Assembly: GCF_022844385.1 (NCBI RefSeq)
Contig: NZ_JALHLX010000003.1
Location: forward strand, 1 to 64,000
DNA length: 64,000 nucleotides
Reading direction: 5' to 3'
Source of the DNA: Hydrogenophaga sp.
Lineage (GTDB): Bacteria > Pseudomonadota > Gammaproteobacteria > Burkholderiales > Burkholderiaceae_C
This document shows positions 1 through 64,000 of this stretch, in pieces (position 1 is the stretch's first letter; every line of letters begins with the position of its first letter). The position numbers and the translations under genes are program-made. Under the pieces are notes generated by a model. That model did not search any database. It was not told where the DNA came from and saw nothing but the letters and a program-made list of their open reading frames with translations.

Positions 1-6
1 CTTGAC

Positions 7-32
7 GTATCGAAAACACATGTTATCGATAC
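7..32. repeat. imperfect palindrome next to integrase
   Basis: Arms of 12 bases (7-18 and 21-32) pair with one mismatch around a central CA. The outer seven bases, GTATCGA and TCGATAC, pair perfectly. It lies 55 bases before the tyrosine recombinase gene. Inverted arms of about this size are typical of core sites for tyrosine recombinases, so it may be a recombination site or an operator for the integrase. The symmetry is read directly; the role is inference. Confidence 0.5.
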
Positions 33-86
33 AGGGACCCCCAGAGTTTTCTGCAGCGTGCAGGGAAGGGGAGACACCCACCATCG

Positions 87-1331
87 ATGTACCTTCGCGA
101 ACAACTCTCCGACCCCAGCCCCTCACGGACTCCCTCCCACGTCCACAGTCTCCCCTGCGTCCCCGTGCTCGACACCGAACGCGACAGCGCAGCCAGCCGC
201 TTCACACAACTGGGCCTCATGGCCATCGAGAACCAGTGGCTGGCCAACTTCTCCAGCGCCTGCACCCGGCGCGCCTACGCCGCCGACGTGCGAGACTTTG
301 CCGCGTTCTCAGGATTGCAAACCCAGTGCGAGTTGCTGCGCGTTGCGCGCTCCCATGTGCTGGCCTGGCGCCACCACCTGCAGGCCCAGGGCCTGTCGCC
401 GAGCACCCAACGCCGCAAGCTCGCGGCCCTGTCCTCGCTGCTGGAGCGTCTGGTCGATGAGCAGCTCATCCCCACGAACCCGGCACGCGGCGTGCGCAGG
501 CCTCGCTTGGAGAGTCACGAGGGCAAGACCCCGGCGCTGTCCCTTGAGCAAGCCCAGGCTCTGCTGGAGGCGCCCGATGCGAACACGCTCAAGGGCGTGA
601 GAGACCGCGCAATCCTGGCCGTCATGCTGCTGGGAGGTTTGCGCCGCGCCGAGGTGGTGGCCCTCAGGGTGCGGGATTTTGATTGTCAGCGCGCGGGTGT
701 GTCGCACCTGCGAGTGTTGGGTAAGGGTGGCAAGACGCGGTTCATTGCCGCTGCACCCCTCATGCGCGAGAGGGTGCAGCGCTACCTTGCGATGAGGGGC
801 GCACAGCCTCAAAGCGATGAGCGCCTGTTCGTTCGGATGACGGCTGTCCGCCGTCACTCCGGTGCCGGGTGCGATGTCTATCCTCAAGGTCGTCCTATCG
901 AGGAAGACGGTGGGCTATTGAATGACAGCGGCAGCACCGGGCGACGCACCAGCGCGCCCCTGGACATCGCGCCGTACACCGCGTCGTTCGAGCGCAGGCC
1001 GAAGAGTCCTCAAAATCTACAGACCAACGCTTCTAATCAGTCGCGGCGTCAGGGGCAGCCCGACACACCACTCAAGTCTTCTGGACTCACTGCGGGCGCT
1101 GTGGCCCAGCGCATTGTGCAGCCCTACTTGGCGCAGATCGGAGTGGTGGGGGAGCGGTTTTCTGCGCATGCGCTGCGGGTCACGGCCGCCACGCTCGCTT
1201 TGCGTGAGCGCGCCGATCTCAACGAAGTGCGGCACTTCCTGGGGCACGCCTGCATCTCAACAACCACCGCCTACGACCGGCGATGGAGCGATGAGAACCA
1301 GCCAGTGAGCCTGGTCCTTCCGCTGGGCTGA
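87..1331 (+). CDS. tyrosine recombinase / integrase
   Basis: Site-specific recombinase of the phage integrase/Xer family, 414 aa. The N-terminal SAM-like core-binding domain spans about residues 45-135 and the catalytic domain about 150-405. Catalytic residues are visible: Arg in GLRRAEV (about 186), Lys in GKGGKTR (213), HALR (361-364), His of GHA (387) and nucleophile Tyr396 in TAYDRR. Residues about 252-333 form a low-complexity insertion between the Lys and the HxxR box, a place where most relatives are short. The ATG at 87 has no strong ribosome binding site; Met45 is an alternative start. All catalytic residues are present, so it may be functional. Confidence 0.85.
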   Translation: MYLREQLSDPSPSRTPSHVHSLPCVPVLDTERDSAASRFTQLGLMAIENQWLANFSSACTRRAYAADVRDFAAFSGLQTQCELLRVARSHVLAWRHHLQAQGLSPSTQRRKLAALSSLLERLVDEQLIPTNPARGVRRPRLESHEGKTPALSLEQAQALLEAPDANTLKGVRDRAILAVMLLGGLRRAEVVALRVRDFDCQRAGVSHLRVLGKGGKTRFIAAAPLMRERVQRYLAMRGAQPQSDERLFVRMTAVRRHSGAGCDVYPQGRPIEEDGGLLNDSGSTGRRTSAPLDIAPYTASFERRPKSPQNLQTNASNQSRRQGQPDTPLKSSGLTAGAVAQRIVQPYLAQIGVVGERFSAHALRVTAATLALRERADLNEVRHFLGHACISTTTAYDRRWSDENQPVSLVLPLG

Positions 1332-1488
1332 GGTCCTCGGCGGCAGGGGGCCTGCGGCAGTGCAGTGTGTGTCGATGCCCATCTCATTTTGGTTATCGAC
1401 ATCTGAGCGAGAGGATCTGAAAAAAGAGGATCTTGTGGACTTGACGCGGAGAGATTTCGTGAGAGCTTGGATGAAAGGAGATCACGAA

Positions 1489-1941
1489 ATGACAACCGTA
1501 GCGACCAAACCATCCCATTGCGTTGAACCAAAATTCACCGCCGAATGCTCGCATAAACGCATATCCAAATGCACGCCCGAGGTCGGTCTCGTGCACCGTA
1601 TCGACGTCGGTATCCACATGCTCGCCACCGAGCGTCTCATCATCGAATTGCGCAGCATGGACGCAGGCGAACTGACCACCCTCTATTCTTGGGTGGGTCG
1701 GGTTGTCGATCCGGCATGGGTGCGCACTCTCATTGCAAGTCCACAGGCGCTGGAGTGGCGCGATGTCCGGCGTAACCATCTTCGTGGGGGTGAGTCGTAC
1801 GCCCGTCAACACACACTGTACGTTCATATTTACGCACCTTTCGAACCTCGCGCGAACGACGCGAACACCCATGAGCGTGTTCAGCGTCGCTTCCTCGATT
1901 GGTACGCCTCAGGGGTTGCCAGTACTTCACGTCAATATTGA
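1489..1941 (+). CDS. hypothetical protein, 150 aa
   Basis: I do not recognise this protein. The frame stays open upstream to 1360, but the ATG at 1489 is chosen because AAAGGAGATC lies directly before it at 1474-1483. The product is soluble, with no membrane segment or signal peptide. Its middle contains a run of hydrophobic/charged periodicity (LATERLIIELRSM) and the C-terminus is rich in Arg and aromatic residues. It sits alone between an integrase and a broken ATPase in DNA of lower GC than the rest, which suggests mobile cargo. An antisense ORF covers 1393-1872, so the coding assignment is not certain. Confidence 0.45.
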   Translation: MTTVATKPSHCVEPKFTAECSHKRISKCTPEVGLVHRIDVGIHMLATERLIIELRSMDAGELTTLYSWVGRVVDPAWVRTLIASPQALEWRDVRRNHLRGGESYARQHTLYVHIYAPFEPRANDANTHERVQRRFLDWYASGVASTSRQY

Positions 1942-2249
1942 GCGTGGTATCCGCAAAAGATTGAATGCGACCATTTTCAAAGTTAGCCAGCTGCGTTTTG
2001 CTCATAACGGTTAGGCACCCGTGGTTCTTAAATGCCGAAAATTCCCGCGCCCAGACAACTAAATTTGTAACCCTCAAGACCAGTAAAGTTGTAAACGCTC
2101 AGCCCGCGCCGGGGTGGCCGAAGCGCGCGCGGCGGCAGTGACCGCAGGCCACGGCACCAGCTGGTTTGAGCCTTCTCCACGGTGCGGCCCTTGCAAGTTG
2201 GGCCGAGTTAGGCAGAATCGCTAGTTATCCCGTTTGAATAACTTAGGCT
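1942..2249. other. intergenic, possible element remnants
   Basis: No convincing gene. On the minus strand, an ATG at about 2004 opens a short natural-looking peptide start (MSKTQLANFENGRIQS) that runs into the antisense of the upstream ORF, so it could be the cut-off start of a lost gene. At 2059-2100 two related motifs, AATTTGTAACCCTC and AAGTTGTAAACGCTC, occur 27 bases apart. Spaced sub-terminal repeats of this kind are found at ends of some insertion sequences, but no transposase accompanies them. Confidence 0.3.
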
Positions 2250-3341
2250 ATGAGTCCCATCTACCACCGCCCCGACCTCGCGCACGACATGGCCAAGCAA
2301 CTGCTGAGCCCCGGCGTGCTCGACCAGGGCCTTCGCTCAGGCTTGTTCCTCTCTGGCCTGCGCCGCACCGGCAAATCCACCTTCTTGCGCCAGGACCTGA
2401 TCCCCGCACTGGAGAACGCTGGCGCACTGGTGGTCTATGTCGACCTGTGGTCTGACGTCAGCGCAGACCCCAGCACCCTGATCCACGCCGCACTGCGCTC
2501 GGCGTTGAAAGAGTTGCAATCCGCGAGCGGCACCGTGTTGTCTCGTCTGAAGAGGATCAAGAGCCTGGACGTGGGCGGTGCGGGCTTCACCTTCGGCTTT
2601 GAGATTGCGGACCTCGGTACGGCCAACAGTGTCACCATCGCTCAGGTCGCGCAGGAAGTCATTGGCCAGGCAAAAACGGATCTGGTATTCATCGTGGACG
2701 AAGTCCAGCACATGCTCACCTCAGACGCCGGCATTGCCCTCATGCAAGCCTTCAAGGCCGCGCGCGACGCGGTCAACTTGACCCCGGACACTCCTGGCCA
2801 CTTCATCTTCATCGGTACCGGCTCACACCGTGCCCAGGTGGTGGGGATGACGGTGCAGGGGAAAAACGCCTTCGAAGGAGCCACGTCGGTCGACTACCCG
2901 ACGCTGGGAGAGGACTACGTGGAATACGTGCTCCAGACACTGCACCAGGAGGGCGTCAAAGTCATTCCCAGCCAGCCGGTGGCCAGCCACGCATTCGGAC
3001 TGCTTGGCCGTCGCCCGGAAGAATTGGTTCGAGCGCTGCGCACATTGCAGAAGTACCAGCCCCAGGAGGCCGACCTGTACCTTCCGGTCATCGCCGCCAC
3101 ACTCAAGGAAGCAGCCGCGGACATCGAGATCAAGAAGATCGAGGAGCTGGGCGATCTTGCTTGCGCTGTGTTCGGACGTGTTGCCAACGCCGAGGTGGAA
3201 GCAAGTGGCCTTTTCTCGGCCTCGGCACTCGGTGCCTATTCGTCGATGCCGCACGGCTGCAGGGAAGCGGGACGGCTTCTATTGCCGCGAGGCCTCTGGT
3301 GCCCAACGTGCTGCCGCTGGCCTGGCCTCAGCTGCCCTTGA
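2250..3341 (+). pseudogene. AAA ATPase, 3' end lost by fusion
   Basis: P-loop ATPase of the AAA (ATP-binding protein) type. Walker A is GLRRTGKST at residues 36-44 and Walker B is VFIVDEVQHML at about 148-158, followed by a sensor-1-like FIFIGTGSH. The normal reading frame ends near GLFSASALGAYS (about 3240). From there the frame runs into unrelated DNA, giving a Cys/Trp-rich nonsense tail to 3341. The C-terminal winged-helix-like part that relatives have after this point is missing. The next bases encode, in another frame, an ABC permease tail. The N-terminal 330 residues look intact, so a truncated product could still be made. Its normal role is unknown. Confidence 0.7.
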
Positions 3342-3556
3342 TCTTCGCCAGCGCGCTTCTGATCGAGCCCGGGCTGTGCTTCCTCGGCGCGGGCGACCCC
3401 AATCGGCTGAGTTGGGGCATTCTGATCCAGTCGGGTCAGGCACATGGGCTGCGCGGCTGGTGGCACGCCTGCTTCCCAGGGATGCTGCTGGCGGCGACAT
3501 GCTTGGGACTCGTGTTGCTGGCTTCGGACGCCGACGGACCAGACGAGCGGGTGTGA
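3236..3556 (+). pseudogene. dipeptide ABC permease (DppC-type) C-terminal fragment
   Basis: In the frame ending at 3556, the translation from FVDAARLQG onward matches the C-terminal third of DppC/OppC inner-membrane permeases. It includes the conserved VPNVLP segment, a hydrophobic helix, FLGAGDPNRLSWG and the closing FPGMLLAA helix. The first two thirds of the gene are absent. It begins exactly where the AAA ATPase frame stops making sense, so the two were joined by a deletion or illegitimate recombination at about 3235-3245. It has no start of its own and is presumed dead. Confidence 0.75.
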
Positions 3557-3756
3557 TGCGATCGAGGACGCGAACTAGCTTTGCACTTTCGGCCGACCAG
3601 CCAACAAACTTTGCACTGTGTGTGGGGCGGTGGCGAGCGATGCGGCGTCTGCGCGCGCAATCCAGACCGAAATGAGCCACAGCCAGACTGAGAACCCCGC
3701 CATTGGCGGCCTCTCCTTCGTGGTATTCCCTATGTTCTGGGCAAAGAGGCCCAGTC

Positions 3757-3772
3757 AGGCACGCCTCATGCG
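3757..3772 (+). promoter_or_regulatory. sigma-54 (-24/-12) promoter of hydrogenase operon
   Basis: AGGCACGCCTCATGCG matches the sigma-54 consensus (TGGCACG, four bases, TTGCA). The invariant GG is at 3758-3759, the GC at 3770-3771, and exactly ten bases lie between. Transcription would start near 3783, leaving a leader of about 46 bases to the hydrogenase start codon. The window encodes a HoxA-type sigma-54 activator, which is the expected partner. The promoter is inferred from sequence only. Confidence 0.65.
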
Positions 3773-3828
3773 TATTTACGGTCGCGATGCAACCGTTTGG
3801 CAACGTCATTTACGAACCAGGAGACTCC

Positions 3829-4791
3829 ATGGCAAACCTTTTGTGGCTTCAGGGAGGCGCGTGTTCCGGGAACACGATGTCCTTCCTCAACGCCGAAGAA
3901 CCCAGTGCTTGTGATCTGGTCACCGATTTCGGCATCAATATTCTCTGGCATCCATCCTTGGGCGTGGAACTGGGCGACAACCTGAAGGCCTTGCTGCTGG
4001 ACCTGACCAGTGGCCGCAAGCCGCTGGACATCTTCGTGTTCGAAGGCAGCGTGGTCAACGCGCCCAACGGCACCGGCGAGTGGAACCGTTTCTGCGGCCG
4101 GCCGATGAAAGACTGGGTCAAGGAGCTTTCGGCGGTCGCTGCTTTCACCGTCGCGGTCGGCGACTGTGCCACCTGGGGCGGCATTCCGGCCACGGCCCCG
4201 AACCCGTCCGAGTCGGTGGGACTTCAGTTCCTGAAGCGCGCCAACGGCGGCGCCCTTGGTGCAGCCTACAAGTCCAAGGCCGGCTTGCCTGTCATCAACA
4301 TCCCCGGCTGTCCGGCGCACCCGGACTGGATCACGCAGATCGTCGTCGCAGTCGCCACGGGCCGCACCGCCGACATCACGCTCGACGAGTTCCAGCGCCC
4401 GAAGACCTTCTTCCAGTCGTTCACGCAGACCGGCTGCACGCGCAACATGCACTTCGCCTACAAGGTCAGCGCCACCGAGTTTGGCCAGCGCAAGGGCTGC
4501 CTGTTCTACGACCTGGGCTGCCGCGGGCCGATGACGCACTCTCCGTGCAACCGCATCCTGTGGAACCGTCAGTCGAGCAAGACGCGCGCGGGTATGCCGT
4601 GCATGGGCTGCACCGAGCCCGAGTTCCCGTTCTTCGACCTCGCGCCCGGCACGGTCTTCAAGACGCAAACCGTCATGGGCGTGCCCAAGGACATGCCGAC
4701 CGGCGTCGACAAGAAGGGCTACCTCGCGCTCACTGCCGCGGCCAAAAACGCCGCGCCCAAGTGGGCCGAAGAAGACATCTTCGTGGTTTGA
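3829..4791 (+). CDS. hhyS: [NiFe] hydrogenase small subunit, group 1h type
   Basis: Electron-transfer subunit carrying three Fe-S clusters, 320 aa. The ATG at 3829 (MANLLWLQGG) is chosen over the upstream in-frame start because AGGAG lies 6 bases before it and family members begin here. There is no Tat twin-arginine signal, so the enzyme stays in the cytoplasm, as known for the actinobacterial-type hydrogenase of Ralstonia (HofK). The usual CxxC proximal-cluster motif reads C12-SG-N15. In this family a three-Cys/one-Asp proximal cluster is established, which fits the loss of the second Cys. Other ligands are VGDCATWGG, IPGCPAHPDW and the C-terminal Cys-rich MPCMGCTEPEF. It is followed after 24 bases by the large subunit. 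Confidence 0.93.
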   Translation: MANLLWLQGGACSGNTMSFLNAEEPSACDLVTDFGINILWHPSLGVELGDNLKALLLDLTSGRKPLDIFVFEGSVVNAPNGTGEWNRFCGRPMKDWVKELSAVAAFTVAVGDCATWGGIPATAPNPSESVGLQFLKRANGGALGAAYKSKAGLPVINIPGCPAHPDWITQIVVAVATGRTADITLDEFQRPKTFFQSFTQTGCTRNMHFAYKVSATEFGQRKGCLFYDLGCRGPMTHSPCNRILWNRQSSKTRAGMPCMGCTEPEFPFFDLAPGTVFKTQTVMGVPKDMPTGVDKKGYLALTAAAKNAAPKWAEEDIFVV

Positions 4792-4815
4792 ATCCCTACA
4801 CAGAAAGCTAAAACC

Positions 4816-6414
4816 ATGTCTCAAGTTCAAACCCTAGACATTTCGCCAGTCGGTCGAGTGGAAGGCGATCTCGACATTCGTGTTGACATCAAAGATGGCG
4901 TCGTCACCAGCGCCTGGACGCAAGCGGAGCTGTTCCGCGGCTTCGAGATCATCCTCAAGGACAAGGATCCGCAAGCCGGCCTTGTCGTGACGCCGCGCGC
5001 CTGCGGCATCTGCGGCGCTTCGCACCTGACTTGCGCCGCGTGGGCGCTCGACACGGCCTGGCAGACCGAGGTGCCGCGCAACGCGATCCTGGCACGCAAC
5101 CTGGGCCAGATCGTCGAAAGCCTGCAGAGCCAGCCGCGCTACTTCTATGGCCTGTACGCGATCGATCTCACCAACAAAAACTACCGCAAGAGCAAGTACT
5201 ACGAGGAAGCGGTGAAGCGTTTCTCGCCATTCACTGGCACCTCGTACGAGCAAGGCGTGACGATCTCGGGCAAGCCGGTCGAAATCTACGCGCTCCTGGG
5301 TGGCCAGTGGCCGCATTCGAGCTACATGGTCCCGGGCGGTGTGATGTGCGCGCCGACACTGACCGACATCACGCGCGCCTGGTCGCTGCTCGAGTACTTC
5401 AAGAAGAACTGGCTCGAAAGCCTCTGGCTCGGATGCTCGCTCGAGCGCTACGAACAGATCAAGAGCTACGACGACTTCATGGCCTGGCTGGACGAGTCAC
5501 CGGCGCACGCGAACTCGGACCTCGGCTTCTATTGGCGTATGGGACAGGACATCGGTCTGGATACCTACGGCGCGGGCTTGGGTAAGTACATCAGCTGGGG
5601 TTATCTTCCGCACGAGGACAAGTACCAAAAGCCGACGATCGAGGGACGCAATGCTGCGGTCATCATGAAAAGCGGTGTGTACGACGGGAAGACCGACACG
5701 CACAAGGTGATGGACCAGAAGTTCCTGCGTGAGAACACTCTTCACGCTTGGTATGACGAAGGCTCCGCCGACGTGCACCCTTTTGATCGCACGACCAAGC
5801 CGGTGCAGAAGAATGCCATCGATCACAACGGCAAGTACTCGTGGTCCACTGCCGTCACGCACACGGACGATGGCCGCCTCGAAGCCGGCCCGCTCGCGCG
5901 CCAGTTGATTGCCGGCGGCAAGCATGGCGAGAGCTGGCAGCACTACGATCCGCTCATCCTCGACATGTACAAGAAGATGGGTGGCGCCAGCGTGCACCTG
6001 CGCCAGATCGGCCGCATGCACGAGACCATCAAGCTGTACCGGCAAGCCGAACGCTGCCTGCGCGAGTTCAAGCTCAACGACCCCTGGTACATCAAGCCGC
6101 GCGAGCGCGACGGCCGCGGCTGGGGTGCGACCGAGGCGATCCGTGGTGCGCTGTGCCACTGGATCGAAGTCAAGGACGGCAAGATCAAGAACTACCAGAT
6201 CATCGCCCCCACGACCTGGAACGTCGGCCCGCGCGACGGCAAGAGCCAACTCGGGCCGATCGAGCAGGCGTTGATCGGCACGCCGATTGCCGATCCTTCG
6301 GATCCGGTCGAGGTCGGGCATGTCGCGCGCTCGTTTGACTCGTGCCTCGTCTGCACAGTGCATGCCCACGACGCCAAGACAGGCAAGGAACTGGCTCGCT
6401 TCCGAACCGCCTGA
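4816..6414 (+). CDS. hhyL: [NiFe] hydrogenase large subunit, group 1h type
   Basis: Catalytic subunit holding the NiFe(CN)2CO centre, 532 aa. The N-terminal nickel motif is RACGICGASH (about residues 61-70). The C-terminal motif is DSCLVCTVHAHD, followed by a tail of about 13 residues after the final His that a maturation protease must remove; a candidate protease is encoded at 7189. Length and the pairing with a signal-less small subunit fit the actinobacterial-type, oxygen-insensitive uptake hydrogenases that can oxidise low H2 concentrations. The intergenic gap from the small-subunit stop is only 24 bases, so the two are co-transcribed. Confidence 0.94.
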   Translation: MSQVQTLDISPVGRVEGDLDIRVDIKDGVVTSAWTQAELFRGFEIILKDKDPQAGLVVTPRACGICGASHLTCAAWALDTAWQTEVPRNAILARNLGQIVESLQSQPRYFYGLYAIDLTNKNYRKSKYYEEAVKRFSPFTGTSYEQGVTISGKPVEIYALLGGQWPHSSYMVPGGVMCAPTLTDITRAWSLLEYFKKNWLESLWLGCSLERYEQIKSYDDFMAWLDESPAHANSDLGFYWRMGQDIGLDTYGAGLGKYISWGYLPHEDKYQKPTIEGRNAAVIMKSGVYDGKTDTHKVMDQKFLRENTLHAWYDEGSADVHPFDRTTKPVQKNAIDHNGKYSWSTAVTHTDDGRLEAGPLARQLIAGGKHGESWQHYDPLILDMYKKMGGASVHLRQIGRMHETIKLYRQAERCLREFKLNDPWYIKPRERDGRGWGATEAIRGALCHWIEVKDGKIKNYQIIAPTTWNVGPRDGKSQLGPIEQALIGTPIADPSDPVEVGHVARSFDSCLVCTVHAHDAKTGKELARFRTA

Positions 6415-6518
6415 GTGCGGTGGGGGCGCGGCGCGGTGCGGCGCGAGTGACCCTTCGCGCCGCGCTGTTGCATCATGCGAGGGCGAATCAAGAACGACGA
6501 ACTCACGAGGACAGCACC

Positions 6519-6833
6519 ATGCCGATAGACCCCGACGGCAGCATCCGCGCCCGCATGGCCAAGCTGATGGCCGACGGCCTGCGGACCCAGACGGAACCGT
6601 TTCCGTACACGAGCACGGAGTTCGCGGCGCTGCTAGATCAGTGCCGTGACTTGGATGCCGATGACGTGGTGGGAAAGATGGTGCTCACCGGTTGGATCGA
6701 CAAGCCTTACGGCGAAGACCGCATGCGCTGCCAGGAATGCATGTACTACCTTGTGCACCGCAAGTGGTGCGATCTGCCCGAGCTGGATCTGCCGGCCGAG
6801 CCCGACTGGTGGTGTCGTCTGTGGCGTATCTGA
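6519..6833 (+). CDS. four-cysteine HiPIP-like small protein, copy A
   Basis: Small acidic protein of 104 aa. The ATG at 6519 follows an ACGAGG sequence. The C-terminal third carries C-x2-C-MYY-x3-HR-x-W-C-DLPEL-x7-DWW-C-RLW, i.e. cysteines spaced 2, 9 and 14. This order (CxxC, Cys, then a Trp-Cys near the C-terminus) resembles high-potential iron-sulfur proteins, which suggests a [4Fe-4S] cluster and electron transfer, although a Zn site is possible. Paralogs lie directly downstream (6852) and at 22551. Position right after the hydrogenase large subunit suggests an electron carrier or assembly partner of the enzyme. The function is inferred. Confidence 0.75.
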   Translation: MPIDPDGSIRARMAKLMADGLRTQTEPFPYTSTEFAALLDQCRDLDADDVVGKMVLTGWIDKPYGEDRMRCQECMYYLVHRKWCDLPELDLPAEPDWWCRLWRI

Positions 6834-6851
6834 GCTCGGGCGGAGGTAAGC

Positions 6852-7181
6852 ATGTCGGAAGAAGAACTCTCACGGCAACGCGAGCTGATCCGCAGCGCTC
6901 TGGCCGATGGCCTGCACACAGCGTGGCAGGATCGGGCATATGAGAGCGCTGACGTGCGCAGGACGGTTGACGCGCTGCAAGCGATTGCGCCGGATCGACT
7001 GGAAGACAAGCTCCGGGTCGCGGGCTTCACGCTGCAGCCCTACGTTGCCGATGAGGCGCCGGAGATCGAACAAGCCTGTCGCACGTGTATGTACTATGAG
7101 TCGCATCGACGGTATTGCGACCTCCCGGAGTTGAAGCTTGGAGTCGAACCCGAGTGGGCCTGCGTGCTGTGGCGTGTCTGA
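6852..7181 (+). CDS. four-cysteine HiPIP-like small protein, copy B
   Basis: 109 aa, starting with ATG 6852 after GGAGGTAAGC, a strong ribosome binding site. The same C-terminal block as copy A is present: CRTCMYYESHRRYCDLPEL, then EPEWAC-VLW, with identical 2/9/14 cysteine spacing. The N-terminal half is a predicted helical region of similar length to copy A (ERL/ALADGLHTAWQ). Identity between the copies is confined mainly to the cysteine block, so they are old paralogs rather than a recent duplication. It is 18 bases behind copy A and 7 bases ahead of the protease, within the hydrogenase operon. Confidence 0.75.
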   Translation: MSEEELSRQRELIRSALADGLHTAWQDRAYESADVRRTVDALQAIAPDRLEDKLRVAGFTLQPYVADEAPEIEQACRTCMYYESHRRYCDLPELKLGVEPEWACVLWRV

Positions 7182-7188
7182 TTCTGCT

Positions 7189-7659
7189 ATGGGCAGCCGC
7201 GTTCGCTTGGCGGTCATCGGATGCGGCAACCCTGCGCGTCGAGACGATGGGGTCGGTATCGAAGTCGTGCGTCAGCTGCGCCGATGCACCGCAGAGGGCG
7301 TCGATCTGATTGATGCCGGCACCAGCGGCATGGATGTGATGTTTCGCGTGCGCGGCGCCGAACGCGTGGTCATCGTCGACGCGTGCCGCAGCGGGAGTTC
7401 GGCGGGTGCGATCTTCCGCCTTCCCGCGAAGGAGGCAATGACGCCCGTAGAGCACGGGTTCAGTCTGCATGGTCTGCGTTGGGATCATGCGCTGTATGCC
7501 GGCAGCAGGATGTTCGGCGAGTCCTTTGCCGATCACGCGGAGGTCATCCTGATCGAAGCGGGCGATATCGGTTTCGGCCTCGAACTGACCGACCCAGTCC
7601 GTGCTGCCGCCGCGCGCGTGGTGTGCATGCTCGAACCCTTGGTACGTGGCGATGGATGA
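7189..7659 (+). CDS. hydrogenase maturation protease
   Basis: Endopeptidase of the HyaD/HybD/HoxM family, 156 aa, which cleaves the C-terminal tail of the large subunit after nickel insertion. Family signatures: GCGNPARRDDGVG near the N-terminus, DAGTSGMD, VVIVDACRSG and a conserved FSLHG. The acidic residues and the His of these motifs are the nickel-sensing ligands in HybD. The ATG at 7189 has no clear ribosome binding site and lies 7 bases after the preceding stop, so translation is probably coupled. The stop overlaps the start of the next gene. Confidence 0.88.
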   Translation: MGSRVRLAVIGCGNPARRDDGVGIEVVRQLRRCTAEGVDLIDAGTSGMDVMFRVRGAERVVIVDACRSGSSAGAIFRLPAKEAMTPVEHGFSLHGLRWDHALYAGSRMFGESFADHAEVILIEAGDIGFGLELTDPVRAAAARVVCMLEPLVRGDG

Positions 7660-7969
7660 GGACAGCCTCGAGACGCTGGTGGAAGTGCGCGCCGGTCGCT
7701 TGCATGTGCCGGCGCAGACCTACGAACGCGTGCTGGACGGGTTCCCCGCCGTGGCGCTGCTCGCCCGCGACGACGGCTGGTGGCTCATTCCGCTCAAGGC
7801 AGGAGCGGGTGGGTTGCAGCTGAAGCAACGCAACGCACGCGGAGACAGGGTGATCGAAGCGCAGGAGTTCCTGCGCTCGCAGGGGGTCGATGACGCGCAG
7901 GAGCCGATGACCTTCAGCTTGGAGTTCGATACAGGGCGTGGCGCGTACCGGTTCGGGCGCACGCGGTGA
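7652..7969 (+). CDS. hypothetical protein of hydrogenase operon, 105 aa
   Basis: I do not recognise a named family. The ATG at 7652 lies inside the last codons of the protease gene (overlap 8 bases), so the two are translationally coupled. The product is small and soluble, mostly beta-type and charged (DGWWLIPLKAG, ending AYRFGRTR), with no cysteines in the chosen frame and no membrane segment. Coupling to the protease and its place as last gene of the structural operon suggest a role in maturation or stability of the hydrogenase. That is context only. Confidence 0.65.
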   Translation: MDEDSLETLVEVRAGRLHVPAQTYERVLDGFPAVALLARDDGWWLIPLKAGAGGLQLKQRNARGDRVIEAQEFLRSQGVDDAQEPMTFSLEFDTGRGAYRFGRTR

Positions 7970-8019
7970 ATCGAAACGACGCCCGCTCTATGTCAGCGGC
8001 TCGAACTGCGAGCGAGCCC

Positions 8020-8040
8020 TTGGCGAGGTCTCATCGCCAA
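8020..8040. terminator. hairpin between convergent operons
   Basis: TTGGCGA (8020-8026) pairs perfectly with TCGCCAA (8034-8040) across a 7-base loop. It lies between the end of the hydrogenase structural operon (7969) and the end of the opposite accessory operon (8133). There is no T-run on either side, so it is not a classical intrinsic terminator. A role in ending or protecting both transcripts is inferred from position. Confidence 0.35.
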
Positions 8041-8132
8041 CTGAGTCCTACGCACGCTCTTCTGGAGAGTTCGGCGTAGCTTAGCCATGGGTGATCGCGC
8101 ATGTCGCGGCCCGGTTCTGAAGGCAAGGGATA

Positions 8133-8804
8133 TCAAGGGTCGCCCAGACGCGGCAGTTGCAGCCCCGCCAGGTCGAAATGCCCGGCCGCCGTCCAGAGCG
8201 TCGGCGTCACCACGGTCCAAAGGCCCGCGGCCTCGGCCGCCAGCAGACCGTTGGTCGAGTCCTCGAACGCGATGGCCTGGTCGTGGCGCAGGTTAAGACG
8301 AGCCAGTGCGATCTCGTAGACGTCGGGCTCGGGCTTCTTGGCGCGCACATGCTCGCCGCAGACAATCACGCTGAAGAGTTCAGGGCCGCGCGAACCCAGC
8401 GCCTTGCGCAGAAGGGCGTGCACGCTCGAGGTCGTGGATGCGCTGGCGATGGCGAGACGACATCCAGCGCTTCGTGCCTCGCAGAGGAGTCGGGCGATGC
8501 CGTCACGCAGCGGCGCAGCCCCGTCACGCACGGCGGAAATGTAGAACTTCGTCTTCTCGGTGTGGATCCGCGGTACCAGGCCCAGCAGCCGATTCCTCTC
8601 GCGCGCCGTGAGGGGCAGCGAGCGGATATGAAACACGAGGCGTTCCTTGCCCCCCGTCACGGCCAACAGCCGGAGATAGTCGGCGCGGCTCCAGGACCAG
8701 CCCACGCCCAGGCGCTCGAATGCCAGGTTGAAGGCCACGCGATGCACCTCTTCGGTGTCCGCCATCGTGCCATCGACGTCGAAGATCAAGGCAGCGACGT
8801 TCAT
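8133..8804 (-). CDS. HAD phosphatase, CbbY-like
   Basis: HAD-superfamily hydrolase of about 223 aa when started at MNVAALIFDVDGT. Motif I is DVDGTMADT; the cap shows [12 protein letters not shown] and TGGKERL, motif II is ASAST, motif III KKPEPDVYE and motif IV AFEDSTNG. The TGGKERL cap sequence is the signature of CbbY, the xylulose-1,5-bisphosphate phosphatase that clears a Rubisco inhibitor. A second CbbY lies in the Calvin operon at 33200. This copy is the last gene of the hydrogenase accessory run, 66 bases after hoxA. Substrate is not certain. Confidence 0.8.
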   Translation of the reverse strand: MNVAALIFDVDGTMADTEEVHRVAFNLAFERLGVGWSWSRADYLRLLAVTGGKERLVFHIRSLPLTARERNRLLGLVPRIHTEKTKFYISAVRDGAAPLRDGIARLLCEARSAGCRLAIASASTTSSVHALLRKALGSRGPELFSVIVCGEHVRAKKPEPDVYEIALARLNLRHDQAIAFEDSTNGLLAAEAAGLWTVVTPTLWTAAGHFDLAGLQLPRLGDP

Positions 8805-8869
8805 CGGCGGGGACGCGGGGGTGGCAGGCTCTGACAGGCGAGTCCGGCGAGGCACTCACTGCGCGCCGG

Positions 8870-10390
8870 TCACTCGTCACCGGCGCGGCGGATACCGTAG
8901 CGCTTGATCTTGTTGGCCAGGCCGACGCGGGACAGCCCCAACTCTTGCGCAGCACGGGTGTGGTTCCACTTCGAACGATCCAGCGTGTCGCGCACCAACC
9001 GTTCTTCCAATGCTTCGACTTTCTCCTTCAGCGTCCGGCCGGGAAGCAGGAGGTTCACGTTGCTCAACCGGGCCACCGGCAGTGGAACGATCTTGGCAAT
9101 CTCCGGCGGCAGGTGTCGTTCGGTGATGATTTCGCCGTCCGAGGCCAAAGCCACAAGCCGTCGGATCTCGGTTTCCAGTTCGCGCACGTTGCCGGGGAAC
9201 GGAAAGGCGCACAGCCGTGCCATCGCATCGGGCGTCAGGCCGGCCACTCGCCTGGACGTCAATCGCCCGTACTTCTCGATCATGTGCGCGACCAGCGGCG
9301 GGATGTCGTCGGGCCTTTCACGCAGCGGCGGTATGCGCAACTCGAAGCCGCGTAGGCGGTAGTACAAGTCCTGGCGGAACTTGCCCTCATCGACCAACTG
9401 GCGCAGCGGCCGATTGCACGCTGCGACGATGCGCACGTCGCAGCGGCGCGTCTGGTCGGAACCGATGGGCCGCACTTCCCCTTCCTGCAGGAAGCGCAGC
9501 AGCGACACCTGCATGCTGGGTGAGATCTCGGAGATCTCGTCGAGAAACACTGTGCCGCCTTCGGCAGCCTGCAAAAGGCCCAGGCGGTCCGTGGTTGCGC
9601 CAGTGAACGCGCCGCGACGGTGACCGAAGAGCTCGCTTTGCAGCAGATCGTCGTTGATAGCCGCGCAGTTGACGGCCATGAACAGCAAGGCGTGGCGCTG
9701 GCTGAACAGGTGGATCGCGCGCGCCATCAATTCCTTGCCGGTACCCGTCTCGCCTTCGATCAGCACAGGCAGGTCGGTCGGCGCCGCCTTGCGCGCAAGG
9801 TTGCAAACCTCCGCCATGGCGTGGCTGACGAAGACCATGCGGTCGAAGGAGTACACCTCCTGCAGGACGGCGCGCATGCCTTCGCTCTGGCGCGTCACCA
9901 CGGCGTCGGCGAACTTCAACTCGCGTGACAGGTAGCGATGGATGCGCGCCAGCTCGCGCGACTCGAGCGCCCGCCGCAGCAACAGGCGCAGCGACTCGCT
10001 CTGCCAAGGCGTGATCACCACCTGGTAGACAGCGGCATCGTTCACCGCCTGCTGCACGACCTCGGCTTCGGCATTGTCCAGCAGCAACACGCGTATCGTC
10101 TCTGGCGCGCGGGTACGCAGATCTCGCAGCAGGTCAACGCCGGCGCCATCGACGAGCGACTGTTCAGCCACCACCACGTCGGCGCGGTCGTGCTCATCGT
10201 CCAAAGATGCAGCGGCTTCGCGCAGCCGGCTGAAGACGCGCACCCGGTACTCGGCGCCGAACTGCCGGAGCAAAGCCTTGTCTTCGATCAGGCGCGGACC
10301 GACCAGCGTGACCCGCCACGCCTGGACTTGCGATGCCGCCTTGGCCGTGCTCAGCTTGGGCACACTGGGGTGGACCTGGGCCGTGTTCAT
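8870..10390 (-). CDS. hoxA: sigma-54-dependent hydrogenase regulator HoxA/HupR
   Basis: Response-regulator-type activator of 506 aa, start ATG 10390 overlapping the upstream stop as ATGA. Domains: N-terminal receiver-like domain (about 25-140), AAA+ sigma-54 interaction domain with Walker A GETGTGKE, the sigma-54 contact loop GAFTGA, and GGTVFLDEI, then a Fis-type helix-turn-helix (TRAAQELGLSRVGLANKIKRYG). The receiver position that normally holds the phosphoacceptor Asp reads VVVAEQSL, with Glu76. Relatives HupR and HoxA activate hydrogenase genes, HupR in the unphosphorylated form. The likely target is the sigma-54 promoter at 3757. Confidence 0.9.
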   Translation of the reverse strand: MNTAQVHPSVPKLSTAKAASQVQAWRVTLVGPRLIEDKALLRQFGAEYRVRVFSRLREAAASLDDEHDRADVVVAEQSLVDGAGVDLLRDLRTRAPETIRVLLLDNAEAEVVQQAVNDAAVYQVVITPWQSESLRLLLRRALESRELARIHRYLSRELKFADAVVTRQSEGMRAVLQEVYSFDRMVFVSHAMAEVCNLARKAAPTDLPVLIEGETGTGKELMARAIHLFSQRHALLFMAVNCAAINDDLLQSELFGHRRGAFTGATTDRLGLLQAAEGGTVFLDEISEISPSMQVSLLRFLQEGEVRPIGSDQTRRCDVRIVAACNRPLRQLVDEGKFRQDLYYRLRGFELRIPPLRERPDDIPPLVAHMIEKYGRLTSRRVAGLTPDAMARLCAFPFPGNVRELETEIRRLVALASDGEIITERHLPPEIAKIVPLPVARLSNVNLLLPGRTLKEKVEALEERLVRDTLDRSKWNHTRAAQELGLSRVGLANKIKRYGIRRAGDE

Positions 10391-11097
10391 GTCGACGACC
10401 ACGCCAGGTGCCCGCCAATCGCCATCGAGCTGCAGGCGATGACGATGGTGAAGCTGCGATGCAAGGCCGTCAGTCGCTTGGCGGTGAGCCGCAAGGTGAC
10501 GCTCAGCGCGCCGGTGAGGAACGCCATGCCGACGATCGATCCGATGCCGAAGGTCGCGATGTACCCCAGCTGCATCGCTGGAGTTGGCAGAGCGCCCAAG
10601 GCCAGCAACGCCAGCGCCGCCGAACCTGCCAAGCCGTGCAGCATGCCAACCAGCATGCTCGCCGCGGGCAAGCGATGTGCATGGCGGTGCGGGTCGGTGG
10701 CGTGTGCCGGCCTAGGCTCGGACGCGGCGCGCGGGTCGTGAGAGTGCCCGTGGAAGTGCGGCGCCCGGCCAGGGTGGCCATGGCCGTGAAAGTGCACTCG
10801 ATCCTTCCACAAGCGCCATGCCAGCCGCGCACCGAGCATGATCAGCAATACACCGACCGCCTGCTCGAAGCGCAGTGCCCATTGGGGCGGCATTACCCAG
10901 CCCAAACCAGTCACCGCACCGGCGACGACGAGCAGCACCAGCGAATGGCCCAACCCCCAGGCGGCGCCCAGACGCAGCGCGCGCGCCAATGAGTGCTCGC
11001 GGGTGGCCAGCGTCGCAACGGCGGCCAGATGGTCGGCATCGGTGGCGTGCTGCATTCCCAGCAGCAGCCCCAGCCCGAAGATCATGAGGACGTCCAT
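10387..11097 (-). CDS. HupE/NiCoT-like nickel transporter
   Basis: Integral membrane protein of about 236 aa with around six hydrophobic helices. It starts MDVLMIFGLGLLLGMQHATDADHL. The HxxDADH motif in the first helix is the metal-binding signature of NiCoT and related nickel/cobalt permeases. A central His-rich cytoplasmic loop (HFHGHGHPG, HFHGHSHD, HRHAH) also fits metal handling. It presumably supplies Ni for the hydrogenase. The ATG at 11097 is preferred over far-upstream starts because that extension would lie inside hypB. The stop overlaps the hoxA start. Confidence 0.85.
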   Translation of the reverse strand: MDVLMIFGLGLLLGMQHATDADHLAAVATLATREHSLARALRLGAAWGLGHSLVLLVVAGAVTGLGWVMPPQWALRFEQAVGVLLIMLGARLAWRLWKDRVHFHGHGHPGRAPHFHGHSHDPRAASEPRPAHATDPHRHAHRLPAASMLVGMLHGLAGSAALALLALGALPTPAMQLGYIATFGIGSIVGMAFLTGALSVTLRLTAKRLTALHRSFTIVIACSSMAIGGHLAWSST

Positions 11098-11104
11098 GGC
11101 GGAC

Positions 11105-12055
11105 TCAGGCAGAACTCGGCCGCACCAACGGGTCGATGCGGCGCATCGCGCGCAGCCAGCCGTACCACTCGTCGAGCCCTTCGCCCTGCGTGGCCGACAG
11201 GCGCAGGCAACGGATGGTCGGATTGACGCTGCGCGCATGGCGCTCCGCGCGGCCGACATCGAAGGCCACGTGCGGCGCCAGATCCATCTTCGTCGTGATC
11301 ATCAGGTCGGCGCTGCGGAACATGTGCGGGTACTTCAGCGGCTTGTCGTCGCCCTCGGTCACCGACAACACCACCACGCGAGCCCGCTCGCCGAGGTCGA
11401 ACAGAGAAGGGCAGACCAGGTTGCCGACGTTCTCGATGAAGACCACGCTGCCCGAAGCCGGCGCCAAGCGCTGCACCGCGCGCTCGATCATGTCGGCTTC
11501 CAGGTGGCAGCCCGCGCCGGTGTTGATCTGGATCGCTGCCGCGCCGGTCTCGCGAATGCGGTCGGCGTCGGCGCTGGTCTCCTGGTCGCCCTCGACCACG
11601 CACATCGGAAACTCGCCGCTCAGGTCACGCAGCGTGCGCACGAGCAGCGTGGTTTTGCCCGAACCGGGGCTGGACATCAGGTTCAACGCCAGCACGCCGC
11701 GGCCGGACAACCAGCCGCGATTGCGTTCGGCGATGCGCTGGTTCTTGTCCAGCAACGCCGTCTCCAGTGCCACCAGCTCGGCCGGAGCGTCCTGGCGGTG
11801 AGCCGCATGCGAGTGACTGTGACCATGATCGTGATCGTGATCGTGATCGTGATCGTGATCGTGATCGTGATCGTGATCGTGATCGTGGGCGTTCAAGACC
11901 GGGTGAGCATGCGCACCGCCAGCCTGGCCATGCCCCTCGTCCGGCGCGTGTCGATGGCGCGTGCGCGACCCGTCCGCAAGCACATGCTCGTGCTCGTCGG
12001 TGTCCCCTTCGACACGAACATCAGCCTTGCTGTTGCAACCACAGACTACACACAT
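11105..12055 (-). CDS. hypB: HypB, GTPase for nickel insertion
   Basis: SIMIBI-class GTPase of 316 aa that delivers Ni to the hydrogenase large subunit with HypA. It starts with the high-affinity nickel motif MCVVCGCNS. A long His/Asp stretch in the first third includes about ten HD dipeptides and probably stores Ni or Zn. The G domain has P-loop SSPGSGKTT, switch VVEGDQ, GCHLEADM, FIENVGNLVCP and TKMD. It overlaps the end of hypA by 10 bases. The HD stretch is encoded by a perfect hexanucleotide tandem repeat. Confidence 0.95.
   Translation of the reverse strand: MCVVCGCNSKADVRVEGDTDEHEHVLADGSRTRHRHAPDEGHGQAGGAHAHPVLNAHDHDHDHDHDHDHDHDHDHDHGHSHSHAAHRQDAPAELVALETALLDKNQRIAERNRGWLSGRGVLALNLMSSPGSGKTTLLVRTLRDLSGEFPMCVVEGDQETSADADRIRETGAAAIQINTGAGCHLEADMIERAVQRLAPASGSVVFIENVGNLVCPSLFDLGERARVVVLSVTEGDDKPLKYPHMFRSADLMITTKMDLAPHVAFDVGRAERHARSVNPTIRCLRLSATQGEGLDEWYGWLRAMRRIDPLVRPSSA
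11827..11886. repeat. hexanucleotide tandem repeat (GATCGT)10
   Basis: Ten perfect copies of GATCGT on the plus strand, giving alternating His-Asp codons in hypB on the minus strand. The unit is two codons, so slippage changes the length of the HD tract without breaking the frame. It also packs ten GATC sites into 60 bases. Neighbouring His codons are less regular, so the array looks recently expanded. Confidence 0.95.
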
Positions 12056-12393
12056 GTTTCCACCTCCATTGCTTTGACGTTGAGTTCCTGTCCGGTGCGG
12101 CGGCGCCAGCGGGTCGCGCCGCAGTGGGCGCAAGCCGCGGGCATGGCCTCGGCCTCACCACCCGCAGGCGTGCCGCAGTCTTCGCAGAGCCAGCCCGGCG
12201 CGACCTCGACGATCTCGAGTTCGGCCGCCTCCAGTAGCGTTCCCTGCCGAACGACATCGAAGCAAAAACGCACCGAGTCCGGCAGCAGGGCCGTCTGCGT
12301 GCCGATTTCGAGCCACACCTTGCGCACCGGCCGCCCCTGCGCTGCCTCGGCAACGATGGCCACCAGGTTTCGTGTGATGCCGAGTTCGTGCAT
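12046..12393 (-). CDS. hypA: HypA, nickel metallochaperone
   Basis: 115 aa. N-terminal MHELGITRN supplies the nickel ligand His2 and the flanking Glu. The zinc-binding loop has two cysteine pairs, CEDC and CAHC, 16-17 residues apart. The protein hands Ni to HypB or directly to the large-subunit precursor. It is encoded 19 bases after hypE and overlaps the hypB start. Confidence 0.95.
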   Translation of the reverse strand: MHELGITRNLVAIVAEAAQGRPVRKVWLEIGTQTALLPDSVRFCFDVVRQGTLLEAAELEIVEVAPGWLCEDCGTPAGGEAEAMPAACAHCGATRWRRRTGQELNVKAMEVETCV

Positions 12394-12411
12394 GGCTAGG
12401 GTCCTGGCAGC

Positions 12412-13467
12412 TCAGCAGATGCGCGGCAACTGGTCGCCGTGCAACAGATCCACCACGCGCTCGCCGCCGAAGGCCGAGCGCAACGTCACCAGGCCGGGAT
12501 GCCCGTGCGCCAGCACTTCGCCCACCACGGCGGCGCGGCGGCCCAGAGGATGCGAGCGCATCGCCGCAAGGACCGCGTCGCAGTCCTGCGGCGCCACCAG
12601 CGCCGCCAGCTTGCCCTCGTTGGCCAGATAGAGCGGGTCGAGCCCCAGCATCTCGCAGGCGCCGCGCACCACGTCCGCGACCGGCAAAGCGGACTCCTCC
12701 AGGCGCAATGGCATGCGGCTTTCTGCAGCGAACTCGTTGGCCACCGTCGCCAGGCCGCCGCGCGTGCAATCGCGCAGCCAGTGAAGGCGCGGCGCGGCGG
12801 CGAACATGGTTTCGATCAGCCCGTTCAGCGGTGCACAGTCGCTTTGCACGGGAATCTGCAGCGCCATGTCGTTGCGTGCAGCCAGCACGGCCACGCCGTG
12901 GTCACCAAGGGTGCCGTTGACGATCAGCCGGTCGCCCGGCCGCACCTCGCGTGCGCCAGTCTGGCGCCCCGCGGCAATGGTGCCGATGCCTGCGGTGTTG
13001 ATGAACAGCCCGTCGGCGGCGCCGCGTTCAACGACCTTGGTGTCGCCGGTGACGATAGCCACGCCGGCCTCGCGCGCACTGCGCGCCATGCTGTGCAACA
13101 CCTTGCGCAGGGTGTCGAAGGGCAGGCCTTCTTCCAGGATCAGGCCGCAGCTGAGCCAGCGCGGGATGGCGCCGCCGACGGCCAGGTCGTTGACCGTGCC
13201 GCAGACGGCGAGCGTGCCGATGTCGCCTCCGGGGAATTCGATCGGGGAAACTACGTAACTGTCGGTCGTGAACGCGAGCGACGAGCCGGCGGGAATCTCT
13301 TCGTAAGGAAAGCGTGCCTGATCCTCCAGCGGCGCCAGCCAGCGGTTGTCGAAGGCGGGTGCGATGAGACCGGCGACCAGCTCGCGCATCGCCCGCCCGC
13401 CGGCGCCGTGCGCCATCGACACGCGCTTGCCGCTCCAGGCGTCCTTGGGCGTGGGGGTTGGCGTCAT
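12412..13467 (-). CDS. hypE: HypE, cyanide-ligand synthesis
   Basis: 351 aa from MTPTPTPKDAWSGKRVSMAHG; the in-frame extension upstream is antisense-like and overlaps hypD. PurM/AIR-synthase fold: ATP-binding motifs FTTDSYVVSP and VCGTVNDLAVGGA are visible. The C-terminus ends PRIC, the conserved cysteine that accepts carbamoyl from HypF and is dehydrated to thiocyanate for the Fe(CN) ligands. The start overlaps the hypD stop by 4 bases. Confidence 0.95.
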   Translation of the reverse strand: MTPTPTPKDAWSGKRVSMAHGAGGRAMRELVAGLIAPAFDNRWLAPLEDQARFPYEEIPAGSSLAFTTDSYVVSPIEFPGGDIGTLAVCGTVNDLAVGGAIPRWLSCGLILEEGLPFDTLRKVLHSMARSAREAGVAIVTGDTKVVERGAADGLFINTAGIGTIAAGRQTGAREVRPGDRLIVNGTLGDHGVAVLAARNDMALQIPVQSDCAPLNGLIETMFAAAPRLHWLRDCTRGGLATVANEFAAESRMPLRLEESALPVADVVRGACEMLGLDPLYLANEGKLAALVAPQDCDAVLAAMRSHPLGRRAAVVGEVLAHGHPGLVTLRSAFGGERVVDLLHGDQLPRIC

Positions 13468-14603
13468 GCGGCCACCGCGATCGGGATCACCGGCTCGCGC
13501 CGCGCGAACTGGTAATACGCCGCGCACGCCCCTTCGCTGCTGACCATCAACGCGCCGAGCGGCGTCTGCGGCGTGCAGGCGGTGCCGAACACCTTGCACT
13601 GCGGCGGCTTGATCGCGCCTTTCAGCACCTCGCCGCACTGGCAGCTCTTGGGGTCGGCAATGCGCGCGCCAGGCACAGAAAAGCGGCGCTCGGCATCAAA
13701 GGCCGCGTAGGCCTCGCGCACCCGCACACCCGAGTGGTCGATCGAGCCCAGGCCGCGCCACTCGAAGAACTCGCGCAGCTCGAAGACCTCGGTGATCGCC
13801 TCCAGCCCTGCTGCGTTGCCGCCCGGGTCGACGAGGCGCGCGTACTGGTTCTCGACCGCGGCGCGGCCCTGCTCGAGCTGGCGCAGCACCATCAGCAGGC
13901 TTTGCAGGATGTCGGTCGGCTCGAAGCCCGAGATCACGAGCGGCCGGCCGTACTCGGCGGCGATGAACTCGAAAGGCGCGGTGCCCGAGACCATCGCAAC
14001 ATGGCCAGGCCCGAGGAAGCCGTCGATCGTCATGCCCGGCGAGTCGAGTATGGCCTTGATCGTCGGCACGATCGTGATGTGGTTGCAGAACAGCGAGAAG
14101 TTGCCGATGCCGCGCCGCTTCGCTTCGAGCACCGTCATCGCGGTGGAGGGCATGGTCGTCTCGAAGCCGAGTGCGAAGAACACCACGTCGCGGCCCGGGT
14201 TCGCGGCCGCGATCTCGAGCGCGTCCAGCGGCGAATAGACCATGCGGACGTCGGCGCCGTCGGCGCGCGCCTGCAGCAGCGAGCCCTTGGAGCCGGGCAC
14301 GCGCATCGCGTCGCCGAAGGTGGTGAAGATGACACCGGGCTCATTCGCGATGGCCACGCAGTCGTCGACCCGGCCCATCGGCAGCACGCACACCGGGCAG
14401 CCCGGGCCATGCACGAACTCGAGCGCGGGCGGGATCAGGTCCTTCAGCGCATAGCGAAAGATCGAGTGCGTGTGGCCGCCGCATACCTCCATGATCTGCA
14501 GCGGGCGTTCGAGGCTGGCGCCCAGGCGCTCGGTGGCGCCGGCGATTTCGCGCAGCAACGCGCGCGCGGCCAGCGGATCGCGGAATTCATCGACGTACTT
14601 CAT
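13464..14603 (-). CDS. hypD: HypD, Fe(CN)2CO assembly scaffold
   Basis: 379 aa from MKYVDEFRDP. Conserved segments: EVCGGHTHSIFRY, HGPGCPVCVLPMGRVDD, GFETTMPSTA, and the C-terminal [4Fe-4S] cysteines in SCQCGEVLKG, CKVFGTACTPQTPLG and EGACAAYY. With HypC it forms the complex on which the iron centre is built. The start overlaps the stop of the SIS gene by 4 bases. Confidence 0.95.
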   Translation of the reverse strand: MKYVDEFRDPLAARALLREIAGATERLGASLERPLQIMEVCGGHTHSIFRYALKDLIPPALEFVHGPGCPVCVLPMGRVDDCVAIANEPGVIFTTFGDAMRVPGSKGSLLQARADGADVRMVYSPLDALEIAAANPGRDVVFFALGFETTMPSTAMTVLEAKRRGIGNFSLFCNHITIVPTIKAILDSPGMTIDGFLGPGHVAMVSGTAPFEFIAAEYGRPLVISGFEPTDILQSLLMVLRQLEQGRAAVENQYARLVDPGGNAAGLEAITEVFELREFFEWRGLGSIDHSGVRVREAYAAFDAERRFSVPGARIADPKSCQCGEVLKGAIKPPQCKVFGTACTPQTPLGALMVSSEGACAAYYQFARREPVIPIAVAA

Positions 14604-15337
14604 GGAGTTCTTCCTTTCGGGGCCGACGCGCGCGCCGGCCGGTCGTCGGCCAGCAGGCTGTGCACGAGGTCCCACAGCACGTGGTAGATCGCCACATGCG
14701 TCTCCTGGATGCGGTGGATGCTGTCGCTGTCCACGAGCAGGGTGAGATCGACGCTCGCCGAGCGCGCCATCGCACCGCCATCGCCACCGGCCAGCGCCAG
14801 CGTGCTGGCTTGCAGATCGTGCGCGGCCTCGAGACCGCGCAACACATTGCGCGAGTTACCGCTGGTGGACACGCCCAGCACCATGTCGCCGGCCTTCACC
14901 AGCCCCGGCATCTGGCGCGCGAACACCTCGTCGAAGCCGACGTCGTTGCCGACGGCGGTCAGCATGGCCATGTCCTGAGCCAAGTTGTGCGCCGGGAGCG
15001 CAGGGCGCCCGGCGGTCACCGGATGCTGGAACTCGACGGCGACATGCGCAGCGTCGCAGCTCGAGCCGCCGTTGCCCATGGTGTACAGGCGCCCGCCGTG
15101 ACGAAAGCCCTCGGCCAGCAACTGGGCCGCACGCAGCACATCGTTGCCGTGGGCCTCGAAGAAGCGGGTCTTCACGGCCACACTGTCGCGCCACTTGGCC
15201 ACCATCGCTTCGCGCAGCGCCGCTTCGAGGCGCAGTGCGTCGCGTGCATCCTGCGCAGCTTCGCCCGTGGTCGCCGCGCGAGGCGCGAGATGCGGGTACA
15301 GGGCGCCGAGTGCCGCCTTGTCCTTCGATGCGTTCAC
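14600..15337 (-). CDS. SIS-domain protein (GmhA-like) in hyp operon
   Basis: Sugar-isomerase-fold protein of about 245 aa, related to sedoheptulose-7-phosphate isomerase GmhA. Evidence: MGNGGSSCDAAHVAVEF, a GNDVGFDEVFARQM segment and the phosphate loop GVSTSGNSRNVLRGL. A GTG start at 15337 is chosen because it overlaps the hypC stop as GTGA; the longer in-frame extension covers all of hypC and is unlikely. A GmhA-like gene wedged between hypC and hypD is not explained by known hydrogenase maturation. It could serve heptose synthesis or have been recruited to the hydrogenase. Confidence 0.85.
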   Translation of the reverse strand: MNASKDKAALGALYPHLAPRAATTGEAAQDARDALRLEAALREAMVAKWRDSVAVKTRFFEAHGNDVLRAAQLLAEGFRHGGRLYTMGNGGSSCDAAHVAVEFQHPVTAGRPALPAHNLAQDMAMLTAVGNDVGFDEVFARQMPGLVKAGDMVLGVSTSGNSRNVLRGLEAAHDLQASTLALAGGDGGAMARSASVDLTLLVDSDSIHRIQETHVAIYHVLWDLVHSLLADDRPARASAPKGRTP

Positions 15338-15615
15338 ACCACGGCCCGTGTCTTGTAGCTCTCGAGTTCGACCTGCGCGTCGCCGAGTTCCTTGAGCAAT
15401 TGCAGCGTCAACATCGCCTCGTGCTCGTCGACGCGGTTCATCGCGAAGCCCACGTGAACGAGCACCCAGGCGCCGATGCATTCCTCGAGCGGCTCGCCTT
15501 CGCGCACGATGCAGGCGATGTTGATCTCGCGCTTGACGCCGAGTACGTCCACCAGGGCGAGCTTGGCTTCGGGGCGGGTGATGGCCTCGATGCGGCCCGG
15601 GATTCCTAGACACAT
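15334..15615 (-). CDS. hypC: HypC, hydrogenase chaperone
   Basis: 93 aa. N-terminal MCLGIPGRI supplies the essential Cys2 that binds the Fe(CN)2CO intermediate with HypD. The region VHVGFAMNRVDEHEA is the conserved OB-fold part. The ATG at 15615 lies 10 bases inside the end of hypF. An in-frame extension to 15939 is antisense-like and is rejected. Confidence 0.95.
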   Translation of the reverse strand: MCLGIPGRIEAITRPEAKLALVDVLGVKREINIACIVREGEPLEECIGAWVLVHVGFAMNRVDEHEAMLTLQLLKELGDAQVELESYKTRAVV

Positions 15616-18035
15616 GGGATCTTCTCCTGTCGTTGTTCGTCCTGGCTGGCGCGGGCCAGTGCGATCAGCGCCTGGCCCCAGGCAAGCCCGCCGTCGTTCA
15701 CCGGCACCTGGCGCGGCAGCAGGGCCTTCAGCCCCGCCGCCTCGAGCCCGCGCAGAACGAGTTCGGTGAGCACCTTGTTCTGGAACACGCCGCCGCCCAG
15801 GGCAACGGTCGTCAGCTCGTGACGTTCGGCCTCTTGCTGCGCCATGCGCACGATGACCGCCGCCAGCCCGCGGTGAAAGCGCGCAGCGATGCGGGCCGCG
15901 GGTGTGGCCAGAATCAGGTCGCCGAGCAGGGCCTGCCACATGCCCAGAGGCTCGACGTAGGGCAGGCCCTTGCCCTTGTCCAAGCGAGGAATCGCGAACG
16001 GGTAGTCGAGGTCGGCGCTCTCGTCGAGGTCTTGCGCGGTGACCAGAGATTCCAGGCCCATCGCTGCCTCGCCTTCGTAGGCCACGTTGTCGCGGCAGAT
16101 GCCGATGGCAGCCGCTACCGCATCGAACAAGCGCCCGACGCTGCTGGCACGCGGCGCCAGGGCCGGTTTGGCAAGCATCGCATCAAGCATCTCGCGCGGC
16201 TTGGCGCTGAGGAAGCGGTGCAGCTCCAGCTCGTCATAGTTGCTCGTGAAGCGCGGCCAACCCATCTCGGCCATCAACTGCGCATAGGTGTTGCGCCAGG
16301 GCTCGCGTGCCGCCAGGTCGCCGCCCGGCAGGGCCACCGGCTTGAAGGTGCCCACGCGTTGCGCCTGCCGGTAGTCGGCGAGCAGGAACTCGCCGCCCCA
16401 GAAGCTGCCGTCCTCGCCCATGCCGATGCCGTCGAGCGCTATGCCGAGCACCTTGCCGCCGTGCAGCGGCCACCCGTGCTCGCCCAGGCAGGCGGCGATG
16501 TGCGCATGGTGGTGACCGACGCCGACCTGTCGGTCGGCCCAGCGCTCGTGCGCGAGCTGCGTCGAGGCATAACCCGGATGCAGATCGCAGGCGACGAGGT
16601 CGGGCTCGAAGGCGTAGAACGCGAGGTAGTCGGCCAGCGCACGCCGCTGGTCGGCCAGGCAGGCGGCATCGTGCAGGTCGCCGATGTGCTGGGACAGCAC
16701 CGCCTGCCCATCGCGCACCAGCGCGAAGGTGTTCTTCAGGTCGCCGCCGAGCGCCAGCACCTTGGTGCGGTGGTCGAAACCCTCGGGCAGCGGCAGCGGC
16801 GCCGGGGCGTAGCCACGCGCGCGACGCATGACCCGGAAGGCGCCGCCGACGACGCGGCCGACCGAATCGTCCACCCGCCGCTGGATCGCACGGTCGTGGT
16901 CGAGCACCCACGCGATGGAGGGGCCCAGGCGGGCCGAAGCTTCGTCCAGCCGTATCGCTTGCGGCTCTTCGCTCAGGTTGCCGCTGGTCAGCACGATCGG
17001 CGCCTTGCGGCGCCGCATCAGCAGCAGGTGCAGAGCAGTGCTTGGCAGCATCACGCCCAGCGTCGGCAGGCCGGGTGCGACGCCGTCGGCCAGCGGTGCA
17101 TCGGCGCGCCGCGGCAGCAAAACGATCGGCGCGGCCGGGCTGGCGAGCGCGGCCTCGGCCACGTCGTCGCACAGGCACCACTGGCGCGCCATCTCGACGT
17201 CACGCACCAGCAACGCGAAGGGCTTGCCTTCGCGGCGCTTGAGTGCGCGCAACCGCGCCACCGCGTCGGCGTGTGTCGCGTCACAGGCGATCTGGTAGCC
17301 GCCCAGGCCCTTGATCAGCACCAACTCGCCGCGCCCCAGCAACGATGTGGCGCCATCCGCGTCGTCGAGCGCGGTCATGGCCTCCAGGCTGAAGGGCTTG
17401 CCGTCGATACGGCGCAGCGTGGCGCGCGGGCCGCAGGCGTGGCAGGCCATCGCCTGGGCGTGGAAGCGCCGGTCGTCGGTGTCGCCGTATTCGCGCGCGC
17501 AGGCCGCACACAACGGGAAGGGCGCCATCGTCGTACGCGCGCGGTCGTAGGGGGCGCGTTCGAACACGCTCAGGCGCGGGCCGCAGGCGGTGCACGCGGT
17601 GAACGCATAGCGGTAGCGGCGCGCGAAAGGATCCAGTGTCTCGGCACAACACGCCGGGCAGATGGCCCAGTCGGGCGCCACGCCGAGGCCCGGCTGCGCC
17701 AGCGCGCTGTCGGCGATCGAGAAGGTCGAAGGCAGCGCCGCCGGCACGGCGAGCGGCTGCGCGAGCAGCGCATCGATGCGGGCGCCGCCGTGGTCGAGCG
17801 TGCGCAGCCGCTGCTCGAACTCGGCGAGCGCCGGCCCGGGGCCAAAGGCTTCGACGATGGCCATCGTGCCTTCGTTGTGAACGCTGCCCACCACGCCGAG
17901 CGCGCGCGCCAGGTGCAGCACCTGCGGCCGGAAGCCGACACCCTGAACGATGCCGCGCACCTGCAAGCGTGCGCCGCACATCGGCGCCGCATGGGGTCGA
18001 TCGGTCAGCACTGCGGTGGCGGGCGCGGCGCTCAT
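15606..18035 (-). CDS. hypF: HypF, carbamoyltransferase
   Basis: 809 aa from MSAAPATAV. Domains in order: acylphosphatase (LQVRGIVQGVGFRP), two zinc fingers (CPACC to CTACG; CAACA to CHACG), a YrdC-like carbamoyl-adenylate domain (GLGGYQIACDATH, KRREGKPFALLVRD), and a Kae1-like domain with VGHHHAHIAA and GIALDGIGMGEDG. It makes carbamoyl-AMP from carbamoyl phosphate and transfers the group to the HypE cysteine. The ATG at 18035 abuts the NHL-gene stop with overlap. Confidence 0.95.
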   Translation of the reverse strand: MSAAPATAVLTDRPHAAPMCGARLQVRGIVQGVGFRPQVLHLARALGVVGSVHNEGTMAIVEAFGPGPALAEFEQRLRTLDHGGARIDALLAQPLAVPAALPSTFSIADSALAQPGLGVAPDWAICPACCAETLDPFARRYRYAFTACTACGPRLSVFERAPYDRARTTMAPFPLCAACAREYGDTDDRRFHAQAMACHACGPRATLRRIDGKPFSLEAMTALDDADGATSLLGRGELVLIKGLGGYQIACDATHADAVARLRALKRREGKPFALLVRDVEMARQWCLCDDVAEAALASPAAPIVLLPRRADAPLADGVAPGLPTLGVMLPSTALHLLLMRRRKAPIVLTSGNLSEEPQAIRLDEASARLGPSIAWVLDHDRAIQRRVDDSVGRVVGGAFRVMRRARGYAPAPLPLPEGFDHRTKVLALGGDLKNTFALVRDGQAVLSQHIGDLHDAACLADQRRALADYLAFYAFEPDLVACDLHPGYASTQLAHERWADRQVGVGHHHAHIAACLGEHGWPLHGGKVLGIALDGIGMGEDGSFWGGEFLLADYRQAQRVGTFKPVALPGGDLAAREPWRNTYAQLMAEMGWPRFTSNYDELELHRFLSAKPREMLDAMLAKPALAPRASSVGRLFDAVAAAIGICRDNVAYEGEAAMGLESLVTAQDLDESADLDYPFAIPRLDKGKGLPYVEPLGMWQALLGDLILATPAARIAARFHRGLAAVIVRMAQQEAERHELTTVALGGGVFQNKVLTELVLRGLEAAGLKALLPRQVPVNDGGLAWGQALIALARASQDEQRQEKIPCV

Positions 18036-19213
18036 CACGCGACGTCCCACAACAGGATGCGGTTGTTGCCCGAGTCGACGATGATCGCGGTGTTGCCTTG
18101 AATCGCGATGGCATACGGCCAGCACAGCGAGTCGCGCACCGCCGGCAGCCAGCGGTTGTCACCCTTGTCGACGAAACTCGCCTGCCCGGCCACCGCGCGC
18201 GCCTCGCGCTCGGCAGGTGCGTCCAGGCGCAGCACGCGTGAGTTGGCGGTGTCGGCAACGAAGAGCCGGTCTTCATGCACCGCCAGGCCGTAAGGCATGT
18301 TCAGGCTGCGGGCGCTGGGAAAGTACTCACCACGGTTGTGATCCAGCGCGTCAATCTCGCCTTGACCGATGATGAGGTCGCTGCGCGCCATGTTGCTGGC
18401 CGGGTCGCCGCGCCACAGCAGCAGGCGGTTGTTGCCGGCATCGGCCACGCATAGATGCCCCTGCCAGACGGCGAGCGCATGGGGCCAGCGCATCGTGGCC
18501 TGCGTGACGCCACCGGCGTTTTCGTCGCGGTGCACGAAGTCCGGCTGGCCGAGCACGAGGTTGGCGCGCTGCCCGTCACGCGCCGGCAGGCCGTCGAAGC
18601 GCAGCACGCGGCGGTTGCCGGTGTCGGCCACCCACAGGCGCGCACCGTCCCAGAACACGCCATACGGCCAGTGCAGGGTGTCGGCCGCAGGCGTGTCGAG
18701 CCCGCGGTTGGCCAACCCGGCGTGCGCATCGGCCTGGCCCAGCACCACGTCGGCCGGCTGTTGACTGTGCCGCGGCGCACGGTGCCAGATCAGCACGCGG
18801 TGGTTCCACGCGTCGGCGACTGCAAGGCCCTCGCCGCAAGCGCACACGCCGGTGGGCACGTTCAAGCTGGCGCCGTTGACCTCGGCATGCGCATTGCGGC
18901 CCTCGCGGTCGAAGCCGGGTTGTCCGATCACCCACGAAGCGGGTTCGCCATCGCCGGTAGGCACCGCCGGCCAGCCCAGCAGCCGGTGGTGGCCGGTGTC
19001 GGCAACCCACAAGGCGCCGTCGGCGGTCACCGCCGCGCCGCGAGGTCCGAACAGGGTGTTTGCGGCGGGCGTCAGGGCGACGCCGGACAGCGGGTCGTGC
19101 AGGCCGAGAATGACACGCGCGCCGGCCGCGGCAAGCGCCGCCGGGGCAACTGCGCGCTCGCGCGGCCGTGCGAGCGATACCTTGACGGGCGCGGCAGCCG
19201 CGATGCCGTTCAT
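18035..19213 (-). CDS. NHL-repeat beta-propeller protein
   Basis: 392 aa, start ATG 19213 overlapping the previous stop. After about 40 residues it consists of roughly six NHL repeats, each with a pattern like GVAVxxDGxLWVADTGNHRVLxW, followed by LGQPDF-type linkers. It forms a predicted six-bladed propeller with no signal peptide and no cysteine-cluster motif. NHL proteins accompany actinobacterial-type (group 1h) hydrogenases in several organisms. A scaffolding role for the hydrogenase or its electron partners is inferred, not shown. Confidence 0.85.
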   Translation of the reverse strand: MNGIAAAAPVKVSLARPRERAVAPAALAAAGARVILGLHDPLSGVALTPAANTLFGPRGAAVTADGALWVADTGHHRLLGWPAVPTGDGEPASWVIGQPGFDREGRNAHAEVNGASLNVPTGVCACGEGLAVADAWNHRVLIWHRAPRHSQQPADVVLGQADAHAGLANRGLDTPAADTLHWPYGVFWDGARLWVADTGNRRVLRFDGLPARDGQRANLVLGQPDFVHRDENAGGVTQATMRWPHALAVWQGHLCVADAGNNRLLLWRGDPASNMARSDLIIGQGEIDALDHNRGEYFPSARSLNMPYGLAVHEDRLFVADTANSRVLRLDAPAEREARAVAGQASFVDKGDNRWLPAVRDSLCWPYAIAIQGNTAIIVDSGNNRILLWDVA

Positions 19214-20094
19214 GCCGACGCTCCCAGCTTCACCGCGACGCGCCCACCGCGCACACGAACGGCGTGCACCACCAGTTGCACCTCGGGCACGTCGAGGCAT
19301 TCGCCGGTATCCAGGCGGTAGCGGAAGCCGTGATGCGGGCACTCGATCACGCCTTCGGCGACAGCGCCATCGTCCAGTGGCATGCCGAGATGCGCGCAGG
19401 CGTTCGCCACGCAAAACACCTGCGAGCCGTCGCGGTAGAGCAGCAAGGCCTCGTCGCGCAGCGTACGCGCCGCCACCTGGCCTTGCGGCAGTTCGTCCAC
19501 GGCGCAAAGATCGACGAAGCCACGATCCTCGGCCTTGGCGAAGGGGCTGACGAAATGAATCGGCACCGCTTCGCCGGGCGCCCGCGTTTCGGCCGAGCGC
19601 CGCACCTGGACGACGCGGACGATCTCCGGCGCATGCTCCTTGATCGCACGCTCCACGCCTTCGGACAGCGTCTGGCCCGATGCCGGACAGCTTTGGCAGC
19701 TGCCGGTCAAGCGCACCTCGACGGTGTCGGGCAGCTTGATCGCCACCAGCTCGACACCGCCGGCATGCTCGGCCAGCATCGGTGCGACCGACTCCAGCGC
19801 GGCGCGGACCCGCGCCTCCAGCGGCTCGCGCACCAGACCATGCAGCCGCAGGACGCCATAAATGAACGGGTCCGACGCCAGCTCGCGCAGCCGGGCCGCG
19901 GCCGCCGGCTCGTCGCGCAGCCCCTTGAGCAGGCGCACCAGCGCCTCGCGGTGCAGGGCCTCAATGGCGCCGCGCAGGTTGTCGAGCACGGCGCGCTGCT
20001 CCAGCGGCCAGGCCTGGCCGATGGCCTGCAGCGCCGCCACCTCGGTGGCCATGTGGGCCAGCCGCTCGCTGTCGTCGTGGGTCGCTGCGTTCAC
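19210..20094 (-). CDS. NifU-domain/Rieske fusion protein
   Basis: About 294 aa with a helical N-terminus, then a NifU C-terminal-like domain (LTGSCQSCPASGQTLSEGVERAI, CxxC) and a C-terminal Rieske [2Fe-2S] domain (CAHLGMPL and CPHHGFRY). The Rieske ligands CxH and CxxH are complete. A GTG at 20094, with GAGG about 10 bases before it, is preferred to an in-frame ATG at 20145, which lacks a binding site and overlaps the upstream gene. The fusion could carry electrons from the hydrogenase towards the quinone pool. Similar proteins are conserved beside group 1h hydrogenases; the exact role is inference. Confidence 0.85.
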   Translation of the reverse strand: MNAATHDDSERLAHMATEVAALQAIGQAWPLEQRAVLDNLRGAIEALHREALVRLLKGLRDEPAAAARLRELASDPFIYGVLRLHGLVREPLEARVRAALESVAPMLAEHAGGVELVAIKLPDTVEVRLTGSCQSCPASGQTLSEGVERAIKEHAPEIVRVVQVRRSAETRAPGEAVPIHFVSPFAKAEDRGFVDLCAVDELPQGQVAARTLRDEALLLYRDGSQVFCVANACAHLGMPLDDGAVAEGVIECPHHGFRYRLDTGECLDVPEVQLVVHAVRVRGGRVAVKLGASA

Positions 20095-20114
20095 GGGGCT
20101 GGGCCTCGGGTTCT

Positions 20115-20333
20115 TCAGTTGTACTTGAGGTTGCGGAACAGCCACGGCATCAGCGCGCCGCCGAAGGCACCACCGGCCACCATGCCGAGCCAGGGGTTCA
20201 GCCAGCCGAGCGCGAGCATCAGCGCGAGCGTCACGGCAAAGCCGGCGCCGAGCTGGCGGAAGAACGCCCAGTTGTCGCGGAACAGCTTGCCGGCGACGAA
20301 CAGCTTGATCGAATTGAGCACCATATCGAACAT
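20115..20333 (-). CDS. small membrane protein 1, 72 aa
   Basis: Two predicted membrane helices (FAVTLALMLALGWL and LGMVAGGAFGGALMPWLF) behind a short amphipathic N-terminus with several Lys/Arg, ending FRNLKYN. No known family recognised. The translation start context AAGGAGCAAACGATG is identical in its last 13 bases to that of the neighbouring small gene. It lies between the NifU-Rieske gene and a second tiny membrane protein, so it may anchor hydrogenase electron-transfer partners to the membrane. Confidence 0.75.
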   Translation of the reverse strand: MFDMVLNSIKLFVAGKLFRDNWAFFRQLGAGFAVTLALMLALGWLNPWLGMVAGGAFGGALMPWLFRNLKYN

Positions 20334-20352
20334 CGTTTGCTCCTTGGCGCGT

Positions 20353-20544
20353 TCAGCGCAAAGCGTGGATCAGCACGGCCACCACCGCGGCGGGCACCAC
20401 TGCGGCGAGGCCGAAGAAGGCGCCCATGAAGGCGGCGATCTCGTTGCCCATCGCCTGGCCGCCGAGCTTCACGCCGGTTGCGGCACCGCCCGCCGCGCCC
20501 GCCAGCACGGCGGCCAGGCACATCAATACGAGGGTCACAGTCAT
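20353..20544 (-). CDS. small membrane protein 2, 63 aa
   Basis: Two predicted hydrophobic helices (MTVTLVLMCLAAVLAGAAGG and FFGLAAVVPAAVVAVLIHAL) joined by a Gly-rich loop with VKLGGQAMGNE. The start at ATG 20544 is chosen for its GGAGCAAACG binding site; an in-frame ATG 12 bases upstream is possible. No family recognised. The Gly-zipper-like composition and the pairing with the 72-aa protein suggest a small hetero-oligomeric membrane component. Confidence 0.7.
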   Translation of the reverse strand: MTVTLVLMCLAAVLAGAAGGAATGVKLGGQAMGNEIAAFMGAFFGLAAVVPAAVVAVLIHALR

Positions 20545-20600
20545 CGTTTGCTCCATGTTGGTCAATGGTTTGGTGGATGCTCCTGAACCAGGAGTTCTGG

Positions 20601-21659
20601 TCAATGTTCGGTCGGCCCGGCATCACCGGGGACGCGTGAGGCGCCGAAGTCGGCGTGCGAGGCATCGATGCCGGCGAGTGCGTCGGCCACCGTGGCCGCA
20701 GCGTCGTCCAGGCCCGCGGACTGAAAGAGTCGTTGCGCCTCCCGATACAGCGCACGCGCCTTCGCGGTGTTGCCCGGGTTGCCCAGCTCGGGGTGCTCGG
20801 GGTCGTCCGGCAGGTTGAGCAGGGCATTGGCCTTGTTGGCCGCGGTGTTGGCGTACTCCACCGGCATGTCGCGCGGGTTGCGCACCTTCAGCGCCTCGTC
20901 GTACGCCTCCACTGCACGCAGCAGGTTGGCCACGGGATGACTGCTCGGCGCGTACTGCAGCGCGTTGCCGAGGTTGTTCTGCGTCATCGCGTACTCGCTG
21001 GGATGGTCCACCAGCGTCACGATGCCGAGCACCTCCTCGAACGACTGCACGGCGAGCGCCTCGCGCATGCGCGCACGTTCGTCGGTGGCCGGAATCGAGA
21101 GGTAGGCGATCGCCAGGTTGTTGTGCAGGATCGAGAACTCGCGCGGCCAAGCTTGTTTGGTGAACACGCGCAGGGCGCGGTGGTAATGCGCGATCGCCTC
21201 CTGGATCGTCGCCCGGTGAGCAGCGCAAAGCGTCTGCGTCACGAGGCCCAGGTTCAGGTCGAGTTCGGCCACTTCTTCGGCCAGGCCATGGGTGGCCAGG
21301 TCGGCGCGAGCGGCCTCGAAACAGTCGCGCGCCGATTCGAGTGCGGCGGTACCACCATCGGGCAGGGTCTGGTAGGCCGTGCCCTGGCGGGCTCGAATGC
21401 GCGCGGCCAGCAACGCGAACGTGGGTGGAACCAGCGCCAGTGCCCGCTCGTACAGCGCCACCGCATCGTGCAACTGGCGCGGCGAGCGCGGCTTGATCTG
21501 CAGACCGCGGGCGATCTCCATCAGCATCTCGGCCCGTTCCTCGGGCGCGGCCTCGCCGTCTTCCGCCAGAGCCAGCGCCGATTGCACCTCGGCGTCGGCC
21601 ACCGTGAAGAGGCTTCGGCCATCCGGTCGGCCCGAAGCGGGCGCCGTGCTTGTCTCCAT
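20601..21659 (-). CDS. TPR-repeat protein, first gene of accessory operon
   Basis: 352 aa from METSTAP; AAGGAG lies 10 bases before the ATG at 21659. Tetratricopeptide-like helical repeats run through the whole protein (AVALYERALALVP, AIAHYHRALRVFTK, AVEAYDEALKVRNP, ARALYREAQRLFQSAG), with repeated NNLAIAYLS/NNLGNALQ motifs. No signal peptide. TPR proteins act as assembly platforms; here it probably helps organise the hydrogenase complex. It leads the run of about 15 co-directional genes that ends at 8133. Confidence 0.8.
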   Translation of the reverse strand: METSTAPASGRPDGRSLFTVADAEVQSALALAEDGEAAPEERAEMLMEIARGLQIKPRSPRQLHDAVALYERALALVPPTFALLAARIRARQGTAYQTLPDGGTAALESARDCFEAARADLATHGLAEEVAELDLNLGLVTQTLCAAHRATIQEAIAHYHRALRVFTKQAWPREFSILHNNLAIAYLSIPATDERARMREALAVQSFEEVLGIVTLVDHPSEYAMTQNNLGNALQYAPSSHPVANLLRAVEAYDEALKVRNPRDMPVEYANTAANKANALLNLPDDPEHPELGNPGNTAKARALYREAQRLFQSAGLDDAAATVADALAGIDASHADFGASRVPGDAGPTEH

Positions 21660-22028
21660 AAATTTTGTCTCCTTGCTGGCTCTTGGGCCACGCCGGGGTT
21701 CGCTACTAGCTGCTATCGCAAGATTAACCAACGGCTCGAGAACGTCTATTAGGTAAACACCTTATGAAAACTAAGTTTGCTATCTAGCCGGCTGGCTATT
21801 TGTTGGCGCACCGCGCGGTTGCGTGCCAATGTACTTGCCTGTCAAACATTGTGGACGCGGCTGACCGAGACCCTAAATCGCCTGAAAAAAGGAAACAAAT
21901 CAAGGATTTGCCAGCCAGTCATCCGTGTTTCGCGGAGGTTCGAACGCAGCTGGCACGAAGCGTGAGCAAGAAGTGACGACCCATCACGCCATTCCGGGCA
22001 TCCGAGGTCAAGGCCCGGAGACATCTAC
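21660..22028. other. intergenic, divergent control region with possible old promoter
   Basis: No gene seen. AT-rich stretches at 21740-21790 and 21880-21905 could contain the promoter of the accessory operon. On the plus strand, TGGCACGAAGCGTGAGC at 21951-21967 resembles a sigma-54 -24 element with a poor -12 half. It lies 62 bases before the decayed hydrogenase small-subunit start at 22029, as expected for the promoter of that lost operon. Confidence 0.4.
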
Positions 22029-22215
22029 ATGAAGTCGTTCTACGAGGTGACGCGCCGCCAGGGCATGAGAACAAGCCGCGCACACCGATGCTGTGGCGTT
22101 ATGGGCTGGAGTACACCTGTTGTTCCGAGGACTCCATCCGCTCGACCCACCCCGCTGGCCGAAGACATTGTGGTGTCAATGATCTCGCTGGCCGATGCCG
22201 GCAACCAGCCACGGC
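22029..22215 (+). pseudogene. remnant of Tat-type [NiFe] hydrogenase small subunit
   Basis: ATG 22029 follows GGAGACATCTAC and opens with [12 protein letters not shown], the typical start of Tat-exported small subunits (HupS/HoxK/HyaA). After a deletion and frame change, the next frame reads [21 protein letters not shown] and then SIRSTHP, matching the mature N-terminus and proximal-cluster motif (normally ECTCCSE). A second frame change then gives [13 protein letters not shown]. The Tat twin-Arg core and everything beyond about 60 residues are gone. It is the stub of a second, membrane-bound hydrogenase operon. Confidence 0.8.
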
Positions 22216-22554
22216 TGCAGCGGCCATAGCGGACAGGGGCTGCGGCGCTTCTCGGCGTCCATCACTGGCAGCGCTCGCGTTCACGTGAGCGGCCCTACAC
22301 GGGTGCAGCGGTTCTTGTCGAGATTTCTGGTTGTCGTTGTTGTGGCGCTTGCCATTGAAGGACTTGTTGCAACCTTCAAGGCCGCGCACGAGGACCCACG
22401 TCAGTTGTACTTTGCGTCGTGCATCGTCGCCTCTTGCGGTGTTCTGCTCGCAGGCTGGGACTTGTTCATACGGTTCAACAGTTATGCGGAGAAACTTGAG
22501 CCGGAGGCCATGGCCGAGGCGAATCAAGAGGGCACTAAGATTAGCTTGGACTAG
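22195..22554 (+). pseudogene. small membrane protein, probably 3' fragment
   Basis: The last 80 residues look like real protein: RFLSRFLVVVVVALAIEGLV, then FASCIVASCGVLLAGWDLFIR, two hydrophobic helices, and a charged tail ending LEPEAMAEANQEG. The first 35 residues are low-complexity and overlap the decayed hydrogenase fragment, with no ribosome binding site. A GTG at about 22286 is a possible start for a short two-helix protein. I cannot name the family. The stop codon interlocks with that of the opposite gene (CTAG). Confidence 0.5.
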
Positions 22555-22871
22555 AGCTTCCACAGCCGGCACCACCATTGCGGCTCGACCGGGACTGGCA
22601 ACTCGGGCAGGTCGCACCACTTCCGGTGTGGCAGGTAGTAGATGCACTCGGCGCAACGCTGTTCGATGCCACCGAGTTCAACCGGATGCGGCGCGAAGCC
22701 GCCGATGTCCAGACGACCCACAAGATCCTCGGCAGGCAGGTCCGCTAGGCGGTCGAGAATGGCCTGGAACTCAATCTGGTTGGCCGGGAACGGTGCCATC
22801 TGCGTCGACATGCCAGACGACGGCATCTCCCCGATCCGCATGCGCAGCAGGTTCAGAGCAACGCGGTCCAT
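22551..22871 (-). CDS. four-cysteine HiPIP-like small protein, copy C
   Basis: About 106 aa. The ATG at 22871 is used, with GGAG 5 bases before it; the earlier in-frame codon is TTG. It carries the same block as copies A and B: CAECIYYLPHRKWCDLPEL, then EPQWWCRLW, with cysteine spacing 2/9/14. The N-terminal half aligns with copy A (APFPxxxxEFxAxLD, then DLVGRL). It is intact although its surroundings are decayed genes, and it directly abuts a pgm stub on the same strand. It may have belonged to the lost hydrogenase operon or serve the present one. Confidence 0.7.
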   Translation of the reverse strand: MDRVALNLLRMRIGEMPSSGMSTQMAPFPANQIEFQAILDRLADLPAEDLVGRLDIGGFAPHPVELGGIEQRCAECIYYLPHRKWCDLPELPVPVEPQWWCRLWKL

Positions 22872-22999
22872 CGTGCTCCAATCCAAACGAAGTTCTCCAG
22901 GTAGTGCGGCTGGTGGAACTCCGCCACCTTCTTGCGTAGGCCCGAGGTGCCGGGCTGCTGGCCGGCAAAGGGCTGGGTCGGCAAGCTGACGATCGCCAT
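22853..22999 (-). pseudogene. pgm: phosphoglucomutase 5' stub
   Basis: Starts at ATG 22999 behind CAGGAGAACCGTCG. The first 38 residues (MAIVSLPTQPF, PGTSGLRKKV, HQPHYLENFV) match the N-terminus of alpha-D-phosphoglucomutase. Homology stops at about 22886 and the frame ends at 22853 inside the four-cysteine gene. More than 90 percent of the gene is missing. The break marks the right edge of the hydrogenase region against housekeeping DNA (the next gene also acts on hexose phosphates). Confidence 0.8.
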
Positions 23000-23031
23000 C
23001 GACGGTTCTCCTGTTGGAGCGGTGCGAGCCT

Positions 23032-23952
23032 TCAGAGCGGCAGCGCGGCGTAGCTCACCGACAGGGTGTGGCTGCCGCCGGCCGGCACGGTGACCACGTT
23101 GTCCAGAGCATTGGCCGACTCCACGCAGACCATCTCGCGCCAACCGCCCTGTCCGGCGCGGCCGGGTCCGAAGTCGCCCATCTTGTCGGCCTTTTCCGCC
23201 CAGGGCGTCCAGACCACGGTGGCACGGCTGCCCGTCTTCGCGATCTCTATGCGACGCTGCAGCCCAGGGTCGACGATCACGCAGTCGGCGCCGGTGTTCA
23301 GGTAGACGCGGTCCACCTCGCCCGCGAACCGGACGGCGCCCCGCTGCACCTTGCGCACAGCGCCCGCCACCTTGTCCACGTACTCGCACGCGTCCAGGCC
23401 CTGCACCTCGACGGCCCCGATGTCGCTGATGCCCAGATAGGTGTGCAAGGCCTCGCCAAGGACGAGGTCCTGCGGGCCGGGGTTGTGCGTGGTCAGCTCG
23501 ATGCGCAAGCGCCTGCCGACGCTGACCCTCAGCGCCAGCCGGGCTTCGTGCGGCCACTGCGCCCGCGTGGCCTCGGTCGGCGTCAGGGTCAGGCCGATGC
23601 TTGTCGAGCCGTCGGGCAGCGCCGCCGTGTCGCAGAGTTCCCAGGGCACCGTGCGTGCAAAGCCGTGGCCGGGCCAGCCGCTTTCCGTGACATGAGGGCC
23701 GAACCACGGCCAGCACACGGGCGCACCGCCGCGAATCGACTTGCCCGGCGCGAACGTGGCCAGCGGTGACAACCAGACCACGGGTTCGGCCTGGTCCTTC
23801 GGTCGCCAGCTCATCAGGTGGGCGCCTTGCAAGCACAGGCTGGCGCTGCCGTGCGCGTTGTCGATGTCGGCAAAGGCCAGCCCGTTGGTCCCGATGCGCA
23901 GGCTCACGTGACCGGGAATCGCGTGGCGCGCGAGCAGTGTGGGGTTCGACAT
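23032..23952 (-). CDS. D-hexose-6-phosphate mutarotase (YeaD-like)
   Basis: 306 aa aldose-1-epimerase-fold protein that interconverts alpha and beta hexose-6-phosphates. Family features: QGAHLMSWRP, SIRGGAPVCWPWFG, GHGFAR, the catalytic-type EALHTYL (His and Glu), and WTPWAEKADKMGDF with VCVESAN near the end. Cytoplasmic, no signal peptide. It sits just downstream of the pgm stub on the same strand, a sensible partner for the lost phosphoglucomutase. Confidence 0.88.
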   Translation of the reverse strand: MSNPTLLARHAIPGHVSLRIGTNGLAFADIDNAHGSASLCLQGAHLMSWRPKDQAEPVVWLSPLATFAPGKSIRGGAPVCWPWFGPHVTESGWPGHGFARTVPWELCDTAALPDGSTSIGLTLTPTEATRAQWPHEARLALRVSVGRRLRIELTTHNPGPQDLVLGEALHTYLGISDIGAVEVQGLDACEYVDKVAGAVRKVQRGAVRFAGEVDRVYLNTGADCVIVDPGLQRRIEIAKTGSRATVVWTPWAEKADKMGDFGPGRAGQGGWREMVCVESANALDNVVTVPAGGSHTLSVSYAALPL

Positions 23953-24036
23953 GGCATTCCAATTATGGGCGGGTGAAAGGGTCCGCGCCGAAACCGAGTC
24001 CCTGGCTCGACGGTCTTTGCAGCGGGCGCATCGGAC

Positions 24037-25383
24037 TCAATGCCCCTCGACTCGGCTGTGAATCCGGCGCGTCAATCGCCACACGCCCCACAGCACCAGC
24101 GGTATCGCGGCGCCGGCGGCGAGTTCAGGGTGGATGGGAACACCCGCCGCCTTGGCCGCTTTGCCAAGGTACAGCAGAAGGCTGACCACGTAGTACGAGA
24201 TCGCCGCGATCGACAGGCCCTCGACCGTGCTCTGCAGCTTCAACTGGAGTTGCTGGCCCCGAGCCAGCTTGGCCAGCAGCTGCTGGTTCTGCGCTTCGCG
24301 GGCGATGTCCACGCGTGTGCGCAGCAGCGCGCCCGCACGCTCGATGCGCTGCGACAGCGATGCCAGTCGCCTGGCGGCCGATTCCACGGTGGCCATCGCG
24401 GGCGCGAGCCGGCGCAGCAGGAATTCGCCGAGCGTCTGCGTGCCGGGGATGGCCTGCTCGCGCAGCTCGTCGATGCGCGAGCGCACGAGCGCGTAGTAGG
24501 CCTCGGTGGCGCAGAACCGGTAGCTGTGCATCGCCGTGGCCCGCTCGACGCGGGCAGCCACGGCAGTCAGCGTGTCCAGAAGCACGGCGTCGTGCAGGTC
24601 CCGCGCCTCCGTCAGCGATGTCAGCTCGGAGACGGCGTGCTCCGCCTCGCGCAGCAGGGTCTGCAAGGACTTGGCCACCGGCAGCCCGCGCAGGGCCAGC
24701 AGGCGGTAGGTCTCCATTTCGAGCAGCCGTGCCGCCAGCCGCCCGACGCGCGTTTCGCCGGTACCGGTCTGGGCGATCACCACCATGCGCTCGTAGCCGC
24801 TCGCGCGCAGCCGGAAATCGCTCACCACGCAGCTGTGGCCGTTGCGCCCCACGAGTGAAACGACGACCGTGCGATCGCCGAACCAGTGCCGTGCGCGCTC
24901 CAGCGGCGCCGCGACCTCCTCGGCGCTGCCGGCGAGGATGACCAGTTCGATCGCCGCCAGCGTGTGCCCGGGGATGCCGCGCAGCCACTCATGGTCGATG
25001 ACCAGCGCGGCCAGCAACTCGGGATCGCTCGCGCCCTGGGTCGCCTCGGCGGGCAAGGGTTGCACGAGGGAGTAACGCGTGACTTCGGTGTGGCGTTCCC
25101 ACTTCAGCGTGCCGCAAGGCAGGCGCAGGCGCAGGAAGTGGCCGGCCAACTGCTCGCCCATCAGCAGGCGCTGGCCCGGCAGCTGCCGCAGGTGCTCGAG
25201 CTCGCGCTCGATCGGCACACCTTCGTTGAGCACGGCGACCTGCAGCACCAGGGCCGGCAGGCGAATCCGCGCCGTCGGCCGTGCGTGCACCTCGTCGTGC
25301 AGGGCGCGCCGCTCGGCGGCGTCGGCAGGCAGGGCCAGCGCGGCGGGGTGGCCCGGTGGTGGTGGCGTGTCAGGGTCGGTCAT
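24037..25383 (-). CDS. DUF3422 membrane-anchored protein
   Basis: 448 aa protein of the DUF3422 family (uncharacterised, membrane-anchored). The N-terminus ALHDEVHARPTARI is the family hallmark, followed by long helical regions rich in Leu/Arg. Two hydrophobic helices lie near the C-terminus (AAISYYVVSLLLYLG and GAAIPLVLWGVWRL). Function is not known. The ATG at 25383 overlaps the stop of the preceding gene as ATGA, so it is in an operon with the chorismate-lyase-like gene and ompW. Confidence 0.85.
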   Translation of the reverse strand: MTDPDTPPPPGHPAALALPADAAERRALHDEVHARPTARIRLPALVLQVAVLNEGVPIERELEHLRQLPGQRLLMGEQLAGHFLRLRLPCGTLKWERHTEVTRYSLVQPLPAEATQGASDPELLAALVIDHEWLRGIPGHTLAAIELVILAGSAEEVAAPLERARHWFGDRTVVVSLVGRNGHSCVVSDFRLRASGYERMVVIAQTGTGETRVGRLAARLLEMETYRLLALRGLPVAKSLQTLLREAEHAVSELTSLTEARDLHDAVLLDTLTAVAARVERATAMHSYRFCATEAYYALVRSRIDELREQAIPGTQTLGEFLLRRLAPAMATVESAARRLASLSQRIERAGALLRTRVDIAREAQNQQLLAKLARGQQLQLKLQSTVEGLSIAAISYYVVSLLLYLGKAAKAAGVPIHPELAAGAAIPLVLWGVWRLTRRIHSRVEGH

Positions 25384-25934
25384 GGTTTCGGCCCGGCTTC
25401 AATCGGGTGGGGCTTCAGCATGCCGTTGCGGAGCGTCTCGGTGATCACCATCCACGGTCCATCGGGCGTCTCGACTGTATAAGTGCGGGTCGCGCTGGCA
25501 TCGGGCCATCCGACCACTGCCCACGGCCGCGCGCACAGCGCGTCGTCCAATCGGGCCCAAGGTGCCCGCCTGATCCAGAGTCGCTCGAGCAGATGCCCGA
25601 TCGGTCTCTCGCCGCCTTCGATCTCCTGGGCCACGTCGCGCGGCAGCGTTTGCGTCGTGACGTACGCCAGGCTGTCCAGCATCACTGCACCACGCGAGGC
25701 CAGGCAGCTGAAGCGTTCGATCAGGCGCGTGCCGGGCAGGGCGCAGCGCACGGGCTCGGGCGGATCGTTGCACGCACGTTGCTCCAAGACGTGCAGCTGG
25801 ATCGGTCCGCCGGCAATCGTCTCGCACAGGCGCGTGGTCGAGCCGTCTTGCGCGCACAGCGGCAACAGCGCCCGCGCCACTGCGGCGTCGGCAGGCGTCG
25901 ACACGCCGGTACCGAAGCGCCGGCGCTTGAGCAT
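25380..25934 (-). CDS. chorismate pyruvate-lyase-like protein
   Basis: 184 aa with a UbiC/UTRA-like pattern: an N-terminal helix with DGSTTRLCE, a central beta region (PIQLHVLEQR, RLIERFSCLASRGAVMLDSLAYV) and the family-type segment GGERPIGHLLERLWIRR. If it is UbiC-like it would release 4-hydroxybenzoate for ubiquinone synthesis, but I cannot see enough to assign the activity. Start ATG 25934 overlaps the ompW stop. A longer in-frame extension upstream is antisense to ompW and is rejected. Confidence 0.55.
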   Translation of the reverse strand: MLKRRRFGTGVSTPADAAVARALLPLCAQDGSTTRLCETIAGGPIQLHVLEQRACNDPPEPVRCALPGTRLIERFSCLASRGAVMLDSLAYVTTQTLPRDVAQEIEGGERPIGHLLERLWIRRAPWARLDDALCARPWAVVGWPDASATRTYTVETPDGPWMVITETLRNGMLKPHPIEAGPKP

Positions 25935-26578
25935 CAGAAGCGGTATCCGACACCCACTCCGACCAGCACAGGATTGACCTTGAGCTTGGAAATCGTGGTG
26001 CCGCCCGACTTCAGGTCGGTACGGATCCAGGCCTTCTTCACGTCGATGTTCAAAGACCAGGGACCGCCGAGGCCGATATCGATTCCTGCCTGGAGAGCCG
26101 GTCCGAAGCTGTTGCGGTCGAGGGTGAGCGGCCCGGTCACGCCGTTGCCCAGTTTGACGCTGGACAGGTTCGTGTAGTTGATGCCGGCGCCGACGTAGGG
26201 ACGGAACTGCCCGTCGGGGAGGAAGTGCCACTGCACGGTCAGCGTCGGGGGAAGGGCCTTGAACGACCCGGCATCGAATGCACCGACCGCGCTCGAGGTC
26301 ACCCGCGCGTCGAGCTTGGTGAAAGCCAGCACCAGTTCGGCAGCGATTTGTTTGGTGAAGAAGTACGAGATGTCGAGCTCGGGGGCCCACTTGTCCTTGA
26401 CAAGGATGGCGTCGGCTGGCACGGCCAGCGAGGGAATCGGACTGGAGTTGTTCGCCGGGTCGATGTGCAGTGCGCGCACGCGAACCAGCCAGGGGCCGGT
26501 CTGCGCGTGAGCGGTCGCGGTGCCGAGCACGGGAGCAAGGGCGAGGACGGCGAGTGCCAGGGTTTTGGCAAGGGTCAT
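25934..26578 (-). CDS. ompW: OmpW-family outer-membrane protein
   Basis: About 214 aa from ATG 26578; an in-frame TTG precedes it. A Sec signal peptide (MTLAKTLALAVLALAPVLG, cleavage after AHA) is followed by alternating beta-strand pattern, with the OmpW signatures PELDISYFFTKQIAAEL, FRPYVGAGINYT and the C-terminal aromatic GVGYRF. It forms a small eight-stranded barrel for hydrophobic solutes. First gene of the ompW/ubiC-like/DUF3422 group. Confidence 0.9.
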   Translation of the reverse strand: MTLAKTLALAVLALAPVLGTATAHAQTGPWLVRVRALHIDPANNSSPIPSLAVPADAILVKDKWAPELDISYFFTKQIAAELVLAFTKLDARVTSSAVGAFDAGSFKALPPTLTVQWHFLPDGQFRPYVGAGINYTNLSSVKLGNGVTGPLTLDRNSFGPALQAGIDIGLGGPWSLNIDVKKAWIRTDLKSGGTTISKLKVNPVLVGVGVGYRF

Positions 26579-26663
26579 GAGGTAAGTCTCCAAAGGGTTT
26601 GTTTTCGGGCGTGGCCCAAGGCCGCCTCATTCGGGCAAGCCCAATCGGCCGTTGGGTGGCAGT

Positions 26664-26684
26664 GGTGCAAACGCTGTTTGCACC
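26664..26684. repeat. perfect 9-bp inverted repeat
   Basis: GGTGCAAAC and GTTTGCACC pair perfectly over a GCT loop. It lies in the 225-base gap between the end of the Calvin operon (rpiA stop 26804) and the start of ompW. No T-run follows on the minus strand, so it could be an imperfect terminator for the operon or an operator for ompW. Nothing else is seen in this gap. Confidence 0.5.
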
Positions 26685-26803
26685 CGGGAGACTGCGACGC
26701 AAGAGGCGTGCCCCGGAGAACCCCTTTTGGCCACCCGCAGCACCGAGTGTCGGGCGCCAGGATCGATGGCGGTCGTGCGGATCATCGCCATCGGCGTTGC
26801 CGG

Positions 26804-27463
26804 TCAAAAGTGAAGCACCTGAACGCCGTCAACCCTGCCGAGCAGGCACAGGTGGGCGTGGTGGCGCGCGAAGAGCCCGACGGTGACCACGCCCGGCCAC
26901 TGGTTGATCTCGGCTTCCAGCGCGGCCGGATCGGTGATGACCAGGCCATGCACGTCCAGGATCGGATGCCCGTTGTCGGTGACCACGCCCTGGCGCAGAG
27001 CCGCGCGCCCGCCGATGGCCTCGAAGCGGCGCGTGATGCGATTCGCAGCGATGCCGATGACTTCCACGGGCAGCGGGAAGCGCCCCAGGACGCCCACTTG
27101 CTTGGAGGCGTCGGCGATGCACAGGAAAAATTGCGCCAGATCGGCCACGATCTTCTCGCGCGTCAGCGCCGCGCCGCCGCCCTTGATCATGTGGCCGCGC
27201 GGGTCGATCTCGTCGGCTCCGTCCACGTACAACGCCAGCTGTTCGACATCGCCGGCCTCGAGCACGCGGATGCCGTGGCCGCGCAGCCGCGCCGTGCTCG
27301 CGTTGCTGCTCGACACCGCGCCGGCGATGCCCTCGCGCAGAGTGGCCAGCGCGTCGATGAAGTGGTTCACCGTCGATCCGGTGCCCACGCCGATGATGCC
27401 GCCGGGCGGCACGTGCGTCAGCGCCGCACGGGCGACCATGGCCTTGATCTCGTCCTGCGTCAT
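26804..27463 (-). CDS. rpiA: ribose-5-phosphate isomerase A
   Basis: 219 aa from [14 protein letters not shown]. Signatures: [50 protein letters not shown], and [15 protein letters not shown]. It interconverts ribose-5-phosphate and ribulose-5-phosphate, feeding phosphoribulokinase. Last gene of the Calvin operon; start overlaps the tpiA stop by one base. Confidence 0.95.
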
Positions 27464-28251
27464 CAAGTGACCCCCTGCGCCAGCCGCTGTGCCGTAATGG
27501 CTACGGCCATGAACTCGTCGACGTTCAACGAGGCCCCGCCCAGCAGGCCGCCATCGACGTCGGGCATCGCCAGCAGCTCGCGCGCATTGGCCCGCTTCAT
27601 GCTGCCGCCGTAGAGGATGTGCACGCCCGCGGCGATCTCCGCATCCGCCTCGGCCAGGCAGCGGCGGATGAACGCGTGAACGTCCTGTGCCTGCTCGGGC
27701 GTGGCCGTGGCACCGGTGCCGATCGCCCACACGGGCTCGTAGGCCACGACCGCATCGGTGAACGCGCTCGCCCCGGCGAGATCGAGCACCGCGCGCAACT
27801 GGCGCGCCACCACGGCCTCGGTAGCGCCTTGCTCACGCTCCTGCAGCGACTCGCCGACGCACAGCACGGGCGTCATGCCGGCCCGGCTGGCCGCGAGGAA
27901 CTTGTGTGCGACGACGGCGTCGCTTTCGCCGAACAGTGCGCGCCGCTCCGAGTGGCCGACCAGCACGCAGGCGCAGCCGAACTCCCGCAGCATCTGGGCC
28001 GACACTTCGCCGGTGTAGGCCCCGCTTTCATGCTCCGAGACGTTCTGGGCGCCCCAGGCCATGCCGCTGTCGCCCAGGCATCGTTGCGCCTCGGGCAGGT
28101 ACAGGAAGGGCGGGAACAACACCAGCTGCACGAGGTTCAGGCGTGCCATGGCACCGTCGGCGTTCGCAGCCGCCAGCGCCTGCACGCCGGCCAAGCTGCC
28201 GTTCATCTTCCAGTTGCCGGCCACCAGGAAGTTGCGGCGTCGGCTACCCAT
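27463..28251 (-). CDS. tpiA: triosephosphate isomerase
   Basis: 262 aa from [19 protein letters not shown]. Catalytic Lys is in NWKMNG, His in VLVGHSERR, and Glu in [11 protein letters not shown]; the phosphate loop is LYGGSM. It equilibrates the two triose phosphates in the Calvin cycle. The start overlaps the cydB stop by 8 bases, so the oxidase and triose isomerase genes are translationally linked. Confidence 0.95.
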
Positions 28252-29239
28252 AGCGCAGCTCCGTCGCCTTGCCGCCAAACACGCGGTACGAGTAGATGGT
28301 GTAGGCAACGATCGCTGGCACCGAGATGCACACGCCGACGAGCGTGACCTTCAGCGTGGCCGGGCTGCTGGCGGCCTGCCACATCGTCAGCTTGTCGATC
28401 ACGACGTAGGGATAGATGCTGTAGGCCAGGCCGACGAAGCCGAGCACGAACACGGCGATCAACAGCACGAACGGCAGCCAGCACAGCTCGCCGCGCACCA
28501 AGCGCGTCGGCAGCACGCGGCGCAACACCAGCAGCGCGCCCGCGGTGGTGGCCGGAATCACCAGCAGCGCGATGATCTGCGGCAGCGCGAACCAGCGCTC
28601 GCGCACCGTGGTGCTGATCCAGGGCGTGGCCATCGAGATCAGCACCATGCCCAGCACCACCGGCCACCAGGCCTGCTGCGCCCAGCCGACGGCCTTTGCC
28701 TGCAAGTCGCCCTCAGTCTTCATGACGAGCCAGGCGGCGCCCAGCAGCACGTAGGCGGCCGGCAGCGTCAGCGCGATGGCAGCCGCGAACAGCGGGTAGT
28801 TCCAGCCCTCGCCGAAGCCGCTGATGTAGCGCCCGAGCATCCAGCCTTGCATCATCGACGCGAGCAGCGAGCCGCCGAAGAAGAGCCGGTTCCAAGCCGC
28901 CTTGTGGCTGTCGTGCGCCTTGACGCGGAAGTCGAAGGCCACGCCGCGCAACACCAGGCCGACCAGCATCAGGGTCACGGGCAGGTAGAGCTCGGTCAGG
29001 ATCAGGCCATGGGCTTTCGGGAAGGCGATCAGCAGCATGCCCACGCCCAGCACGATCCAGGTTTCGTTCGCGTCCCAGAACGGCCCGATTGAGGCCACCA
29101 TGATGTCCTTCTCGGCGTCGGTGGCGCGTGGCAGCAGCATGCCCACGCCCAGGTCGTAGCCGTCGCTGAGAACATAGACAAGCATCGACAGGCCCATCAG
29201 AGCCAGGAAGATCAACGGCAGGGCCTGGTCGAAGCTCAT
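28244..29239 (-). CDS. cydB: cytochrome bd-type quinol oxidase subunit II
   Basis: 331 aa from MSFDQALPLIF, about eight membrane helices. Family signatures: GYDLGVGMLLP, GPFWDANETWIV in the first third, and FDFRVKAH. It pairs with CydA to hold the oxidase in the inner membrane. The ATG at 29239 overlaps the cydA stop (ATGA). An in-frame extension to 30178 is antisense-like to cydA and is rejected. Confidence 0.93.
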   Translation of the reverse strand: MSFDQALPLIFLALMGLSMLVYVLSDGYDLGVGMLLPRATDAEKDIMVASIGPFWDANETWIVLGVGMLLIAFPKAHGLILTELYLPVTLMLVGLVLRGVAFDFRVKAHDSHKAAWNRLFFGGSLLASMMQGWMLGRYISGFGEGWNYPLFAAAIALTLPAAYVLLGAAWLVMKTEGDLQAKAVGWAQQAWWPVVLGMVLISMATPWISTTVRERWFALPQIIALLVIPATTAGALLVLRRVLPTRLVRGELCWLPFVLLIAVFVLGFVGLAYSIYPYVVIDKLTMWQAASSPATLKVTLVGVCISVPAIVAYTIYSYRVFGGKATELRYG

Positions 29240-30621
29240 CGGGGCTCGCCACCACGCGTCGGGAACATGGCGGCAGCGACCGGCGCTCCCCCCGGGGCGG
29301 CGATGGCCGGCGACAGATCCTCGGGCTTTTCGGCCATGTGCTTCAGAACGAGAACGTAGGCGACGAGCAAGGCCAGGTACAGCGTGACATAGATCGCCAG
29401 CGTGAACGCGATCATCGAACCGGGTACGTTCGAGGCCACGTCGGCCACGCGCAGCAGGCCGTAGACGATGAAGGGCTGGCGGCCGATCTCGGTGACGTAC
29501 CAGCCCGCGACCGTGGCCGCCCAGCCCGAGAAGGTCATGCCCACGAGAACCCACAGCAGCGGTCGCTTCAACGCGGCGGCACGCCAGCCGGCGCGGCGCC
29601 CCATCCACCACGACACCCAGCTCACCAGCAGCATCAGCGTGCCGACACCGACCATGACGCGGAACGCCCAGAACACCGGCGCCACGGGCGGGTGCCGATC
29701 GCGGAACTCGTCGAGGCCCTTGATCTCTCCGTCCCAATCGTGCGTGAGGATGATGCTGGCGCCTTTTGGGATGCCGATCTCGTAGCGATTGCTGCGTGTG
29801 GCCTCGTCGGGCCAGGCAAACAGCAGCAGCGGCGCGCCGCGCTGGGTCTGCCAGACGCCTTCCATCGCCGCGACCTTCTGCGGCTGATGCTCGAGCGTGT
29901 TCAATCCATGCAGGTCCCCGACGAAGATCTGCACCGGGATCAGCAATGCCGCGCAGGTGACGCCGACGCGCAGCACTCGCGGGGCCATCTGCGGAGCCGA
30001 ACCGCGCAGCACCTGCCAGGCGCTCACGCCCGCCAGCACGAATGCACAGGTCAACCCCGAAGCCAGCAGCACGTGGGCGAAGCGGTAGGGGAACGAGGGG
30101 TTGAGGATGACCTCGGCCCAATTCTTGACGTGGAACACGCCTTCCACGATCTCGTGCCCGGCGGGCGTCTGCATCCACGAGTTGAGCACCAGGATCCAGA
30201 ACGCGCTCACGGTGGTGCCGAAGGCGACGAAGAAGGTCGCGAAGCCATGGACGCGCTCGCTCACGCGCCCGTGACCGAAGAGCATGATGCCGAGGAAGCC
30301 CGCTTCCAGGAAGAAGGCGGTCAGCACCTCGTAGCCCAGCAGCGGGCCGGCGACGTTGCCGGCGCGCTCCATGAAACCGGGCCAGTTGGTGCCGAACTGG
30401 AAGCTCATCGTCACGCCGCTGACCACGCCCAGCGCGAAGGTCAGCGCAAACACCTTGGTCCAGAAGCGGTAGGCCGCAAGCCAGGCGCCCTCTTGCGTGC
30501 GGCGCCAGCGCCAGCGGAAGAACATCAGCAACCAGCCCAGCGCGATGGTGATCGACGGGAACAGGATGTGGAAGGTGATGTTGGCGGCGAACTGGGCGCG
30601 GGCCAGGAGGAGGGGGTCCAT
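29236..30621 (-). CDS. cydA: cytochrome bd-type quinol oxidase subunit I
   Basis: 461 aa, nine predicted helices. It starts MDPLLLARAQFAANITFHILFPS, with the haem ligand His in FHILFP. Q-loop Lys/Glu elements GDLHGLNTLEHQPQKVAAMEG and GRQPFIVYGLLR are present. The Q-loop is short, as in cyanide-insensitive (CIO) bd oxidases of pseudomonads and betaproteobacteria. It oxidises quinol and reduces O2. It lies inside the Calvin operon, 40 bases after pyk; start ATG 30621. Confidence 0.93.
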   Translation of the reverse strand: MDPLLLARAQFAANITFHILFPSITIALGWLLMFFRWRWRRTQEGAWLAAYRFWTKVFALTFALGVVSGVTMSFQFGTNWPGFMERAGNVAGPLLGYEVLTAFFLEAGFLGIMLFGHGRVSERVHGFATFFVAFGTTVSAFWILVLNSWMQTPAGHEIVEGVFHVKNWAEVILNPSFPYRFAHVLLASGLTCAFVLAGVSAWQVLRGSAPQMAPRVLRVGVTCAALLIPVQIFVGDLHGLNTLEHQPQKVAAMEGVWQTQRGAPLLLFAWPDEATRSNRYEIGIPKGASIILTHDWDGEIKGLDEFRDRHPPVAPVFWAFRVMVGVGTLMLLVSWVSWWMGRRAGWRAAALKRPLLWVLVGMTFSGWAATVAGWYVTEIGRQPFIVYGLLRVADVASNVPGSMIAFTLAIYVTLYLALLVAYVLVLKHMAEKPEDLSPAIAAPGGAPVAAAMFPTRGGEPR

Positions 30622-30661
30622 CGGGGGTGCTGCTTTGTGTTCTGTCAGGACGTGGCAGGAA

Positions 30662-32080
30662 TCACACCGTCGCGATGCGCATCAGGTTCGTCGTGCCGGG
30701 CGTGCCGAATGGCACCCCCGCGATGGCGACGATGGTCTGGCCACTCTCGGCAAAACCCTCCTGCTGCGCGACGGCGCAGGCTTTGGCAGTCATCTGATCG
30801 ACATCTGCCGCGTCCTCGATGTGTACCGAGTGGATGCCCCAGGCCAGGGCCAGGCGGCGCGCGACGCCCAGGTTCGGCGTCAGGCTCAGTACCGGCGCTT
30901 CGGGGCGCTCGCGGGCGACGCGCAAACTGGTGTGGCCCGAGCTCGTGTAGCAGACGATGGCGCTCGCGTGCACGAGCGCGACGGCATGGCGCACGGCGCA
31001 GCACACGGCGTCGGCTGTGCCTGCGGTAGCGGGCGCGCTCGGGCGCGACATACTCATCAGCTGCTGGTGCTGCGGGTCGGCTTCCACTTCGGTGATCAGG
31101 CGGCTCATCATGTCCACCGCCTCGACCGGGTAGCGGCCCGCGGCGGACTCGGCAGACAGCATGACGGCGTCGGCGCCGTCGTAGATGGCAGTGGCCACGT
31201 CCGAGGCCTCGGCACGCGTGGGCACCGGGCTCGTCACCATCGACTCGAGCATCTGCGTGGCCACGATCACCGGGCGCCCGAGCCGGCGGCAGGTTTGCAA
31301 GATGCGCTTCTGGATGCCGGGCACGCGCTCGGCCGGCAGTTCCACGCCCAGATCGCCGCGCGCCACCATCACGGCGTCGGCGCATTCGGCGATGGCGTCC
31401 AGCTGCTCGATGGCCGAAGGCTTCTCGAGCTTGGCCACGATGGCCGCGCGCTGGCCAATCAAGGTTCGCGCCTCGGCCACGTCTTCGGGCCGCTGCACGA
31501 ACGACAGGGCGATCCAGTCCGCGCCGAGTTCGAGCGCCAGCGCCAGATCGCGCCGGTCCTTGGCGGTCAGTGCGCTGATCGGCAGCAGCACGCCGGGCAC
31601 GTTGACGCCCTTGCGGTCGGACAGCTTGCCGCCAATCACGACACGGGTGTCGGCGAAACTGGCGCCGCAGCGCTCGACGACCAAGCGCAGCTTGCCGTCG
31701 TCGAGCAGCAGTTCGGCCCCCGGCGCCAGTGCCGCGAAGATCTCAGGGTGCGGCAGGCCGACGCGGCGCGTGTCGCCCGGCGCATCGTCGAGTTCGAGCC
31801 GGAACGGCTGCGACTCGGCCAGCATCACCGAGCCCTCGGCAAACGTGCCCACGCGCAGCTTCGGACCCTGCAGGTCGGCCAGGATGCCGATCGGGCGGCC
31901 GGCTTCGCGCTCGAGCTCGCGCAGGATGGTGAAGCGCTCACGATGCGCCACCGCGTCGCCGTGGCTGAAGTTCAGGCGAAAGACATCGACGCCGGCGGCG
32001 AACAGCCGCCGGATCGTGTCCTTGTCGGAACTGGCCGGGCCGAGGGTGGCGACGATCTTGGCGTTGCGGTGACGGCGCAT
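30662..32080 (-). CDS. pyk: pyruvate kinase
   Basis: 472 aa from MRRHRNAKIVATLGPASS. Signatures: VFRLNFSHGD, the active-site MVARGDLGVELPAERVP, ATQMLESM, and the C-terminal allosteric domain CYTSSGHTSLRVARERP. It converts PEP to pyruvate, draining Calvin-cycle triose to the rest of metabolism. The in-frame extension before this ATG overlaps fba and is not used. Confidence 0.95.
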   Translation of the reverse strand: MRRHRNAKIVATLGPASSDKDTIRRLFAAGVDVFRLNFSHGDAVAHRERFTILRELEREAGRPIGILADLQGPKLRVGTFAEGSVMLAESQPFRLELDDAPGDTRRVGLPHPEIFAALAPGAELLLDDGKLRLVVERCGASFADTRVVIGGKLSDRKGVNVPGVLLPISALTAKDRRDLALALELGADWIALSFVQRPEDVAEARTLIGQRAAIVAKLEKPSAIEQLDAIAECADAVMVARGDLGVELPAERVPGIQKRILQTCRRLGRPVIVATQMLESMVTSPVPTRAEASDVATAIYDGADAVMLSAESAAGRYPVEAVDMMSRLITEVEADPQHQQLMSMSRPSAPATAGTADAVCCAVRHAVALVHASAIVCYTSSGHTSLRVARERPEAPVLSLTPNLGVARRLALAWGIHSVHIEDAADVDQMTAKACAVAQQEGFAESGQTIVAIAGVPFGTPGTTNLMRIATV

Positions 32081-32099
32081 GCTGTAGTGCTCTCGCGCG

Positions 32100-33137
32100 T
32101 CACACGTAGCGGGCCGACATTGCCTCGAGCGGCAGCGGCTTGATGCGGGCCCCTTGGCCGGCACAGCCGAAGGCCTCGAAGCGCGCCTTGACCACGCCGC
32201 GCGCGGCCTTCTTCGCCGCCTGCAAAGCCTTGCGCGGGTCGAACTCGCTCGGGTGCTCGGCGAACACCTGGCGCATCGCCGCGGTCATCGCCAGCCGAAT
32301 GTCGGTGTCGATGTTGATCTTGCGCACGCCGCTCTTGATGCCGCGCTGGATCTCCTCGACCGGCACGCCGTATGTCTCCTTGATGTCGCCACCGTACTTG
32401 CGGATGATCGCCAGCCACTCCTGCGGCACGCTGGACGAACCGTGCATCACCAGGTGCGTGTTCGGCACCGCGGCGTGGATCTGCGCGATGCGCTCGATGG
32501 CCAGGATGTCGCCGGTGGGCTGCCGGGTGAACTTGTAGGCGCCGTGACTGGTGCCGATGGCGATGGCCAGCGCATCGACGCCGGTGCGCGCGACGAAGTC
32601 CTTCGCCTCCTCGGGGTTCGTGAGCATCATGTCGTGCGTGAGCTTGCCCGCGGCACCGACGCCGTCCTCCTCGCCGGCCTCACCGGTTTCGAGCGAACCC
32701 AGGCAGCCAAGTTCGCCTTCGACCGAGACACCGATCGAGTGCGCCATCTCGCAGACCTTGCGCGTGACCTCGACGTTGTAGTCGTAGCTCGCGGGCGTTT
32801 TCGCGTCTTCGAGCAAGGAGCCGTCCATCATCACGCTGGTGAATCCCGAGCGGATCGACTGCTGGCACACCGCCGGCGAGGCGCCGTGGTCCTGGTGCAG
32901 CACGATCGGGATATCGGGGTGCATCTCCACGGCCGCCAGCACCAGGTGGCGCAGGTAGGGCTCGCCGGCGTACTTGCGCGCACCGGCCGAGGCTTGCAGG
33001 ATCACCGGTGACTGCGTTTCCTGCGCCGCCTCCATGATGGCGTGGACCTGTTCGAGGTTGTTGACGTTGAAGGCTGGCACGCCGTAGCCGTATTCGGCGG
33101 CGTGGTCGAGCACTTGGCGCAATGAAACGAGGGCCAT
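32100..33137 (-). CDS. fba: class II fructose/sedoheptulose-bisphosphate aldolase
   Basis: 345 aa Calvin-cycle (CbbA) type. Zn ligands are visible in [27 protein letters not shown] and VMHGSSSVP. The substrate loop is [11 protein letters not shown] and the phosphate site [13 protein letters not shown]. It forms fructose-1,6- and sedoheptulose-1,7-bisphosphate. Start ATG 33137; 19 bases before pyk. Confidence 0.95.
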
Positions 33138-33199
33138 GGGGTTCTCCGGTGAAGTCGTTGAGTGGGCAGGAAGTCGGTGGGATGCGGGAAGCGGGCTGG

Positions 33200-34000
33200 C
33201 TAGGGGTAGTCGCTGATCGTGTCGCGTTGCGTGAACCAGTCGGCGATGTCGGCCAGACGGATGCGGTCATCCTGGCCAGCGTTTGGCTGCGGAGAGCGAG
33301 CACCCGGCGCAGGGCGCCAGCCTTCGCGCGTGTGCAGACCCAGCCCGACGGCGATGGCGCCCTCGACCGCCGCCTGGGCGAAGTAGAAGCTGCGGGTGAC
33401 GATGACTGGGCAATTGGCGGCACGCGCCGCCGCCACGCCACCCGGCGAGTCCTCGAGGGCGACGGCTTCGAGCGGACCGACGCCCAGCGCCTGCATGGCC
33501 TTGACGAAGACCTCGGGATCGGGCTTCTTGCGCTGCACGTCCTCACCGCAAACGACAGCGCCGAACCAATCAGCCCAGCGCTCACCCATGTGCTTGCGCA
33601 TCAGGGCTTCCAGGTTGGAGCGGCTCGTCGTCGTCGCGATGGCCATGCGAACGCCCTGGTCAAGGCACTCGTGCATCAACTCGAGCACACCCCCGCGCAA
33701 CGGGATTCCCGTGCCGGCGACCAGTTCGGCGTACAGCGTGTTCTTCTTGGCGTGCAGCGCACGCGCCAGCGCGTCGCGCTCGCCGGCCAGCGGCGGTGCG
33801 TCGGGCCGGCTGTTCATATCGTGCATCAGGCGCTCGCGCCCGCCGGTGACCTGCAGGAGTTGCCCATAGCGGGCATCGTCCCAGCGCCAAGGCAGCCCAA
33901 AGGCCTCGAAGGCAAGGTTGAACGCGACCCGATGCCCGTCGCGCTCGGTCTCGGCAAGCGTGCCGTCGACGTCCCACAGGAGTGCTTTGAGTTTGCTCAT
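33200..34000 (-). CDS. cbbY: CbbY, xylulose-1,5-bisphosphate phosphatase
   Basis: 266 aa HAD phosphatase. Motif I is [11 protein letters not shown]; the cap segment has [13 protein letters not shown], motif [10 protein letters not shown], motif [11 protein letters not shown] and motif [10 protein letters not shown]. The cap sequence and the position between pgk and fba in the cbb operon fit CbbY, which removes the Rubisco inhibitor xylulose-1,5-bisphosphate. It shares its overall plan with the HAD gene at 8133. Confidence 0.9.
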
Positions 34001-34013
34001 GGGCGGCGTTCCG

Positions 34014-36936
<2,923 letters not shown>

Positions 36937-36947
36937 GTCGGTGGTTT

Positions 36948-39002
36948 TCAGTTGGGGGATCGGACGAAGCGATCTTCGAGCGCCACCTGCCGGCGCGCCA
37001 GTTCGGCCAGGGCCTTGGCGTTGAGGCCGAAGTGCTCATAGACCTTCGGCCCGGGCGCCGACTCGCCGAAGCTGTTGACGCCCAGTGCCTCTGCACACTG
37101 GTACTGCCCCCACCAGGCGGTGACGCCTGCTTCGACGCCAATGCGCGGGATGCCCCGGCCGAGCACTTGCTCGCGCCAGCCGGTCTCCTGCCGATCGAAG
37201 ACGGTGCTGCTGGGCAGGGAGACCACCCGTGCCGCGATGCCCAGCGCATCGAGCAGGCGCTGCGCCTCGATGGCGAGGGATACTTCGGAGCCGGTGCCGA
37301 TCAGCACCACTTGCGGCTCCGGACGGTCGGAGAGCACGTAGCCGCCGCGACGGATCTGCATCACCTGTTCCGGCGTTCGTGCTTGCGGCGGCAGGTTCTG
37401 GCGCGACAGCAGCAGGGCGCTCGGCCGAGTGCGTTGTTCGAGCGCGAACGCCCAGGCCACCGCCGTCTCGGCGGCGTCTCCGGGCCGCCAGACGTCGAGA
37501 TTGGGGATCAGGCGCAGGCTGGCGGCATGCTCGACGGCCTGGTGCGTGGGCCCGTCCTCGCCCAGGCCGATGCTGTCGTGCGTGAAGACGTGGACCACGC
37601 GCAGCTTCATCAGCGCGGCCATGCGGATGGCGTTGCGGTTGTAGTCGCTGAAGGTGAGGAAGGTGCCGCCGTACGGAATGAAGCCGCCGTGCAGGGCGAG
37701 CCCGTTCATGATCGCCGCCATGCCGAACTCGCGCACACCGTAGTTGATATGGCGTCCGCCGCTCTGGCCGGCACGCACGGCACCGCAGCCCGGGAAGTCG
37801 GTCAGGTTCGAGCCGGTAAGGTCGGCGCTGCCGCCGAGCATCTCGGGGATCTTGGGTGCCAGGATGGCCAGCGTTTGCTGGGAGGCCTTGCGTGAGGCAA
37901 CCGCCGCCGTGGCTTGTCCGAGTTCGACCATCGCCGCCAGCGCGGCCTCGTGGAACGATGCCGGCAGTTCGCCGGCAATCCGGCGCTCGTACTCGGCGGC
38001 CAGCGCGGGGTGTTCGGTCCGGTAGGCCTCGAAGGCCAAGCGCCATTCGGCCTCGCGTTTGGCGCCCAGATCGCGTGCGCTCCAGCGCGCGCGCACGGCG
38101 TCGGGGACCTCGAACGGTCCTGCCTGCCACCCGATCGCGGCCCGCGTGGCGGCGATCTCGTCGGCCCCAAGGGCTTCGCCATGCGCCTTGGCGGTGCCGG
38201 CGCGCCCCGGGGAGCCGCGGCCGATGGTGGTGCGGCAGACGATCAGCGTGGGTCGGTCGGCGGATCGGCGTGCCTCGGCAATGGCTTGCCCGACGGCCAC
38301 GGTGTCGTGGCCGTCGATCGGGCCGATCACGTTCCAGCCGTAGGCGCGAAAGCGCTGTGAGGTGTCGTCGGCGAACCAGGCGTGCACCGCACCGTCGATC
38401 GAGATGCCGTTGTCGTCGTACAGCGCGATCAGCTTGCCCAGCTTCCACACGCCGGCCAGCGAGCAGGCTTCGTGGCTGATGCCTTCCATCAGGCAGCCGT
38501 CGCCAAGGAAGACGTAGGTGTTGTGGTCGACGACGACATGTCCCGGGCGGTTGAACTCGTCGCCCAGCAGCTTCTCGGCCAGCGCGAAACCCACTGCGTT
38601 CGTCAGGCCCTGGCCCAAGGGTCCGGTCGTGGTTTCCACGCCGGGCGTGAGGCCGACCTCGGGGTGCCCTGGGGTTTTGCTGTGCAATTGGCGGAAGCGC
38701 TGCAGTTCCTCGATCGGCAGCTCATAGCCCGTCAGGTGCAGCAGTGCGTACAGCAGCATAGAAGCGTGACCGTTGGACAGCACAAAGCGGTCGCGATCCG
38801 GCCACTTCGGGTTCGCCGGGTTGTGTCGCAGGTGCCCATTCCACAGCGCCACGGCCATTTCTGCCATGCCCATTGGCGCGCCGGGGTGGCCGGAGTTGGC
38901 CTGCTGCACAGCGTCCATGGCCAGGGCGCGCAGCGCGTTGGCGAGTTCGTCGTAGCGGCCGCTGTCGGGGCGCAGTACGCGGTCGGTGGAGGTGCCGGCC
39001 AT
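36948..39002 (-). CDS. tkt: transketolase (CbbT)
   Basis: 684 aa from MAGTSTDRVLRPD. TPP-binding motif GDGCLMEGISHEACSLAG ... DDNGISIDG; substrate residues in NSGHPGAPMGMA, GLGEDGPTHQ and TFLTFSDYNR. It rearranges sugar phosphates in the regenerative phase. Start ATG 39002 shares a base with the prk stop. Confidence 0.95.
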   Translation of the reverse strand: MAGTSTDRVLRPDSGRYDELANALRALAMDAVQQANSGHPGAPMGMAEMAVALWNGHLRHNPANPKWPDRDRFVLSNGHASMLLYALLHLTGYELPIEELQRFRQLHSKTPGHPEVGLTPGVETTTGPLGQGLTNAVGFALAEKLLGDEFNRPGHVVVDHNTYVFLGDGCLMEGISHEACSLAGVWKLGKLIALYDDNGISIDGAVHAWFADDTSQRFRAYGWNVIGPIDGHDTVAVGQAIAEARRSADRPTLIVCRTTIGRGSPGRAGTAKAHGEALGADEIAATRAAIGWQAGPFEVPDAVRARWSARDLGAKREAEWRLAFEAYRTEHPALAAEYERRIAGELPASFHEAALAAMVELGQATAAVASRKASQQTLAILAPKIPEMLGGSADLTGSNLTDFPGCGAVRAGQSGGRHINYGVREFGMAAIMNGLALHGGFIPYGGTFLTFSDYNRNAIRMAALMKLRVVHVFTHDSIGLGEDGPTHQAVEHAASLRLIPNLDVWRPGDAAETAVAWAFALEQRTRPSALLLSRQNLPPQARTPEQVMQIRRGGYVLSDRPEPQVVLIGTGSEVSLAIEAQRLLDALGIAARVVSLPSSTVFDRQETGWREQVLGRGIPRIGVEAGVTAWWGQYQCAEALGVNSFGESAPGPKVYEHFGLNAKALAELARRQVALEDRFVRSPN

Positions 39003-39886
39003 TACAGGGCTCCCAGCGCGCGATGGCGCTGTTCCATCATGCGCCAGATGTAGGGCGTGAAGATCAGCTGCATCGCGATCTCCATCTTTCCGCCCGGCAC
39101 GACCAGCGTGTTGGCGCGGCTCATCCACGAGTTGTCGATCATGTTCAGCAGGTAGGGGAAGTCAATGCCCTTGGGATTGGCGAAGCGGATCACGCAAATG
39201 CTCTCGTCGGCGCTCGGGATGTCGCGTGCAATGAAGGGGTTGCTGGTGTCCACCACCGGCACGCGCTGGAAGTTGACGTGCGTGTGAGAAAACTGCGGCA
39301 CGATGTAGTGCACATAGTCGGGCATGCGGCGCAGGATCGTGTCGGTGACCGCCTCGGCCGAGTAGCCGCGCACGTTTTTGTCGCGGTACAGCTTCTGGAT
39401 CCACTCGAGGTTGATCACCGGCACCACCCCGATCAGCAGGTCGGGGTGCTTGGAGATGTTGACCTCGGGGGTCACGACCGCGCCATGCAGGCCCTCGTAG
39501 AACAGCATGTCGGTGCCGGCGGGCAGGTCTTCCCAGGGTGTGAAGGTGCCGGGCTCCTGCTTGTAGGGCGCGGCCTCCACGGGGTCATGCAGGTACTTGC
39601 GACGCTTGCCCGTGCCCGACTTGCTGTAGCTGGCGAAGAGCTGCTCGATCTCGGCGAACAGGTTGTTGTCGGGCCCGAAGTGGCTGAAGTTCTTGTCGCC
39701 GGCCTTTTCGGCTTCGGCCTGGCGCGCGCGCATCTCCTTGCGGTCGTAGCGGTGGAAGCTGTCGCCTTCGATGACCGCGGCGGTGACCTTCTCGCGGCGG
39801 AAGATGTTCTCGAACGTGCGCGTGACCGACGAAGTGCCGGCGCCGCTGCTGCCGGTGATGGCGATGATCGGATACTTGTGGCTCAT
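39002..39886 (-). CDS. prk: phosphoribulokinase (CbbP)
   Basis: 294 aa bacterial-type octameric PRK. P-loop GSSGAGTSS (10-18), then IEGDSFHRYDR and FEGLHG-like FYEGLHGAVV. It makes ribulose-1,5-bisphosphate with ATP and is a hallmark enzyme of the Calvin cycle. The ATG at 39886 is preceded by a GAACGCC context; an upstream in-frame start would overlap fbp. Confidence 0.96.
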   Translation of the reverse strand: MSHKYPIIAITGSSGAGTSSVTRTFENIFRREKVTAAVIEGDSFHRYDRKEMRARQAEAEKAGDKNFSHFGPDNNLFAEIEQLFASYSKSGTGKRRKYLHDPVEAAPYKQEPGTFTPWEDLPAGTDMLFYEGLHGAVVTPEVNISKHPDLLIGVVPVINLEWIQKLYRDKNVRGYSAEAVTDTILRRMPDYVHYIVPQFSHTHVNFQRVPVVDTSNPFIARDIPSADESICVIRFANPKGIDFPYLLNMIDNSWMSRANTLVVPGGKMEIAMQLIFTPYIWRMMEQRHRALGAL

Positions 39887-39908
39887 GGCGTTCTCGGATG
39901 GTTCTGGT

Positions 39909-40997
39909 TCAGGCTCTGAACAGGCCGCGCTCGGCAAACAGGGGTGGCGGTGCTGCGCTTGGCCCGGGTTCGCTGTGGTAGCGCTCGATGAGCTCGACCT
40001 CGTTCTTCGAACCGAAGATCAGGCCGATGCGCTGGTGCAACGATGTCGGCTGCACGCCCAGCATCGGCTGGCGTCCGGTGGTGCAGCGCCCGCCCGCCTG
40101 CTCCATCACGAAGCCGATCGGGTTGGCCTCGTACAGCAGGCGCAGCCGCCCCGGCTTGTTCGGGTCCTTGGTGTCGCGCGGGTACAAGAAGACGCCGCCG
40201 CGCATCAGGATGCGGTGCGCCTCGGCCACCATGCTGGCGATCCAGCGCATGTTGAAGTCCTTGCCGCGCGGCCCGGTCTTGCCGGCCAGGCACTCATTCA
40301 CATAGCGTGTGACCGGCTGCTCCCAGAATCGGCTGTTGGAGCTGTTGATCGCGAACTCCTGGGTGTCGGCTGGCACCTGGATGTTCTTGTGCGTCAGCAC
40401 GAACTCACCGAGATCCGGGTTCAACGTGAAGCCGGCCACGCCGTTGCCGACAGTCAGCACGAGCATCGTCGTCGGGCCATAGAGCGCATAGCCGGCGGCC
40501 ACCTGCGTGGCACCGGGCTGCAGGAAGTCGGCTTCGGTCACGTCGCGGCCACTGTCGATCACGTCTTGCGGCGCACGCAGGATCGAGAAGATGCTGCCGA
40601 CCGAAACGTTCACGTCGATATTGGACGAGCCGTCCAGCGGGTCGAACACGAGCAGGTACTTGCCGCGCGGGAAGACCTGCGGAATCTGGCTCGGCGAGTC
40701 CATCTCTTCCGAAGCCATGCCCGCCAGCTCGCCGTTCCACTCGTTCATGTGCAGGAAAATCTCGTTGGACAGCACGTCCAGCGGTTTCTGCACCTCTCCC
40801 TGTACGTTGACCGCGCCGCCTTCGGCCGGAACGGCCATGCCGCTGTCGAGCGCGCCGTAGGCGACGATGCGCGCGATGGCCTTGCAGGCGATCGAGACGT
40901 CGAGGATCAGCGCGTTGAGGTCGCCGCTGGCCTGCGGGAAGCGGCGGCGTTCCTCGATTAGGTAGCGGGTCAGCGTCCAGCGTTGCGAGAGTGGCAT
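39909..40997 (-). CDS. fbp: fructose-1,6-bisphosphatase class I (CbbF)
   Basis: 362 aa. Metal site [20 protein letters not shown], sugar-phosphate site [15 protein letters not shown] and YLYPRD-like [21 protein letters not shown]. The N-terminus lacks an AMP-site like that of the enteric enzyme as far as I can see. It dephosphorylates FBP (and possibly SBP) in the Calvin cycle. Start ATG 40997; 23 bases before prk. Confidence 0.94.
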
Positions 40998-41071
40998 GGT
41001 AGGGCCCTGTGGTTCGTGGTTCGGGTGTGGTTGCTACCGCTGTCTGGCAAGCGCGGCGTACGAGATGTGCG

Positions 41072-41752
41072 TCAGGCGACGAGCGGCCCGGGCGCGCTCA
41101 ACTCGGCGCGCATGGCCTGGATGACGGAGCGGTAGTCACCGGCACCGAAGATCGCGCTGCCGGCAACGAAGGTGTCGGCCCCGGCATCGGCGGCGCGCCG
41201 GATGTTGTCGACTTTGATGCCACCGTCGACTTCGAGCCGGATATCGCGCCCGCTGCGGTCGATCAGCTTGCGCGCCTGCTCGATCTTGCGCAGTGCCGAG
41301 TCAATGAAGCTCTGACCGCCGAAGCCCGGATTGACGCTCATGATGAGCACGAGGTCGATCTTGTCCAGCGTCCACTCCAGTATGTCTAGCGGCGCGGCCG
41401 GGTTGAACACCAGGCCCGAGCGCTTGCCCTCGGCCTTGATCAACTGCAGCGTGCGGTCGACATGCGCGCTGGCATCGGGATGGAAGCTCACCAAGTCGGC
41501 GCCGGCCTTGCAGAAGGCCTGCGCCAGCGTGTCCACCGGCTGCACCATCAGGTGCACGTCGATCGGCGCGGTTGTGTGCGGACGCAGCGCCTGACACACC
41601 ATCGGGCCGAAGGTGAGATTGGGGACGTAATGGTTGTCCATCACGTCGAAGTGGATCCAGTCGGCGCCGGCTTCGACCACCGCGCGCACCTCCTCGCCAA
41701 GGCGGGCGAAGTCGGCCGACAGCAGCGAGGGTGCAATGTGGTAGGTGGTCAT
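41072..41752 (-). CDS. rpe: ribulose-phosphate 3-epimerase (CbbE)
   Basis: 226 aa from [21 protein letters not shown]. Metal and catalytic residues lie in [38 protein letters not shown] and LEVDGGIK. First gene of the Calvin operon, reading away from cbbR. Confidence 0.95.
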
Positions 41753-41845
41753 GGTGTGTGCGGGGATAAAGTCGGATCTAAGCCGATCCATCTGGGTACT
41801 TGCTTCAACGAATGAATGCTAGGTGACTGGTTGGATAAATGAAAG

Positions 41846-41881
41846 TTAGAATCTCTGTGACTAATGATTAGCAAAAGCTAA
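41846..41881. promoter_or_regulatory. CbbR operator array upstream of rpe
   Basis: Four alternating half-sites: TTAG (41846), CTAA (41861), TTAG (41868) and CTAA (41878). The first pair is TTAG-N11-CTAA, the LysR T-N11-A pattern. The last pair is the perfect repeat TTAGC-AAAA-GCTAA. Between them CTAATGATTAG is also palindromic. Tandem, partly overlapping sites are typical of CbbR recognition and activation sites. The array lies between divergent rpe and cbbR. Confidence 0.6.
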
Positions 41882-42190
41882 ACTATCGAGGTGAATCTTG
41901 GTATTGATCGAACGTGTTACCCGCAAGATCAGCGCGCTGCGCAGGCACTGTGGCATCTGCAACAGGTTTCGTGCCACGCGCGAATGTCCCTCGGGTAAAT
42001 CCCGATCCGAAAGTCGCAAGTCCTTGAATTTGAAGGGGCTTAAACGGCTGTCCCACATGCGAAGCGATACAAGAGCGTCGGCCGATCGGCAAGCCGGTTG
42101 TCTATTTGCAGGAGCTTCGGCAAGTGATCTTTCATCACGTCAAGGGGAAATGGCCAGGATCCTGACTGGCGCCTGCCGCGCGAACGCCCC
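41882..42190. other. cbbR upstream region, no gene assigned
   Basis: About 300 bases before the cbbR start. An ORF spans 41898-42200 (Cys/Arg/Ser-rich, no recognisable domain, no ribosome binding site) and short minus-strand ORFs overlap it; none is convincing. I see no further repeats. Confidence 0.4.
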
Positions 42191-43111
42191 ATGCACGTGA
42201 CCTTTCGCCAACTGACCGTGTTCGCCGAGGTCGCCCGGCAGTCCAGCGTGCTGCGCGCTGCCGAGGCGCTGCACCTGACACCCCCTGCGGTCTCGCTTCA
42301 GATCAAGGAGCTGGAGAACCAGGTCGGCCAGACGCTGTTCGATCGCACGGGGCGGCGCATGTCGCTGACCACGTCGGGCGAGTACTTCCTCGTCTACGCG
42401 CGCAAGCTGCTGGCGACGTTGAAAGATGCGCAGGATGCGATGGCGCGGCTGAGCCGCCTGGAGTCGGGGCGCCTGACGATCGGCATGGTCAGCGCGGCGA
42501 TGTACTTTCTTCCGCAGTTGCTGGCGAAGTTCCACGCCGAACACCCGGCCGTGGACGTTCGGCTGCGCTTGGGCGTGCGCGACGAACTGGGTGCCATGCT
42601 TCGGGCCGCCGAGGTGGATCTGTGCGTGATGGGGCGGGCGCCGAACGACGTGCCCTGCCGCGCCGAGCCGTTCGCGATGCATCCGCACGTACTTGTCACC
42701 TCGCCGAGCCACCGCTTCGCACGCGCCGAAGCCGTGCCGGCGGCGGCGCTGGCGGAAGAGCCGTTCGTCGTGCGCGAGGCCGACTCGGGTACGCGAATCG
42801 TGCTCCACGAGTACCTGGAGCGGCATCGCATCCAGCCGACCTTCGTGATGGAGATGCCCAGCAATGAGGCGATCAAGCAGGCCGTCATGGCCGGCATGGG
42901 GGTCAGCCTGCTGTCGCTGCACACGATCGAACTCGAGTGGAAGAACGGCCTCATCGCCGCGCCCGCAGTGGAAGGCATGCCACTGATGCGCCGCTGGCAT
43001 GTCGTGTATGCCTCGGGTAAGCATTTATCGCCCGCCGCCGAAGCGTTCAGGTACTTCATGCTCGAGCACGCGGAAGCCCACTTGGCGAGCTTGTTCCGCG
43101 AAGCCCAATAA
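42191..43111 (+). CDS. cbbR: CbbR, LysR-type regulator of Calvin operon
   Basis: 306 aa. N-terminal winged helix MHVTFRQLTVFAEVARQ ... LHLTPPAVSLQIKELENQVG, then a periplasmic-binding-type effector domain with PSNEAIKQAVMAGMGVSLLS and RRWHVVYASGKHLSPAAEAF, both typical of CbbR. Divergent from rpe, so it presumably activates the operon at the TTAG/CTAA array in response to a Calvin-cycle metabolite. Confidence 0.93.
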   Translation: MHVTFRQLTVFAEVARQSSVLRAAEALHLTPPAVSLQIKELENQVGQTLFDRTGRRMSLTTSGEYFLVYARKLLATLKDAQDAMARLSRLESGRLTIGMVSAAMYFLPQLLAKFHAEHPAVDVRLRLGVRDELGAMLRAAEVDLCVMGRAPNDVPCRAEPFAMHPHVLVTSPSHRFARAEAVPAAALAEEPFVVREADSGTRIVLHEYLERHRIQPTFVMEMPSNEAIKQAVMAGMGVSLLSLHTIELEWKNGLIAAPAVEGMPLMRRWHVVYASGKHLSPAAEAFRYFMLEHAEAHLASLFREAQ

Positions 43112-43175
43112 GCAGGGCGGCAGGGCTGACGGAACGTGTCGTTGACCGGGCCAATCAGGTCCGGATCAGGTGCCG

Positions 43176-45419
43176 TCAAGTCACTGCGGAGTGGTCTGCG
43201 AGCGCCGTTGCCAGAGTAACGAGCATTTCGGTGTGCTGTGCGTCCTCCAACTCCCGCTGCGGGCAGAAGGCGAGCACGACGCGCCCACGGATTTCAATGT
43301 AGAGCGGGCCAAAGCGCTCCAGCGCATCGAGCACCGCCGGTGGCATGTCCGGGAGCCCCTGTCCCGGCGGCATGTAGAGCCGGTAGCCGGGCGCCGCAGC
43401 GACGTCGGAACGCTCGCTCAGGTTGACGAGATAGCGCTCCAGGTAGTGCCCGGGCGTGAGGACGAAGTCGGGCTGCGTCGAGTCGGCCGGGAGCTCGTAC
43501 ATCATGAGCGTGTGCCGGTGCGGCACGTGGTAGTCAGGGGCCGAAGTGTGGCTGTAGTCGAACAGCCGAATCTGCCCACCGGCCCAGGCGCCGTGCATGA
43601 GGTTGCTGATCTCGCGCTGATCGCCGCGCCGCAGGTAGACAAAATCGTGGCGGTTGATGATGGCCGCGACCTGCGGCGCGAAGGCCAGCCCCAGCCGCTG
43701 GGCCAGCGCCGCCATCTGCTGTGCACGCTCGTCGCGCTGTGCGATTCGCTGCGCAATGTGCGGCTCCTGCATGCGGGCGGCCAGCGGATGCGCCGAGAAG
43801 GCATGAAAGCGCTCGATACCGTCCACCGAAAATGGCCGCCCGTGGGCGGCCGCTTCTTCCTCGAAGTGCTGCAGAAACTCGGCCGCCGTGTGGTCGATAA
43901 TGCGTGCCGACTCGGTGAAGCGCAGCCGCACACCGTCGCTCTGCGGCAGGCGCGCCAGCGCTTTTTCCAGCGGCAGCAGGTTGAAGCCGACCAGCGAGCC
44001 CAGCGTCAGCACATGCACGGTCTGGCCCGCGTGCTCCTCGCTGCGGTGCTTGATGACCGGGCTGCGGAACATGCTGGTGAAGTTGGTCCACAGCAGGCGG
44101 CTGGAGGTGCCCCAGTCCATTCGCCCGGTCAGCACCAGCCGCACCGACGGCATCAACAAATAAACCAGCAGCACCAGTTCGATGGCCACGCCGATGAACA
44201 TGCCCAGCAGCAGGTCGGTCAGTAAAATGGCCAACACGGTGCCGACGAACACCACAAAGCGGTCGCGGCCGATGGCCAGCATGCGCGTGAACAGCGCGGG
44301 CTCGCACAGGCGCCAGCCGATGTAGATCAGGATGCCGGCAATGGCCGCCAGCGGGATGAGCCGGAGCACATCGGGCAGCACCAGCACGAACAGCAGCAGG
44401 AACAGACCGCTGTACAGGTTGGACCACAGGGTGCGCGCACCGGCGTCGATGTTGGCGCGGCTGGGCACCGCGTTCGGGATCACGGTGAGCCCGCCGATCA
44501 TGCCCGAGGTGAGGTTGCACACGCCCATGGCGCGCAGGGTCTTGTTGGCATCGGACTTGCGCCGCCAGGGGTCGAGCTTGTCCACCGCCTTCACGCTGGC
44601 GACCGACTCCACGCCGTCGATCATGGTGAAGGTGAACACTACCAGCGCCATCGTCAGCCACAGATCGGGGCTGGACAGGAAATGGGCAAACGCCGGAAAG
44701 TGAATGCCATCCAGCACGTGCTCGGGCATGGCGATGCGCAGCTTCGCATCAAAGCCCAGCAGCGAGCTGGCCAGCACGCCAAAACCGGCCACGACGATCG
44801 CCGCCGGAAGCCAGCGCCAAAGTCCGTTGAGCTTGCGCCGCAGTGCAAACATCAGCCCCAGGCTGACGATGCCCACCCCCGCCACCAACCACTGCGCTTG
44901 CACCAGCTGTTGCGGCAAATTGCCGATGGAGTCCAGCACCGATTTGGAGGGAATGGACGGCGCACCCAGCAGCGCTGGAACCTGGCGCACGATGATCATG
45001 ATGCCAATCGCCGCGAGCATGGCCTCCACCACGGTGGCCGGCAGCATGGCGGCGTACTGCCCGGCGCGCAGGGCGCTGAGCAACAGTTGCAGCACGCCCG
45101 TGAGCACGATGGCCACCAGCACCAGCGGGTAGCCCAGCGCCAGATCGCCGTGCCCCAGCAGCAGCATGCCCCACAGCAGCACCGGAGCCAGCGCCGCCGC
45201 CGGCCCGCTGACGGTGACGTGCGAGCCGCCCAGCAGGGGATACAGCAGGCCCGCGACGATGGCCGAAATCAGGCCGGCGATGGCCGGGGCGCCCGATGCC
45301 AGCGCCACCCCGAGGGAAAACGGCATCCACAGCAGCGCCACCTGCAGGCCGGCTGTCGCGTCATGGCGCCAGTGCCTGAGCCCGGCAAAGCCGCTGGCGG
45401 GCGTGGTCTCTAATCCCAT
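43176..45419 (-). CDS. SulP-type anion transporter with STAS and extra C-terminal domain
   Basis: 747 aa. The first 420 residues are a SulP permease with 10-12 helices (SGPAAALAPVLL, DGVESVASVKAVDKLDPWRRKSD, GMIGGLTVIPNAVPSRANID). Next comes a STAS domain (about 445-560; VHVLTLGSLVGFNLLPLEKAL). The last 180 residues form an additional soluble domain with SNLMHGAWAGGQIRLFDYSHTS and RHTLMMYELPADSTQPDFVLTPGHYLERYL, of DUF3137-like pattern, not found in ordinary SulP proteins. Its place as last gene of the carboxysome operon points to bicarbonate import. Substrate is inferred from context. Confidence 0.82.
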   Translation of the reverse strand: MGLETTPASGFAGLRHWRHDATAGLQVALLWMPFSLGVALASGAPAIAGLISAIVAGLLYPLLGGSHVTVSGPAAALAPVLLWGMLLLGHGDLALGYPLVLVAIVLTGVLQLLLSALRAGQYAAMLPATVVEAMLAAIGIMIIVRQVPALLGAPSIPSKSVLDSIGNLPQQLVQAQWLVAGVGIVSLGLMFALRRKLNGLWRWLPAAIVVAGFGVLASSLLGFDAKLRIAMPEHVLDGIHFPAFAHFLSSPDLWLTMALVVFTFTMIDGVESVASVKAVDKLDPWRRKSDANKTLRAMGVCNLTSGMIGGLTVIPNAVPSRANIDAGARTLWSNLYSGLFLLLFVLVLPDVLRLIPLAAIAGILIYIGWRLCEPALFTRMLAIGRDRFVVFVGTVLAILLTDLLLGMFIGVAIELVLLVYLLMPSVRLVLTGRMDWGTSSRLLWTNFTSMFRSPVIKHRSEEHAGQTVHVLTLGSLVGFNLLPLEKALARLPQSDGVRLRFTESARIIDHTAAEFLQHFEEEAAAHGRPFSVDGIERFHAFSAHPLAARMQEPHIAQRIAQRDERAQQMAALAQRLGLAFAPQVAAIINRHDFVYLRRGDQREISNLMHGAWAGGQIRLFDYSHTSAPDYHVPHRHTLMMYELPADSTQPDFVLTPGHYLERYLVNLSERSDVAAAPGYRLYMPPGQGLPDMPPAVLDALERFGPLYIEIRGRVVLAFCPQRELEDAQHTEMLVTLATALADHSAVT

Positions 45420-45560
45420 CTCACCTCCCCGATGGGTCGCGACTGGGCGGTATCAAAGTCAGACATGGTTTGACCCCAAAACGATGAACAAACACAAAAC
45501 GAACGCTGCCTGACGCGGCGCCAGGCCATACAGCGCCCAGGACGCAGCGCGCACTACGCC

Positions 45561-45863
45561 CTACTCGTCGTCACCCAGCTCAGGATTCCAGCCCAGCCCT
45601 CGGCCACGCGCCGCGGCCCAGGCATACAGTTCGGCATGGCTTTGCTGCAACGCGGGCGGCAACCGGCTGGGTAAGGCGCCGTGTTCGTCCCAGGTCTTCG
45701 ACACCTTGTCCATGAGTTGCTGCATGCGGCTCAGGTCCCAACCCGCGCAGTCTTCACTGCGCGGCAGCAGCTGGAACAACCATGCATCGAGCACGACACG
45801 CCCGAGCGTGGTCATGCCGTGCGAATCCTGGTTGAAACCGCTGTAGATGATCTTGTCTTGCAT
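45561..45863 (-). CDS. hypothetical protein of carboxysome operon, 100 aa
   Basis: Small soluble protein, no known domain recognised. The middle is helical (VVLDAWLFQLLP, LSRMQQLMDKVSKTWDEHG). The C-terminus has several aromatic residues and an acidic end (GLGWNPELGDDE). It is encoded 52 bases after the protease gene and 141 bases before the SulP gene, in line with the carboxysome operon. A link to inorganic carbon uptake or carboxysome function is inferred only from position. Confidence 0.65.
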   Translation of the reverse strand: MQDKIIYSGFNQDSHGMTTLGRVVLDAWLFQLLPRSEDCAGWDLSRMQQLMDKVSKTWDEHGALPSRLPPALQQSHAELYAWAAARGRGLGWNPELGDDE

Positions 45864-45915
45864 GTTGTCTCGGCACTGTTGTGGTTGTGGTTGTGGTCGG
45901 ATCAGGGCAGGGGCC

Positions 45916-46740
45916 CTATTCGAGCCATTTGCCCAGGTACGCGTTGATGACTTCGACCACCGCCTGCGACTTGATGACCAGGCCCAGGTCGATCATTTCC
46001 GAGCCCATGACCATGCCCTGGTTGTTGGGCGGCACGGGCGCCACCACCGGGTGATTGGCCTCTTCGCGGAAGAAAACCGCCGCCACCACGCCCGCGAACA
46101 GGAATCTCTTGCCCACGCTCTGCTGCGGACGCAGCGTCTCGGGCAGGTAGACGAACACCGGGCTGCCGCTGGAGCCGGGGTAAACGGCGGCATCGATCAG
46201 GAATTCGGCCCGCCCCTCGAAGTTCAACGCCATGGGTGTGGCCGTGGTGCCGCGCCGCAGGATGGGCATCAGGTTGACCTGGTCCCACACGCCGCTGGGG
46301 TAGCCCACGAACAGCACTTCTTCCAGTGCGTCCAGCGCGCGGGTGGCGGCCTCATCGGGCACCAGACGCGTGTCGATGGGCTGGTAGTACAGCTCAACAT
46401 CCTGGGCGTTGGCGGCCTGCTCCAGCGGGCGCATGGGCACGATGGCCAAGTCCACCGCCGGGTCGGGATGCCCGAACCAGGCCTGCGGAAAATCATCGAT
46501 GTTGAGCTGGAAACGCTGACCCAACAGCGGCTGACCATGGCGCTTCTGGGTGAACACCAGCCCCCCGCGCCGCACCCCTTCGACCAGATGCCGGTTGGTG
46601 ACGATGAAGGTGTGGCTGCCGCGCGCGTGCGCATGGCTGACGACAAACGCGGTGCCCGAGCCCTCGCTGCCATCTTCCAGCACCGTGTCCACGCGAACGG
46701 TGTTGAACAGCAGCTTCTTGGTAGTGGAGTTGATGTCCAT
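45916..46740 (-). CDS. trypsin-like serine protease in carboxysome operon
   Basis: 274 aa with an S1-type peptidase pattern. Catalytic His in FIVTNRHLVEG, Asp in PAVDLAIVPM, Ser in YPGSSGSPVFVY. The triad order and spacing are normal. No signal peptide or membrane helix, so it should act in the cytoplasm. It directly follows csoS1D (8 bases) on the same strand, so it is probably co-expressed with the shell. Target unknown; shell or scaffold processing, or turnover, are possibilities. Confidence 0.8.
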   Translation of the reverse strand: MDINSTTKKLLFNTVRVDTVLEDGSEGSGTAFVVSHAHARGSHTFIVTNRHLVEGVRRGGLVFTQKRHGQPLLGQRFQLNIDDFPQAWFGHPDPAVDLAIVPMRPLEQAANAQDVELYYQPIDTRLVPDEAATRALDALEEVLFVGYPSGVWDQVNLMPILRRGTTATPMALNFEGRAEFLIDAAVYPGSSGSPVFVYLPETLRPQQSVGKRFLFAGVVAAVFFREEANHPVVAPVPPNNQGMVMGSEMIDLGLVIKSQAVVEVINAYLGKWLE

Positions 46741-46748
46741 GGGCTATT

Positions 46749-47378
46749 TCAGTCCTGCCGCGCCTGGCGGTTGAGCTGGTCAATGGCGCGGTGCGCGGCC
46801 TGCGCGGCCGCCTCGGCCTCGGCCTCGGTGCCCATCATGGTGAGGCGGCCAAAACTGCCGAAAGCCTTGACATCCACCAAGGTCACGTTGGCGGCCTTTT
46901 CGGCCTCGTTGGCAGCATAGACGATGTAACCGGCCGGCTCGGTTTCCAGGATGAACATGCTCTTGCCCGGCAGCAACATCGAGCCCTTGCGCAGTTGCCG
47001 GTTGATCAGCGTGGCATGGTCGGGGGTGACGGCGCAGATGACCTCGCTCCAGGCGATGCGGCAGGCCATGCGGTCCCCCTCCTGGGCACCGAGCTGCTCC
47101 AGCATGATGCGCCCGGCCTCCTGCACCTCGCTCTGGTTGCGGTAGTGAATTTCCATCGAGCCGAACGAGCGCTCCACGACCTGCTCGCCCATGCGCACAT
47201 TGGTGCGCTTGAGCGCGATGTCGGACAGCCGGTGCACCGCCATGCCGGGCGCGACTTCGACCCACAGGCAGGCGTCGCCCGGTATCGGCAGAAAGCCCTG
47301 GGACGAGGTGGCCAGGTACGAGGCCAGTTGCGGCTGCAACGAGTCGATGAATACGAAGGCGCGCAGGCTGATGTCCAT
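46749..47378 (-). CDS. csoS1D: CsoS1D, tandem BMC-domain shell protein
   Basis: 209 aa with two permuted BMC domains. The N-terminal part begins [36 protein letters not shown] and the second half contains [26 protein letters not shown]. CsoS1D trimers stack and carry a large gated pore for metabolite passage through the alpha-carboxysome shell. It lacks the long N-terminal extension of cyanobacterial homologs. Located after cbbO. Confidence 0.9.
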
Positions 47379-47392
47379 GGATCGCCTCGGCC

Positions 47393-49747
47393 TCAGCGGG
47401 TCAGGCCCATGTAGAGCAGCGGCAGCTTTTCGGGCAGGCGCTCCACATGATCGATGACGGTGAAATTCTTGGCGCCAAAAATGCGCGCCACGTACTGGTC
47501 GGCGTGCGGGTCCAGGCTCAGGGCATAGACGGTGATGCCATCGCGCGCAAGCTCTTGCACCGCGCGCTGGGTGTCCTGGCGCAGGTACTGGGGGTCGCGC
47601 ACGTCGTTGTCGGCCGGTTCACCGTCGGTGATGATGAACAACACCTTCTTGCGCCTGGGCTGTAGCTTGAGCGCCGCGCCTGCGTGGCGCAAGGCCGCAC
47701 CCATGCGGGTGGAGTAGGCGCCCTTCATGCCCGCCAGCCGCGCCTTCACGAGGGCGTTGTACGGTTGGTCAAAGTCCTTGAAGCGGTGGTAGTGCACATC
47801 GTGTCGGCCGTCGGAGCAAAACCCGTGCAACGCGAAGGGGTCGCCAATGCGGTCCAGAGCGTCCGACAACAGCACCGTGGCGGCGCGCGACAGGTCCATG
47901 ATGCTGTAGTCCTGCCCGCGCACCTTGTCGTTGCACGACTCGGACATGTCCAGCAGCACCATCACCGCCAAGTCGCGCTCGCTGCGCTGGTTGCGCATCA
48001 TGATGCGGGTATCGGGTTGCTGGCCCATGCGGATGTCGATCATGGCGCGCACGGCTGCATTGATGTCCAGCTCGTCACCGTCTTCGACCCGCCGGATGCG
48101 CTGCATGCCCTGCGGGATCATGGAACCGATCAGGAACTTCAGGCGCGACATCACCGGCTTGTGGTCGCTCTCAATCTGCTCGATCAGCGCCAGCTCGCCC
48201 AGCGGCGGCTGGCGCTCCAGCACCGTCACCCAGCTCGGGCGCTCTAGCTGGATCTGGTGGTCCCACTCGTGGTAATGCACCGGGTCGGCCACGGGCGGGC
48301 GGCCCTCCAGCGAATTGATGCTCACGCCTTCCTGGTCGAGGTAGAACTCGCTCGGCAGCACCCAGATTTCCTGCGCGTCATCGCCGGCAAATTCGTTGTT
48401 GGTCTCGTTGACCATCTCCATCAGGCGGACCTTCTTGCGCACCTGCTTCGGGGCCCAGGTGGCTTCCAGCGCCGCCGCCTCGTCGTAGGCCTCGGACGCC
48501 CAGACGGTGCGGTTGTCGTCGCGGTAGAGCGCGCGCAGGCCGTCGGTGCGCGGGTTGTATTCGGGCAGGTCCAGCGGGCCCAGGCTGTGCGCCAGGGCCA
48601 CGCCGATGTTCCAGCTCAGCTGGTTGCTGGACAGGTCGGCCTCGGCCCGGAACAGCGCCACGCCTTCCTGCACCCAGGGGTGCGGGTCGCTCGACTGTTC
48701 TTCCAGCAAAGCCCGCGCCAGGCGGTTCAGCAGGTCGCCCAGACTGGTGGGCTCGGCCGCATCGGAGGGCGCGTGAAACACCAGCCAGGCTGCCCGCATG
48801 TTGGGAAACCGGCTGCAGGCCAGCGCCTCCACGCGCGCATCTTCCACCACCTCGATGATCGCCTTTTGCGTGTTGTTCAGCGTCTGCAGCGACAGCGGCG
48901 CCTGCGTGAACATCAGGTGCGCCGCGCAGTGGTTGACCACGGCGCGGTAGACCTCGACCCCCGCCACCACGCCGCCGTCCGGCGTGTCATCGCCCTGGGG
49001 GCGGAAGTCGTCGTAGGCATCGGCGATGTGGACACAGAAGCGCTCGATGTACGGCTTGAGCCCGTCGCGGTTTTCGTAGTCGCCGGCGGTCGGGCGCAGA
49101 AAGACGTCGCGACCCCACATGGCGCGCAGATAGATGTTCAGGCGGCGCTGCACGTCCACGAACAAGGTGCCCTTGCGCTCTTGCTGCAGCACCGACAACG
49201 CATCGCCGCTTTGCAGCGAGAAGTACCTGACTTGGCCCTCAAAGTCGGCCTTGTAGGCCTGCGCGCCCCACATCACCCAGCGCCGCAACCCGCCCAGCGT
49301 GAGCTGGGACAGCAGGCGGTCCAGGTTCTCCAGCATCGGGCGCAGGCCGCGTGGCGCCTGTGCCAACACGATGGACAAGACGTTCAGGTAGTGGCGAAAC
49401 AGCTCTTCGTCACCCAGGCGGCTGGCCGCCAGCGGCGCCGTGCCCACGATCAGCGCGAGCACCGCACCGGAGGTCTTGGACGCCATGCCGAGCAGGAAGT
49501 TGACTACGTCGGGCAGCACATCCTCGCCGATGGCGCGTGCCACCTCGGGCATGGTCTGGATGAAGCTCACCACCAGTTCTTCGCCGCGCCCCAGCTGGTG
49601 CAGGGCCACCGCGCCCTTGAGATAGTTGTCCAGCCCGCGCGCCGAAAACACCCGCGCCGCTTCGCCCCAGGCCGCGCGCAGCACCTCCTGTGCGTCTTGC
49701 GGCAAGTCCGCCAGAAGCTCAGCGTGGTCGTCGAGGTGGATGGCCAT
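47393..49747 (-). CDS. cbbO: CbbO, Rubisco activase adaptor
   Basis: 784 aa. A long helical N-terminal part is followed by a C-terminal von Willebrand A domain with MIDAS motif DMSES (in [15 protein letters not shown]) and TDGEPADND. CbbO links the AAA+ ring CbbQ to inhibited Rubisco and recognises it through the VWA domain. Stop 47393 is 14 bases from the csoS1D start. Confidence 0.93.
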
Positions 49748-49773
49748 GGGACGGGTGCGGTGCGGCTGCCGAC

Positions 49774-50688
49774 TCAGAAGTAGGTGGTGACGGCCGCGTC
49801 GAGCGCGTCGCGCATGTCGGGGTCGTCGGTGATGGGGCGCACCAGCGCCACCCGGCAGGCGGCCAGCGCCGACACGCCTTGGGCAATCAGCGAACCCGCG
49901 TAGATCAGCATGCGGGTGGACAGGCCCTCGTCCAGGCCGTGGCCCTTGAGGTTGCGCGCGCGCTCGCCGATGTGCACCAGCTTCTTGGCCACATCCAGGC
50001 CCACACCCGACTCGTGCGCCACGATCTCGGCCTCGGTGTCGTGCTCGGGGTAGCTGAAATCCAGCGCGCCAAAGCGCTGCTTGGTGGACTGCTTCAAGTC
50101 CTTCATCAGCGACTGGTAGCCCGGGTTGTAGGAAATCACGATCTGGAAGTCGGGGTGCGCCTGCAGCAGTTCGCCCTTTTTTTCCAGCGGCAGCACGCGG
50201 CGCGCATCGGTCAGCGGGTGGATCACCACGGTGGTGTCCTGGCGTGCCTCAACCACCTCGTCCAGGTAACAGATGGCCCCATGGCGTGCCGCTACCGCCA
50301 GCGGACCGTCCTGCCAGCGCGTGCCCTGGGCATCCAGCAGATAGCGACCCACCAGATCGGAGGCGGTCATGTCTTCGTTGCAGGCCACGGTGATCAATGG
50401 TTTGTCCAGCTTCCACGCCATGTACTCGACAAAGCGTGTTTTGCCACAGCCGGTGGGGCCTTTGAGCATCATGGGCATGCGCACCGAGTACGCCGCCTCG
50501 TACAGCTCGACCTCGTCGGCCACCACCCGGTAGTAGGGCTCGCTGCGCACCCGGTGCGGCGCTAGCACATCAGCGTCTGTGGAGGTGGCCGAGGCCTGGC
50601 GCAGCGAGGCCTGGGGCGCCTGCTGGCTGGCGCGCGCCAGCGCTTCCTGGCGCGGCGAATAGGTTCTGGAGTAGAAATCGTTAGGCAT
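49774..50688 (-). CDS. cbbQ: CbbQ, AAA+ Rubisco activase motor
   Basis: 304 aa from [12 protein letters not shown]. MoxR-type AAA+ domain with Walker A GPTGCGKT, Walker [11 protein letters not shown], and [23 protein letters not shown] containing sensor-type residues. It forms hexamers with CbbO and removes sugar-phosphate inhibitors from form I Rubisco. The N-terminal 45 residues are Gln/Ala-rich and probably disordered, as in carboxysomal CbbQ. Confidence 0.93.
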
Positions 50689-50721
50689 GGAGGGTCCCCT
50701 CAAACATCGTTCAACCTGGGT

Positions 50722-50934
50722 TCAATCGGGCCACACGCGATCCGGGAAAGCGATGCCGCTGTGGGTCGGCGCCTGGGTGGCCACTGGCTTTGCGGCAACG
50801 GGCTTGGGCGCCGTCGCCTTGGTGGCGGTAGGTACCGGGGAGCGACCGGTTTTGGCGGTGACAGGTGCAACCGGCTGCGTGCGGGTCTTGGCCTGGCGCA
50901 CGCTAGCCGAGAGCTTGTCTTTTAGGTTGGTCAT
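50722..50934 (-). CDS. mcdB: alpha-McdB, carboxysome positioning factor
   Basis: 70 aa, almost entirely disordered and rich in Ala/Pro/Thr/Lys, with a C-terminal aromatic tip HSGIAFPDRVWPD. Small disordered proteins with a conserved C-terminal Trp encoded next to a ParA-type ATPase are the known alpha-McdB partners of McdA. The start overlaps the mcdA stop as ATGA. Confidence 0.82.
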   Translation of the reverse strand: MTNLKDKLSASVRQAKTRTQPVAPVTAKTGRSPVPTATKATAPKPVAAKPVATQAPTHSGIAFPDRVWPD

Positions 50935-51566
50935 GGTTCAAGAATCTCGTGGATGATGGCTTCGATGTCTGCGGCGGCGGGCGCGCCACGCCCACCCATC
51001 TGGTAGACCGACACGCCGTCCAGCGCAGCGGTGCGAAAGGCGGCACGGCGCCGTACGGTGGCCTGCAGAACCGGCAGTCCGAAGTCGGCCAGGGCTTCGG
51101 TCATGGCCCCGGACAACGCGCTCTGCGGCTCCATCTGGTTGAGCACGAGGTAGGCCCGGATCTGAGGCCGCAGGCGGCGCGCCTCTTCGATCTCCAGCGG
51201 CAGGCGCAGACTGGCCCACAGGTCCACCGGCGAAGGCAACACTGGAATCAGCGCCAGATCGCAGGCACGCAAGGCCTGCACCGAAGCATGGCTCTCCAGC
51301 GACGGTGGACAGTCCAGCACCACGTGGGCAAAGGCCCGAAACGTCTGGCGCAGGCTGCGCGCATCCCACTTTCCTTGAAGCTGCTTGACCGACACCGGAA
51401 ACGGCGCACTGCCCTGGCTGGCCCACTGCACCGAAGAGCCCTGGGGATCGAGGTCGATCACCACCGTGTTGCCGCGCCGGGCCAGGCCGGCGGCCAGGTT
51501 CATGGCCAGCGTGGTCTTTCCCGCGCCGCCCTTCTGGTTGATGACCGCCGTGACCTGGGTCGGCAT
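50931..51566 (-). CDS. mcdA: McdA, ParA-type carboxysome-positioning ATPase
   Basis: 211 aa. Deviant Walker A NQKGGAGKTT (10-19), then LDPQGSS, VVLDCPPSLE and PSPVDLWAS, typical of ParA ATPases. It spreads alpha-carboxysomes over the nucleoid with McdB. It lies between acRAF and mcdB, with a 2-base gap from acRAF. Confidence 0.92.
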   Translation of the reverse strand: MPTQVTAVINQKGGAGKTTLAMNLAAGLARRGNTVVIDLDPQGSSVQWASQGSAPFPVSVKQLQGKWDARSLRQTFRAFAHVVLDCPPSLESHASVQALRACDLALIPVLPSPVDLWASLRLPLEIEEARRLRPQIRAYLVLNQMEPQSALSGAMTEALADFGLPVLQATVRRRAAFRTAALDGVSVYQMGGRGAPAAADIEAIIHEILEP

Positions 51567-51568
51567 GG

Positions 51569-51829
51569 TCAGACGCCCGCAGGGTGGTACAAAGCGTTGA
51601 TACGCACCGCAAGATCGGCATCGGCCAGACCGGCCGCGTTCGGATCCAGCGTCACGTTCACATAGGTGCTGCCAAAATTGATGTTTTGCGGGTGCACGCC
51701 CTGGGCCTCGGTCAGCGCCGACAACGCGTCCACGAAGTCACGCGTCTGACCATAGCGCTCGAAATCAAAGCGCCGGAACAGCGTCGGCTGCTTGCCGCGG
51801 GACTCCCAGCCATCGGGTTGCTCAGCCAT
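51569..51829 (-). CDS. acRAF, pterin-dehydratase-like Rubisco assembly factor
   Basis: 86 aa with the pterin-4a-carbinolamine dehydratase fold: FRRFDFERYGQTRDFVDALSALTEAQGVHPQN and STYVNVTLDP. The catalytic HHP motif of active dehydratases reads VHPQNINFG here, so enzymatic activity is doubtful. Carboxysome-operon members of this family are Rubisco assembly chaperones. The start overlaps the end of the ferritin-like gene. Confidence 0.88.
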   Translation of the reverse strand: MAEQPDGWESRGKQPTLFRRFDFERYGQTRDFVDALSALTEAQGVHPQNINFGSTYVNVTLDPNAAGLADADLAVRINALYHPAGV

Positions 51830-52259
51830 GGTTGATTTGCTCCGTCATGAGGTGATCCATGTCGGCCAGATGCGCCATTTCTTCTTCAAGAATGGACCTC
51901 ATCAGCTCGGCCACATCCCCATCGCGCACACGGGTGGCGTGCAACAGGGCTTCTTGGTACAGGTGCACCGCGTCGAACTCCATTTGCCGGTTGGCCCGCA
52001 ACAATTGTTCAACCGTGCGCCCCAGCCGGACAGGTGCCAGAACGCTGGCGCTGGGGGCCACCCCCAGCAAAATCAAACGCTCCATGAGCCGCTCGGCATG
52101 CCCCAGCTCCTCGGCCGCTTCGCGCTGCAAATGCCCGGCCAGTTGCACCTCGCCCCAGAGTCGCGCCAACGCGCTTTGCGCCAGGTACTGCTGAACGGCA
52201 CCGAGTTCATGCGTCAGTGCCCGACTCAGCCAGCCCAGGGTGCGGGGATCTGCGTTCAT
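51822..52259 (-). CDS. ferritin-like/bacterioferritin-type protein
   Basis: 145 aa four-helix bundle. Helices contain the diiron ligand pattern: HELGAVQQYL in helix 1, EELGHAERLMERL in helix 2, EFDAVHLYQEAL in helix 3 and EEEMAHLADMD in helix 4. Ferritin-like genes are common in alpha-carboxysome operons and the role there is not settled. It lies 33 bases from the first csoS1 gene. Confidence 0.85.
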   Translation of the reverse strand: MNADPRTLGWLSRALTHELGAVQQYLAQSALARLWGEVQLAGHLQREAAEELGHAERLMERLILLGVAPSASVLAPVRLGRTVEQLLRANRQMEFDAVHLYQEALLHATRVRDGDVAELMRSILEEEMAHLADMDHLMTEQINHG

Positions 52260-52292
52260 GGTCCAAGGGTGTCAGCGGCGACCGACAGGGCG

Positions 52293-52643
52293 TTAGCTGC
52301 GCACCATGGTGATTTCACCGTCGAGGCCACCACCTTCGCCATCGGGGGCGGTCGGCAGCATGCCTTCGACTTCGGTGTGCACGCGAGCGATGATGTGCGC
52401 GGCCACCAGGCCATCGCCCACGCGCTCGCAGGCGTCGGCACCGGCGCGCACCGCGGCGTTGACGGCACCGGTCTCGCCACGCACCAGCACCGTGACGTAG
52501 CCGCCGCCGACGAACTGGCGACCCACCAGACGCACCTCGGCGGCCTTGGTCATCGCGTCCGCCGCTTCAATGGCGGGCACCAGGCCGCGCGTTTCAATCA
52601 TGCCCAGGGCAACACCGCTCACCGCAGCTCGTACATTGGCCAT
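52293..52643 (-). CDS. csoS1B: CsoS1 shell hexamer protein, long form
   Basis: 116 aa single BMC domain: [30 protein letters not shown] and [31 protein letters not shown]. It has an 11-12 residue longer N-terminal start and a C-terminal tail ([15 protein letters not shown]) not found in the two neighbours. Forms hexagonal tiles of the alpha-carboxysome shell. CsoS1B is assigned by the C-terminal extension. ATG 52643 behind GGAG. Confidence 0.88.
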
Positions 52644-52700
52644 TTGGGTTCTCCATCGCTCCGCAGAGCATTGTTGTGGGTATCGGATCTGGGAGCCAGA

Positions 52701-52997
52701 TCAGGGGGTCGGTGCGGACGGCAGCATGCCTTCCACTTCGCTGTGCACACGGGCGATGATGTGCGCGGCCACCAGGCCGTCGCCCACGCGCTCGCAGGCA
52801 TCGGCACCGGCGCGCACCGCGGCGTTGACGGCACCGGTCTCGCCACGCACCAGCACCGTGACGTAGCCGCCACCGACGAACTGACGACCCACCAGACGCA
52901 CTTCGGCGGCCTTGGTCATCGCGTCCGCCGCTTCAATGGCGGGCACCAGGCCACGCGTTTCAATCATGCCCAGGGCAATGCCTCTGTTGTCAGCCAT
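52701..52997 (-). CDS. csoS1A: CsoS1 shell hexamer protein
   Basis: 98 aa BMC-domain protein, identical to its neighbour at 53055 except for the last few residues (LPSAPTP). The pore-forming segment reads [11 protein letters not shown] 52997 has GAGGAGATAGAC before it. The A/C labels of the two short copies are arbitrary. Confidence 0.92.
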   Translation of the reverse strand: MADNRGIALGMIETRGLVPAIEAADAMTKAAEVRLVGRQFVGGGYVTVLVRGETGAVNAAVRAGADACERVGDGLVAAHIIARVHSEVEGMLPSAPTP

Positions 52998-53054
52998 GTC
53001 TATCTCCTCGTTGGGGGTGATGGGGGGTGCCCAGTCTGCGGGGGTGCAGAACGT

Positions 53055-53351
53055 TCAGGCGGAAGGCGTGGAGGGCAGCATGCCTTCCACTTCGCTGTGT
53101 ACACGGGCGATGATGTGCGCGGCCACCAGGCCGTCGCCCACGCGCTCGCAGGCATCGGCACCGGCGCGCACCGCGGCGTTGACGGCACCGGTCTCGCCAC
53201 GCACCAGCACTGTGACGTAGCCGCCACCGACGAACTGACGACCCACCAGACGCACTTCGGCGGCCTTGGTCATCGCGTCCGCCGCTTCAATGGCGGGCAC
53301 CAAGCCACGCGTTTCAATCATGCCCAGGGCAATGCCTCTGTTATCAGCCAT
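53055..53351 (-). CDS. csoS1C: CsoS1 shell hexamer protein
   Basis: 98 aa BMC-domain protein ending LPSTPSA; otherwise the same protein as the copy at 52701. The two genes differ at only a handful of bases over about 280, so they are a recent duplicate or kept alike by gene conversion. ATG 53351 with GGAG 7 bases before. Confidence 0.92.
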   Translation of the reverse strand: MADNRGIALGMIETRGLVPAIEAADAMTKAAEVRLVGRQFVGGGYVTVLVRGETGAVNAAVRAGADACERVGDGLVAAHIIARVHSEVEGMLPSTPSA

Positions 53352-53449
53352 TTCAATACTCCTTCATGAACAAAAAGAACCAGAACTAAAACCAAACCAC
53401 CTCGAAGTCTCAAGGCCTTCGTCTACCCCACCGCCCGTCCATCGCGGTC

Positions 53450-53695
53450 TCACGGATCCCACTGATCAATGATTCCGCAAATGGTCAGGTCGGTGATGAC
53501 CTGCGGGTCGCTCATCGCCAGCCGCGCCGCGCTGCCGCTGGTGGTGAACACCCATTTGCCCTCCGGCACGCCCACCGCATCGGTGGCCACCGACAGATCA
53601 CCCTGCTGACTCTGAAGCACCCGAAGCGAAGCCGAGCGCAAGCCCGGCACCCGGCGCGTGCACACCAACTCGTCTTTGACGCGCATGATGTCCAT
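53450..53695 (-). CDS. csoS4B: CsoS4B, shell vertex pentamer protein
   Basis: 81 aa from MDIMRVKDELVCTRRV. CcmL/EutN fold: VATDAVGVPEGKWVFTTSGSAAR and TDLTICGIIDQW. It caps the twelve vertices of the shell. The ATG at 53695 overlaps the csoS4A stop; the in-frame extension upstream is antisense-like. Confidence 0.93.
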   Translation of the reverse strand: MDIMRVKDELVCTRRVPGLRSASLRVLQSQQGDLSVATDAVGVPEGKWVFTTSGSAARLAMSDPQVITDLTICGIIDQWDP

Positions 53696-53952
53696 CAGAC
53701 CGCCTCCCCTTGCCAGTGATCGATGATCCCGACGATGGTGAGATCGGACGGAAACTCGCGGCTCCCCGCAGCATCCCGCGCTGCCGACGAACCGACACAA
53801 ATCACCCAGTCTCCGGGGATGCAACCCACGGCGTCCACCGCCACGCTGCGCGCGCCGCCCGCCTTGTCCTGCACCACCAGCAAAGGCCGGTGTCCAAACG
53901 CGTTGATCCGGTTTGTCGACACCAGCGTTTTCTCGACTTTCATGATCTTCAT
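53695..53952 (-). CDS. csoS4A: CsoS4A, shell vertex pentamer protein
   Basis: 85 aa: MKIMKVEKTLVSTNRI, HRPLLVVQDK, AVDAVGCIPGDWVICVGSSAAR and SDLTIVGIIDHW, the CcmL/EutN pentamer pattern. It lies 25 bases behind csoSCA and shares a base with csoS4B. Confidence 0.94.
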   Translation of the reverse strand: MKIMKVEKTLVSTNRINAFGHRPLLVVQDKAGGARSVAVDAVGCIPGDWVICVGSSAARDAAGSREFPSDLTIVGIIDHWQGEAV

Positions 53953-53977
53953 AAATGCCTCTTGTCGGCTGTGGACT

Positions 53978-55495
53978 TCAATGACCGCTGGTAACGGTGG
54001 ACGCGTCGATCCAGGCGCAGCGCTCGCTGCCGTCCTGGTCGCTCACCGCCATCTGGCAATGCAGCAGACCCTGTGCATGCAGGGACGCGTAGCGCGACTC
54101 GATGGCCGACCTGACCCGCCGACAGCGGCTGATCGCGCGTTCGCGGGCACCGGGCACGCGGGACGCATAGTGGAAGTGCACCAGCACCGGCACCGGCAGG
54201 CCGCGGCTGACGTTGAGCCCGGTGAATATCTTGATGCCCACGTCCAGGTCGGGCGCTCCCTCTTCCACGGTGTCGAGGTGGGCGAAGTAAAACTTGTTGC
54301 GCAACTGCAGCTCGCTCATGGCCTCGCCCGCGCAAATGAAGCGTTCGTTGTGCCCGATGTCGGCGTAGCGGCCTTCGTGGTGCTGGATCACGTATTCGAT
54401 CTGCGACAAGTTGGCCTCCAGCAGGCGCTCGACGAGCTGGCGCATGCCGGGACGCAGGCCGCCATCGCGCGCGGCGCTCTCCACGGCGCGGGCAATCGCC
54501 TCGCGCGCAGCGGGCGCGCTCAGGCCCAGCGTGTCGCGAAAGAGCTGCGCACTCTCCGCATAGCGCAGCGGGCAGTTGGCCGACTGCTCATCGGGCAGGT
54601 GCACGCGAATCGCATCGGTGTCGGTGTCCATGCCGATCAGCAGCGTCTCGGGCGCAGCGCCCCGGCCAAAGCTGTTGTCCACGGCGGCGCGCAGTTCATC
54701 GAGCTTGGCGGTTGCCGCCATGGTGGCCAGGTGGTCCTGGCTGCCGTGGGCGGCGCAGCCCTGGTGGCAGGGGTTGGAGGTGCTGTAGTGGTAGACCGCG
54801 ATCTTCAAGTAGTTGCAGCTCTCGGCACCCACCATGCCACCGCTTAGACGTTCCAGCTCGCGGCGCGTCCAGTCGACCACGTCGGCCTCGACATCGAACA
54901 ACGCACCGGCGTAAGCCTTGACGGTGACCGCGTCGTTCGGCGCAATGCGGAGCACGAATGGCAGCAGACCTTGCAGGCGACCGTCGGCACAGGGACTGAG
55001 ATCCACCGTGTGGTAACCACACGAGCGCAGGAACGCTTCATTGATCGCCATGCGCTCCAGCCAGGGCGCCTGGTCGACCGCAGCACCTTCAATGCAGGCC
55101 TTGAAACTGCGAAAGATGCAGTGCGCATGCAGGGCACGCAGATCCAGACCGCTGATCCAGGCGTCGTTCAGCAGCGCTTGCGGCAGCGCATAGCCCAGCT
55201 GGGCTTGCGCCAACTGCTGGGCACGCACCGCGAAGTCCAGCTCATGCTGCAACGCGGACAAGGTCTTGAGCAAGCCACCGATAGGAGCGAAGCGCCCGCG
55301 CACCCGCTGCTCGTAGGCATACAGGCGCTCGTTCAGCGCTTGGTCCACCAACGCGTGTTCGCAGCGCTGGTTGGCACCCACGACACACGCCGGGTTGTCC
55401 AGGTCCTGCGGCTGGCGCAGGCCTGCGACTGAGCGCATGGCGGCAAGGCGTTTGAGCGTGTTCACCGTGGTGTCCCTGGAGCCTTGGGTACTCAA
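53978..55495 (-). CDS. csoSCA: CsoSCA, carboxysomal carbonic anhydrase
   Basis: 505 aa epsilon-class beta-type carbonic anhydrase (formerly CsoS3). An N-terminal helical domain is followed by the catalytic domain with SPCADGRLQGLLPFVLRI (Zn Cys, Asp-Arg dyad) and CHQGCAAHGSQDH (Zn His/Cys), then a degenerate C-terminal domain. Converts bicarbonate to CO2 inside the shell. The start overlaps the csoS2 stop by 4 bases. Confidence 0.95.
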   Translation of the reverse strand: MSTQGSRDTTVNTLKRLAAMRSVAGLRQPQDLDNPACVVGANQRCEHALVDQALNERLYAYEQRVRGRFAPIGGLLKTLSALQHELDFAVRAQQLAQAQLGYALPQALLNDAWISGLDLRALHAHCIFRSFKACIEGAAVDQAPWLERMAINEAFLRSCGYHTVDLSPCADGRLQGLLPFVLRIAPNDAVTVKAYAGALFDVEADVVDWTRRELERLSGGMVGAESCNYLKIAVYHYSTSNPCHQGCAAHGSQDHLATMAATAKLDELRAAVDNSFGRGAAPETLLIGMDTDTDAIRVHLPDEQSANCPLRYAESAQLFRDTLGLSAPAAREAIARAVESAARDGGLRPGMRQLVERLLEANLSQIEYVIQHHEGRYADIGHNERFICAGEAMSELQLRNKFYFAHLDTVEEGAPDLDVGIKIFTGLNVSRGLPVPVLVHFHYASRVPGARERAISRCRRVRSAIESRYASLHAQGLLHCQMAVSDQDGSERCAWIDASTVTSGH

Positions 55496-57816
55496 CCGCG
55501 CGCGCCGCCCGACAGGGTCACGGCAGCACCCTTGGCGGTGTTGCCGGACGAACCGGTGACCCGGCTCTGCGGCTGCTCGACACGTTCGACCTTGCGGAAC
55601 TGCAGCGCCGACATGCCCTGGCCACGCGCCTCACCGCGCTGCGACGGGTTGCGGGCCAGCGATGAAGTGCCTTCGGTCCCGGTCACACGACCGGAAGTCT
55701 GCCAGGCCGAGCCACTGATGCGGGCACCCGACTGGCTGCCTTCACCGGTGAGCCGGGTGGCCGCAGCCGCGCTGACCTCTTCCTGCTGCGGCGCTGCCAC
55801 GGGCTCGCTCTCGCGGTGGCGAAACTCGGGGGTGCCGGTAATGAGGCCACCGCCTTTGTTGACCGTGCCGGTGATGCGCTGACCACTGAACGCCGAACCC
55901 GTGACGGCGCCCGAGGCCCGTTCTTGCGCCTGGCGCGATGGTGGGCGGATGCTGAAGTCCTTGGCCGCGGCGGCTGGCGTGGCGGTTTTTTCCGGGCGAG
56001 CCGGGACCACAAAACGACCGCTGGTGCTGCACTGCTTGGGCAGGTTGTCGGCGCCAAAATAAGGGGTGCCACTGATGGGGCCACAGGCGCCGCGCTGGTC
56101 ACCCGTCATCGCGCTGCCACCGGCCCCCGGGCGGTCGCCCGTCACGGTGGCGGCAGAGATCAGCGTTTCGCGGCGACCGAGTGCCTGCTGGGAGTCCCGT
56201 TGCGCGGGTTCGCAAAAGCCCTGGTACTGCTGCGTGCCAATGTATGCCGTGCCGCTGATCGGTGCGCAGCCGCCGTGCTCGTCGCCGGTGACCTGCTTTG
56301 AGCGCCCGAGCCGGGTGCCGGTGATGGTCTGGTTGTTCCAGGTCTGGTCCTGCCCCACCTTGCGCACGGGCTGCACCAGCTCGGTGGTGGCACACACCGC
56401 CCCCTGCTGGCGGGCGCTGATGTAATCGGTGCCCGTGACGGCACGGCATCCGCCGCGGTCGTCACCGGTCACTTTGGAGCTCAGGCCGACTTTGGTGCCG
56501 GTGACCGTGCTGCCCGCCAGGGTCTGCACCGTGGCCACTTTCGGGGGAGCCTCGCGACCGGCGGGTTGGCCAAAGTCGGTGGCGTTGAAGTACTGGCTGC
56601 CGGTCAGCTGCCGCGTGGCACCGGGCTCGTTGCCCGTGACCTTGACGGAACGCCCGACCTCGACACCCGACACCGCTTGTCCGCCTTGCGACGACATGAC
56701 ACTGACCTTGCGCGGGCCGGGCAGGGGCACGGCATCACAAACCGTCTGCTGCTGCTCACGCGACAGGTACTCTGTGCCGGTGACGCTGCGGCACGATCCG
56801 GCCTCGTCACCCGTCACATGGGCCGAACGACCGACCTCGGTGCCCGTCACCTTCTGTTCGCGCAAGGTGCTGCTCACCGCCACCTTGGCCGGACCTGGCG
56901 CGGGCCGGGTGCCACACACGGAGCTGAACTGCTCCAGACTCAGGTATTCGGTGCCGGTGATGCTTTTGCAGGCACCGGCTTCGTTGCCGGTCACTTTGCG
57001 GCTGCTGTCCACCGGGGTGCCAGTGACGGACTGGCCGGACAGTGTGTGACCGATGGCCACCTTGGGCGGCGCAGCAGTCGTTTCATTTTTGGCGCGCATG
57101 CGGCCATTGGGCCGGGGTGCTGCCGAGCCGGTGTCTTCGCGACCAACCAGCGCACGCACCAGGCGGCGTTGCTTGGCCACTTCGCGGCCCGACGCACCTT
57201 TTTCAATCGCCTGCTGCCAGTCTTGCTGGGGCAGCACGGCGGCCAGCCGGGTGGCTTGGGCCACGCGAAGCATGGCCTTCTTTCCATCGGTGGCCAGGGC
57301 AACACGGCGGGCGCGGGCCAGCGCACGGGTCGAACCCGTGTCCATGGCGGGTGCATATGGAGCGTGTGCCCCACTGAAAGCGGGTTGCACAACAGACGAC
57401 TCGAGCGGACCTGAAGCGGTCGCGCAGCCCGCACCCTTGCAACCACAGCCGCAGTCGGCAGCCAGCGCTTGCTGCGGCAAGGCCACCGGTGCCCGTGTCC
57501 GCGCCGGTCGCGTGGCCGCAGCCTGCACACCCAACGCCGATTTTCCCGACTGACTCAAGGCCTGACGGCGCTGGCGGGCCGCGCTCGTCGTCGGCGCCAT
57601 GACCGCTGCCGAACGCTCGACAGCAGCCACGGCGGTGCGTGGCGTCGACCTGGCCATCGCCATCGCAGGCCTGGGCACTGCGGCAACCGCCGACTGCGCT
57701 GCAGCGGACCTGACCACACCGGCCTTGCCGCGCAAAGCCATGGCCTGGCGCCGCTGCAGGGCCAATTCGCGACCCGAAAGGGTCACTTGAACTGCGCTTG
57801 AGCCAATGGATGTCAT
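55492..57816 (-). CDS. csoS2: CsoS2, carboxysome scaffold protein
   Basis: 774 aa disordered scaffold. The N-terminal region has about four basic Rubisco-binding repeats (GRELALQRRQAMALRGK, RQRRQALSQSGK, ALARARRVALATDGKKAM, GREVAKQRRLVRALVG). The middle has about six M-repeats of the form VTGTxVGRS-xxVTGDExGxC-xxxTGTxYLxxEQ, each with paired Cys. The C-terminal part (about 600-774) carries further VTG/ISG repeats that bind the shell. In Halothiobacillus a frameshift gives short and long forms; I cannot judge this here. Confidence 0.94.
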   Translation of the reverse strand: MTSIGSSAVQVTLSGRELALQRRQAMALRGKAGVVRSAAAQSAVAAVPRPAMAMARSTPRTAVAAVERSAAVMAPTTSAARQRRQALSQSGKSALGVQAAATRPARTRAPVALPQQALAADCGCGCKGAGCATASGPLESSVVQPAFSGAHAPYAPAMDTGSTRALARARRVALATDGKKAMLRVAQATRLAAVLPQQDWQQAIEKGASGREVAKQRRLVRALVGREDTGSAAPRPNGRMRAKNETTAAPPKVAIGHTLSGQSVTGTPVDSSRKVTGNEAGACKSITGTEYLSLEQFSSVCGTRPAPGPAKVAVSSTLREQKVTGTEVGRSAHVTGDEAGSCRSVTGTEYLSREQQQTVCDAVPLPGPRKVSVMSSQGGQAVSGVEVGRSVKVTGNEPGATRQLTGSQYFNATDFGQPAGREAPPKVATVQTLAGSTVTGTKVGLSSKVTGDDRGGCRAVTGTDYISARQQGAVCATTELVQPVRKVGQDQTWNNQTITGTRLGRSKQVTGDEHGGCAPISGTAYIGTQQYQGFCEPAQRDSQQALGRRETLISAATVTGDRPGAGGSAMTGDQRGACGPISGTPYFGADNLPKQCSTSGRFVVPARPEKTATPAAAAKDFSIRPPSRQAQERASGAVTGSAFSGQRITGTVNKGGGLITGTPEFRHRESEPVAAPQQEEVSAAAATRLTGEGSQSGARISGSAWQTSGRVTGTEGTSSLARNPSQRGEARGQGMSALQFRKVERVEQPQSRVTGSSGNTAKGAAVTLSGGARG

Positions 57817-57881
57817 GTCAAACCTCTTGCAATGGGGATCGGTTCAGTTCTTGGGTGCGGCCAGTGGCCGCACCTGTTCTC

Positions 57882-58208
57882 TCAGCGATAGACGACGAAA
57901 GACATGCCCTGACTCTGCGAGTAGTTGTCATAGGCGATCACACGCACCAGGTGGTTGGGGAACTCGCGGTGGCAGGCCTCCACCTCGGCCAGCACGGCAT
58001 CCACCGACTGCTCGCCAAACAGCGGCAGCTTCCACATGTACCAGAAGTTGCTTGTGGCGGATGTGCCCTTTTCGGTGTGCTCCACCGCCGGGTTCCAGCC
58101 CTGTGCGATGGAGTAGGCGATCTGCCGACGAACCTGCTCTGCCGTCATGGGCGGCAGATAAGAGAAGGTCTCGTACTTCTGGGTCGATTTGTAAGCCTGG
58201 ACAGCCAT
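57882..58208 (-). CDS. cbbS: Rubisco small subunit, form IA
   Basis: 108 aa: [32 protein letters not shown] and [23 protein letters not shown]. It lies 54 bases after cbbL, with csoS2 65 bases further. Caps the L8S8 holoenzyme. Confidence 0.97.
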
Positions 58209-58262
58209 GTCAGTTTCCTTTCAGAGGGGATGAGGGGTGGGGTCGGACGCGCTGTGAACTGA

Positions 58263-59684
58263 TCACTTGTTGGCGATGTCGAGCTTGTCCACGGTATCAA
58301 ACTCGAACTTGATCTCTTTCCAGGTCTCCATGGCGATCTTGAGTTCGGGCGAGTGCGCTGCGGCAGCAGTAAGGATGTCCTTGCCCTCTTTTTCCAGCGG
58401 GCGGCCTTCGTTGCGGGCCTGCACGCAGGCCTCCAGTGCCACGCGGTTGGCACAGGCGCCGGCCGCGTTGCCCCAGGGGTGACCCAGGGTGCCACCACCG
58501 AACTGCAGCACCGAGTCGTCGCCGAAGATGCTGACCAGCGCAGGCATGTGCCAGACGTGGATGCCGCCTGAGGCCACTGCGAGCGCACCGGGCATAGAAC
58601 CCCAGTCCTGGTCGAAGAAGATGCCGCGCGAGCGGTCTTCGGGAACAAAGGATTCGCGCAGCAGGTCGATCCAGCCCAGTGTCGAGTTGCGGTCGCCTTC
58701 GAGCTTGCCCACCACGGTGCCGGTGTGCAGGTGGTCACCGCCCGACAGGCGCAGGATCTTGGTGAGAACGCGGAAGTGGATGCCGTGGTGCGGATTGCGG
58801 TCGATCACGGCGTGCATGGCACGGTGGATGTGCAGCAGCATGCCGTTCTCGCGGCACCAGTTGGCCAGGCCGGTGTTGGCACAGAAGCCGCCGGTGATGT
58901 AGTCGTGCATGATGATCGGCGCGCCGATCTCTTTGGCGTACTCGGCGCGGCGGTACATCTCTTCGGGCGTGGGGGCGGTCACGTTTAGGTAGTGTCCCTT
59001 GCGCTCACCGGTCTCGCGCTCGGCCTTCAGGGTGGCTTCCTGCACGAAGTCGAAACGCTGGCGCCAGCGCATGAAGGGCTGGCTGGTGATGTTCTCGTCG
59101 TCCTTGGTGAAGTCCAGACCACCGCGCAGACACTCGTACACGGCACGACCGTAGTTCTTGGCCGACAGACCCAGCTTGGGCTTGATGGTGCAACCCAGCA
59201 GCGGGCGACCGTACTTGTTCATGATGTCACGTTCGACCTGGATGCCCATGGGAGGACCGCCGCAGGTCTTGATGTAGGCGATGGGGAAGCGCACATCTTC
59301 CAGGCGCAGGGCGCGCAGCGCCTTGAAACCAAACACGTTGCCCACCAGCGAGGTGAACACGTTGACCACCGAACCCTCTTCGAACAGATCGATCGGATAG
59401 GCCACGAAGGCGTAGAAGCAGGTGTCGTCGCCCGGAACGTCTTCGATGCGGTAGGCGCGGCCCTTGTAATAGTCCATGTCGGTCAGCAGGTCGGTCCACA
59501 CCGTGGTCCAGGTGCCGGTGGACGATTCCGCCGCCACGGCGGCCGCCACCTCTTCGCGATCCACGCCAGGCTGCGGCGTGATCTTGAACACCGCCAGGAT
59601 GTCGGTATCCAAGGGGGTGTACTCGGGCATCCAGTAGGTTTGGCGGTATTCCTTGACGCCGGCGTTGTAAGTCTTGACAGCCAT
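58263..59684 (-). CDS. cbbL: Rubisco large subunit, form IA carboxysomal
   Basis: 473 aa. The carbamylated-lysine site [16 protein letters not shown], loop 6 [11 protein letters not shown] and [11 protein letters not shown] are intact, as is the N-terminal [14 protein letters not shown]. Linkage to csoS2/csoSCA identifies the carboxysomal form IA subtype. ATG 59684 follows GAGGAGCGAAC. First gene of the carboxysome operon, divergent from cbbR2. Confidence 0.98.
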
Positions 59685-59789
59685 GTTCGCTCCTCGTTGA
59701 AAACTTTGGGGGTTGCAAATGGGGCGCCCAGTGCGTCCCGTTTTGGGGTGGATGTGCGCTGAACTGGTGCGGATTGTGTGCGTGGTGCA

Positions 59790-59837
59790 GAATAAGAAAA
59801 AGTAAAATGTTTGTATTGTTATCTTTTACTAGAATAA
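59790..59837. promoter_or_regulatory. CbbR operator region upstream of cbbL
   Basis: AGTAAAA (59801-59807) and TTTTACT (59824-59830) form a perfect 7-base inverted repeat 16 bases apart. GAATAA occurs as a direct repeat at 59790 and 59832. The stretch is far more AT-rich than its surroundings and lies between divergent cbbL and the second cbbR, ending 3 bases before the cbbR start. The motif differs from the TTAG/CTAA array at the Calvin operon. Confidence 0.55.
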
Positions 59838-59840
59838 ATC

Positions 59841-60755
59841 ATGAACCTGCGCCACGCCACCCTGCACCAGCTGCGCATCTTTCTGGCCGTGGCGCGCCAC
59901 AACAGCTTTGCGCGCGCAGCGGAGGAGCTGCACCTCTCGCCGCCGACCCTGTCCCTGCAAGTCAAGCAACTGTCCGAGACGGTGGGGCAGCCCCTGTTTG
60001 AACAGCTGGGCAAGAAGATCTTTCTGACCGCGACGGGTCAGACCCTGGCCGACGCCTGCGCCGACATCGAGTCGCGTATGGAGCGCCTGTCGCAGGACCT
60101 TGCGGCCCTGCAGGGCGTGGAAAAAGGCAGCTTGAAACTGGCCATACTGACCACGGTGAAATACACCGTGCCCAAGCTGCTGGGCGGCTTCTGTGCGGCC
60201 CACCCGGGCATCGACGTGGCGATGGTGGTGTGCAACCGCGAGAACCTGTTGCTGCGGCTCGCCAGCAACCAGGATGACCTGTACATCATGGGTCAGCCTT
60301 CTGAGAATATGGACGTGGTCTGCGAAGACTTTGCCGACAACCCGCTGGTGCTGGTGGCGCCGCCAAGCCATCCGCTGGTGGGCAGGCAGCGACTGTCGCC
60401 GAAGCGGTTGAAGGACGAGCCCTTCGTCCTGCGCGAGCCCGGTTCGGGCACCCGGCTGACTACCGAGAAGTTCTTCGCTGGCCAAGGCGTCAGGCTGAAA
60501 ACGCGGCTCGAAGTCGGCAGCAACGAAGCCATCAAGCAGACCGTGGCCGGCGGCTTGGGGCTGGCGGTGCTGTCGGCCACCACCGTGGTGTCGGAACTGG
60601 CGCTGGGCGAGTTGGTGTTGCTGGACGTGGTGGGGTTCCCGCTGATCCGTCGCTGGCACGTGGTGTACCCGCGCGGCAAGCGACTCTCGCCCGCAGCGCT
60701 GGCGTTCAAGGACTGGCTGTTCGAGCACCGTCCACGGCCGGGTCCGTCACGCTGA
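59841..60755 (+). CDS. CbbR2, LysR-type regulator of carboxysome operon
   Basis: 304 aa with an N-terminal winged helix (HQLRIFLAVARHNSFARAAEELHLSPPTLSLQVKQLSETVG) and CbbR-type effector domain (GSNEAIKQTVAGGLGLAVLS, RRWHVVYPRGKRLSPAALAF). Clearly a paralog of the regulator at 42191 but only moderately alike. No ribosome binding site is visible before ATG 59841 (GAATAAATC). Presumably controls cbbL at the adjacent repeats. Confidence 0.92.
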   Translation: MNLRHATLHQLRIFLAVARHNSFARAAEELHLSPPTLSLQVKQLSETVGQPLFEQLGKKIFLTATGQTLADACADIESRMERLSQDLAALQGVEKGSLKLAILTTVKYTVPKLLGGFCAAHPGIDVAMVVCNRENLLLRLASNQDDLYIMGQPSENMDVVCEDFADNPLVLVAPPSHPLVGRQRLSPKRLKDEPFVLREPGSGTRLTTEKFFAGQGVRLKTRLEVGSNEAIKQTVAGGLGLAVLSATTVVSELALGELVLLDVVGFPLIRRWHVVYPRGKRLSPAALAFKDWLFEHRPRPGPSR

Positions 60756-60764
60756 GGCGGACGC

Positions 60765-60908
60765 GGCACCTGCGAGAACACCAACGGGCTCATCCGTCAG
60801 TACTTACCCAAGGGCACCGGCCTCAGCGTCTTCATCTTCAGCCAGGCCGAACTCGATGACATTGCCGATAGCTTGAACACCAGACCGCGCGCTACGCACG
60901 GTTGGCAT
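60765..60908 (+). pseudogene. IS30-family transposase C-terminal fragment
   Basis: In one frame: [23 protein letters not shown], then [22 protein letters not shown]. This is the conserved end of the IS30 transposase catalytic domain (the ENTNGLLRQYFPKGT and LNxRPRKTLGW segments). No start, DDE core or terminal repeat remains. It runs directly into an integrase fragment, so another rearrangement occurred near 60905. Confidence 0.8.
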
Positions 60909-61540
60909 ACTCCGATTCAGACCGTGGCCGAAGGCCTGGAATTGGGACATGGATGGCAAGCGCCAGCGGCGCAGCGCCTTCGCTTCGTGCTGGATTTCGC
61001 GTACGCGACGGGCCTACGCATCGGGGAATTGGTGGGGCCACGCTGGGGCAGATTGAGGTCGATGCGCATGGGGACGACGGGCTGCACCTGGTGGGCAAGG
61101 GCAGCAAACCCGGCAAAGTGGCGTTGCCGTCGCTGGCCCGTGCGGCGCTGTCTCGCTACCTGATGCAGCGCAAGTTGCCGATCACGCCGGCGCGCTGGGA
61201 CCCGCGAGCGCCGCGCATTGGCAGCCTCGATCAGGAGGATGCAGCTGGCATCACTGCCTCACGGCAGTGGAGTGTTATGCGCCGTTTCTTCACGAAGGTG
61301 GCGGAAGTCGTCCAGGCGGACAATCCGTCCACGGCTGAGAAACTGCGGCGTGTCAGCCCGCACTGTATGCGCCACACCCATGCCACTTATGCGCTCGCGC
61401 TCGGGGCCAAACTTACCACCGTGCGGGACAACCTGCGGCATGCGTCGCCTGCACGGCGATGAGATCAAGCGGGCGCGCCAGAGGGTGGGCGCTCCTTCAC
61501 GACGGCCGGGCCATGAACGCTTCGCCGAGCAGAAATTAGA
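60906..61540 (+). pseudogene. tyrosine recombinase, frameshifted and lacking catalytic Tyr
   Basis: The coding trace moves between frames. [17 protein letters not shown] (catalytic Arg) lies in one frame to about 61040. [30 protein letters not shown] through MRHTHATYALALGAKLTTVRDNLRHAS follows in the next, to about 61450. [11 protein letters not shown] returns to the first. The ISTTSTYLH stretch that holds the nucleophilic Tyr in relatives is deleted at the last jump, so the protein would be inactive. Confidence 0.8.
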
Positions 61541-62061
61541 ACTAACAGTGACGATTGGCATAGCCGCCGTCCTTGATCTTCAGGCATGCCCAAGGGAAGA
61601 CGGACCCCAGGCCCGATGCCGGGCGCGTTCAGCGGTGCGTGCGGCGGCACCACCTCGAACGGGACTTCTTGCATGAGGCGGTAGCCCGGCACGTAGGCAC
61701 GCACGTCCGCCACCATGTCCAGAATGCATTTCTCCACCAACGCCTGGTCGACCAGTTCGGACAAACCGAACACGGTATCGCGCATGATCAACGGTGGCTC
61801 TGCCGTGTTGAGCACGATGATGGATTTGCCGCGTTCGGCCCTGCCGAGCTTCTCGATCACCGCGCGCGTGGTCTCCGTGAACTCATCAATGTTGGCCCGC
61901 GTTCCGGGGCCCTCCGACTTGCTCACGATCGATGCGACGATTTCGCCGTAGTGCACTTTCGAGACCCGTGAGGCGGCTGCCACGATCGGGATCGTCGCCT
62001 GCCCACCGCAGGTCACCATGTTTATGTTGTCGATGACTTGCACGCCGTGTGCCTGCAGCAA
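61465..62061 (-). pseudogene. acetaldehyde dehydrogenase (MhpF/DmpF) fragment
   Basis: The frame carries [59 protein letters not shown] and [18 protein letters not shown], the core of acylating acetaldehyde dehydrogenases of meta-cleavage pathways, including the catalytic Cys. The N-terminal NAD domain and the last third (after PGIG, about 61612) are replaced by unrelated sequence. It has no proper start. Confidence 0.8.
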
Positions 62062-62144
62062 TTCGTTGTGGCGCTTGTGGGCGCTGGAGCAACGACATGA
62101 AGACGCACTGTGGCCGGCGTGGAAGTTTTAGTGAGCCGCAAGCA

Positions 62145-62421
62145 TCTGTCTTTTTGCAAGTGGGTGCCCTGCTGTGTTTGGTTGTAGCTGCCTCCGACGG
62201 TGACACCCTCAAGGCACGTTGCGGGGAGCCCGGCGCTTACGAAAAGATCACCATCCGCATCAGTGCCATTGATGCGCTTGAGAAAGCCCAGGACTTCGGG
62301 AGCGTCTCTCGCCAGCACCTCGCGTCCCTGTGCTTTCAGCAGATTGCCAAGATCACTCCGAAACGCACCGACCGGTAGAAGCGCACGATCGCCGATGTCG
62401 CTTGCAAGGACGAGGACGTGT
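62145..62421 (+). pseudogene. SNase-like nuclease fragment with in-frame stop
   Basis: Translation shows VVAASDGDTLKARCG, ITIRISAIDALEKAQDFG and SRQHLASLCFQ, the N-terminal part of staphylococcal-nuclease-like (thermonuclease) proteins. A TAG at 62376 interrupts the frame, after which RTIADVACKDEDV continues the homology. At about 62421 it ends against a gph fragment. Confidence 0.7.
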
Positions 62422-62428
62422 GCGAGGG

Positions 62429-62578
62429 TTCGTCGGCGATTCGTCCATCGACGTCGCCACGGCGCGCAACGCCGGTGTCTGCGTATGGGCACTGCCCTAT
62501 GGCTACAACATGGGCGACCCCATCGCCGCGTGTGCGCCCGACCACGTCAGTGAAGACATCTCAGCCCTGTTGCACTGA
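62429..62578 (+). pseudogene. gph: phosphoglycolate phosphatase C-terminal fragment
   Basis: FVGDSSIDVATARNAGV, WALPYGYNMGDPIAAC and the end DISALLH match the C-terminal 50 residues of Gph, parallel to [15 protein letters not shown] in the intact copy. The rest of the gene is missing. It precedes a second gap and pgk in the same order as in the functional operon. Confidence 0.85.
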
Positions 62579-63466
<888 letters not shown>

Positions 63467-63470
<4 letters not shown>

Positions 63471-63988
63471 CGGCCTTGCGCTTCAGCGATGTGTGCGCGA
63501 GCGGTTTTTCGCTCGCCACGCGCGTCTTCATCCGCGCCGACCTGAACGTGCCGCAGGACGACACGGGGCGCATCACCGAGGACACCCGCATCCGCGCCAG
63601 CATCCCGGCGATCCAGATGGCGCTGGACGCGGGCGCGGCCGTCATGGTCACCAGCCACCTGGGCCGGCCCACCGAAGGCGCGTTCAAGCCCGAGGACTCG
63701 CTGCAGCCGGTGGCCGCGCGCCTGGCCGCGTTGATGGACCGCCCGGTGCGCCTCGTCGCCGACTGGGTTGACGGTGATTTTTCGGTGGCTCCCGGCGAGG
63801 TGGTGCTGCTGGAAAACTGCCGCCTGAACGTGGGCGAGAAGAAGAACAGCCCCGAACTCGCGAAGAAGCTCGGCGCCCTGTGCGACATCTTTGTGCACGA
63901 CGCCTTCGGCACCTCGCACCGCGCCGAGGGCACCACCTACGGCATCGCCGAGTCCGCGCCCGTGGCCTGCGCCGGCCCGCTGCGGTGA
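63467..63988 (+). pseudogene. pgk: phosphoglycerate kinase, truncated second copy
   Basis: 173 aa from ATG 63467, overlapping the old gap stop as ATGA. The N-terminal domain is well preserved ([53 protein letters not shown]), but after GPLR a TGA at 63986 ends it. About 220 residues, including the whole C-terminal nucleotide domain, are missing. The window ends 12 bases later. Confidence 0.85.
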
Positions 63989-64000
63989 TCCTGCAGGCCT

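Follow-up and report, generated by a model that had tools for sequence, protein, structure and literature searches.

The hydrogenase locus and three four-cysteine proteins

The window analysed here, a 64,000-nucleotide stretch of a Hydrogenophaga sp. contig (NZ_JALHLX010000003.1), encodes both subunits of a [NiFe]-hydrogenase, two small four-cysteine proteins (A and B) behind the large subunit, and a third such protein (C) on the opposite strand:

3829-4791, plus strand: HucS, small subunit (Oxidored_q6 and small-subunit C-terminal domain)
4816-6414, plus strand: HucL, [NiFe] large subunit (NiFeSe_Hases match)
6519-6833, plus strand: four-cysteine protein A, 104 aa, first gene 3' of hucL
6852-7181, plus strand: four-cysteine protein B, 109 aa, paralogous to A, with Trp-Ala before the fourth cysteine (Cys4)
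7189-7659, plus strand: hydrogenase maturation protease
7652-7969, plus strand: small conserved protein X, 3' of the protease gene
18035-19507, minus strand: NHL-repeat protein, named by likeness to annotated genes
19210-20145, minus strand: NifU/Rieske protein, HucE-like, named from gene order and likeness to genes annotated as NifU or Rieske
20115-20333, minus strand: sm2, small hydrophobic protein, probably membrane-bound
20353-20556, minus strand: sm1, small hydrophobic protein, probably membrane-bound
20601-21731, minus strand: TPR protein belonging to the extended hyp operon; the name follows from its position, from PMC2408588 and from likeness to annotated TPR genes
22551-22886, minus strand: four-cysteine protein C, 106-111 aa, a third copy of A type

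The minus-strand cluster consists of genes for an NtrC-type regulator, Hyp proteins, a SIS protein and the NHL, NifU/Rieske, sm2, sm1 and TPR proteins. It corresponds to the extended hyp operon of Nostoc (PMC2408588), and its make-up agrees with the genes described as accompanying group 2a hydrogenases (PMC7784904). Because of these matches, and with hucSL and the NifU/Rieske, TPR, NHL and hyp genes found in the order known for group 2a, the enzyme is classified, from its resemblance to loci that are annotated or published, as a group 2a (Huc/Hup) [NiFe]-hydrogenase. The sm1 and sm2 proteins, which resemble Nostoc asr0689/asr0690 by place and length only, are candidates for a membrane anchor or a quinone port.

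A sequence-only reading of this DNA had reported three paralogous open reading frames that share the C-x2-C-x9-C-x14-C pattern and the CDLPEL motif, with a tryptophan before the last cysteine in two of them and with two copies directly behind the large subunit, and all of this is borne out by the translated frames: the last cysteine is preceded by Trp-Trp in A and C and by Trp-Ala in B. The start of A (6519) lies 105 bases beyond the end of the HucL stop codon (6414); B, with GGAGG ahead of its ATG, starts 18 bp past the stop of A and is followed by the protease gene at 7189. For C, translation from the TTG at 22886 yields 111 aa, and the alternative ATG at 22871, with GGAG upstream, yields 106 aa. 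A search of the same genome with A recovered A itself, C (E 4.5e-32) and B (E 9.7e-17), with no fourth copy at E <= 10 in this 94% complete assembly. These matches, together with 167 relatives detected in GTDB contigs, indicate that the paralogy is not a chance resemblance.

A conserved family linked to one branch of group 2a

We compared 85 loci, namely 5 from plasmids and the best 80 of the 167 found in the GTDB contig scan (the weaker ones were left out), in addition to the window; the counts that follow carry this selection. Together with the window, these loci contain 163 members. Spacers of 9 and 14 are conserved in 160 of them, which also end five residues past the last cysteine (one of these has an extra upstream cysteine); among the other three, X stands for an undetermined residue in two, and arginine replaces a cysteine in the third. 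Protein A is present in every one of the 85 loci. Two copies occur in 75 and a single copy in 10, compared with three in the window; two of the one-copy loci (L045 and L085) reach the contig edge just past A, and the other eight have no recognised B. In 84 of the 85 loci, HucL lies directly 5' of the first copy, the exception being a contig that starts there (L017), and in 83 the protease gene is next after the last copy, the other two being contig ends.

The record titles of the best 80 of the 167 contig relatives include Pseudomonadota, Nitrospirota (Nitrospira among them) and MAGs of Acidobacteria; no relative was detected in viral contigs. Neither Pfam nor NCBIfam assigns A, B or C, and all plasmid copies (12 A and 12 B) are annotated as 'hypothetical protein'. 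Thus, the profile and neighbourhood search that had been proposed as a check reveals a family conserved beside HucL and without an assignment in Pfam or NCBIfam.

When the genomes behind 31 of the loci were searched with a profile, the number of copies (one or two) was that of the huc locus in all but three genomes, which have a third copy (G861 and G867) or a partial copy on another contig (G857). The A and B proteins of G861, the genome of locus L009, are identical to those of the window. In L009 and in L010, titled Burkholderiales and Lysobacteraceae, A, B, HucS, HucL and the neighbouring proteins are all 100% identical to those of the window, which may reflect a wrong title or bin, or a recent transfer. 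Sinimarinibacterium flocculans (L066) carries two tandem HucS-HucL sets with NtrC matches, and A is found behind the second set only.

The tree of 43 thinned rows separates A and C from B with support of 100/100, and C groups with the extra copy of G867 inside the A side (100/98). This split indicates that A and B stem from an old duplication and that C is an A-type copy. The C-type gene of G867 likewise adjoins a TPR gene, in divergent orientation; it is in a Pseudolysobacter MAG that the orthologue of C lies beside a TPR gene (L140). An origin of C as the relic of a second, decayed hydrogenase locus was considered and rejected: in the region 21731-24100 there is no clear hydrogenase remnant besides C (best E 0.23), and C is of A type, with an orthologue present in a different MAG.

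We estimated conservation as the median identity over the query length for the best match per locus, with 37-83 loci per gene, drawn from the set with the best 80 of 167 and excluding the identical L009 and L010; where a locus has a single copy, B is matched by A. The medians are 85.6% for HucS, 79.1% for HucL, 66.0% for HypD, 59.6% for A, 49.2% for HypF, 46.7% for TPR, 45.3% for NtrC, 44.0% for B, 43.4% for NHL, 43.1% for sm2, 42.3% for the protease, 40.5% for NifU/Rieske, 30.2% for sm1 and 27.0% for X. Thus, A is conserved better than the protease, NifU/Rieske, NHL, TPR and HypF (40.5-49.2%) and less than HypD, HucL and HucS.

The association with the enzyme was also assessed from the HucL side, by scanning at E <= 1e-100 the genomes of the class (369), the phylum (398) and the phylum of Nitrospira moscoviensis (148; G850). 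All 10 distinct genomes with HucL of 71-100% identity carry A and B behind it (the HucL of G469 is partial); two of the ten, the own genome and G850, were sampled for these genes, and without them the unbiased figure is 8 of 8. Conversely, none of the 9 genomes with HucL-like proteins of 40-43% identity has a member of the family within about 1.5 kb on either side. The plasmids show the same contrast: all 12 records with HucL identity of at least 76% (alphaproteobacterial, 76-82%, seven being near-identical Bradyrhizobium plasmids) carry A and B, as against none of the five plasmid loci at 56-58%, from Mycobacterium intracellulare, Thermus, Sulfobacillus, Runella and Hymenobacter. No HucL of between 58 and 71% identity was met in the genome scans or the plasmids; Bacteroidota, Actinomycetota, Bacillota and Deinococcota are represented by the five plasmid loci only, and Cyanobacteria and Chloroflexota lie outside the sample. 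The suggestion of the sequence-only reading that these proteins are dedicated to the hydrogenase is thus supported by the position of HucL in 84 of the 85 loci (5 plasmid loci and the best 80 of 167) and by the co-occurrence of 8 of 8 versus 0 of 9. A, B and C form a conserved family tied to one branch of the group 2a hydrogenase, and the dedication of A and B to this branch is well supported by gene order and co-occurrence.

Among the small companions, sm2 has no match in the five loci that lack A and B, and sm1 has one doubtful match there (E 0.013). Protein X, for which no Pfam match was found, has relatives also in loci without A and B, in Mycobacterium and Thermus and, more weakly, in Hymenobacter and Runella.

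Comparison with high-potential iron-sulfur proteins

The four-cysteine pattern had been likened to that of high-potential iron-sulfur proteins (HiPIPs). This likeness is recovered in the predicted fold and is marginal in sequence, and it does not extend to the PF01355 cut-off, the Gly-Trp motif or the export signal. As a reference, we built a profile of 29 HiPIPs. Among 120 genomes of the order, 30 gave a total of 39 matches; 30 loci were kept, and one of these was dropped because it had no motif. The two groups share four cysteines with a single CxxC and an aromatic residue at both Cys2+3 and Cys4+3, seen in all 29 HiPIPs and in all 157 motif-fitting members of the family (158 given, including those of the best 80 of 167 loci). 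They differ in the spacers, 8-14 and 12-13 in the 29 HiPIPs as against 9 and 14 in the family. Before Cys4, Gly-Trp is found in 29 of 29 HiPIPs, whereas A and C have Trp-Trp/Tyr and B mostly has Trp-Ser, also Trp-Ala and once Trp-Tyr. The PROSITE pattern of HiPIPs includes Gly-Trp/Tyr-Cys at the fourth ligand; it fits 26 of the 29 HiPIPs and none of the 158 members (best 80 of 167 loci included). Unlike HiPIPs, the family has no export segment by a simple test (top 19-residue Kyte-Doolittle mean of 1.14 over 158 members); RR occurs within the first 25 residues of 22 of the 158.

PF01355 does not match A, B or C at E <= 1. It matches six of 117 members (L021, L036, L041, L046, L073 and L087) with E of 0.043-0.74 and 10.6-14.6 bits, below the cut-off of 22 bits. 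These matches span profile positions 20-65 of 66, the whole four-cysteine stretch, and are not independent, since all six proteins are A-type and similar to each other. Elsewhere in the same genome, PF01355 has matches above the cut-off at C1:56816 and C142:589.

Comparison with our HiPIP profile using hhalign gave P 0.0007, with a probability of 26% for the last 50 residues and 14% for the full length, and with Cys3 two columns off. The profile-profile score against the 29 HiPIPs was 21.3, compared with 11.3 +/- 2.6 for cysteine-keeping shuffles, 1 of 200 of which reached it. Under the HiPIP HMM, the last 50 residues of the members score 5.5 bits on average versus -0.9 for cysteine-keeping shuffles, 1.5% of which reach that mean, as do 12.5% of the shuffles that also keep W and Y; over the full length, the mean is 4.2 bits, reached by 2.9% and 21% of the respective shuffles. 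At this level, the sequence comparison is suggestive and falls short of proof.

Other families were compared as well. DUF2284 (PF10050, predicted metal-binding) matches 6 of 117 members, with a best E of 4.2e-4 that surpasses the HiPIP matches, but does not match A, B or C; the four located matches (L060, L084, L047 and L056) are B-type (E 0.027-0.09, 13.0-14.7 bits, cut-off 25 bits), cover residues 22-94 and stop short of Cys4. A member-by-member re-scan of 77 members recovered four of the six DUF2284 and all six HiPIP matches, and no family reached its cut-off for any of the members in these scans. Against the PDB, B had no sequence match at E <= 10, and the profile of 117 rows gave chance-level matches only (best E 1). 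Rubredoxins have two CxxC knuckles, and identity with rubredoxin or HoxR was rejected because the family has no second CxxC, with C-x2-C followed by C-x14-C in 160 of 163 members (best 80 of 167 loci included).

The AlphaFold2 models of A (117 rows, A and B) and of B (55 B rows only) have pLDDT of 93.8 and 96.2 and pTM of 0.84 and 0.87, respectively. The Foldseek search with A had the HiPIP 3hip as its top match, which is not significant (E 1.6, probability 0.15), and the search with B returned no HiPIP within E 10. When VIA-align was run on the top-ranked Foldseek chains, 32 for A and 25 for B, all entries listed at Z >= 2 were HiPIPs: 14 of 14 for A (Z 4.4-5.3, 54-63 residues, rmsd 2.0-3.3) and 7 of 7 for B (Z 4.3-5.3, 53-67 residues, rmsd 2.4-3.7). 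Rubredoxins are absent from these rows, an absence that is not proof. Although Z below 8 may reflect a common arrangement, the result carries weight because a single family is listed, most of the HiPIP chain is covered, and the two models agree, the second having been built without A rows. The structure prediction that had been proposed as a check thus comes out in favour of HiPIPs in VIA-align and short of significance in Foldseek; A and B probably have a HiPIP-like fold, as judged from the models.

Possible roles at the hydrogenase

For group 2a enzymes, structural knowledge of how electrons reach quinone comes from mycobacterial Huc, where electrons meet menaquinone at HucS and the HucM stalk brings menaquinone up (PMC10017518, the part consulted). 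The residues aligned with Lys212, Tyr229 and Tyr301 of the Huc menaquinone site are kept in HucS of five of five sequences from the branch with A and B; in M. intracellulare HucS, these numbers fall on K, Y and Y. HucS of the branch may accordingly reduce quinone directly, which weakens the case for a relay and implies that A and B could be a relay, a scaffold or assembly helpers. The HucS of one Acidobacteria MAG (L025) lacks the PCxGCTEP stretch present in nine other aligned sequences, perhaps through an assembly frameshift.

Like A and B, HucM is a small accessory protein of a group 2a hydrogenase whose gene adjoins hucSL; unlike them, it is encoded upstream of hucS and described as alpha-helical, and the M. 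intracellulare protein has no cysteine at all. A DUF1641 protein occupies the place of HucM in M. intracellulare, with likeness in the Thermus and Sulfobacillus loci, all three without A and B; DUF1641 matches two HucM-like proteins and does not match A, B or C. It is found in none of 40 genomes with A and B and in 3 of 14 control genomes, a distribution that fits A and B being structural subunits or scaffolds that replace HucM in the branch and would be stabilised by a core of zinc or of a cluster that transfers no electrons. Yet DUF1641 occurs in only 1 of 200 genomes of the phylum, and being so rare in Pseudomonadota, its absence weighs little; mutual exclusion with HucM was rejected as proof of replacement. 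A scaffold would agree with the conservation of A towards the level of the structural genes and with its position next to hucL. The FmdE treble-clef zinc finger model matches 1 of 117 members (E 0.018), and the PDB profile search found a chain of 2gvi, presumably FmdE-like, at E 1.1 over the GF...CxxC stretch. However, treble clefs and ribbons have two knuckles and the family a single CxxC, and the VIA-align rows are HiPIPs throughout; we consider this explanation quite unlikely.

A relay has in part been anticipated in print. In Acidithiobacillus ferrooxidans, the product of DN052_04130, 'near the hupLS genes', was described in 2020 as a putative HiPIP that was raised in anaerobically H2-grown cells; the link to ubiquinone was considered likely to be this protein, the Rieske/NifU protein DN052_04095 or the two together (PMC7735108). 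Counting from DN052_04095 along the conserved order, we infer that DN052_04130 is A and DN052_04125 is B, an assignment by gene order. The electron-relay role proposed there is the one considered here, but the consulted part of that paper treats one gene in one species, without the pair, the family, the fold or the distribution. In the main texts of the open-access literature, supplements aside, neither the pair nor the family was found described, and PMC7735108, in the part consulted, was the only source to name a HiPIP at the place adjacent to hupLS. The view that the family is little described therefore holds for the family as such, whereas the putative HiPIP and its relay role were already in print; what this analysis adds is that the family is paired, branch-wide and, by prediction, cytoplasmic, that it splits into A and B, and that its third copy is of A type. 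Another candidate acceptor from the same operons, the NifU/Rieske protein HucE, is needed for H2 consumption in M. smegmatis, and hypothetical proteins 3' of HucE/HhyE were suggested as further possible acceptors (PMC6883350, likewise in part). HucE differs from A and B in being a separate protein, and the HucE-like gene (19210-20145) coexists with both in the window.

We propose that A, B and C are cytoplasmic proteins of predicted HiPIP fold, each of which would hold one [4Fe-4S] cluster on its four cysteines, lined by the conserved Trp/Tyr residues. A would dock on the HucSL complex, and B, the faster-evolving paralogue, would act beside it, so that electrons would leave HucS through A/B for the quinone pool. 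Given the predicted HiPIP-like fold and the aromatic-lined cysteine site, we hold a relay by such a pair, dedicated to the group 2a branch of Pseudomonadota, Nitrospirota and Acidobacteria, to be the likeliest role, with roughly even prospects of being correct. Against it count the eight of 85 loci (best 80 of 167 included) that have A without a recognised B, and the two-subunit composition reported for Hup purified from At. ferrooxidans (PMC7735108).

That composition would also suit assembly factors, which, comparably to HoxR or HupGHIJ, would mature or protect the Fe-S clusters of HucS, or keep HucL bound until it is proteolysed, and then leave the finished enzyme. The location of A and B between hucL and the maturation protease gene, the kept quinone site of HucS and the evolution of B at the pace of maturation genes are all compatible with such a function, and a rubredoxin-related protein is known to be important when a group 1d enzyme matures aerobically (PMC6883350). 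Nevertheless, the predicted fold is HiPIP-like rather than rubredoxin-like, most accessory genes are less well conserved than A, and the five group 2a loci from Mycobacterium, Thermus, Sulfobacillus, Runella and Hymenobacter lack A and B, so that we regard an assembly function as rather less than probable.

Overall, the family is real, conserved, branch-specific and linked to the enzyme, probably HiPIP-like, and partly anticipated in print. The gene pair marks another group 2a branch, in Pseudomonadota, Nitrospirota and Acidobacteria, beside the HucM-dependent mycobacterial Huc, and A and B may be the missing link that passes on electrons from H2. If the proposal holds, the HiPIP fold, so far periplasmic, would also occur in the cytoplasm. 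More tentatively, and with doubt prevailing, this branch might lack a HucM stalk and instead combine the cytoplasmic pair with sm1 and sm2 for transfer from HucS to membrane quinone, which would make it the first hydrogenase with a cytoplasmic relay of HiPIP type.

Some other genes of the window, named from the open reading frames alone, are of note. Genes for a bd-type oxidase, Calvin-cycle enzymes and carboxysome-like proteins (26804-59684 and 28244-30621) share the window with the hydrogenase; they include apparent aldolase, PGK, GAPDH, transketolase, FBPase and RuBisCO large subunit (58263-59684) genes as well as CsoS2/CsoSCA-like ones, so that the window reads as a compact island of H2-driven carbon fixation. 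A tyrosine-recombinase-like frame upstream of the hydrogenase genes (87-1331), likewise named by reading, is a possible mark of mobility; several relatives of the locus reside on plasmids.
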